A stretch of 35,139 bases of DNA from Gallionella sp. (GTDB taxonomy: Bacteria; Pseudomonadota; Gammaproteobacteria; Burkholderiales; Gallionellaceae): positions 1-35,139 of the forward strand of contig JAQTYN010000036.1 in NCBI GenBank assembly GCA_028688275.1, in the 5' to 3' direction. Below the pieces are notes generated by a model. That model ran no database searches and was not told the origin of the DNA. It saw nothing but the letters and a program-made list of their open reading frames with translations. The translations under genes and the position numbers were made by a program. Shown piece by piece: positions 1-35,139 of this stretch; within the stretch, counting starts at the first letter, position 1; every line of letters starts with the position of its first letter.

Positions 1-168
1 GGGATGAATTGATGAAATTTATGGCTCTCAAAAATAGCGTCCACCTCAATTCTTCCTGATTATTAAGCGGTGAAAATGGACTTCGGAAAATTAAACTTTA
101 GGAGAAATTTGAATTGAGAATTGCTGCACTATTCACCGATTCAACCTACCAACTGCGATACCACGCAT

Positions 169-1551
169 TTATCTAACGCACCTGACGTAGTTGTCAATCC
201 GCACCGCATCGTTCTGCCCGCCCAAGGAGGTGTAATCCGTAGGATTGCCCGTCTTTGGGTCGGCGCGTTGCGCGCCTGCACCGTGTGTGTCCACACCTTG
301 CGCAGAGGTACATTTTCCGAAGCAAATATAAGATGCCATGCGGGTATTGTCGCCATGGGTGGTACTCGACCAGTACCAACCGTTGCGGTCTGTCTGGGTA
401 AACACACTGGTGTCAATTGCGGGATCATTGCGCGAGTAATCAACGATGCTTTGCAGCTCCTTCACATTGGGCAAACGCCAATCCTGCTTGCCTGCCAGAT
501 TCAACGTGCTGCAATAATGCAACGCATCAGACCAGTCACGCGTCTTGCCGTCGTCAGCTTGTTGCCAGACCAGTCCTGTCGCGGCATCGTTCACCGTGCC
601 GTTGTTGTTTTTCTGAAAATGGTTGTGCGTTAAATAGGCAGCACCTCGCACACAACGATGGAACAAGGTGAACGGCCCTGAGGTCGGCGCATTTTTGATA
701 TGACCGTCGAAGAAGTTAAAGAAGAATGCCGCTTCCACCCCGCGCCCCATATGATTGCCCGTGTAAATCGTGCTTGTCCAAGTTTGCCCCATCATTTCGG
801 GATGATGCGAGGCTTCGCGCCCCATGTCGTCCGCCGCGCTGGGATAGGACATCTCAAAATAACGACTATCCAGATAGAAACGCCCAGAGCCTTGCGAGCC
901 GCTGAAATCGGCGATGGAGAATAATTCTTTCAGCGAGGGTAAACGCCAGTCATTTTTGCCGCCGAGTACCAGCGATTCGCAATCACGCTTGGCTTCGTCA
1001 TAGCCCACGCGTTTAGCGTTGTGCGCCTTTTGCCAGATCAGCCCCGTGTTGAGATCACTGACGGTGCCGTCTCGGCTGTCGTAATAGGCAGGCTGCGTGC
1101 CTTTGAATTGCGCATCTTGCCCGAAAAATTTCTCGCCACGTTGAGGACAAGCGATAACCGCCCCCTTGTCATCAAAACAATAAACCTGTGCCGTATCCAC
1201 CACGCGACTGGGTGCTGAAATCACATTCGCAATAGGGGCGGAACTAGGCAATGGCTGAGACACGGGACCACGCTGCTGTCCGTTGGGGCGACCCTGTGCA
1301 GGCTGAATCACGCGACCCTGCGGCGGCATTCTCCCCTCTGGCACACAAGCAAAAGCATTCGGCATCGTGCGACACGTTCCGCTGATTGTGCCGCGAGGTG
1401 CATCAAAGCGACAACTTTCACCTTGCAGCTTACCTTGGCAGGCTTGCGTCGCTTGTGCAGGCGGCATGGGTCTAAAACCTGGTTCACCGAATGCGACGGT
1501 ATCAAAAGTAAATAAACAGCATAAAATCAAAGAGAGTCCGAGAGTTCGCAT
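169..1551 (-). CDS. Exported protein with two Lcl/DUF1566 domains
   Basis: The product is about 460 residues. It begins with a clear signal peptide: basic MR, a hydrophobic LGLSLILCCLF stretch, and likely cleavage near VAFG/EP. A Cys-containing, Pro/Gln-rich spacer covers roughly residues 25-130. Two copies of the Lcl C-terminal (DUF1566) fold follow, at about 150-300 and 315-460. Each carries the family pattern GL(I/V)WQ, a Cys in the next helix, DWRLP..KEL and a terminal RCVR. Lcl domains occur in bacterial surface adhesins and glycan-binding proteins, so a surface-binding role is plausible but unproven. I chose ATG at 1551 because AAGGA lies six bases upstream; an in-frame GTG at 1554 is too close to that site. 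It follows the GGDEF-EAL gene on the same strand after 80 bases that include an inverted repeat, so it may be a separate transcript. Confidence 0.85.
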   Translation of the reverse strand: MRTLGLSLILCCLFTFDTVAFGEPGFRPMPPAQATQACQGKLQGESCRFDAPRGTISGTCRTMPNAFACVPEGRMPPQGRVIQPAQGRPNGQQRGPVSQPLPSSAPIANVISAPSRVVDTAQVYCFDDKGAVIACPQRGEKFFGQDAQFKGTQPAYYDSRDGTVSDLNTGLIWQKAHNAKRVGYDEAKRDCESLVLGGKNDWRLPSLKELFSIADFSGSQGSGRFYLDSRYFEMSYPSAADDMGREASHHPEMMGQTWTSTIYTGNHMGRGVEAAFFFNFFDGHIKNAPTSGPFTLFHRCVRGAAYLTHNHFQKNNNGTVNDAATGLVWQQADDGKTRDWSDALHYCSTLNLAGKQDWRLPNVKELQSIVDYSRNDPAIDTSVFTQTDRNGWYWSSTTHGDNTRMASYICFGKCTSAQGVDTHGAGAQRADPKTGNPTDYTSLGGQNDAVRIDNYVRCVR

Positions 1552-1570
1552 CACGTTTCCTTCGCATATT

Positions 1571-1607
1571 GAGTTGTTTGTCGTAAGTTGCTAGCGACTA
1601 ACAACTC
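1571..1607. repeat. Inverted repeat between DUF1566 and GGDEF-EAL genes
   Basis: GAGTTGTTTGTCG (1571-1583) pairs with CGACTAACAACTC (1595-1607), giving a 13-bp stem with one mismatch and an 11-base loop. It lies just beyond the stop of the minus-strand GGDEF-EAL gene and could act as its terminator. No T-run follows on the minus strand, so a rho-independent terminator is not certain. Confidence 0.4.
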
Positions 1608-1631
1608 CATCATAACTATTCAAAAAATACA

Positions 1632-3845
1632 TCAAGCAAGTTTGAGGAACGCTTCTAGTTTTGGCAACGGCAGCGGACGACTAAATAAATCCCCTTGATA
1701 CTCATGACAGCCATGCATTGCAAGAAATACGCGCTGTACTTCAGTTTCCACCCCCTCAGCGATCACGTTCATTTTAAGACCCAAGCCCAAGGTGATGATG
1801 GCACACACAATACTTTCATCGTTTTTGCTCCTCGATATATTGCGCACAAATGACTTGTCAATTTTGAGCTGATCCAGCGGCAACTGCGCGAGATAAGATA
1901 AAGACGAATAGCCTGTACCGAAATCGTCCATTGAAAAAAGCACACCCAATTGTTTGATGGCATGCATCTTGGCGATGGTGTCTTGCACGTCTTCTAGCAA
2001 CATGCTTTCCGTCAGCTCCAGTTTCAAGCGTGCTGGATTAGCACCGCTGCTCGCAAGCACGTTCTGTACCTGCTTCACAAAATCTGGCTGATTGAATTGG
2101 CGAGCACTGACATTCACCGCGATTTGCAACACACTCATCTGTGTGTCGTTCTCCCATGCTTTAATCTGCTCACTGGCGGTTTCCAACACCCAGTGTCCAA
2201 TGGGCAAAATCAAACCTGTGTCTTCTGCCAACGGGATAAACGCATCTGGCAGCACCAACCCACGTTGCGGATGCTGCCAACGCACCAGTGCCTCAACCCC
2301 CACCACCCGATGTTTTGCATCCAACTGCGGCTGGTAATACAGCCTCAGTTGTTGAAGCGCAACAACCTGACGCAGCGCAGCTTCTAGGATGCTGCGCTGT
2401 TCAAGGGCATCCTGCATCGCGGGGTCGAAAAAGTGCAGCCTATCCCGCCCCGAAGTCTTCGCCTGATACAGCGCGAGGTCGGCGTGTTTAAACAGCTCCT
2501 CCACGGTGCTCTGCGCATCGAACAAACCAATACCGATACTGGTCTTGCAATGATATTCATAGCCCCTCAGATTGAAGGGCGCGGCTAAGGCCATTCGCAA
2601 CTTATCGCCAAGAGAAGCGGCCAATAGGGCGGTCTCATCGGCCGTCTTACCTAACGTTTCCATCAGCACCACGAACTCGTCTCCCCCCTGACGCGCCACG
2701 GTATCATTTTCGCGCACACCATCGAGCAAACGTTGCGCCACATCGACCAATAGCAGGTCACCCACATCGTGACCGCGCGAGTCATTAAGTGCTTTGAAAT
2801 GATCGATGTCAATAAAAAACATGGCACCGTACATCCCGCTGCGTGCGGTGGCGATAATGGCCTGATCCAAGCGGTCTTGCAGTAAGCGACGATTGGGCAG
2901 TTTGGTCAACGAGTCATAGTAAGCCAGCCGATGTATCTCTGCCTCAGCTTCCTTATTCTGGGTGATATCGCTAAAACTACCCACGTAATGAGTGACGCGC
3001 TGCTCGGACGAATAGATAGCGGTGATATTCAGCATCTCGGCGTAAATCTGACCATTCTTGCGCTTGTTCCATATCTCGCCCTGCCAGTAACCATTCTCTT
3101 TCAGCGTGAGCCACATCTGCTGATAGAACAACGAGTCTTGACGATCCGATTGCAACATAGCGGGGGTTTTTCCGATTGCTTCGTTGGCAGTGTAACCCGT
3201 CAATTGGGTAAAGGCAGGATTGACCCGTTGAATCACGCCCTCGGAGTTGGTGATCATTATCCCATTCTGGGTTAAGAACGCCACGGCGGCGATGCGCAAT
3301 TCTTCCTCTATCAATTTGCGTTCAGTAATGTCGATCAACGTGCTGCGCACCGTTGCACCGTTGCTCACACAATCGAGCTGCGCCTGAAACACCGTGTCAT
3401 CGCCACGCAGTAATGACAGCTCGATGCTTATTTTCTCAGTGCGATTTTTGACTGCCTTAAAATGGCGTACCCACCTATCCTTATCATCGTCTATCAGCCA
3501 CATGCGCAAACTTCTATTGAGTAGCTTGTCGCGTTCTCGCCCAAGCAACGTCACTGCCGTCAGATTGATATCGGCAATCATGCCGTCCACCGTCAAGGTG
3601 AGATAGCCTACAGGTGCAAATTCATACAGATCGACAAAGCGGTCGCGAGATTCTTCTAATGCCTGCTGTGCCTGACGCAAGGCTTCGTTCTGCATCTCCA
3701 GTTCAATCTGATGTACGTGCAACTCATGTAGCAATTTCTCGGCGTGGAGTGTCCATACTTCGTGCGGCTGACTATTGCCTAACTGCGCCTCCGCCGCCGC
3801 GCGCAACGCTGAGTATGTGGATTTCATTTCGTCACTGGTTTTCAT
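1632..3845 (-). CDS. PAS-PAS-GGDEF-EAL protein (c-di-GMP cyclase/phosphodiesterase)
   Basis: This 737-residue cytosolic protein has no membrane segment. An N-terminal coiled-coil stretch (about 1-65) leads into PAS domains at roughly 65-180 and 185-300. A GGDEF domain covers about 305-465 and an EAL domain about 480-737. The cyclase site reads GGDEF and is preceded by an intact RxxD product-inhibition site (REND, five residues before). The EAL domain keeps EAL in its first motif, the Asn of VNVSARQF, the Glu of ELTES, DDFGTG, the Lys of KIDKSF, EGVE and the late Gln, so both activities look possible. Such proteins make or break cyclic di-GMP according to PAS input and set the balance of motility and biofilm. 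The ATG has AGGAG just upstream. The gene starts nine bases after the CheB-CheR gene, so the two are probably co-transcribed. Confidence 0.93.
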   Translation of the reverse strand: MKTSDEMKSTYSALRAAAEAQLGNSQPHEVWTLHAEKLLHELHVHQIELEMQNEALRQAQQALEESRDRFVDLYEFAPVGYLTLTVDGMIADINLTAVTLLGRERDKLLNRSLRMWLIDDDKDRWVRHFKAVKNRTEKISIELSLLRGDDTVFQAQLDCVSNGATVRSTLIDITERKLIEEELRIAAVAFLTQNGIMITNSEGVIQRVNPAFTQLTGYTANEAIGKTPAMLQSDRQDSLFYQQMWLTLKENGYWQGEIWNKRKNGQIYAEMLNITAIYSSEQRVTHYVGSFSDITQNKEAEAEIHRLAYYDSLTKLPNRRLLQDRLDQAIIATARSGMYGAMFFIDIDHFKALNDSRGHDVGDLLLVDVAQRLLDGVRENDTVARQGGDEFVVLMETLGKTADETALLAASLGDKLRMALAAPFNLRGYEYHCKTSIGIGLFDAQSTVEELFKHADLALYQAKTSGRDRLHFFDPAMQDALEQRSILEAALRQVVALQQLRLYYQPQLDAKHRVVGVEALVRWQHPQRGLVLPDAFIPLAEDTGLILPIGHWVLETASEQIKAWENDTQMSVLQIAVNVSARQFNQPDFVKQVQNVLASSGANPARLKLELTESMLLEDVQDTIAKMHAIKQLGVLFSMDDFGTGYSSLSYLAQLPLDQLKIDKSFVRNISRSKNDESIVCAIITLGLGLKMNVIAEGVETEVQRVFLAMHGCHEYQGDLFSRPLPLPKLEAFLKLA

Positions 3846-3853
3846 AGCAACTC

Positions 3854-6778
3854 CTAACGCTCTACATTCACCATCACTAGCAGGATAAACTCGGTATCGC
3901 CCAGCATGGTCTTAATGCGACGCGCGTTGAGCACCATGCGACGCATACCTAACATGGGAAAATTGTGCTCCATCACAAATCCCTCCATCGTTTGGTGTTG
4001 CGGCAGAATATCTTCAAGCAGTTCGCGCAAAGCAGGGATATTCCACTGACCGTTGCCCAGATCGTATATTTTTCGACCCAGCGTATCTGCGGATGAGACC
4101 TTGAAGTGTTGCAAGAATGCACGGCTGGCTGACACCACTTGCAAGTCGCTGTTTAGCACAATGAGCGGCTCAGCCACGGTATTGACAATACCCTCAGCCA
4201 GCTCGCGCGCCAGTTGCGATGCGGCAAGTTTGATTTGCTCTGCCTGACGAGCCGCGCTAATGTCGTTGAAGGTCAGAACCACGCCATCAATGACATTATC
4301 CAGCGTGCGGTAGGGTTGTATGCGCGCCAGATACCAAACACCATCATTGCTCTGCACTTCGCGTTCGCGCGGGATTAGTGTCTCCAGCACCATGCGCATT
4401 TCGTCCAGCATATTTTCGCCTTGCAGATTGCAGGTAATGTCTCCCAATGGTCGTCCCATATCGCTGGCGATGAGGCGATAGGCTTTCACTGCCTCGCGGG
4501 TGTAACTGCGGATATTCAGGTGGTAGTCCAAAAAAACAATACCTATATTGATGTTTTCCATCAGATTTTTCAAGTCGTTCTGTGAATCACTCAATTGATC
4601 AATCTTGCTGTTCAGCTCGCTGTTCACGGTGAGCGTTTCTTCATTCAGTGATTGCAGCTCTTCTTTGGAAGTCTCCAATTCCTCATTGGTGGATTGCAGT
4701 TCTTCATTGGTGGACTGTAATTCCTCGTTGCTGGATTTGAGTTCTTCGTTGGTCGCCTGTTGTTCTTCGAGAGTGGCTTGCAGATTTTCGCGTGAGTAGG
4801 AAAGTTCACGTTCCAGATGCTCGATGCGCTCAGCCTCATCAGCACCAAGCAAGCCATTTCCACTTGCGAGCCTGGTGGGCTTCACCACTTCGGCAAGTTC
4901 TTGAAAACTCACCAACAGAAACCTATCTTCTGCCTTGGATTCAGGATTGCCAGAAGGTAACAAACGCAGGCAGAAACTCAGCTTCAGCATCCCCATCTCG
5001 GTTTTGAGTGATACTTCCCGTCCCAGCGTTGGCGTGCCTTGCGAGGCTGTTAGCAGAGCACTACGTAGATCCATTTGCAGCCCATCGCGTGCCATATCCA
5101 GCAAATTGGTCGTCACCATGCCCTCAGGCTGGCGCAAGAAGCGACTGGTATCGCCATGCACATAGAGGATGTTGCCGTAACTGTCTGTCGTTACCGAGGC
5201 GGGCGCATAAGACTGCAACAGGACGCGATTGCTCAGAGCAGCGACATTTCCCAGCAAAGGCTTGCTGGTTACACCTATGGGGATGACGGCAGGTTCGGGT
5301 GTGGTCATGACTGAACTCCTGATGAGAGTAATGCTGGGCTTGCTCGCGGTGTTACATGCGCGATATAGCTTCCACTTGCGGTTGAGCGGTTTAAACAGAT
5401 GGGTATAGTGAGCAATGCTTTCCGAACTGGACAGAAATAACACCCCGTCAGGCTTGAGCGCGTAATGAAAATTGGGAATCAACCGACTCTGCTGCTCAGC
5501 TTCCAGATAGATCATCAGATTGCGACAACTGAGCAGATCGAGTCGGGTGAATGGCGGGTCTTTGATAACGCTCTGCACAGCGAACACCACCATCTCGCGA
5601 ATAGATTTCTTGATCTTGTAGCCACCCGCGTCATTGATAAAGAAGCGGCTCAGTCGCTCGGGCGACACATTCTGCGCAATAGCAGCGGGATAAAATCCAC
5701 TACGCGCCGTGTTAATAGCCTCTTCATCTAGGTCGGTAGCATAGATCTGTACTTTGAAATCCTTGTGCGCCTCATCCATCAACTCGCGAAATAGGATGGC
5801 GATGGAATAAGCCTCCTCTCCAGTGGCACAGCCCGCCACCCACACGCGGAATACATAATTATCTGGTTTATCTGCCAACAAAGCGGGCAAAATGTCATTT
5901 TTGAGCGATGCGAAAGCTTCTGCATCGCGAAAAAAACAGGTGACATTGATCAACAATTCTTTGAATAAGGTATGCACTTCAGTCGGATTCTGTTTGAGGA
6001 AGCGCGCATACACCGCGATGTCGTCGATGTGGTGCAACGCCATCCTGCGCTCGATGCGGCGACTGATGGTGCTCTTTTTGTAGAGCGAAAAATCATGACC
6101 TGTGCTGCTGCGTATTTGTTGCAATATCAGGTTCAAGCTGCTCAATGTATCGCCCATTAAAGATGGCGGCACTTTAATGCGTAAACCCGATTGGTGTGCG
6201 AGTTCCTGCAACTTCGCTGGCATGTCCGCCACTGGCAAGATATGTGTGGCGTACCCTGCCGTGATGGCACTTTGCGGCATGCCATCAAATTTGGCCGTGG
6301 AAGGTTTTTGCACCATGCACACGCCGCCCGCTTCAAGGATGGCGCGCAGTCCGAGTGTGCCATCTGATGCGGTGCCAGAAAGAATAATGCCAATGGCATG
6401 CTCTACTTGATCTTCTGCCAGCGAGCGAAAAAATCCGTCTATGGGTAGACGTTGACCACGCACTTTGTCAGGATGGGAAAGTTGCAACGCGCCGTTCAGC
6501 AGAGACATGTCGCTGTCAGGTGGGATGACGTAAACGTGGTTAGGTTCGACGCGCGCTTGATCGTGTGCCTGCGCCACGGGCATCGCCGTACAGCGTTGCA
6601 AAATTTCGGTGAGCAAACTGTGATGATCGGGAGAAAGGTGGGACACCAGCACAAAGGCCATGCCTGTGTCGGATGGGCACGCTTTGAAAAAGTCCTCGAA
6701 TGCCTCCAAACCGCCCGCAGAAGCACCAATACCAACAATCGGAAAATCAACAGCAACAGCTGGCACAGTTTCACCCAT
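3854..6778 (-). CDS. CheB-CheR fusion with coiled coil and PAS domains
   Basis: This 974-residue protein joins chemoreceptor-modifying enzymes. A CheB methylesterase domain (about 12-190) shows the catalytic Ser20 (GASAGG), His47 and Asp139 (GTASDGT). The CheR methyltransferase follows at about 215-475, with the SAM-binding stretch VAGCATGEEAYS and the LDLLSCRNLMIYL segment. A long Glu/Asn/Ser heptad coiled coil covers about 650-730. PAS-type domains near 735-850 and 870-974 end the protein. There is no receiver domain, so control probably comes through the PAS and coiled-coil parts rather than phosphorylation. No MCP, CheA or CheW gene lies in the window. In this family such fusions often serve non-flagellar pathways; here the adjacent GGDEF-EAL gene suggests a link to c-di-GMP. 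The Shine-Dalgarno site before ATG 6778 is weak. Confidence 0.93.
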   Translation of the reverse strand: MGETVPAVAVDFPIVGIGASAGGLEAFEDFFKACPSDTGMAFVLVSHLSPDHHSLLTEILQRCTAMPVAQAHDQARVEPNHVYVIPPDSDMSLLNGALQLSHPDKVRGQRLPIDGFFRSLAEDQVEHAIGIILSGTASDGTLGLRAILEAGGVCMVQKPSTAKFDGMPQSAITAGYATHILPVADMPAKLQELAHQSGLRIKVPPSLMGDTLSSLNLILQQIRSSTGHDFSLYKKSTISRRIERRMALHHIDDIAVYARFLKQNPTEVHTLFKELLINVTCFFRDAEAFASLKNDILPALLADKPDNYVFRVWVAGCATGEEAYSIAILFRELMDEAHKDFKVQIYATDLDEEAINTARSGFYPAAIAQNVSPERLSRFFINDAGGYKIKKSIREMVVFAVQSVIKDPPFTRLDLLSCRNLMIYLEAEQQSRLIPNFHYALKPDGVLFLSSSESIAHYTHLFKPLNRKWKLYRACNTASKPSITLIRSSVMTTPEPAVIPIGVTSKPLLGNVAALSNRVLLQSYAPASVTTDSYGNILYVHGDTSRFLRQPEGMVTTNLLDMARDGLQMDLRSALLTASQGTPTLGREVSLKTEMGMLKLSFCLRLLPSGNPESKAEDRFLLVSFQELAEVVKPTRLASGNGLLGADEAERIEHLERELSYSRENLQATLEEQQATNEELKSSNEELQSTNEELQSTNEELETSKEELQSLNEETLTVNSELNSKIDQLSDSQNDLKNLMENINIGIVFLDYHLNIRSYTREAVKAYRLIASDMGRPLGDITCNLQGENMLDEMRMVLETLIPREREVQSNDGVWYLARIQPYRTLDNVIDGVVLTFNDISAARQAEQIKLAASQLARELAEGIVNTVAEPLIVLNSDLQVVSASRAFLQHFKVSSADTLGRKIYDLGNGQWNIPALRELLEDILPQHQTMEGFVMEHNFPMLGMRRMVLNARRIKTMLGDTEFILLVMVNVER

Positions 6779-6918
6779 AATATTGACTAACTGACGACGC
6801 AGCTGAGGTGAGTTCGAGTAGATAACTAAAGTAGTTTTGGGTGGTCACGGAAATTTCTTTCTACTTGTGATAACGCGCATGTGTTGAATCAAACAACCAT
6901 CACCACCCTATTTTGTAT

Positions 6919-6957
6919 TTTCAAGGACTGGTTTGTTCCTTTAACCAGTCCTTGAAA
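6919..6957. repeat. Perfect 15-bp inverted repeat downstream of sucB
   Basis: TTTCAAGGACTGGTT (6919-6933) and AACCAGTCCTTGAAA (6943-6957) are exact reverse complements around a 9-base loop. It lies about 85 bases past the sucB stop and upstream of the minus-strand CheB-CheR gene. It may end the long TCA transcript or protect its 3' end. Neither side has a clear T-run, so I do not call it an intrinsic terminator. Confidence 0.6.
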
Positions 6958-7035
6958 TGGGATGGGTAATCCATCGAACTTTCATAACTTATGTAGCAGC
7001 TTTATTCATATTGATGGATCAAGCTTCCCATCCCA
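6958..7035. repeat. Imperfect long inverted repeat next to sucB stop
   Basis: TGGGATGGG (6958-6966) pairs with CCCATCCCA (7027-7035), and ATCCATC (6969-6975) pairs with GATGGAT (7013-7019), around an AT-rich centre. It directly abuts the 15-bp inverted repeat and ends five bases from the sucB stop codon, so the operon 3' region would fold into two adjacent hairpins. Confidence 0.5.
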
Positions 7036-7039
7036 TTTG

Positions 7040-8203
7040 CTACAAATCCAATAATATTCTTTCTGGATTTTCAAGGGTTTCCTTGATAGACACCAAGAAC
7101 TGCACGGCTTCGCGACCGTCAATAATGCGGTGGTCGTAAGAGACGGCGAAGTAGTTAATCGGACGAATGACGATTTGTCCATTTTCGACCACGGCGCGTT
7201 CTTTGGTGGCGTGTATGCCTAAAATCGCGGATTGCGGGGGGTTGATAATCGGGGTGGAGAGCATGGAGCCGAACACGCCGCCATTGGAAACGGTAAATGT
7301 GCCGCCCGTGAGTTCTTCTAAGGTCAATTTGCCGACTTTGGCGCGTGCTGCAAATTCAGCAATTTGCTTTTCAATTTCAGCAAAAGACAGTTGATCCGCA
7401 TCCCGCACAATCGGCACCACCAAGCCGCGTTCGCTGCCAATGGCTACGCCGATGTCGAAATAACCGTGGTAAATGATGTCGTTACCATCCACAGATGCGT
7501 TGATGATGGGGAATTTTTGCAGGGCGATGACCACGGCTTTGACAAAAAATGAGGAAAACCCTAGCTTTACACCATGCTTTTTCTCGAAGATGTCTTTGTA
7601 GCGGGTGCGCAACTCCATCACGGGCTGCATATTGATCTCGTTAAACGTAGTCAAAATTGCAGCACTTTGTTGCGACTGCAACAGCCGTTCGGCGATGCGT
7701 TGACGGATACGGGTCATCGGCACGCGTTGTTCTGGGCGACTGCCAGCCAGTACAATAGGTGCTGCGGGTTCAGTCGGACTCACCAAAACAGGCGAAGCTG
7801 TCACCACCGCTGCGAGCACATCTTCTTTGGTGATGCGTCCATTGCGTCCCGTGCCGTGCAGACTGTGTGCATCCACTTCTTGTTCGCGGGCTAATTTGCG
7901 CACTGAAGGGGATGCTGCCCCAGCAGATTCAACCTCGGCAGCAACCGCAGTTTGTGCGACGGCGGCGGTGTCGATTTCGGCAATCAATTCACCACTCCCA
8001 ACTTGCTCGCCATTGTTTTTGAGGATGCGTACCAAGGTGCCACTTTTGCCCGCTGGCAATTCCAAGACCACTTTATCGGTTTCAACATCAATCAGGTTCT
8101 CACCTTCTTGTACTTGATCGCCCACTTTTTTATGCCAAACCACTAAGGTGGCTTCGGTAACGGATTCTGATAATTGGGGGACTTTAACTTCAATGATACT
8201 CAT
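7040..8203 (-). CDS. sucB: 2-oxoglutarate dehydrogenase E2, dihydrolipoamide succinyltransferase
   Basis: The E2 core of the 2-oxoglutarate dehydrogenase complex moves the succinyl group from the lipoyl arm to CoA. The N-terminal lipoyl domain (about 1-77) has the modified lysine Lys44 in ETDKV. An Ala/Pro/Val-rich linker leads to the E3-binding domain near residues 100-135 (SPSVRKLAREQEVD...GRITKEDV). The catalytic acyltransferase domain ends with the active-site SYDHRIIDGREAV. At 387 residues it is slightly shorter than the E. coli enzyme. Its ATG overlaps the sucA stop by four bases (ATGA), so translation is probably coupled. It is the last gene of the operon. No E3 (lpd) gene or sucCD follows, so those subunits must be encoded elsewhere. 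Confidence 0.97.
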   Translation of the reverse strand: MSIIEVKVPQLSESVTEATLVVWHKKVGDQVQEGENLIDVETDKVVLELPAGKSGTLVRILKNNGEQVGSGELIAEIDTAAVAQTAVAAEVESAGAASPSVRKLAREQEVDAHSLHGTGRNGRITKEDVLAAVVTASPVLVSPTEPAAPIVLAGSRPEQRVPMTRIRQRIAERLLQSQQSAAILTTFNEINMQPVMELRTRYKDIFEKKHGVKLGFSSFFVKAVVIALQKFPIINASVDGNDIIYHGYFDIGVAIGSERGLVVPIVRDADQLSFAEIEKQIAEFAARAKVGKLTLEELTGGTFTVSNGGVFGSMLSTPIINPPQSAILGIHATKERAVVENGQIVIRPINYFAVSYDHRIIDGREAVQFLVSIKETLENPERILLDL

Positions 8204-11034
8204 GATGAGACTCCTGGATGAGGTTTGTTATCGAGATCCGCGCGGAAGGCGGCTTCAATCACGGCTTTTTGTTGTTCTTGGTGGACGGCCAAATACCCAG
8301 CGGCGGGGGCGGCTGACGAAGGACGCAAGGCGTAATCAAGTCGCATCCCTTGACGAAGATGGCGGGTCAAATAATGCTGAATACGATGCCACGCGCCCTG
8401 ATTGCCAGGTTCTTCCTGACACCACACTAACTCAGTGGCATTCGGGTAAGCGGCAATTTGCGCGGCAAAATCTGCGTGAGGGAAGGGATATAGCTGTTCG
8501 AGACGAATAATCGCCATATCGCGAATTTCCTTGCTGCGGCGATAAGCCAACAGGTCGTAATACACTTTACCGCTACAGGCAATGACGCGACGCACCTCCG
8601 CTGCGGCTAAATCATCGACTTCCGAGATCACGGGCTGGAATTTGCCGTCGGTAAAATCACTCAGGGGCGACGCTGCATCCTTGCTGCGCAACAGGCTTTT
8701 GGGTGTGAACACAATCAGCGGACGGCGCATCTGGCGGATCATTTGGCGACGTAGCAAATGGAAAATTTGCGCCGAATTAGACGGTACGCACACTTGAATG
8801 TTGTAATCGGCACACAACTGCAAATAGCGTTCTATCCGCCCCGACGAGTGTTCTGCGCCCTGCCCTTCATAGCCATGGGGCAACAACATCACCAGCCCGC
8901 ACAATCTTCCCCACTTCACTTCACCTGAGGCGATAAATTGGTCGATGACCACTTGCGCGCCATTGGCAAAATCGCCAAATTGCGCTTCCCATAACACCAA
9001 GGAATTCGGCTCGGCGGTGGCATAGCCATATTCAAAGCCTAGTACCGCTTCTTCGGACAACAGCGAATCCACCACGAAGAAATCTGATTGCTCAGCCGAC
9101 AAGTGTTGCAAAGGCGTGTGCGCGCCTTCATGCCAAACGTGGCGTTCTTGATCGTGCCACGTGGCATGGCGGTGAAAGAAGGTGCCGCGACGACAATCTT
9201 GCCCCGTCAGTCGCACGGGATAGCCTTCGGTCAACAAGGTGGCATAAGCCAAGTTCTCAGCCATGCCCCAATCCAATGCCAGCGAGCCTTCACCCATGCT
9301 GCGCCTATCCGCGACGATTTTTTCAACGCGAGACTGCAACACAAATCCCGCTGGCACGGTGGTGAGTGCCACGGACAATTGCTGCAAGCGCGCCAACTCC
9401 ACCCCAGTCTGCACGTCTTCATCCCAGCGGTGCTTGAAATTCAGCCAAGCATTTTTGGGTTTCACTTGGGTTTGATCGAGCGCGGGATGGATGGAATTCG
9501 TCCCCGCATCCATCGCTTGACGATAGCTTGTCACCATGTCATCCGCTTCGGTATCGCTGATGACTTTTTGTGCCAGCAATCGCTGGGCATACACAGCACG
9601 AGTGCCTGGGTGATTGCGGATATAGCGATACATAAACGGCTGAGTGACCAGCGGTTCATCTTGCTCGTTATGCCCCAACTTGCGGAAGCACACCAAGTCG
9701 ATCACCACATCGGCATGAAACTGCATACGGTAATCCAAAGCGATTTCGGTGACCAACATCACCGCATCGGGATCATCGGCATTCACATGGAAAATCGGCG
9801 CATCTATCATCTTGGCAATGTCGCTGCAATACGCACTGGAGCGCACATCGCGGATGTCCGACGCGGTAAAGCCGATTTGGTTATTGGTGATGATATGCAC
9901 CGTGCCGCCCGTGTAATAACCACGGGTTTGTGACATCGCCAAGGTTTCCATCACCACGCCCTGCCCCGCAAAAGCGGCATCGCCATGCAGCAAAATCGGC
10001 AGCACTTTGTCGCCTTTCACATCTTGCAGTCTATGCTGGCGCGCCCGTACCGAGCCTTCCACCACAGGATTGACGATTTCTAAATGCGAGGGATTAAACG
10101 CCAGTGCAACATGGAGATTGCCGCCCGCCGTGGCAATATCGGCGGAGAAACCTTGGTGATATTTCACATCGCCCGACGTGAGGTGTTCCGCATGGATGCC
10201 TTCAAATTCGGCAAATAACATCGACGGTTGCTTGCCCAAAATATTGACCAAAACATTGAGCCGACCGCGATGCGCCATGCCAATCACCGCTTCTTGTACA
10301 CCTTGCGCACCACAGCGTTGCAACAAATGATCCAACAAAGGAATCAGCGTTTCGCCGCCTTCGAGTGAAAATCGCTTTTGCCCGACGTATTTGGTGTGCA
10401 AATAACGCTCTAACGTCTCTGCCGCCGTGATGCGTTCGAGGATGCGCTTGCGCTGGTTGACTTCGTAATGCGCTTGACCCCGCACGCCTTCCAAGCGTTG
10501 CTGTACCCAGCGTTTTTTGCTGATGTCGCTGATATACATGTATTCCGCGCCGATGCTGCCGCAATACGTCTGGCGCAGAAATGCCAAAATATCGCGCAAA
10601 GTCATGCGCTTGTCCGCCACCAAGGATCCCGTGTCAAACCACGAATCTAGATCTGACTCACTGAGATGATAATACTCAGGGTTAAGCTGATTCACTTCTG
10701 GCTTAGCGTGGCGATTTAAGGGATCTAAATTGGCGACGCGTAGCCCCAAAAAACGATGGGCGTTAATCAGTTGCAACACCGCAACCTGCTTGCCTTCCAA
10801 CGCGGCATCTGCCACGGGGGCGTGATGCGATGGCAATGCGGCAAAAGCCTGTTGTATCGGGGTATGCGCTTGATCTTTGCCCCCATTGGCAGGCAACGCA
10901 TCGAAATACCCACGCCACTCCTCCGTGACGCTGGCAGCATCTTGCAAATAGTTTTCGTACAGCCCCTCAATAAAAGGCGCGTTGGTACCAAACAACAGCG
11001 AATTACCCTGCATTTGTGTTAAAAAAGAACTCAT
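8200..11034 (-). CDS. sucA: 2-oxoglutarate dehydrogenase E1 component
   Basis: This thiamine-diphosphate enzyme decarboxylates 2-oxoglutarate and passes the succinyl group to SucB. The 944-residue length is normal for the family. Recognisable blocks are the N-terminal E2-binding segment with [22 protein letters not shown], the cofactor region [24 protein letters not shown], and the C-terminal region with [13 protein letters not shown]. It overlaps gltA upstream and sucB downstream by ATGA junctions, so the three are probably made in step. A 281-residue open frame on the opposite strand (9088-9933) is a shadow of this GC-structured gene. Confidence 0.98.
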
Positions 11035-12329
11035 TTTAGGTCACGTTCCGCCATGTCGAGATAATCACGTTGAGGTGCGCCCTGATAGAGCTGGCGGGGA
11101 CGACCAATTTTATGTTCGACATCGCTAATCATTTCATTCCATTGCGAAATCCAGCCTATGGTGCGCGCCACAGCAAAAATCACGGTAAACATATTGGTCG
11201 GAATCCCCAAGGCGCGCAACACAATACCCGAATAAAAATCGACGTTAGGATAGAGTTTACGCTCGATAAAGTAAGGGTCACTCAAGGCGATTTGTTCTAA
11301 TTCCATCGCCAGTTTGAATAATTTATCGTCCGCCAGCCCTAACTCGCTCAACACTTCATGGCAAGTTTCGCGCATCACCGCCGCGCGCGGATCCATGTTT
11401 TTGTAAACCCGATGACCAAAGCCCATCAGTCTATGTTTTTTGTCTTTCACGCCTTGTACAAAAGCGGCGACATTGGACACATCCCCAATTTCTTCCAGCA
11501 TTTTTAACGCAGCTTCATTCGCGCCACCATGTGCGGGCCCCCAAAGTGCCGCAATCCCCGATGCCACGCAAGCAAACGGATTCGCACCACTAGACCCCGC
11601 CAAGCGCACCGTGGAGGTCGAGGCATTTTGCTCATGGTCAGCGTGCAGGATAAAAATCCGTTCCAACGCCCGCGTCAAGACAGGATTCGGCACGTATTCT
11701 TCAGCAGGAGTGGCAAACATCATGTACATGAAATTTTCCACATAGCTGTATTTATTCTTAGGATGCATAAACGGGAAACCCGTGTGGTATTTATGCGCCA
11801 TCGCCGCAATGGTCGGCACTTTTGCCAACAAGCGTAACGCGGACAAATCACGGTGGGTCGGATTATTGATGTCCAAAGAATCATGGTAAAACGCGGACAA
11901 CGCACCCACCACCCCCACCATCACCGCCATTGGGTGGGCATCGCGGCGAAATCCTGTAAAGAATCGTGCCAACTGGTCATGCACCATGGTGTGCGAAGTG
12001 ACCTTGGTATGAAACTCCGCGCGCTGGGCAGCATTGGGCAATTCCCCATTGAGCAGCAAATAGCACACTTCCAAAAAGTCTGATTTCTCCGCCAATTGTT
12101 CAATCGGATAACCACGGTAATACAACAAACCCGCATCACCATCAATAAAAGTAATGGCAGAAATACAGCTGGCAGTGGAAAAGAAACCTAAATCGTAAGT
12201 AAAGACCCCCAGCTTGCTTAAAGTACGTATATCAATGACATCGGGGCCTAATGTCCCCTCGATCAGCGGCAACTCGATGCTGCGCCCATCGTCCAAGGTC
12301 AGTGTTGCGACACGTTTTTTATTTTCCAT
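11031..12329 (-). CDS. gltA: Type II citrate synthase
   Basis: Citrate synthase joins oxaloacetate and acetyl-CoA at the entry of the TCA cycle. The 432-residue product has the active-site histidines in [10 protein letters not shown] and [14 protein letters not shown] and the aspartate in NVDFYSG. Its length and the N-terminal beta-domain match the hexameric type II enzymes of proteobacteria, which are often NADH-inhibited. I set the start at ATG 12329 ([10 protein letters not shown]). The open frame extends 28 codons further, but that part lies inside sdhE and is not conserved in kind. The gene overlaps sdhE by 11 bases and sucA by four. Its place between sdhE and sucA is typical of betaproteobacteria and some relatives. 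Confidence 0.97.
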
Positions 12330-12591
12330 CCTCAAATTCCCCCATGTTGATGCGACAAGATGCCGCGCTGATTTTTTCCAACAAGACTTTTTGCGCCAAC
12401 GATTCTGCTTCACTGCGTCCCATAATTTGATCTAATAATGGGTTGTCTGGCATATCCAGTATCGCTTCAAATAGCTGTTTTTCATCAAGCGTTAATTGGG
12501 CGTAGTGCGCCGTGATAAAACGCTCAAAAATAATATCCAACTCCAACAAGCCTCGTCTGGCACGCCAACGCACCCGTTCCAAATGCTTCAT
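12319..12591 (-). CDS. sdhE: FAD assembly factor for succinate dehydrogenase
   Basis: This 90-residue protein belongs to the SdhE/YgfY/Sdh5 family, which promotes covalent flavin attachment to SdhA. The hallmark RGxxE motif is present in [10 protein letters not shown] near residue 10-20, followed by the helical segment [13 protein letters not shown] and the family pattern [10 protein letters not shown]. Its start codon overlaps the sdhB stop (ATGA) and its end overlaps gltA by 11 bases. Location directly behind its client enzyme agrees with the assignment. Confidence 0.93.
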
Positions 12592-13283
12592 ACCATGCGC
12601 TTGGTCATCAAATCTTTGATGTGACCAATCGCCTCCGTCGGATTAAGCTCTTTCGGACACACATCCGTACAATTCATAATCGTGTGGCAGCGGAATAAAC
12701 GATACGGGTCTTCCAGATCGTCCAAGCGCGCACTGGTTGCTTGATCGCGGGTATCGGCAATAAAGCGATAGGCTTGCAACAAGCCTGCGGGACCGACGAA
12801 TTTATCGGGATTCCACCAAAATGACGGACAGGCGGTGGTGCAGCAACCACACAAGATGCACTCATACAGTCCGTTCAGATGCTCCCGTTGCGCGGGCGAT
12901 TGTAACCGTTCCGTTTCAGGCGGGGGATCATTATTGATGAGATAAGGCTTGATGGAATGATATTGCTTAAAGAACTGGGTCATATCCACGATTAAATCCC
13001 GTATCACAGGCAAGCCTGGCAAAGGACGCAACTCAATGGGCGATTTCAACGTTGACAACGGCGTAATGCACGCCAAGCCATTGCGCCCATTGATATTCAT
13101 GGCATCCGAGCCACACACCCCTTCGCGACAGGATTTGCGTATCGACAAGCTATCATCTTGCTCTTTCAACAGCACCAGTGCGTCCAGCAACATCATATCG
13201 CCCGCCTCGACTGCCAGCTCGTAATCCTGCATATACGGCTTTGCGTCAGTGTCGGGGTTATAGCGGTAAATTCTAAATTTCAT
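12588..13283 (-). CDS. sdhB: Succinate dehydrogenase iron-sulfur subunit
   Basis: The electron-transfer subunit of complex II links SdhA to the membrane anchor. All three cluster motifs are visible: [2Fe-2S] CREGVCGSDAMNINGRNGLA plus the next Cys, [4Fe-4S] CILCGCCTTACP, and [3Fe-4S] CHTIMNCTDVCP. The length of 231 residues is close to the E. coli protein. I chose ATG 13283 (MKFRIYRYNPD) because AGGGA lies six bases before it. The open frame extends 42 codons upstream but that part overlaps sdhA and resembles nothing in the family. Fourteen bases separate it from sdhA. Confidence 0.97.
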   Translation of the reverse strand: MKFRIYRYNPDTDAKPYMQDYELAVEAGDMMLLDALVLLKEQDDSLSIRKSCREGVCGSDAMNINGRNGLACITPLSTLKSPIELRPLPGLPVIRDLIVDMTQFFKQYHSIKPYLINNDPPPETERLQSPAQREHLNGLYECILCGCCTTACPSFWWNPDKFVGPAGLLQAYRFIADTRDQATSARLDDLEDPYRLFRCHTIMNCTDVCPKELNPTEAIGHIKDLMTKRMV

Positions 13284-13297
13284 GGTGTGTCCCTGAC

Positions 13298-15058
13298 TTA
13301 ATACACCCGCGCTTTGAGCGGGAAGGAATCCACGGTCAGCGGTTTGAGCCGCACAGGCTTGTAATCCAAACGACGATCTTGGCTGAAATACAAGCTGTGT
13401 TTCAGCCAATTCACGTCATCACGATCAGGATAATCATCGCGCGCATGTGCGCCGCGACTTTCTTTCCGCGCTTCGGCGGCAATCATGGTGGCTTGCGCCA
13501 CTTCGATTAGATTATCCAACTCCAAGGCTTCGATACGCGCAGTGTTAAACACCCGACTTTTGTCTTGTATCACCGTTTGCGCCACGCGTTCGCTGATTTC
13601 CTTGATTTTGCTCACGCCTTCACTAAGCAAATCAGGGAAGCGGAACACCCCGCAATGTTTTTGCATGGTGCGGCGCATGGCTTCACCGACTTCCGACACG
13701 CGCTCACCCGATTTTTGGATTTCCAACCGAGCCAAACGCGACATCGACAAATCACCTGCATGGGCGGGTAAGGGTTTAGGATGCGGATGGCGTTGCAAAT
13801 CTTCGATAATTTGTCGCCCCGCCGCACGTCCAAACACAATCAAATCCAACAAGGAGTTGCAGCCTAAACGGTTCGCGCCATGCACCGAGACGCAAGCGCA
13901 TTCGCCCACGGCATACAGTCCTTGCACCACTTCTTCACCCGTGTGATATGGCACCACCACTTGTCCATGGTAGTTAGTCGGGATGCCACCCATCATGTAA
14001 TGCGCAGTGGGTACGACAGGAATCGCTTGTTTAGCAGGATCCACGTGAGCAAATTTCAGCGCGATTTCGCGTATCCCAGGCAAGCGTTGCTTAATCACAT
14101 CTTCGCCCAAATGATCTAATTTGAGCATCACATGATCGCCATGTTTGCCGCAGCCCCGCCCTTCGTTGATTTCAATGGTCATGGCACGTGACACCACATC
14201 ACGGCTGGCTAAATCTTGCGCATTCGGGGCGTATTTAGGCATAAAGCGTTCGCCGTCTTTATTCACCAAATAGCCGCCCTCCCCTCGCACCCCTTCGGTA
14301 ATCAACACCCCTGCGCCATACACGCCTGTGGGATGAAATTGGAAAAACTCCATATCTTCCAGCGGGATACCTGCTCGTGCCGCCATGCCTAAGCCGTCGC
14401 CCGTATTGATATAGGCATTGGTGCTAGATTGGAAAATACGCCCTGCCCCACCCGTGGCAAATAATGTCGCGCGCGCGTGGAAAATCATCACTTCGCCTGT
14501 TTCGATTTCCATCGCCGTCACGCCCAACACATCGCCCTCGGCATCGCGTATCAAATCCAACGCCATCCATTCAATAAAAAAATGGGTATTGGCTTTGACG
14601 TTTTGTTGATACAAAGTATGCAACAAGGCATGTCCCGTGCGATCCGCTGCGGCACAAGCCCGTTGCACAGGGATTTTGCCGTAATCTTGCATGTGTCCGC
14701 CAAAGGGACGCTGATAAATTTTGCCGCTGTCCAAACGGTCAAACGGCATACCGTAATGTTCCAGCTCATACACCACTTCGGGTGCTGCACGGCACATAAA
14801 CTCAATCGCATCTTGATCGCCCAGATAATCCGAGCCTTTCACGGTGTCATACATGTGCCAGTGCCAATTGTCTTCATTGACGTTGCCTAATGAGGCAGCA
14901 ATCCCACCTTGTGCTGCCACGGTATGCGAACGGGTTGGAAATACCTTGGACAATACGGCTACTTTTAATCCTGCCTCGGCTAATTGCAACGCGGCGCGCA
15001 TCCCTGCCCCGCCAGCACCCACCACCACCACATCAAACGTACGCTTTGCGACTGCCAT
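13298..15058 (-). CDS. sdhA: Succinate dehydrogenase flavoprotein subunit
   Basis: SdhA oxidises succinate to fumarate using covalently bound FAD. The 586-residue product starts at ATG 15058 with the dinucleotide-binding [21 protein letters not shown]. The flavin-linking histidine is in SHTVAAQGG, and the substrate-domain [21 protein letters not shown] and [15 protein letters not shown] are intact. The start overlaps the sdhD stop by one base (TAATG). The open frame continues upstream, but that part lies inside sdhD. Confidence 0.98.
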
Positions 15059-15405
15059 TACATTCCCCACAAAATTTGTACAGACCAGATGATATACAGC
15101 ACCAGTGCCAAAATCACCAGAGTATGAATCACCAAGCGAACGCTGGCGGGCTTCACATAATCCATCACGATGTCGCGCACACCTATCCAAGCGTGATAAA
15201 ACAAACTCAATAAAAACAACAAACTAAATGTTTTAACCGCTTGCCCCGCAAAAAGTTGATGCCATGCGGCGTAATCAGCGGGCGACTGCCACAACACATA
15301 ACCCACACCCAGCACCACATAAACCGCCATTACCACTGCCGTAATGCGCTGCACCAGCCAATCGCGCAAACCATAATGCGCACCAACCACCACCCGATCT
15401 ACCAT
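15058..15405 (-). CDS. sdhD: Succinate dehydrogenase membrane anchor subunit D
   Basis: This 115-residue hydrophobic protein has three membrane helices and anchors complex II at the quinone site. The segment [18 protein letters not shown] matches the SdhD haem/quinone region, with the histidine that ligates haem b. The N-terminus with [15 protein letters not shown] is also typical. It overlaps sdhC by seven bases and sdhA by one. Confidence 0.95.
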
Positions 15406-15785
15406 AATTTCACCCCCACAATGACAGTCAACAATAGGCTGACCCCCATGACGATTTTGCTGCTGCTGCGCGCTTGTGCCAAATTGCGCACCATGTGTAA
15501 ATCAATTGCCAAATAACGCAGTCCTGCACAGAAGTGATGCAATAAAGCCCATGTAAACCCTAATATCAACAACTTGACTAAAGGATGCGCCAACACGGTA
15601 CTCAGTTGCGTATAAGTTTCTGACGACTGCAAACTCGCTTGCAACATATACAAAAACAAGGGGAGTGCTAAAAACAATGCTACGCCACTGACACGATGGA
15701 GGATGGAAACAATACCTGGAAGAGGAAGCCTAATAAGATGTAAAGCGAGATGTTTAGGGCGTTGCTGATGGGGGGTAAAGCGCAT
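15399..15785 (-). CDS. sdhC: Succinate dehydrogenase cytochrome b556 subunit
   Basis: The first gene of the operon encodes a 128-residue, three-helix anchor subunit. PLPGIVSILHRVSGVALFL is the conserved SdhC quinone-site block (the Ser and Arg near SILHR), and LLHHFCAGLRYLAIDLH holds the haem histidine. I chose ATG 15785 (MRFTPHQQRPKHL) because it has AAGAGAG upstream and gives the usual length. Open frames beginning at upstream codons would add up to 40 unlike residues. Confidence 0.95.
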   Translation of the reverse strand: MRFTPHQQRPKHLALHLIRLPLPGIVSILHRVSGVALFLALPLFLYMLQASLQSSETYTQLSTVLAHPLVKLLILGFTWALLHHFCAGLRYLAIDLHMVRNLAQARSSSKIVMGVSLLLTVIVGVKLW

Positions 15786-15816
15786 AATTGGCTCTCTTGG
15801 CGGTGAACTAGTGTGC

Positions 15817-15845
15817 ATATTACTCGCTCTATACCGTCGATTCAA
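15817..15845 (-). promoter_or_regulatory. Candidate sigma-70 promoter for the sdh-gltA-suc operon
   Basis: On the minus strand TTGAAT (15845-15840) and TAATAT (15822-15817) are separated by exactly 17 bases, each matching four of six consensus positions. Transcription would begin near 15810, giving a 5' leader of about 25 bases before sdhC. This is a sequence match only. Confidence 0.4.
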
Positions 15846-15950
15846 ACTAAGCTCGCGGTACACGAAACGAATTAAAGATGCATTTCCGATATAATGACAT
15901 CCCAATAGAACGAACCGTCTGTTTTTAGAGCAGAATCACTCAAAGTCAAA

Positions 15951-15979
15951 ATGACGAAAATCGTTACGAAACGTATAAT
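15951..15979 (+). promoter_or_regulatory. Candidate sigma-70 promoter for the GTPase/Roadblock locus
   Basis: ATGACG (15951-15956) and a perfect TATAAT (15974-15979) are 17 bases apart. Two small palindromes overlap it: GTCAAAATGAC (15945-15955) over the -35 box and TACGAAACGTA (15965-15975) reaching the -10 box. They could bind a regulator. The predicted leader is about 95 bases. It is divergent from, and some 100 bases away from, the putative sdh promoter. Confidence 0.5.
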
Positions 15980-16047
15980 GCCTCACCTACTGTAATGACA
16001 TACGGGAACAATCAAGTAATATGCTTGTCCAACCAGAGAGGTAACTT

Positions 16048-16068
16048 ATGTACCACCTAAATACCTAA
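16048..16068 (+). CDS. Possible six-codon leader ORF (MYHLNT)
   Basis: ATG 16048 follows an excellent ribosome-binding site (AGAGAGG, about six bases upstream) and reads M-Y-H-L-N-T-stop, ending 14 bases before the next gene. Its ribosome site is better than that of the real downstream gene, so it might tune translation. It is very short and could be chance. Confidence 0.25.
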   Translation: MYHLNT

Positions 16069-16082
16069 CTAATGAGGGCGAT

Positions 16083-16733
16083 ATGACAGCCGATATGATT
16101 GACCAAACCATGGGGATAGAAATCCCGCCTTTTAGACCATCAGACCACTTATTAGGTATCGTGCAAGGCATTATAGCTTCGCGTGTCAATTCACGAATCG
16201 TACTGGCAGGACAGGGGGAAATCATAGTATTGCCTCAAGCGGGAAGTTATTACACCAATGCTCAAAATATGGCACGATTTTGTCAAGCCCCTGCAGCGCG
16301 ATTTGAAACATCCCCTTTAGGTAACAGTGCACTCTCCTACCCGATTGAATCAGCAAGAAATATCAAAGAACTGTTGTGGCAAGCCGCATTTCACGTCTCT
16401 CAAGGTCGTTTACCTGAAGGCTGCACAAAATATGATGTTGTCAAATTCCGCCACTGGCCTAATCTCACTCGCTTACCGATCACTCCAAATACAGCTCAAA
16501 TTTGTTCACTTTTGACGCGCACCCCTACCACCATTATGCTTGTCAGACGTATTCTTGAGCTGCCCAGAGAAGAAGTCTATCAAATTTACAGTGCGGCATA
16601 TTGTGCTGGCCTTACCTCAAAAGTCCAAAATACACCCGAACAGGCCCAGGCAGAAACTGCAATGACTAACGCGCCACCTCCTGCTACACAGGGTTTGATG
16701 CGCTCTTTGTTTGCTAAAATTTTAGGATTGTAA
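16083..16733 (+). CDS. Conserved-looking protein with probable C-terminal winged helix, GTPase-linked
   Basis: I cannot assign a named function. The 216-residue protein is soluble with no signal peptide. The N-terminal half (about 15-125) alternates strands and helices. The segment KFRHWPNLTRLPITPNTAQI followed by two helices (about 115-180) resembles a winged-helix domain, in position comparable to the DUF742-type partner in actinobacterial GTPase conservons; this comparison is inference. The tail (about 180-205) is rich in Ala, Pro and Gln. Start ATG 16083 has GAGGG five bases upstream. Only three bases separate it from the GTPase gene, so the two are co-transcribed and their products probably act together. 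It is the first gene of the plus-strand locus. Confidence 0.75.
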   Translation: MTADMIDQTMGIEIPPFRPSDHLLGIVQGIIASRVNSRIVLAGQGEIIVLPQAGSYYTNAQNMARFCQAPAARFETSPLGNSALSYPIESARNIKELLWQAAFHVSQGRLPEGCTKYDVVKFRHWPNLTRLPITPNTAQICSLLTRTPTTIMLVRRILELPREEVYQIYSAAYCAGLTSKVQNTPEQAQAETAMTNAPPPATQGLMRSLFAKILGL

Positions 16734-16736
16734 AAC

Positions 16737-17291
16737 ATGGAAAATAAAATCATTTTTGCAGGTCCTGTCGGTTCAGGTAAAACAACCTCAATTAGCGCAG
16801 TCAGCGACATTATGGTGGTTGGCACAGAGGCCAAAGCGACTGATGATGTTGCCAAGCGCAAGCAAAATACGACCGTTGCGATGGATTACGGTGTACTTAA
16901 TCTTGAAGGCGGAAAACGTGTTCATCTTTATGGCACGCCTGGTCAGGAACGCTTCAACTTTATGTGGGAAATTCTAAGCGAAAATGCTATTGGATTCATT
17001 ATCCTCATTGACAGTATCAGACCCGACCCGATGGCCGACCTTGATTTTTATGTAAAAGCCTTCCGTAAATCCATTACGCAATGTAAAAATGCTGTCGTGA
17101 TAGGCGTAACACGGACTGAAGTATCTGGGCAAGTTGATTTGCTCGATAAAATCAATAGTCACCTCGCGACACTTAATCTTAACGTTCCCGTATTTGAAGT
17201 CGATGGACGAGAAAGAAAAGATGTCAAACAAATGCTACTCGCCTTGCTTACCTTGATAGACCCAAAAACCATGCGACTCAAGGCCGCATAA
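16737..17291 (+). CDS. Small Ras-like GTPase, COG2229/CvnD (MglA-like) type
   Basis: This 184-residue single-domain GTPase has the P-loop GPVGSGKTT (9-17), a switch I threonine pair near 45-46, and the G3 region YGTPGQERFNFMW (65-78). The glycine in place of the usual DxxG aspartate, and the TPGQxRFxFMW pattern, are typical of the COG2229 family that includes Streptomyces CvnD and is related to MglA. The guanine-specificity motif is TRTE (126-129) rather than NKxD, which may alter nucleotide affinity. No membrane anchor or lipid signal is visible. These GTPases are generally controlled by Roadblock proteins, two of which are encoded downstream. It sits three bases after the winged-helix gene. 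Confidence 0.88.
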   Translation: MENKIIFAGPVGSGKTTSISAVSDIMVVGTEAKATDDVAKRKQNTTVAMDYGVLNLEGGKRVHLYGTPGQERFNFMWEILSENAIGFIILIDSIRPDPMADLDFYVKAFRKSITQCKNAVVIGVTRTEVSGQVDLLDKINSHLATLNLNVPVFEVDGRERKDVKQMLLALLTLIDPKTMRLKAA

Positions 17292-17300
17292 GATTTCCCC

Positions 17301-17319
17301 CTCCCAGCACGGGAGTTTT
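17301..17319 (+). terminator. Short hairpin with T-run after the GTPase gene
   Basis: CTCCC (17301-17305) and GGGAG (17311-17315) form a five-pair GC-rich stem with a five-base loop, followed by TTTT. It begins ten bases after the GTPase stop. It could be a weak terminator or attenuator that lowers expression of the ABC-phosphatase gene relative to the GTPase. Confidence 0.4.
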
Positions 17320-17352
17320 AGTCAGTATGATGTTTTGCTTCGGGTACAGACG

Positions 17353-18786
17353 ATGAAATTTTCACAAACGCCAACACCATCACAATCCACCCACTTTACG
17401 CAAAACATCCACGCTCATCCTAAATCAGCACCTCCAACAGCAGGAATGGTGTTGGAGTTGCGAAATTTTGGAGCTGCTTTTGGTCAGAAAGTGGTGTTGG
17501 GCGAAATTTCGCTTGGCATTCCAGAACAAGGTGCTGTTGTCTTGCTTGGCCCTTCTGGAACTGGGAAGTCAACTTTGCTGCGTACGTTGGCAGGCATGAG
17601 CTCTGCCAGTCCTTCATTTCGTACTTGGGGTGAGGCGTTCTACAACGGTGAAATACTCAGTGACCATGAACGTCCTGAACTGGTTGCACAGAGCACGAAA
17701 CTAATGATGTCATCAGTGTTAGACAACGTGGTGGTTAACCTATTTGAACGTAGCCAACTTACCCGCGCTCAGCAGCGTGAATTAGCGCACCGTCTATTGA
17801 AATATGCAGGACTGGAGGAGCTATGTTCTAGAATGGACGATCTGGTGGTCAGCTTGCCACTGGCATTGCAACGTCATCTTGCCATCCTACGTCAAGTGGT
17901 CTCTCGCCCACGTTTGCTTTGTATCGACGAACCTACCACAGGATTAAACGATGAAGAAAGTCTCCGTTTATTAACCTATATTCGAGATGAGGCAACACGC
18001 CGCGCTCTATTGGTCACTTTGCACAATCAACAACATGCGCGTTTTCTGGGCGGGATGGGCGTTTTACTGGCGGGCGGGTATATACAAGAGCAGCAAGAGA
18101 TTCCAGCCCTATTTGACTCTCCAATTTCTCACGCCGCACGGGAATTTGCGCGAACGGGTTCCTGTGCTGTGGCCAGCCCTGGCACACCAATAGAGGAGTT
18201 AGATGACTCACTGCCCCCGCCTAAACCTCTCCCCAAAGCGGCTATGCATCACGCCAGTAGCGCATCAGGCCCAAGAGGTTTTTTGTGGCTAAAGCGCAAT
18301 CAACTGGCTGGCACGCCCAAACCAGGTGTGTTTTTTGAAAAGGAATATGACCTCAAAGCACTGCAACGCGTTGGGGTGACGACGCTGATTACACTACTGG
18401 AAGAGCACTTAGACGAAGAACGTCTCAAACCCTTTGGCCTCAGAAGTATTTGGGAACCCATTAAGGACATGCACGCACCTACCATTGAACAGGGTATTCG
18501 GATCTGCGAAACAATCGAACATCTGATAGCCGATCACGAAGTCATTGCAGTCCATTGTCTTGCTGGCATGGGGCGCACGGGGACAATTTTAGCTGCCTAT
18601 TTAATATGGGAAGGACAGAGTGCCTTAGACGCGCTTGAAACAGCACGCAGCATTGAGCCCCGTTGGGTGCAGTCGCAAGCGCAAGTATCGTTTTTAACAG
18701 CATTTGAGCTAGCTTTGCAAAAAATTCACGACAATAATGAGCAGGGCACCGCTATAATACAAGCGCAGTCCCCGTCTGGCACTTAA
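17353..18786 (+). CDS. ABC-type ATPase fused to a dual-specificity protein phosphatase
   Basis: The 477-residue protein has a low-complexity N-terminus (about 1-30), an ABC nucleotide-binding domain (about 32-260) and a Cys-based phosphatase domain (about 310-460). Walker A is GPSGTGKST (66-74) and Walker B is LLCIDEPTTGL; the switch His is in VTLHNQQ. The ABC signature is degenerate: the LSGGQ position reads SLPLALQRH. The phosphatase loop HCLAGMGRTG has nucleophile Cys402 and Arg408, and an upstream Asp in PIKDMHAP could be the general acid. No permease gene is nearby, so transport is unlikely and a signalling role is inferred. The start is uncertain: ATG 17353 lacks a good ribosome site, an in-frame TTG lies at 17335, and ATG 17446 starts exactly at the ABC domain. 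Confidence 0.85.
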   Translation: MKFSQTPTPSQSTHFTQNIHAHPKSAPPTAGMVLELRNFGAAFGQKVVLGEISLGIPEQGAVVLLGPSGTGKSTLLRTLAGMSSASPSFRTWGEAFYNGEILSDHERPELVAQSTKLMMSSVLDNVVVNLFERSQLTRAQQRELAHRLLKYAGLEELCSRMDDLVVSLPLALQRHLAILRQVVSRPRLLCIDEPTTGLNDEESLRLLTYIRDEATRRALLVTLHNQQHARFLGGMGVLLAGGYIQEQQEIPALFDSPISHAAREFARTGSCAVASPGTPIEELDDSLPPPKPLPKAAMHHASSASGPRGFLWLKRNQLAGTPKPGVFFEKEYDLKALQRVGVTTLITLLEEHLDEERLKPFGLRSIWEPIKDMHAPTIEQGIRICETIEHLIADHEVIAVHCLAGMGRTGTILAAYLIWEGQSALDALETARSIEPRWVQSQAQVSFLTAFELALQKIHDNNEQGTAIIQAQSPSGT

Positions 18787-18829
18787 AGCAAGACACTTTT
18801 ATCAACTATACAATATCGGGAGTTCTTAT

Positions 18830-19231
18830 ATGTCTTTAGATCAAGCATTGCAAACAGCTGCATCCAATGTTCCAGAATGTTTGGCTGCTGGCTACATCGA
18901 TTTAGCATCAGGAATGTTGTTAGGCATCAAATCAGTTGACTCCCAACCGAGTGAAGTGATTGATTTACTGGCCGCTGCTACATCCGATCTGTTCCAAGGT
19001 CCTAACGTGCGCATGATTGAAAGCATTTTCAAAAAAGCACGTGGTTTGACTGATGATGGTCATCATTATTTCCAAGAAATTATTATCAACAGCGACAACT
19101 TACTGCACGTTTTTCTGCGTGGAAAAAATGAAGAACAAGTCGCTTGCTTCGTTTGCCGTCGCTCGGTGAACTTGGGCATGGCATTAACAAAAGCACGCTC
19201 TTCAATGCCTGCTATCGAGGCTGCTCTGTAA
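18830..19231 (+). CDS. Roadblock/LC7-like small protein, first copy
   Basis: This 133-residue protein has the size and alternating helix-strand order of the Roadblock/LC7 fold (AGYIDLASGMLLGIKS as the first hairpin, FQEIIINSDNLLHVFLRG as the later strands, and a C-terminal helix). The sequence is more divergent than the second copy downstream, so the assignment is fold-level. Roadblock proteins bind small GTPases as activators, exchange factors or scaffolds, which fits the GTPase gene upstream. The ribosome site GGGAG lies eight bases before the ATG. Forty-three bases separate it from the ABC-phosphatase gene, and a hairpin follows it. Confidence 0.65.
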   Translation: MSLDQALQTAASNVPECLAAGYIDLASGMLLGIKSVDSQPSEVIDLLAAATSDLFQGPNVRMIESIFKKARGLTDDGHHYFQEIIINSDNLLHVFLRGKNEEQVACFVCRRSVNLGMALTKARSSMPAIEAAL

Positions 19232-19277
19232 TACAAATGCTGACGACGAGCTTATTGCTCGCTATCCGCTAAAACAT

Positions 19278-19307
19278 GGTCAGGCACGAGTTTACGAGTG
19301 TCTGACC
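19278..19307 (+). terminator. Hairpin after the first Roadblock gene
   Basis: GGTCAGGCAC (19278-19287) pairs with GTGTCTGACC (19298-19307), ten pairs including one G-T, with a ten-base loop. It is followed by GTTTGCTTTC. It plausibly ends transcripts of the first four genes. The T-run is interrupted, so the strength is uncertain. Confidence 0.45.
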
Positions 19308-19385
19308 GTTTGCTTTCAAGTACGCTAGCATCATCAAAAACACAGTATCTATAGCAGTTTTACAATCCCGTGTTTTTGACCATGC

Positions 19386-19416
19386 TTGGCATGACAGGTT
19401 AAATTTTGTTTATATT
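19386..19416 (+). promoter_or_regulatory. Possible promoter for the second Roadblock/globin-reductase pair
   Basis: TTGGCA (19386-19391) and TATATT (19411-19416) have a 19-base spacer, longer than ideal. A 10-bp inverted repeat, TCAAAAACAC (19334-19343) with GTGTTTTTGA (19370-19379), lies upstream and could be an operator. With the preceding hairpin, it suggests that the last two genes form their own transcription unit. Confidence 0.28.
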
Positions 19417-19440
19417 TTTCTGAAATAGGTGACTCGCAAC

Positions 19441-19857
19441 ATGAGACAAGAACCCAAATCCGTTACCGAAGTCCGTGCCTCAGCCCTTAGGTCCGTCCTG
19501 CGTGAACTTAATAACTCTTCTGGTGATATTGAAGCATCTGCTTGTATTTCAAGCGATGGCTACACCCTTGCATCAGTACTGGGTTCTGGTGTGGACGCAG
19601 ATCGTTTTGGTGCAATGTGCGCTTCACTACTCGCTTTAGCCAGTCGTGCTGCACAAGAAATTCAACGCGGCGAACTCAAATTGGTTATGGTTGAAGGCGA
19701 ACTCGGTGTGATGTTATTGGTGCATGCAGGACCTGATGCGATTTTGGCCGTTGCCGCTAAACCAGGCAAGAACTTGGGCATGATTTTCTTGGACTCCAAA
19801 AAGACCGCTGTTAAGCTGTTGCAAACCTTGGATCGTCATGAGCCATTGGTCGGCTAA
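19441..19857 (+). CDS. Roadblock/LC7 domain protein, second copy
   Basis: This 138-residue protein is a clear single-domain Roadblock/LC7 protein. A first helix VRASALRSVLRELNNSSGDI is followed by the hallmark ACISSDGYTLASVL hairpin, a long helix, and the strands LKLVMVEGELGVMLLVHAGP and AILAVAAKPGKNLGMIFLD. The related MglB acts on MglA in Myxococcus, and CvnB accompanies CvnD in Streptomyces. Here the likely partner is the GTPase at 16737-17291. I chose ATG 19441, with AGGTGA eight bases upstream, over the in-frame GTG at 19429. The gene lies 21 bases before the ferredoxin-globin fusion, so the two are probably made together. Confidence 0.88.
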   Translation: MRQEPKSVTEVRASALRSVLRELNNSSGDIEASACISSDGYTLASVLGSGVDADRFGAMCASLLALASRAAQEIQRGELKLVMVEGELGVMLLVHAGPDAILAVAAKPGKNLGMIFLDSKKTAVKLLQTLDRHEPLVG

Positions 19858-19878
19858 CACTCAACCAGAGCGCGACAG

Positions 19879-21444
19879 ATGCCTTATTTAAAGTATCAGG
19901 GTAAGGAAGTCTTTGCCCGTAAAGACGAGAATGTCCTTGATGCCATGTTGCGCAGCGGAGTAGACGTACCGTTTTCATGCCGCAGCGGTGTCTGCCACAT
20001 TTGCGTACAGCGTTGCCTTAAAGGCGAAATTCCCCCATTGGCACAATCTGGATTGCGTCCTGAATTGCGTGAACAAGGCTATTTTATGACTTGCAAATGC
20101 GTTCCGTTGACGGATATGGAAATCATTCCACCCAGCGATCTTTTTACGACCACGTTGGTACACAGTAAAGAGCTGCTAACACCCAAAATCTGTAAATTAC
20201 TCATTGAGCCGCCCCAAGATTTCACCTATCGTGCTGGGCAATACATTAACGTGCGCAATCCCAAAGGCGCAGTGCGCAGTTATTCGTTAGCCAGTTTACC
20301 AGCCACAGATTACTTTCTCGAACTCCACATTCAGTTCACAGCAAATGGCGAAATGAGTCCGTGGATATTTGATACCCTTAGTTCAGGGGATGAAATTGAA
20401 ATTCAACACGCCGAGGGCCAATGCTGTTATCAAACCAAAATACAGACGCAACCCATGCTGCTCATTGGCACGGGAACGGGTCTATCCCCGCTACTTGGCG
20501 TGATACGAGATGCTTTGCATCAACAACATCAAGGTGAAATCCATCTTTATCATGGTAGCCGTACCTTAGATCATTTGTATTTACACAACGATCTACACCA
20601 ACTTGAGCAGCAACACCCCAATTTTCATTATCACCCCTGCCTATCAGGCAGCGAACCCCCTCCCGAAGGCATGAATGCGGGAAGAGCCGATGTCATCGCC
20701 TTCGCCAAACATCAAAACTTACATGATTGGCAGGTTTATTTGGCTGGACTCGCCGAAATGGTTGAGAAAGCTCAGTTGATCGCACTAGAGCATGGTGCTG
20801 CATTATCATCCATACACACGGACGCGTTTTCTATTCCCACAGCAACGCCATCCGATAAGCCCGTACAGCCCTCCACGCGCGACTATCCTCCACCTGATCC
20901 TGTGCTTTGGAAGGCATTAGGCGAAGGGGAACTTCTGATGGCGGTGCTGCGTGATTTTTATGGCCGAGTGTTTCAGGACCCTCGTTTATCATCCTTTTTT
21001 GAAGGCGTCACCAAGCAACGCTCCATTGAAAAGCAATATCTCTTTACGCGCCAAATTTTAACGGGTGAAAAAATTTACTTTGGGGAACGCCCCCGCAATT
21101 CACATCACTGGATGGTGATTTCGGATGAGCTGTTTGATTATCGCGCAGAAATCATGGTGAGCTGTTTACGTGAGCATGGATTAGCTGAAGATATGGTGCA
21201 CCGATTCCGCGAAGTAGAAGAATTCTTTAGGGCCGCGATTGTTAAATCCACCCCTTTTGCGCGAGTGATGGGGGATGTAGAAGTGCCATTTGAGGGTTTT
21301 GGTGAAATCACATTGGATGTTGGCACTTTATGCGATGTGTGTGAACGCGAAGTTTCTATTGGCGAAAAGGTGATCTACCATCTGCGCTTAGGCAAAATAT
21401 ACTGCTCTGATTGCAGCTCACAACACCATCACGACATCTCCTAA
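19879..21444 (+). CDS. [2Fe-2S] ferredoxin-flavoreductase-truncated globin fusion with CxxC tail
   Basis: The 521-residue soluble protein has four parts. A plant-type ferredoxin (1-90) uses Cys34, Cys39, Cys42 and Cys72. An FAD/NAD(P)H reductase (about 95-310) shows RSYSLAS for flavin and GTGTGLSPLLG for pyridine nucleotide, but the usual CGP near its end is replaced by AGLAEM. A Pro-rich linker leads to a truncated-haemoglobin domain (about 345-460) with FYGRVFQDPRLSSFF and a candidate proximal His in NSHHWMVISDELF. The tail has two Cys pairs (CDVC and CSDC) that could bind zinc, and ends in HHH. Classic flavohaemoglobins have globin first and no ferredoxin, so this order is different. It may reduce O2 or NO, or sense them; that is inference. 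Confidence 0.88.
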   Translation: MPYLKYQGKEVFARKDENVLDAMLRSGVDVPFSCRSGVCHICVQRCLKGEIPPLAQSGLRPELREQGYFMTCKCVPLTDMEIIPPSDLFTTTLVHSKELLTPKICKLLIEPPQDFTYRAGQYINVRNPKGAVRSYSLASLPATDYFLELHIQFTANGEMSPWIFDTLSSGDEIEIQHAEGQCCYQTKIQTQPMLLIGTGTGLSPLLGVIRDALHQQHQGEIHLYHGSRTLDHLYLHNDLHQLEQQHPNFHYHPCLSGSEPPPEGMNAGRADVIAFAKHQNLHDWQVYLAGLAEMVEKAQLIALEHGAALSSIHTDAFSIPTATPSDKPVQPSTRDYPPPDPVLWKALGEGELLMAVLRDFYGRVFQDPRLSSFFEGVTKQRSIEKQYLFTRQILTGEKIYFGERPRNSHHWMVISDELFDYRAEIMVSCLREHGLAEDMVHRFREVEEFFRAAIVKSTPFARVMGDVEVPFEGFGEITLDVGTLCDVCEREVSIGEKVIYHLRLGKIYCSDCSSQHHHDIS

Positions 21445-21449
21445 AGCTC

Positions 21450-21473
21450 CCCTCGCCCGTTTACGGGAGAGGG
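21450..21473. terminator. GC-rich hairpin between convergent genes
   Basis: CCCTCGCCCG (21450-21459) and CGGGAGAGGG (21464-21473) form a ten-position stem with one mismatch and a TTTA loop. It sits between the convergent globin-fusion and patatin genes and could serve both. No T-run follows, and similar GC-rich hairpins occur as dispersed repeats. Confidence 0.4.
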
Positions 21474-21487
21474 CACGCGTAGGTAAA

Positions 21488-24370
21488 TTAAGACACAAAC
21501 CCCGTCCATTTATGACTACGTGGGCTTGAGGTTTTATCTATGCCCGCTAAAACCTCGCCCATCAAAAAGTAGCCCAATTTGCGATAGCTTTCAAATTGCG
21601 CTTCATCAAAGAACTGATCTGTGGTGGACTGATGTGGGAAACACGCATTCTTTGACGCATAGTTCAATATGTCTTCAGGAATATGCCCCATTAAGCTGGG
21701 TTTGATGTAGAGCAACAGCCCTATCAATTCATCAGCATTCGCGGGGTTGTGTTTAGGATAATGCACGTCACCCAGTGCCCAGCAGCATTCGCTGTAGCCT
21801 GTCTTGGGATCCAATCGCAAAGCATCTAAATCAATATCAATGCGCACGCCAAAATCGGTGTAGCACTTGCGGCTGAGGCTGGCAAAGTCTTCAAAGATAC
21901 GTTTATCATCTTCCGCCGCATCGACCACCATAATCAAGCGGCAACGACGACGTACCAGTTCATATACTCCTAAGTTTTCAAAATGCCCGCCATCGCTGAG
22001 ATATACGAAATTATCTGTGTCATTGCTCATGACAAACAATTCTTTGAATAAGTACCATGCGCCCATGGAAGGGCTGTCTCTTCTGAGCACGCGTTCATTG
22101 ATAGATTTAGGATTGGGACACCAATGTCCTAAGCGCACATTAAACACTGTCAGCATAAAAGCGGTCACGGGAGAGGTGTGGTAACCCATGTTGGGACTTG
22201 CCGCCGCACCTGACGCAGCCATCGCCGTCCCTAACTTCACCCCACCCATGTAGGTATGGCTATAGCAATAACCACCTCGTTCACGTTTTTGACATTCTTC
22301 CTCTTTGCCATATTGATATGAATATCCACAAGCAATGGGCGAAAAAGTAAACGAAGCAGCTTTGCGATCTTGCCAAGCCAACTCATTTTGCTGTGATAGG
22401 TTAATCGTGGTATTGAGCAAATGCAGCGGACGCTGCACCATGGTATGCAGTTTAATATCGTCACAAGGATCAAAACCTGTGAATGGATGGGCATCGCGTT
22501 CATGACTGGCATAACGGCTGGCACCCAAATAACAACGCGCCAAGCGGTTACGATAAAAATAATGGATGGAAAATAAATTTACATCTAATCGCCAAGCCAA
22601 CACCAAAAACCCTAGGCCTGCCGCCAATAGCATGTAAAACAACTCGATGATGGAAGCTTGATTTTTTGCTTTGATGGTTTGATTCAGCCGTTCTTGAAAT
22701 GTGGGGACACTCGCCTGCTTGGGACGCATCACCCTACTATGACCGTGTCGTAGTAGGGTAGGCGTGTATTGTGTGGCTTCCACCACCTCAGCATGTCGTT
22801 GAAACACCAAACGATGGGTCGCAACGGACATCATGGAAATCATCCCCAATACCAGTAAATAAGGCGCGGCAATCACGAATAATTCTTTCCAACCCTTATT
22901 GCCCTTTGCCCCCGTGCTTGAGCCATTCGCAAACAATAAACCTGTGACGGTTGGAACTAGCCAAGTAATCCCACCCACCGTCACATATTCAGTTTTCAAT
23001 ACATCAAACAAGGGCGGCGCATAAACCAGCAAAACATGTACGGATGCCCAACCAGCAGCCACGACCAACACCACACCGCCTAAACGCGCCCACCATTCAA
23101 ACTGGCTGATGCGGAACATGCGAGCCATCAACCCTTGATGCAACACCAAGGTCATACAAAAAATGACCAACATCAATGGCGTTCCAAACCCCGCCGCCCA
23201 CCAATCTCGTCCTGTGGCGGGCAAGTTGCCTATATAGCTTGCCAGCGTATAAACCAACGCGCCGCCCACCACACCAGAAATCATCGGTGACAGCCATACT
23301 GCTAGCCCTGCATGCCACGTGGCATGTCTCTGCTCACAGGGAGTATGTTGAAATACTCTTTTAATCATGCGGTTGAACAACGTCGCAATCCACCAAGGAA
23401 CGGTATAAAGCATGGCAATGTATAAAGTCCAATCTGCCATTGGGACTAACTTTTTGGGTAAACCCAATACATTCCATTGTGCAAAATGGGGTAAGAACGA
23501 GAGAATTTGCGATGTGTAATGGTACAAACCTAAGCTCAGCGCATAACAACTGATCACGGCAACACTAACCACATACAGTGGGATTTTGATGCGAATATCG
23601 GGTAGCGTTTTGGGTAAATCCAGTGCAGAAATGAAAATCGCCGAAGTCATGCAAAACAAACCAATCAAGGTTAAGTTCTGGGTAATGACCGCACTCATGG
23701 GATAAACGGGCTGTGTGAGCAACAGAAAAGTCCATTGCGGCAACAACAGTGCTAAAAAGAAAAACAGAAACAACAACACTTGATTTAGCACGGTATTGCG
23801 CATCCAATAAGCTATGGTTGCGACAAAATCCCCCGAAAACCCCATCTTAGGCGACAAGTAATTACTATAACGCCGCAACCACGCCACCACCACAGGCTCA
23901 TTGCCTCTTTCATGCGATGTGTGCCAATTCCGTTCTAACTGCAATACGCCTGATGCAGGATCAAACGCAGCCGCTTGAGGCCGATCCGCTTGATTTTTGA
24001 ACAACTGTTTTATGCGTGCACCCGTGGAATGGGTGTCGGGCTGAGGATCTTTTTCTTGCTTAAGCCAAGGCTTACGATGCACCAAACTAGAAAACCACGA
24101 ACCAATGTAGCCGCCGCCCGACACAGTAGAAAGATAGTCGAATGAATCGAGCAAGCGTTGTTCCGCTAGTTTTTGCAATACGCCCAAGCAAAACGTCGCG
24201 CTCCGTATACCACCGCCCGAAAATGCCAATCCCTGCAAATTCGCCTGCCATGCACGGGTCTGCGCATCTATCTCACGTGAAGTCGGCGGGACTTTTTTCT
24301 CCCGCTCAATCGCATCTAACTCGTCATGTAAAACATCCGAGAAGTTCATGGGCTTATCGTTGGGTTGCAT
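21488..24370 (-). CDS. Patatin-like phospholipase with an internal multi-pass membrane region
   Basis: The 960-residue protein is a lipid acyl hydrolase of the patatin type. Near the N-terminus are the oxyanion-hole motif SGGGIRS (51-57) and the nucleophile elbow STVSGGGYIG with Ser84. The catalytic Asp is far away, in DGGHFENLG (Asp793). Between them lie about nine or ten hydrophobic segments (roughly 190-620), so the catalytic domain is split by a membrane domain. The hydrolase is probably held on the inner-membrane cytosolic face. No substrate can be named; phospholipids are likely. ATG 24370 has AAGGAG seven bases upstream. It converges on the globin-fusion gene, with only a hairpin between. 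Confidence 0.88.
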   Translation of the reverse strand: MQPNDKPMNFSDVLHDELDAIEREKKVPPTSREIDAQTRAWQANLQGLAFSGGGIRSATFCLGVLQKLAEQRLLDSFDYLSTVSGGGYIGSWFSSLVHRKPWLKQEKDPQPDTHSTGARIKQLFKNQADRPQAAAFDPASGVLQLERNWHTSHERGNEPVVVAWLRRYSNYLSPKMGFSGDFVATIAYWMRNTVLNQVLLFLFFFLALLLPQWTFLLLTQPVYPMSAVITQNLTLIGLFCMTSAIFISALDLPKTLPDIRIKIPLYVVSVAVISCYALSLGLYHYTSQILSFLPHFAQWNVLGLPKKLVPMADWTLYIAMLYTVPWWIATLFNRMIKRVFQHTPCEQRHATWHAGLAVWLSPMISGVVGGALVYTLASYIGNLPATGRDWWAAGFGTPLMLVIFCMTLVLHQGLMARMFRISQFEWWARLGGVVLVVAAGWASVHVLLVYAPPLFDVLKTEYVTVGGITWLVPTVTGLLFANGSSTGAKGNKGWKELFVIAAPYLLVLGMISMMSVATHRLVFQRHAEVVEATQYTPTLLRHGHSRVMRPKQASVPTFQERLNQTIKAKNQASIIELFYMLLAAGLGFLVLAWRLDVNLFSIHYFYRNRLARCYLGASRYASHERDAHPFTGFDPCDDIKLHTMVQRPLHLLNTTINLSQQNELAWQDRKAASFTFSPIACGYSYQYGKEEECQKRERGGYCYSHTYMGGVKLGTAMAASGAAASPNMGYHTSPVTAFMLTVFNVRLGHWCPNPKSINERVLRRDSPSMGAWYLFKELFVMSNDTDNFVYLSDGGHFENLGVYELVRRRCRLIMVVDAAEDDKRIFEDFASLSRKCYTDFGVRIDIDLDALRLDPKTGYSECCWALGDVHYPKHNPANADELIGLLLYIKPSLMGHIPEDILNYASKNACFPHQSTTDQFFDEAQFESYRKLGYFLMGEVLAGIDKTSSPRSHKWTGFVS

Positions 24371-24440
24371 TTTGAGCTCCTTAATTCAATCAGCCATAAA
24401 ATCAAGTTTTCAAGCGACATTCAGCTGTCGGGCTGTAGGG

Positions 24441-24464
24441 GGATAAGCGTAGCGTAGCGCATCC
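24441..24464. repeat. REP-like palindromic repeat
   Basis: GGAT (24441-24444) and ATCC (24461-24464) bracket a repeated AAGCGTAGCGTAGCGC core. It resembles the dispersed GGATAAGCGCAGCGCATCC-type repeats of many gammaproteobacteria. It lies upstream of the patatin gene. Confidence 0.4.
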
Positions 24465-24489
24465 ATATTTTTTACAATCTTTCTGCTAA

Positions 24490-24598
24490 GGAAACGCTGA
24501 TTTATTCGTCATTCCGACGAAGGTCGGAATCCAGTCCATTGATATAAAAGTATTTTTGCTTCAGCAAAAATAGCAAAACCGAATAAATCAGCGTTTCC
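24490..24598. mobile_element. MITE with IS5-type target duplication
   Basis: This 109-base element has perfect 19-base terminal inverted repeats (GGAAACGCTGATTTATTCG at 24490-24508, its exact complement at 24580-24598). It is flanked by a perfect four-base direct repeat CTAA (24486-24489 and 24599-24602), as the IS5 subgroup produces. There is no transposase. Inside are two hairpins: ATTCCGAC/GTCGGAAT (24511-24530) and TATTTTTGCT/AGCAAAAATA (24551-24572). The right target copy contains the stop codon of the neighbouring HEPN gene, which therefore was not damaged. A full-length IS elsewhere in the genome must have moved it. Confidence 0.85.
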
Positions 24599-25258
24599 CT
24601 AAGACAAAGCATCAAGAGCCAGCCGTTCAACTTCGTCGATCATTGACTCGACATCTGAACGCTGAAACTCCGCAGTTTTACCGTGAGCCGCACTGTTTCT
24701 AATTGCGGCCAGTGCAGTAACTCGCTTTTGAACGAGTGCGTTGTATTGCCCCGCTTTTGCAAGGTCAGAATTCATTTTATCGAGCTTTCCATGACAGATA
24801 GAGTGATTGTCACAGAGTGTTCGCAGTGTATTTTCCAAAACAACTCCAGTTACTACCGCAGCAGCCGAGATATATCCAGACTGAAGAAGCTCTCGGGCTT
24901 GATCTAGCTCTGACTCCGCAAGCTCTGCTTGAACGAGATTGCGAACAGACACAAGATAGCCACCTTCAAAATCTTCACGCGCTGCAAGAAAGACTGCTTT
25001 GACTCGCTTAAATATTTCATAGTTATCACCGTAGGGCGTGGGTTTCTCTCCGTCTACAAATGACACATAGTGTTCTGATTCTTTTCCACACGCATTTGAA
25101 ATTAAGCTTCTTGCCTTTACACACCAGTTTAGGAACATATCAGGATCTACCTCTTGGTATTGTCCGAAGTGCTCGCTGTTTTTAAGCTGCAGTGTGCGCT
25201 CAACCTTTTCAAGTTGTAAATCAAGCTCTGCGAATCGTCTCTTCAGGACTTTAATCAT
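24599..25258 (-). CDS. DUF4145/HEPN-like protein
   Basis: The protein has about 219 residues with no signal peptide or membrane segment. The N-terminus (1-25) is a charged helix, and the C-terminal half has the helical DUF4145-type pattern with SGYISAAAVVTGVVLENTLR and AIRNSAAHG near residue 195. The RNxxxH part of that motif is the HEPN signature, whose Arg and His form the RNase active site in toxin and anti-phage proteins. It may be a nuclease or a degenerate HEPN domain. I prefer ATG 25258 over TTG 25273. The stop TAG lies in the duplicated CTAA next to the MITE. No antitoxin-like small gene is adjacent. Confidence 0.7.
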   Translation of the reverse strand: MIKVLKRRFAELDLQLEKVERTLQLKNSEHFGQYQEVDPDMFLNWCVKARSLISNACGKESEHYVSFVDGEKPTPYGDNYEIFKRVKAVFLAAREDFEGGYLVSVRNLVQAELAESELDQARELLQSGYISAAAVVTGVVLENTLRTLCDNHSICHGKLDKMNSDLAKAGQYNALVQKRVTALAAIRNSAAHGKTAEFQRSDVESMIDEVERLALDALS

Positions 25259-25278
25259 GTGCAATCGTTCCAAAAAAG

Positions 25279-25350
25279 GTACAACGCCGCGCTCTGCGGA
25301 AATTTAGGAGCGCATGCGAGTAAATTTTCCGTAGCAGCGCCTTGTTATGC
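25279..25350 (-). other. attC recombination site of an integron-type gene cassette
   Basis: Read on the minus strand the site starts with R'' GCATAAC (25350-25344) and ends with GTTGTAC (25285-25279). The arms between them (GGCGCTGCTACGGAAAATTT and AAATTTCCGCAGAGCGC) pair imperfectly with extra bases, as attC hairpins do. R'' is the exact complement of GTTATGC at the 5' end of the cassette (26151-26145), as expected if both come from one circular cassette. The HEPN gene stop codon TAA lies inside R''. No integrase gene is in the window. Confidence 0.75.
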
Positions 25351-26150
25351 TTTCATTTCTCCGTTTATTTGAGCCTGAAGATCTGAAGAAAACTCTTTGA
25401 TGCAGAGAATTGCATTGTAAAGATCCTCAGCTGTGACAACAATGTGTTCGCCATCCAAAGTGCGGCCATTTCTATGCACTACATGATGCCTGATCTCAGA
25501 TATTTTGTTGACCTTAGATATATCGATAGAAAGACTTTTCCCTAACACCTGCTCATAAACAACTTTTACCTTAGGAATATTATGAAACAATATTTCTGAT
25601 ATTTTTCGGACAGTTAAAGATTTTACGTCAGTACCTGACCCCTGCAGATCACTCAGAGAGTATTTGGCTTTCTTAACCTCATCAACGTTCGCTATGGCAT
25701 TTTCGAGAAACTTATCATTTTCAGTAATTAATGACTTCAAAGTATCTCCAAGAAATGCCTCCAACAGAGTCACCGAATAAGCAAAGGCCATCTTTGTGAT
25801 TAATTGAGAATTAGGCATAAAAAGCATGCCACCCCGATTTTCGAGGTTTCTTTGCGTGATTCCTTCTAGCGCCGCCAGTTCATCCATAAAGAACTTATGA
25901 ATTTGAGATGAACCGTTTTCCCTCAGCCACTTCAGTTCCGCCTGATGCTCAGCTTCCTCAAATAGATGTTCTTGGTAATCGTGATACTCTTGAGCCAGTA
26001 CGTTCCATTCGTCGGAGTGCTCATCAGAATCCTCATTTTGCAACCGTTGACGTATCCATTCATCGGCTCTTTCATTCTGAAGATCGAACAGGTAATCCTT
26101 TATAGAACTCATTTTATGACCTCGGCATCAACAGAGCAGCGACCGCATAA
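25285..26150 (-). mobile_element. Integron-type gene cassette carrying a HEPN gene
   Basis: The cassette runs from the crossover between 26151 and 26150 (G/TTATGC, minus strand) to that between 25285 and 25284 (G/TTGTAC), 866 bases, with a single ORF and attC at its 3' end. The preceding sequence does not look like another attC, so this may be a lone cassette inserted at a secondary site rather than part of an array. Confidence 0.65.
25345..26112 (-). CDS. HEPN-domain protein carried by a gene cassette
   Basis: The 255-residue protein is acidic and helical. The first 100 residues are rich in Glu and Gln and form a probable coiled coil. The C-terminal domain has KISEIRHHVVHRNGRT (about 203-218), the Rx4H pattern with a following RNG that is typical of RiboL-PSP-HEPN proteins, often found in defence islands. 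RNA cleavage is the likely activity but is unproven. ATG 26112 has GAGGTC seven bases upstream. The stop TAA is within the attC R'' site, a common cassette arrangement. Base composition looks more AT-rich than the neighbours, in keeping with transfer. Confidence 0.75.
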   Translation of the reverse strand: MSSIKDYLFDLQNERADEWIRQRLQNEDSDEHSDEWNVLAQEYHDYQEHLFEEAEHQAELKWLRENGSSQIHKFFMDELAALEGITQRNLENRGGMLFMPNSQLITKMAFAYSVTLLEAFLGDTLKSLITENDKFLENAIANVDEVKKAKYSLSDLQGSGTDVKSLTVRKISEILFHNIPKVKVVYEQVLGKSLSIDISKVNKISEIRHHVVHRNGRTLDGEHIVVTAEDLYNAILCIKEFSSDLQAQINGEMKA

Positions 26151-26170
26151 CGTGAAATAGACAGAACTTC

Positions 26171-26203
26171 TTCTGTATAAGTAAGTGACGTGTTCTGTAT
26201 AAG
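26171..26203. repeat. Eleven-base direct repeat, 22-base spacing
   Basis: TTCTGTATAAG occurs at 26171-26181 and again at 26193-26203, exactly two helical turns apart and just outside the cassette 5' boundary. It could be a regulator or recombinase binding site. The rest of the stretch 26113-26448 holds no supported gene. Confidence 0.4.
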
Positions 26204-26403
26204 ATGTCCTGCCATACTATAAACCTATGATTTAAAATAACATCAGAATTGAAACAGGTCATCCTCTCCTGCTAACTCAGCACCTCATATTCCTTTGCCG
26301 CTGGAAGTGGTGCGTGAGCACATGTGACCTAAGCATTATAGTCGGCGGACTGAATAAACTTACAAAAACGAGATTAAAAAGTTTGTCGTCATCATCCTTA
26401 AGA

Positions 26404-26430
26404 CGGATTCGCTACTGGCAATCCGCCTTT
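26404..26430. terminator. Weak hairpin downstream of uup
   Basis: CGGATT (26404-26409) and AATCCG (26420-26425) form a six-pair stem with a ten-base loop, followed on the plus strand by CCTTTTTCC. It lies just past the minus-strand uup stop. The T-run is on the plus side, so direction is unclear. Confidence 0.3.
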
Positions 26431-26448
26431 TTCCTACAATCGCTCGTC

Positions 26449-28350
26449 CTACGCTCCCTTCGCTTCCAGCTCTTCCCATCGTGCCATCAACACCAGCAAT
26501 TCCTCGTCAATTGCTTCACTACGTGCTTGCAGTTGTTTGGCGCGTTTGACATCGTTGCGGAACAACGTGCCGTCTGCCAAATGGGCGGCGATGTCGATTT
26601 GTTCTTGTTCCAAGTCGGCGATTTGTTTGGGTAGGGCTTCTAATTCGCGTGCGTCTTTGTAGCTTAACTTATTGTTAGCCTTGGGTTTTTCAACTACTTT
26701 CTCCACGGATTTGGGCGGGGTAGGGGCGGCAACGGCTTTGGCGGCTTGGAATTTCTGCACGCGCACCCAGTCTTCGTAACCACCTACGTATTCCATCAAT
26801 TTGCCGTCGCCTTCAAACGCGATGACTTGGGTGACCACGTTGTCCAAAAAGGCGCGGTCATGGCTGACTAAGAACAAGGTGCCGTCGTAGTTGGCTAATA
26901 ATTCTTCCAGCAATTCCAGTGTTTCAATGTCCAAGTCGTTGGTCGGTTCGTCCAACACCAATACGTTGGCGGGGCGGGTGAACAAGCGCGCTAACAATAG
27001 GCGGTTGCGTTCGCCGCCTGAGCAGCTTTTGACGGGGGAGCGGGCGCGTTCGGGCGGGAATAAAAAGTCGCCCAAATAGCTGATGACGTGTTTTTTCACG
27101 CCGCCAATTTCAATAAAATCAGCCCCTTGGCTAATGGTATCCGCCAAGGTCATGTTTTCATCCAACTGTTCACGCAGTTGGTCAAAATACGCCACGGCAA
27201 TTTTTGTGCCTAATTTGACCGTGCCGCTATCGGGTTCAAGGTCGCCCAAAATCATTTTCAGCAGCGTACTTTTGCCCGCGCCGTTTGGCCCTAACAAACC
27301 GATTTTGTCGCCGCGTTGAATGCGGCACGAGAATTTATCCACCAGCGTGCGTGCGCCATAGCTTTTGCACACATCGACCAATTCCGCGACCAACTTGCCT
27401 GAACGCTCGCCTGTTTCCACGTTCATTTCGACTTTGCCTTGTTTCTCACGACGGGCAGAACGGTCGCGGCGCAGTTGTTCCAAGCGCAACACGCGACCTT
27501 CGTTGCGGGTACGGCGGGCTTTCACGCCTTGACGTATCCACACTTCTTCTTGCGCCAACACCTTGTCAAATTTGGCATTCACCACCGCTTCATCGCTTAA
27601 CATGCGTTCTTTGATGGCTTGATACGCGGTGAAATTGCCAGGGAAACTTGCCAATTTGCCGCGATCCAGTTCCACAATGCGCGTGGTGACGTTGTCCAAA
27701 AAGCGTCGGTCATGGGTGACGAACAACACTGAACCGCCAAAATTATTCAGCAGTCCTTCCAACCATTCAATCGAGGCAAAATCCAGATGATTGGTGGGTT
27801 CGTCCAAAATCAGCACATCGGGTTCGGCGACCAAGGCTTGCGCCAACGCCACGCGTTTACGTTGCCCGCCCGACAAATCGCCCACGCGGCTGTCTTCTTT
27901 TAAATCCAAGCGCGCAATCGCGGTTTCAATCCGCGCCTGCACCGACCAGCCATCTTGCGCTTCGAGCTGGGTTTGCAACACCTGCATTTCCGCCAGCAGC
28001 GTATCAAAATCCGCATCGGGTTCAGCCAATTGATGCGACACATGATGATAGTCGTGCAACAATTTTTGCAACGCGCCCAAGCCCTTTGCCACGGCATCAA
28101 ACACCGAATCTTCGGGGTCTAAGATAGGTTCTTGGCTGACATAACAAATCCGCGCGGTAGGCGCACGCCACACCAGCCCATCATCCAAGTTCGCTTGACC
28201 CGCCAGTACGCGCATCATGCTGGACTTGCCGCCACCATTGCGCCCGATTAAGCCGACGCGCTCGCCTTCGTCCAACTGGAAATCCGCATGATCCAACAAG
28301 GCAACGTGCCCAAACGCAAGGCAAGCCTTGTCTAAGTTAATGAAAGGCAT
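26449..28350 (-). CDS. uup: ABC-F ATPase, Uup type
   Basis: The 633-residue protein has two ABC domains, no membrane segments, and a C-terminal coiled-coil tail (about 560-633). The first ABC has GRNGGGKSS and LSGGQRKR with DEPTNHLD; the second has GPNGAGKST and CSGGERNR with DEPTNDLD. The linker between them is the Lys/Arg-rich P-site tRNA-interacting region of ABC-F proteins. Uup binds branched DNA and ribosomes and limits precise excision of transposons in E. coli. A 144-residue membrane protein gene precedes it by only two bases, so they are probably co-transcribed. Confidence 0.93.
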   Translation of the reverse strand: MPFINLDKACLAFGHVALLDHADFQLDEGERVGLIGRNGGGKSSMMRVLAGQANLDDGLVWRAPTARICYVSQEPILDPEDSVFDAVAKGLGALQKLLHDYHHVSHQLAEPDADFDTLLAEMQVLQTQLEAQDGWSVQARIETAIARLDLKEDSRVGDLSGGQRKRVALAQALVAEPDVLILDEPTNHLDFASIEWLEGLLNNFGGSVLFVTHDRRFLDNVTTRIVELDRGKLASFPGNFTAYQAIKERMLSDEAVVNAKFDKVLAQEEVWIRQGVKARRTRNEGRVLRLEQLRRDRSARREKQGKVEMNVETGERSGKLVAELVDVCKSYGARTLVDKFSCRIQRGDKIGLLGPNGAGKSTLLKMILGDLEPDSGTVKLGTKIAVAYFDQLREQLDENMTLADTISQGADFIEIGGVKKHVISYLGDFLFPPERARSPVKSCSGGERNRLLLARLFTRPANVLVLDEPTNDLDIETLELLEELLANYDGTLFLVSHDRAFLDNVVTQVIAFEGDGKLMEYVGGYEDWVRVQKFQAAKAVAAPTPPKSVEKVVEKPKANNKLSYKDARELEALPKQIADLEQEQIDIAAHLADGTLFRNDVKRAKQLQARSEAIDEELLVLMARWEELEAKGA

Positions 28351-28352
28351 AA

Positions 28353-28787
28353 TTATTTTTCAACAGGTAAAGAAGATTGATACAACAAAGAAAAGCCGAT
28401 TGCCCAACAGGCTAAAGTCCAATAGCCAAAGGCATCCGTGAAGCCGTCCAACAACCGCCGCACATCATGATTGGCAATTAAAGGATGGGTAATTTGAAAA
28501 ATGACAAACATCGCCGCGAGGATATTGCCTGCCAAGACTAGGCGATGACCATAAGTAAAACCCTTGCCTTCGGGTTTGCCTTCAGGGGGCAGTGAACCGC
28601 GAAAATACATGACCAAAAACACCGTCGCCATCAAGAACACCGCGCCAACCAGCAGGCTGGGAATGTCGCCCTCGCGGGTCGTCATGCCGAGTAGCTCTAA
28701 GACGATACGGCCTACCGCTGCAACCCAACCCATGCCTAAGGTAATAGGAATAAAAAACCATGCCATAAATACATTGAAACGCGCCAT
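28353..28787 (-). CDS. Four-helix integral membrane protein of unknown function
   Basis: The 144-residue protein shows four hydrophobic segments, near 8-30, 43-62, 84-105 and 118-138. A short polar loop (about 64-83, GSLPPEGKPEGKGF) separates the second and third. I do not recognise the family. It starts at ATG 28787, preceded by GGTGGGGA, and ends two bases before uup, which suggests translational or transcriptional coupling without revealing a function. Confidence 0.75.
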   Translation of the reverse strand: MARFNVFMAWFFIPITLGMGWVAAVGRIVLELLGMTTREGDIPSLLVGAVFLMATVFLVMYFRGSLPPEGKPEGKGFTYGHRLVLAGNILAAMFVIFQITHPLIANHDVRRLLDGFTDAFGYWTLACWAIGFSLLYQSSLPVEK

Positions 28788-29076
28788 TCCCCACCACCTC
28801 CATGATTAAACTGCCAGAACACCATCACAACAAAGGCACGCATCATACCAGATGGCGCAAGCGAGATAAGGGTGAGGGTAAAGCAAGCACACCAACCCCG
28901 CTGAGACACTGAACTTAACATTTCATGATTACCCATTTTTCACGAACGAGCATGACCGCCTCGCCCCCCAAAAATCGCTTGTCACATGTCATCATCAGGT
29001 TTAATTTACGCCCTTGCCCATCGCGGCAATCTGTAGCGACATTTTCAGTTACCAGTTAATTTTGGAGGGAAATATC

Positions 29077-29658
29077 ATGAAAGTCTTCAAGAAACAATGT
29101 TTGGCGGTTTTGTTGTTTGCGCCGTTGAGCGTGATGGCAGGCACTTATTTCTGCGGTGGAAACATCGTGCCTGAATCCACCCGCACCTGCCCAGACGGAT
29201 CCATTCCAGTTTACAAAAGTGTGCCTATGCAACCTGTGCAGCCAGTAGCCCCACAAAATCCTCCTGTTCAGCCTACACCACCCAGCACCCCACAACCAGC
29301 ACCCACACCAAAACCACTGCCCACTACTGATTTGAGCATTTATTTCGGGGTTTGGCACACCAATGTACCAGGGGCTGTCTGGACTTCAACCAGCACCACG
29401 CCAGGCTACGATAAACTTCATGTCAGCGCAGGCGCAGTGGCGGGCAACTTGGTCATCAAGCCCAACGGCACTTATACATGGGCATCCTACGGGGGAAAAT
29501 CGGGAAAATGGGTGAAAGGAGATACCGAGTATCCTATTGTGCTGATTGATACCGTGGAAAATAGGCAATGGAAAGTCGGGTTAGATGCCCAACATCCAGA
29601 CGGTCAACACATCTACACCTGGGATGGCAACGCGTATTATTACAGCGGGAAGAGGTAA
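29077..29658 (+). CDS. Secreted protein with proline-rich linker
   Basis: The 193-residue protein has a signal peptide (KVFKKQCLAVLLFAPLSVMAG, cleavage after about residue 22). A small region with two cysteines (TYFCGG and RTCPDG) follows, then a Pro/Gln/Thr-rich linker (about 50-85). A C-terminal domain (about 87-193) is rich in Trp, Tyr and Gly, with motifs such as GVWHTNVPG and ANGTYTW-like repeats. I know no family match. Start ATG 29077 follows GGAGGG; the open frame extends to 29014 but that part lacks a ribosome site. A perfect hairpin follows the stop. Confidence 0.8.
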   Translation: MKVFKKQCLAVLLFAPLSVMAGTYFCGGNIVPESTRTCPDGSIPVYKSVPMQPVQPVAPQNPPVQPTPPSTPQPAPTPKPLPTTDLSIYFGVWHTNVPGAVWTSTSTTPGYDKLHVSAGAVAGNLVIKPNGTYTWASYGGKSGKWVKGDTEYPIVLIDTVENRQWKVGLDAQHPDGQHIYTWDGNAYYYSGKR

Positions 29659-29661
29659 ATA

Positions 29662-29687
29662 GACTGGGGTTGAGTCCTGCCCCAGTC
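29662..29687 (+). terminator. Hairpin after the proline-rich secreted protein gene
   Basis: GACTGGGG (29662-29669) and CCCCAGTC (29680-29687) form a perfect eight-pair, GC-rich stem with a ten-base loop, directly behind the stop at 29658. There is no T-run, so termination is not certain. It also precedes recQ by about 45 bases. Confidence 0.4.
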
Positions 29688-29733
29688 GGAACCCTGTAAA
29701 ATACCGCACGCTTTTCACTTCCACTCAACTGCC

Positions 29734-31563
29734 ATGCCCTCTCCTCATCAGATTTTACAAGACGTTTTCGGCTATGCCGCGTTTCGAGGCGAGCAACAAG
29801 CGGTGGTGGAGCACGTTGCGGCAGGCGGGGACGCGCTGGTATTGATGCCCACGGGCGGCGGAAAATCTTTGTGTTATCAAATACCAGCCTTGTTGCGCGC
29901 TGGCGTGGGGATTGTGGTGTCGCCTTTGATTGCGCTGATGCAGGATCAAGTTGATGCGCTAACCCAATTGGGCGTAAAAGCAGCATTTCTAAACTCCAGT
30001 TTGGATGCCAACACGGCGCGCACGGTGTTTGGGCAATTGATGCGCGGCGAGTTGGATTTGTTGTATGTCGCGCCTGAACGCTTGTTGTCGGCAGGATTTT
30101 TAACCGCGCTGGAACAAATTCAAGACCAACTGGCGTTGTTTGCCATTGACGAAGCGCATTGTGTGTCGCAATGGGGGCATGATTTCCGCCCTGAATACCG
30201 TGCGTTGACCGTGTTGCACGAGCGTTTCCCCAATGTGCCGCGCATCGCCTTGACCGCCACAGCGGACGCGCCCACGCGGCGCGAGATTGTAGAACGCTTG
30301 GCGTTGGAACAGGCGCGGCAATTTGTGTCCAGCTTTGACCGTCCCAATATCCGCTATCGCATCACCCACAAAAACAATGCCCGCCAGCAATTATTGGCTT
30401 TTTTGACTGCCGAACATCCCAACGATGCGGGCATTGTGTATTGTTTATCCCGCAAAAAAGTCGAAGAAACTGCCGCGTGGTTGCAAGAACAAGGGTGGGA
30501 CGCGCTGCCGTATCACGCGGGCTTGGATGCCAGTATTCGCCATCAAAACCAACGGCGATTTTTGCGTGAGGAAGGTGTGGTGATGGTCGCCACCGTAGCG
30601 TTTGGCATGGGCATCGACAAACCCAATGTGCGCTTTGTCGCCCATCTGGATTTGCCGAAAAGCATGGAAGGCTATTACCAAGAAACAGGGCGAGCGGGGC
30701 GCGATGGCTTGCCCGCCAATGCGTGGATGGCTTACGGCTTGGGCGATGTGGTGTCGATGCGGCAAATGGTGCAATCAGGCGACGCGCCCGAAGAGCGCAA
30801 ACGTGTGGAGTTGCTCAAATTGGACGCGCTGCTGGGGTTTTGCGAATCCACCGAATGCCGCCATCAAACTTTGTTACGCTATTTCGGCGAAGAAAATCAC
30901 GCGGGCAACTGCGGCGAATGCGACAACTGTTTAACACCTGTGGCAACGTGGCAAGCCACCCGCGAAGCGCAAATGGCGTTGTCATGCGTGTATCGCAGCG
31001 GGCAACGCTTCGGCACGGGGCATTTAATCGACGTGTTGTTAGGCAAAACCACCGTGCGCATCGAACAATTTCAACATCAAAATCTATCCACTTTTGGCAT
31101 CGGCAAAGAGCTGACCGACAAACAATGGAGCAGCGTGTATCGCCAATTGGTCGCGGCTGGCTTGCTGACCGTGGATGTCGAAGGCTACGGCAGCTTGAAA
31201 TTGACCGAAGCCGCCCGCCCCGTGCTGCGCGGCGAACGCGAAATCTGGCTACGCCGCGATGCCGAAGCGGTCAAAAAACCACGCGAACGTCGTACTGGCG
31301 AGCGCGCCGATGAACTTCGCGCCGCTTACGCCAGTGCTAATGAAGACCCACTCTGGTTAGCCCTCAAAGCCAAACGACTGGAACTCGCCCGCGAACAAGG
31401 CGTGCCGCCCTATGTGATTTTCCACGACAGCACCTTGTTGGAAATCCTTAACCATCTACCGCAATCCCTAGAAGAAATGGGCAAACTCAGCGGTATCGGG
31501 CAAGCAAAATTGGCGCGCTATGGCGAGGAATTTTTGCAGGTATTGGCGGAACATGAAGCGTAA
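29734..31563 (+). CDS. recQ: ATP-dependent DNA helicase RecQ
   Basis: This 3'-5' helicase acts in recombination and stalled-fork repair. The 609-residue length equals that of the E. coli protein. The helicase motifs include [12 protein letters not shown], the DEAH box in [24 protein letters not shown], and [13 protein letters not shown]. The RQC zinc cysteines are in CESTECRHQ and CGECDNC. The winged helix and the HRDC domain (about 530-600, [16 protein letters not shown]...) are present. The ribosome site before ATG 29734 is poor. A signal-peptide protein gene follows 14 bases after the stop and is probably in the same transcript. Confidence 0.96.
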
Positions 31564-31577
31564 CGAGGAGCTATTAC

Positions 31578-32339
31578 ATGTTGAAAAATTTAGGTCTTGT
31601 GTTGATTGCGCTACTGGTGAACTTTATTTTCAACACCGTAAGTTATGCTGAAACAGCGGTTTACACCCTGCCGCCCGCACTACAGCAACAACTCAAGCTC
31701 GCCACGGAACAATTGCGTAAAGCCGAATGTGATGAGGCGAAACTATCGCTCTCCAGCGAACTGTTCTACAGCTTACCAACGGGTGAATTATTGATCCTGA
31801 TGGGATTGCCCAGCTATATGTGCCATATCGGGAGCTTTATGCCGACGATGGTGGATCGCCAAGGACATTGGTCATGGGGCGATGCAATAGATGGCTACCC
31901 CGCGCTATTACTGACCGACAGCACGCGGGGATATTGGCTGGTGAGTCATGGCGAAATTGAAGGCGTTTATCCAGAGTTGCGCCACAGCCGCGATGGTCTG
32001 CATTGGCAAGAAATTACCTTACCAGAATCGCGCAACATCGACTGCTGCTTTGAATGGCTAAAACAAGTGTGTGAAGTCGATGGACAGATTCAATTGCAAT
32101 TTAGTGGCATGGATGACGAGGTCACGGGCTTTTGGTCAACCACGCTAAACGACAGCCTGACCGCCACACCCCATTGGCAAAAACGCACGCCCGAACAAGT
32201 CCAGCCCGCCACGCAATGTCAAACTACGCCCTTGAATCAAGGCAACTGGCAACGTAAGCTTAGCCCAAATGGCAAAACAGTGCGATTTCAATCCACGCAA
32301 CAACGTAGCACCGTTGTGATACCAAATTGGCTTAAATAA
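31578..32339 (+). CDS. Exported protein of unknown function
   Basis: The 253-residue protein has a signal peptide of about 24 residues (hydrophobic LGLVLIALLVNFIFN, cleavage near SYA/ETA). The mature part holds several cysteines (AEC, YMCHIG, CCFEW, VCEVD, QCQ) and many Trp and Gly-Asp turns, suggesting a disulfide-stabilised periplasmic beta fold. I do not recognise a family. The ribosome site GAGGAG precedes ATG 31578 and only 14 bases separate it from recQ, so it probably shares the recQ transcript. Confidence 0.75.
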   Translation: MLKNLGLVLIALLVNFIFNTVSYAETAVYTLPPALQQQLKLATEQLRKAECDEAKLSLSSELFYSLPTGELLILMGLPSYMCHIGSFMPTMVDRQGHWSWGDAIDGYPALLLTDSTRGYWLVSHGEIEGVYPELRHSRDGLHWQEITLPESRNIDCCFEWLKQVCEVDGQIQLQFSGMDDEVTGFWSTTLNDSLTATPHWQKRTPEQVQPATQCQTTPLNQGNWQRKLSPNGKTVRFQSTQQRSTVVIPNWLK

Positions 32340-32506
32340 CGAAGGTTAAAATCACGCTGCTCTTCGACACAATGCAGGAACAGATCAACCACAATCGACA
32401 AAACTTTGAGCAGCTTTAGGTTCTCGTTGTTTATACCAACCCAAATTTTTGCACATTCAGTCACGAAATCTTAACCATAATATGTCACGACACATTGATT
32501 CTACGA

Positions 32507-33070
32507 TCATTTTTTGGTTAACACCTTTGCAAATAGAGCAAATGAACGAACAAATCCAACCTTAACATTCGCATTTTCAACGGAAATCATTTCTGCAATC
32601 ACGGAAGGTGGCAGTTGCTTAACTGTTGCGGCATAGTCCATGTCATATTGAATATGGTGCTCAATCCACTTAGTTAAGATTCGATGCAACTTCTCCGCAA
32701 CATCTTCACCCGCAGCAAATCTTTCCTTGTACTTTTTGATGCGACTAAGAAAAACATCATGCGTTTCCTTATGGGAATCACTCAGCTGATAATGCGTTTG
32801 CTGGTGCAAATTTTCCTCAAAATCAAAATGTGTTTCAAGGCAAACAATGAGATCTTCTAACACATAACTAAACTCCCCTGTCGACAATGACTGAAACAAG
32901 AAGGCGTAATGCGCGTACTCATCTGCATCGTGATCATGGGATTCTGGTTGCGCTGTCTTGGCACTCGGAATGGCTGCACCCAACTTGTTGATATGCTCAG
33001 CAATACTATGGTGTTGCCTGTCAATTGCTTCTAGCCCCGTATTCCAACGGCTTTTCCAGACAATAGTCAT
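32507..33070 (-). CDS. Bacteriohemerythrin, enlarged form
   Basis: Bacteriohemerythrins bind O2 at a di-iron site in a four-helix bundle, for storage, delivery or sensing. The 187-residue protein is longer than the usual 120-140. The iron ligands visible are His20 (IDRQHHS), His81 and Glu85 (HFDFEE), and His100 and His104 (HKETH). The last pair is unclear: WIEHHIQYDMDY has His138/His139, and only His138-Asp143 gives the usual spacing of five. An acidic, His-rich insert (about 35-56) separates helices A and B, and residues 150-187 form an extra C-terminal segment. The gene is transcribed alone. Confidence 0.82.
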   Translation of the reverse strand: MTIVWKSRWNTGLEAIDRQHHSIAEHINKLGAAIPSAKTAQPESHDHDADEYAHYAFLFQSLSTGEFSYVLEDLIVCLETHFDFEENLHQQTHYQLSDSHKETHDVFLSRIKKYKERFAAGEDVAEKLHRILTKWIEHHIQYDMDYAATVKQLPPSVIAEMISVENANVKVGFVRSFALFAKVLTKK

Positions 33071-33105
33071 TTTATTTATCCAAATAGGGTAAAGAATTTG
33101 TGCGG

Positions 33106-33111
33106 ATTATA
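33106..33111 (-). promoter_or_regulatory. Candidate -10 box for the hemerythrin gene
   Basis: A perfect TATAAT lies on the minus strand about 36 bases before the hemerythrin start. No good -35 box is at the expected distance, so an activator may be needed. The assignment rests on the one hexamer. Confidence 0.35.
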
Positions 33112-33605
33112 ACGCCACTATCATGATTTTATTAAATTTATTCATTCGCTCAAATCAAATACATCATCTGCCGTATGACCGTTTGAAATATAACAAGAAT
33201 TTCAAGTATGCCAATGGAAAACATATAGACATTGCCAGCATGACTTAAGTCATCCCGCATTATCTGGCAAACCAATCAACAACAAAGCTGTTACACTTTA
33301 AACTTGAATGCGCGGGTGATGAACAAAGCCGTCACAAAACAAGGGCTTATTTTCTGTGAAAGCAGCGCATCTAAAGTGATTGATTTGACGCAGGTCTGAT
33401 TGGTCACAAAGTCCGACGTATGCAAGCACTCGTTTACGCTAGGGGTAAAAATTGCTGAATTTCTGCGGAATGATAAGCAACTTGACGGGTGAACTAGGAC
33501 CAGGTTATAGGGTAAATCTCAAATTGATTGTCTGCAGCCAAAAGTAAAGTTGCAACGTTTTGGGAGAATAGGCGCGCCCGATTTCTCGGGCGGTGGAGTG
33601 TGCGA
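33112..33605. other. Non-coding stretch with palindromes
   Basis: No supportable gene lies here. Visible structures are a perfect 14-base palindrome ATGACTTAAGTCAT (33240-33253) and an inverted repeat TTGAAAT (33183-33189) with ATTTCAA (33199-33205). An open frame of 26 codons at 33319-33399 on the plus strand has only a weak ribosome site and is not called. The right end contains the hairpin downstream of qorB. The region may carry regulatory sites for hemerythrin or an unrecognised small RNA. Confidence 0.4.
33575..33592 (-). terminator. Hairpin downstream of qorB
   Basis: CGCCCGA (33575-33581) and TCGGGCG (33586-33592) form a perfect seven-pair stem with a TTTC loop, 14 bases after the qorB stop. 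There is no clear T-run on the minus strand, so strength is uncertain. Confidence 0.4.
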
Positions 33606-34454
33606 TTAGAGCATGGCAGCAACAGCGGTTGCCAGTGAAGTGGTGGGTCTATCGAGAAGCGTGCTGAGTTGATGGCTGTCGTCAAACAAAGCACCTTGGC
33701 AAACGCCCGTGTCGGAATTTGCCAATAGTTCAGCGAGGAATTCTGGCAATCCTGCACCGAGCAGTGCTTGCTTGTATGCCGCTTCTGGCAAATTGACGTA
33801 GCCGATTGCCTTGCCGCTCTGGCGCGAAATTTCTGCTGCGAATTCACTCAGGCTATAGGCAGTATCACCCGCCAGTTCATAGACTTTTCCTGCTTGATCG
33901 GCTGCGGTGAGTACGACAGCCGCCGCTTCAGCGTAGTCGGCACGTGCAGCGGAAGCAATACGCCCCTCGCCCGCGCAGCCATACACCGCACCTAAGGACA
34001 GCGCAGCGGGAATACCTGCCGTGTAGTTTTCGGTATACCAGCCATTGCGCAACAACGTAAACGGTACACCCGATGCGCGGATCAGTCCTTCAGTTTCTCT
34101 GTGTTCAGCCGCCAAGCCGAGTACCGAGGTATCTGCGTGCAGCAGGCTGGTATATGCCAGCAGCTTCACCCCTGCACGCTTGGCAGCGTCGATCACGTTG
34201 CGATGTTGCTCCGTGCGCTGCCCCACTTCGCTGGAAGAAATCAGCAACACTTTGTCCGCGCCCTGCAAGGCTACGTCCCAGCTTGCTGCTTGGGTATAGT
34301 CTGCGTGGCGCACTTGCACGCCCAATGCGGCAAGATCATTTGCCTTGTCTACATTGCGCACGGCAGCGACGATATTGCTTGCAGCGGTTTTTTTCAACAA
34401 AGCGGCAATCACCAAACGCCCTAATTGTCCTGTTGCACCTGTGACGACGATCAT
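33606..34454 (-). CDS. qorB: NAD(P)H:quinone oxidoreductase, NmrA-like
   Basis: The 282-residue Rossmann protein starts VVTGATGQLGRLV and continues with the SSSEVGQRTEQHRNVIDAAKRAG and YTSLLHAD blocks of the QorB/YtfG family. These reduce quinones using NADPH and protect against quinone stress. The length is close to E. coli QorB (286). It has a good AAGGA ribosome site before ATG 34454 and is divergent from an HxlR regulator gene, the same arrangement as ytfG/ytfH in enterobacteria. Confidence 0.93.
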   Translation of the reverse strand: MIVVTGATGQLGRLVIAALLKKTAASNIVAAVRNVDKANDLAALGVQVRHADYTQAASWDVALQGADKVLLISSSEVGQRTEQHRNVIDAAKRAGVKLLAYTSLLHADTSVLGLAAEHRETEGLIRASGVPFTLLRNGWYTENYTAGIPAALSLGAVYGCAGEGRIASAARADYAEAAAVVLTAADQAGKVYELAGDTAYSLSEFAAEISRQSGKAIGYVNLPEAAYKQALLGAGLPEFLAELLANSDTGVCQGALFDDSHQLSTLLDRPTTSLATAVAAML

Positions 34455-34520
34455 GTTTATTCCTTTCGATTTAAATTGATATTCGGGAGGTGCGCAGTGT
34501 ATCTGCTATGATTACTTTTC

Positions 34521-34546
34521 GTAAGTACTCACAAAAAGGTAAGTAT
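34521..34546. promoter_or_regulatory. Probable operator in the qorB/HxlR divergent region
   Basis: GTAAGTACTCAC (34521-34532) is nearly palindromic, and GTAAGTAT repeats at 34539-34546, reaching into the ribosome site of the HxlR gene. HxlR-type regulators often bind GTA-N-TAC-like inverted sites, so this is a reasonable site for autoregulation and control of qorB. Confidence 0.5.
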
Positions 34547-34547
34547 C

Positions 34548-34940
34548 ATGATTTCTTCTACTCAAGACAGCTTGTTATCTGCCAAATTGAGACGTGGGGA
34601 TGTATTCGCGACCGAATGTCCATCACGCGAAGTGCTCAAACATATCACCAGCCGATGGGGAGTATTAGTACTCGTGGCTTTGCGGGAAGGGACGCATCGT
34701 TTCAGCGAACTGCGTCGCAAGATTGGGGGGGTAAGCGAAAAAATGCTCGCACAAACATTACAGCAGCTTGAGCAAGATGGCTTCGTCAACCGACTATCGC
34801 ATCCAGTGGTGCCACCGCACGTGGAATATACCCTCACCCCGCTGGGTGAAGAAGTGAGTCAGCAGGTTGAATCACTGACCGACTGGATAGAGACTAACCT
34901 GCCAAACATTATGAATGCACAACAAAAATCAGCCCGTTAA
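34548..34940 (+). CDS. HxlR-family transcriptional regulator
   Basis: The 130-residue winged-helix protein has the HxlR pattern: CPSREVLKHITSRWGVLVLVAL as the first helices, RFSELRRKIGGVSEKMLAQTL as recognition helix, and PPHVEYTLTPLGEEV as wing. A cysteine in the sequence FATECP, at the position of the redox-active Cys in QorR and HypR, is present at about residue 24. It is divergent from qorB and probably represses it until quinones or other electrophiles modify that Cys; this mechanism is known for relatives, not shown here. Confidence 0.9.
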   Translation: MISSTQDSLLSAKLRRGDVFATECPSREVLKHITSRWGVLVLVALREGTHRFSELRRKIGGVSEKMLAQTLQQLEQDGFVNRLSHPVVPPHVEYTLTPLGEEVSQQVESLTDWIETNLPNIMNAQQKSAR

Positions 34941-34969
34941 CCTTCAATGAACTTGAGCGCATAAATAAA

Positions 34970-34997
34970 AAGCCCACTCCAACCAAGGAGTGGGCTT
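34970..34997. terminator. Strong hairpin between HxlR gene and right-edge gene
   Basis: AAGCCCACTCC (34970-34980) and GGAGTGGGCTT (34987-34997) form a perfect 11-pair stem with an AACCAA loop. On the minus strand it is followed by TTTTATTTAT, a good intrinsic terminator for the gene entering from the right edge; it may also end the HxlR transcript. Confidence 0.75.
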
Positions 34998-35055
34998 GAT
35001 ATTGCTTCCGTACTAATTCCACTTCTAATTCATAAGTTAATTAATAAGTGCCGCC

Positions 35056-35139
35056 CTAATCCATGGCCACGAAACAATTGATCTGACCTTGCTCGGGTTT
35101 TCTTCGAGGTTTTTTAGTCCCAAAACCAAATGGTCTTCC
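35056..35139 (-). CDS. C-terminal end of a gene running off the right edge
   Basis: On the minus strand an uninterrupted frame enters at 35139 and ends at TAG 35056-35058, giving 27 residues rich in Lys, Arg, Gly and Pro and ending NCFVAMD. A terminator with a T-run on the same strand lies about 60 bases on, which supports a real gene end. I cannot name the product from so short a piece. Confidence 0.4.
   Translation of the reverse strand, partial: GRPFGFGTKKPRRKPEQGQINCFVAMD

Follow-up and report, generated by a model that had tools for sequence, protein, structure and literature searches.

Six open reading frames were found on the forward strand between positions 16083 and 21444 of the window, i.e., the whole stretch of 35,139 nucleotides that was analysed. 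All six had been listed at these coordinates in a preliminary description of this DNA. They were assigned as follows:

g1, 16083..16733, + strand: 216 aa, short form of the Group 3 MglA-associated regulator
g2, 16737..17291, + strand: Group 3 MglA-type small GTPase
g3, 17335..18786, + strand: ABC-ATPase fused to a dual-specificity/tyrosine phosphatase
g4 (rb1), 18830..19231, + strand: predicted Roadblock-fold protein, partner gene of g3
g5 (rb2), 19429..19857, + strand: Roadblock/LC7, MglB-like
g6, 19879..21444, + strand: 2Fe-2S ferredoxin, FAD/NAD reductase, truncated globin and a C-terminal four-cysteine (zinc-ribbon-like) part
globin-zinc part of g6, 20872..21441, + strand: common to the 18 loci that carry g6

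The true start of g3 may be the ATG at 17353. The locus is directly flanked by a gene which, from its sequence, we take to be sdhC-like, and by a patatin-like gene. Neither a membrane protein nor a kinase was seen among the six genes, and no histidine kinase was found among them with Pfam. A mobile element was also considered, but the window gave no tRNA and no Rfam matches. Promoter and terminator scans stayed near chance (11 against 8.8 expected and 10 against 6.7 expected).

The suggestion of a CvnD- or MglA-like GTPase was borne out by profile matches and by the G3 motif of g2. The protein matched ATP_bind_1 at 4e-13, the scores for Ras, Roc and TIGR00231 did not reach the cut-offs, and its G3 is GTPGQ (LYGTPGQERF in the window). 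G4 reads TRTE, with no Lys and with Glu at the Asp position, and G5 reads DGR rather than DAR. The features of Group 1 MglA are absent, G3 being GTPGQ and not TVPGQ, and the stretch NTTVAMDYG having no Arg next to the G2 Thr. At E <= 0.001 g2 matched only itself in the host genome, and on the tree it was placed among relatives from Neisseria and other beta- and gammaproteobacteria. Glu at the G4 Asp position was read in 14 of the 23 readable GTPases from ABC-phosphatase loci against 5 of the 83 readable others, a regex-based count with kinship left in (25 distinct sequences, 2 unreadable, against 101 distinct, 18 unreadable), in which 7 of the 14 belong to one tight group. The upstream gene g1 had been called a winged-helix protein. 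Neither Pfam (up to E 1) nor NCBIfam (up to 0.1) gave a match for it. Its C-terminal WPNLTRLP region aligns with the upstream proteins of Group 3, for which a receiver-like N-terminus and a winged-helix C-terminus are predicted in the excerpted text of PMC4316618. The alignment showed no N-terminal receiver-like domain in g1, and the structure search gave no PDB match at E <= 0.001 (best 0.08), so that a winged helix is weakly suggested, by the alignment, for the C-terminal region.

The phosphatase reported for the locus was recovered in g3, where it is fused to an ABC-ATPase (Pfam ABC_tran 5e-15; PTP/DSP as Tc-R-P 1.5e-21 and DSPc 2e-9). The phosphatase loop is HCLAGMGRTG in the window, and the pattern HCxxGxxRTG (HCx5R loop) together with the general-acid Asp was intact in 24 of 24 aligned homologues. 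In the same 24-row alignment, which leaves out L063, L089, L092 and L098, the ABC half keeps the Walker A Lys and the Q-loop, Walker B and H-loop residues. The exact LSGGQ signature occurred in none of the 24, while L069 and L070 have the near-signature LSLGQ, and the loss of ABC function is thus not uniform. The ATPase of an ABC transporter has both LSGGQ and a membrane partner, whereas the g3 locus shows neither. Matches to the ABC part only, present somewhere in 200 of 200 genomes, were regarded as generic ABC-ATPases and dropped; those kept cover the phosphatase half too and come from at least five genomes (G000, G058, G093, G133 and G163). In L063 the ABC-phosphatase is split over two open reading frames. 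A defence system was considered and rejected, as with PADLOC the ABC-ATPase part of g3 was matched only weakly or in part (best 2e-10), and the remaining five genes were not matched at all. As for plasmid spread, a search of 72,556 plasmid records at E 1e-20 gave no hit for g3.

Both of the proteins described as Roadblock-like were confirmed, by different means. For rb2 the Pfam match was Robl_LC7 at 2e-14, the sole match to this family (PF03259) in the host genome, and its Asp-Gly pair, D43-G44, was invariant in 16 of 16 rows. The protein rb1 has no Pfam match and lacks this Asp-Gly pair. When the profiles of rb1 and rb2 were compared with each other, no significant relation emerged, and a search of PDB sequences with the rb1 profile brought up no Roadblock. 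Its AlphaFold2 model had a mean pLDDT of 87, and Foldseek returned Roadblock/MglB structures as the best matches (E 2e-7, TM about 0.7); against viral structures the model gave nothing at E <= 0.001. We assign a Roadblock fold to rb1 from this model, and the name Roadblock-like is used for g4 because of the fold and not of sequence profiles.

The last gene, g6, is a haem/flavin/Fe-S protein as had been proposed, with Fer2, FAD_binding_6, NAD_binding_1 and Bac_globin domains in Pfam. Bac_globin covers residues 343-452, C-terminal of the reductase. Flavohaemoglobin (Hmp) has an N-terminal globin followed by an FAD/NAD reductase on one chain; g6 also has globin and reductase on one chain, but in reverse order, with a globin of the Bac_globin type and with additional 2Fe-2S and four-cysteine parts. 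In the A4 alignment, which holds 14 of the 18 g6-carrying loci, Tyr30, His78-His79 and Cys154/157/178/181 (A4 numbering) of the globin-zinc part were invariant.

The six-gene set was conserved but patchy in its distribution, and we regard the locus as more than a chance assembly because these genes are repeatedly found together among beta- and gammaproteobacteria. Searches with the rb1 profile gave twelve genomes with a strong rb1, eight from the class draw (369 genomes) and four more from the order draw. As anticipated from the proposed co-occurrence, rb1 and the ABC-phosphatase adjoined in 12 of 12; the window and G762 (same contig as L076) gave rows to the profile, and without both the two genes were neighbours in 10 of 10. 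A GTPase lay near the pair in nine of the twelve, genomes of different families, on one strand and in close order. An rb2-like gene was near it in eight (two of them weak, 35 and 52 bits), g1 in seven and the globin-zinc form in five, plus one on another contig (G348). The pair occurred without an adjacent GTPase in G093, G133 and G287, with GTPase relatives of 27-48% identity elsewhere in these genomes. Co-occurrence of the GTPase was thus partial, since it is near the pair in most strong-rb1 genomes but 63 of the 80 GTPase loci were without an ABC-phosphatase (some of the contigs being short). The ABC-phosphatase was linked most closely to rb1, not to the GTPase. The pair looks like the core of the module, as it was adjacent in every strong-rb1 genome, including the three without an adjacent GTPase. 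Of the 28 loci, 17 came from searches with the GTPase and one, the window, was the starting point, and in these the GTPase linkage is therefore by construction. Divergence of the GTPase followed that of rb2 (Spearman 0.82, 66 pairs) and that of the ABC-phosphatase (correlation 0.79); between rb1 and the ABC-phosphatase the correlation was weak (0.34), perhaps because rb1 is so conserved.

Co-occurrence also held for the globin. The full-length globin-zinc form was found in five of the 369 class genomes, all five among the eight with a strong rb1, and in none of the 361 without one (hypergeometric 1e-9, or 2e-6 without the window and G762); among the five, only G348 gave rows to neither profile. 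The other 68 of the 73 genomes with globin matches reached at most 89 bits, against at least 199, and were scored as ordinary truncated globins; most of the low matches end before the cysteines, and a few run on through stop codons. The globin-zinc gene was absent from the stretch examined in 7 of the 28 loci, so this sensor is dispensable for the core.

Judged by sequence, the locus belongs with the Group 3 MglA systems of beta- and gammaproteobacteria and not with the actinobacterial conservon. In print, the Group 3 module combines MglA with one or two MglB and with a protein of receiver and winged-helix parts, according to the excerpts of Wuichet and Sogaard-Andersen (2014, PMC4316618). In that text Group 3 shares with our locus GTPGQ, a G4 without Lys, the Asp-Gly pair of the MglB-like Roadblock (matched here by rb2), and the 1:2 arrangement of GTPase and Roadblock. 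Its upstream protein, with a predicted winged helix, corresponds to g1 in the aligned C-terminal region, where a winged helix is weakly suggested, and the receiver part is absent here. Against the same text, our locus differs in the inserted ABC-ATPase/phosphatase fusion, in the added globin/zinc/reductase protein, and in its second Roadblock, rb1, a distinct and strongly conserved family. Neither an ABC-phosphatase with a dedicated rb1 nor the globin/zinc-ribbon protein is described for Group 3 in the literature excerpts examined. The likeness to CvnB/C/D, claimed earlier, stands for the GTPase and Roadblock parts. The conservon CvnA-D (Group 2 MglA) is likewise a compact operon of GTPase, Roadblock and small protein, with variable accessory sensor parts (excerpts of PMC4316618 and PMC13343842). 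However, it has the adjacent histidine kinase CvnA, which has no counterpart among our six genes, and g1, without a Pfam match, takes the place of its small extra protein. The mgl locus of Snodgrassella has a Group 3 mglA and coupled mglB genes, with an orphan mglB in the genome; the excerpts of PMC11112851 mention no ABC-phosphatase or globin, both present here. In HGbRL of Methylacidiphilum a haem globin is fused to a Roadblock, with an MglA-like GTPase elsewhere in the genome (excerpts of PMC4476040); that globin is of a different kind, and our truncated globin/zinc ribbon/reductase is a separate protein.

Starting from the observed genes and domains, the intact catalytic motifs, the predicted fold of rb1 and the linkage across families, we give about even chances to a Group 3 MglA-type signalling module in the cytoplasm, with haem input, a GTPase switch and a Roadblock-gated ABC-phosphatase as output. 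The truncated globin of g6 would bind haem and O2 or NO, or sense redox state, the NADH-FAD-2Fe-2S part would keep its own haem iron reduced, and the zinc ribbon could dock onto the Roadblock/ABC-phosphatase complex. The rb1 dimer might hold or gate the ABC-ATPase, setting the activity of the fused phosphatase, and the NBD of g3, with its degenerate signature, would bind ATP and close as a switch without transport. The MglA-type GTPase would set when or where the complex is active, and rb2 would act on this GTPase as a GAP or co-regulator. As the receiver domain is absent, g1 would be a GTPase-linked adaptor or transcriptional output with no receiver-type phosphorylation input. The globin-Roadblock fusion HGbRL, the other phosphatases carried by related Group 3 loci and the one locus with a BLUF gene but no globin also speak for this reading. 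The contacts, the ligand, the phosphatase target and the joining of the steps in one chain are what we infer here, and the same applies to the O2- or redox-responsive GTPase switch of the preliminary description.

It is rather unlikely that the module serves to control polarity or type IV pili like MglA/MglB of Myxococcus, with phosphatase and globin tuning motility. In Snodgrassella with a Group 3 mglA, an orphan MglB is tied to type IV pilus-dependent motility (excerpts of PMC11112851), and nine T2SSE-family ATPases of the host genome score above the cut-off. These ATPases are, however, near universal (14 of 14 control genomes match, 13 over the cut-off) and carry little weight, the six genes include no pilus or motility gene, and the GTPase lacks the Group 1 TVPGQ and the Arg next to the G2 Thr. 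We consider it unlikely, too, that g6 is an enzyme, i.e., an NO dioxygenase or another catalyst of oxygen/NO chemistry, co-located for shared stress and not a sensor. Its domains fit NADH-driven haem reduction, the host is a relative of Gallionella, and iron oxidisers like Gallionella live at oxic-anoxic boundaries; a protein that combines nitrate reductase with a truncated globin may convert NO (excerpts of PMC9837059). On the other side, 6 of the 18 loci lack the reductase half or have it incomplete yet keep the globin-zinc part, which fits a sensor, the globin-zinc form was not found in the 361 class genomes without a strong rb1, and the domain order is opposite to that of flavohaemoglobin. 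That two independent neighbouring units are present, one a switch of GTPase, rb2 and g1 and the other made up of ABC-phosphatase and rb1, is improbable: the three pairs without an adjacent GTPase and the many GTPase loci without an ABC-phosphatase would suit it, but the close order of GTPase, ABC-phosphatase and rb1 in different families, the parallel divergence of GTPase and ABC-phosphatase, and the clustering of such GTPases on the tree (4 label changes, where shuffling gave a mean of 23) argue against it.

Returning to the haem-input module with a phosphatase output, we put forward tentatively, and with some doubt, that rb1 could be the founder of a Roadblock class which acts where P-loop NTPases meet reversible protein phosphorylation, clamping the soluble ABC-ATPase of g3 while haem sensor and Ras-like GTPase together gate dephosphorylation. 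If true, this would be a bacterial path from O2, NO or redox state through a G-protein and an ABC switch to a protein phosphatase. Group 3 MglA systems are common in beta- and gammaproteobacteria, including Neisseria, and the literature excerpts examined give no established input or output for them. Since a plausible haem/redox input and a plausible phosphatase output lie beside the switch, six proteins would suffice to reconstitute the chain in vitro. This variant also points to a regulatory role, towards a phosphatase, for an ABC-ATPase whose signature is degenerate and whose partner is a Roadblock protein.

There were three further observations. Firstly, in Group 3 loci with a divergent rb1, other phosphatases were present, namely relatives of a metallophosphoesterase protein in 10 of 16 genomes and PP2C in one more. 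Secondly, the only rb1 relatives on plasmids were in five Ruegeria records; in Ruegeria, dynamins and a protein kinase adjoin rb1 relatives. Thirdly, a single locus, L184, carries a gene for a BLUF light sensor and no globin.

The six genes, g1 to g6, are arranged within the window as follows:

16083-21444, one strand, six-gene locus g1-g6 (open reading frames of the window)

The intergenic spacings from g1 to g6 are 3, 43, 43, 197 and 21 bases, and because of this tight spacing expression as one or two transcripts is likely. A promoter scan of the window gave a result no better than chance. A terminator-like hairpin (CTCCCAGCACGGGAG followed by TTTT) at 17301-17315, between the stop of the GTPase gene and the start of g3, could serve as a transcription attenuator, the scan overall being near chance level. 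An inverted repeat was seen by eye at about 19278-19307, inside the 197-base gap between the Roadblock-type genes rb1 (g4) and rb2 (g5).

The linkage of the genes was followed in other genomes. A GTPase search of genome contigs, with 80 of 98 relatives retained, placed the ABC-ATPase/phosphatase fusion of g3 (ABC-phosphatase) in 17 of the 80 loci, which by construction all contain the GTPase. The rb1 profile matched 23 of 369 class genomes, eight of them with E below 1e-50 (strong matches, the window included), and seven of 399 order genomes at E 1e-8, six of them strong. Combined, the two draws comprised 12 distinct genomes with strong rb1, among them the window and G762 (the genome of the L076 contig), both of which also contributed rows to the profile. 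In all 12 genomes the ABC-phosphatase adjoins rb1 on the same strand at a distance of at most 687 bases. Near this pair were found the GTPase in nine genomes (in G163 as a weak match of 90 bits), an rb2-like gene in eight (two weak), g1 in seven, and globin-zinc, i.e., the globin and four-cysteine C-terminal part of g6, in five. The three genomes lacking an adjacent GTPase have GTPase relatives elsewhere, and in G348 the globin-zinc reductase is on a separate contig. Globin-zinc at 199 bits or more occurred in five of the 369 class genomes, from five different families and all within the eight rb1 genomes, while the remaining 68 genomes with a globin match scored 89 bits at most. Such overlap would arise by chance with a probability near 1e-9 (2e-6 when the window and G762 are excluded); four of the five carriers (not G348) contributed rows to the globin profile, which raises sensitivity there and creates no absences elsewhere. 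Across 28 ABC-phosphatase loci, globin-zinc was present in 18 and absent from the fetched stretch in seven, and in three the contig end was reached. A CxxCxxCC metal-binding protein, absent from the window, is a further optional member.

The g6 protein carries, in order, 2Fe-2S, FAD and NAD domains, a truncated globin and four cysteines. The tyrosine of the FY motif, the two histidines of HHWMVI and the four cysteines were invariant in the 14 aligned globin-zinc parts (of 18); we take the tyrosine to be distal and the HHWMVI histidine to be proximal. On account of the four cysteines, the C-terminal part is presumed to bind zinc. Pfam recognised a complete reductase in the window and L168, and ten further loci have one judging by length and profile score. 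It was incomplete or missing in six of the 18: L084 and L136 have the ferredoxin with no recognised reductase, L137 matches them in length and layout, and L069, L070 and L169 have no front half at all before globin-zinc. The core common to the g6 proteins is the globin and the putative zinc ribbon.

The motifs of g3 were aligned from 24 of the 28 loci, omitting L063, L089, L092 and L098. In L063 (9558-10953) the ABC-phosphatase is split into two open reading frames by a frameshift that is either genuine or an assembly error. The Walker A lysine, Q-loop glutamine, Walker B Asp-Glu and H-loop histidine were retained in the alignment, as were the HCxxGxxRTG loop and the acid-loop aspartate in all 24 rows. 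Exact LSGGQ occurred in none of the 24, and LSLGQ was retained in L069 and L070. Since the catalytic motifs are retained and LSGGQ is absent, the fusion probably joins an active phosphatase to an ATP-binding module that does not serve as a transporter. The closest PDB matches were small dual-specificity phosphatases for the phosphatase half, and PstB and nucleotide-binding domains of amino-acid importers for the ABC half.

The rb2 protein is the only Robl_LC7 protein of its genome, and its Asp-Gly pair was invariant in 16 of 16 aligned rows. Sequence searches with rb1 gave no match to Roadblock, and its predicted model (mean pLDDT 87) resembles Roadblock and MglB structures. Conservation of rb1 is strikingly high: it is 65-83% identical to 13 relatives, and their GTPases are 45-76% identical to the window GTPase.

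The small GTPase g2 was its own sole match at E of 0.001 or below within its genome. Its motifs (GTPGQ, TRTE at G4, DGR at G5) fit the description of Group 3 MglA, the beta- and gammaproteobacterial GTPase/Roadblock systems, in which, in the parts of PMC4316618 consulted, G4 often lacks lysine and G5 is of DAR type. Glutamate as the G4 acid was found in 14 of 23 readable GTPases from ABC-phosphatase loci versus 5 of 83 readable others, counts that include relatives, seven of the 14 being close kin. The g1 protein had no Pfam match; it aligns to the C-terminal half of longer proteins encoded upstream of the same GTPase, which the same parts of PMC4316618 describe as receiver-like plus winged helix, and the receiver part is absent from the window g1. 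Its model (mean pLDDT 81) had no significant PDB match, the weak matches including winged helices.

We give about even chances to a scheme in which a haem/redox sensor feeds a Roadblock-gated ABC-phosphatase with a GTPase switch above it. It builds on the observed genes, motifs and linkage and on the predicted fold of rb1; the protein interactions, the sequence of steps, the ligand and the substrate are inferred. The sensor would act on the ABC-phosphatase, the Roadblock would gate this enzyme, and the GTPase switch would control the gated complex; any single ligand for the sensor is less probable than the scheme itself. One main rival is that g6 is an NO-handling enzyme sitting beside the switch. 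Another is a role in polarity or pili, as suggested for Snodgrassella in the part of PMC11112851 consulted. The last is that two independent units happen to adjoin. No ABC-ATPase/phosphatase fusion or globin protein was described for Group 3 MglA loci among the literature matches listed, which comprised titles and abstract beginnings, many subscription papers and all preprints lying outside; the gene-neighbourhood table of PMC4316618 is in its supplements, outside this comparison.

Several variants of the locus were found. L184 (5289-10193) combines the ABC-phosphatase with a BLUF light-sensor gene, without globin, and its GTPase carries a long N-terminal extension. Divergent rb1 genes occurred in 16 class genomes (G921 has both kinds), mostly within ordinary Group 3 loci and with a GTPase near in 12. 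A relative of a 533-aa protein ending in a metallophosphoesterase was near in ten of the 16, the domain being confirmed by Pfam in two of the ten and in L134; two of the other six genomes were examined over about 1.5 kb. In L174 (3262-5061) a PP2C gene is directly upstream of two rb1-like genes, and no GTPase was found in the fetched stretch. Ruegeria has rb1 relatives in five plasmid records; in the two inspected, L252 (1901-12399) and L253, the rb1-like gene is amid four dynamin-family genes, and a protein kinase is encoded downstream of them. A recurring theme is an rb1-type Roadblock accompanied by a P-loop NTPase and either a phosphatase or a kinase. In Neisseria and many other relatives the place between GTPase and rb2 is instead taken by a different protein, of 222 aa (L065) or 216 aa (L074), with a weak Roadblock match. 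L186 (6938-12050) pairs the same functions independently of the g1-g6 locus: this Group 3 MglA locus has two Roadblock genes and also encodes a metallophosphoesterase protein and a protein with tandem globin domains (Globin + Bac_globin). Related genes lie near two ABC-phosphatase loci, at L064:13571-14209 and L121:14489-15127, the L064 protein combining a glyoxalase domain with a DUF2621 part at its C terminus.

On a quick GTPase tree (120 sequences, 181 columns, several long rows, modest support) the ABC-phosphatase label (25 rows) required four changes against a shuffled mean of 23, and a single origin of the association is possible. GTPase, ABC-phosphatase and rb2 diverge in step (correlations of 0.73-0.82, shared species history included), as expected under co-inheritance; the correlations with rb1 are weak (0.23-0.42).

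The window is an entire contig (C43) of a 3.16 Mb genome in 112 contigs. Among the matches listed, the nearest named relative was a Gallionella MAG whose GTPase is 95% identical and which is collinear with window 7741-24474 in three blocks of 88-93% DNA identity. The locus is flanked by a divergent sdhC-like gene on one side and a convergent patatin-like gene on the other, the sdh names being our assumption from the sequences. In 11 congener stretches beside the sdh genes, about 4 to 11 kb past sdhC, sdhCDA was found in all and none of the six locus genes was present. The order-genome profile search placed rb1 in none of the six congeners listed besides the genome of the window. Given presence here and absence from congeners, the locus is patchy, either acquired or lost repeatedly. 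The patatin-like gene region adjoins the locus in the Gallionella relative too; in the window, 21488-24370 encodes a 960-aa protein with an N-terminal patatin-like match. Further along, a gene for a DUF4145 protein (24599-25273) adjoins one at 25345-26112 whose product has a sub-threshold HEPN (RiboL-PSP) match.
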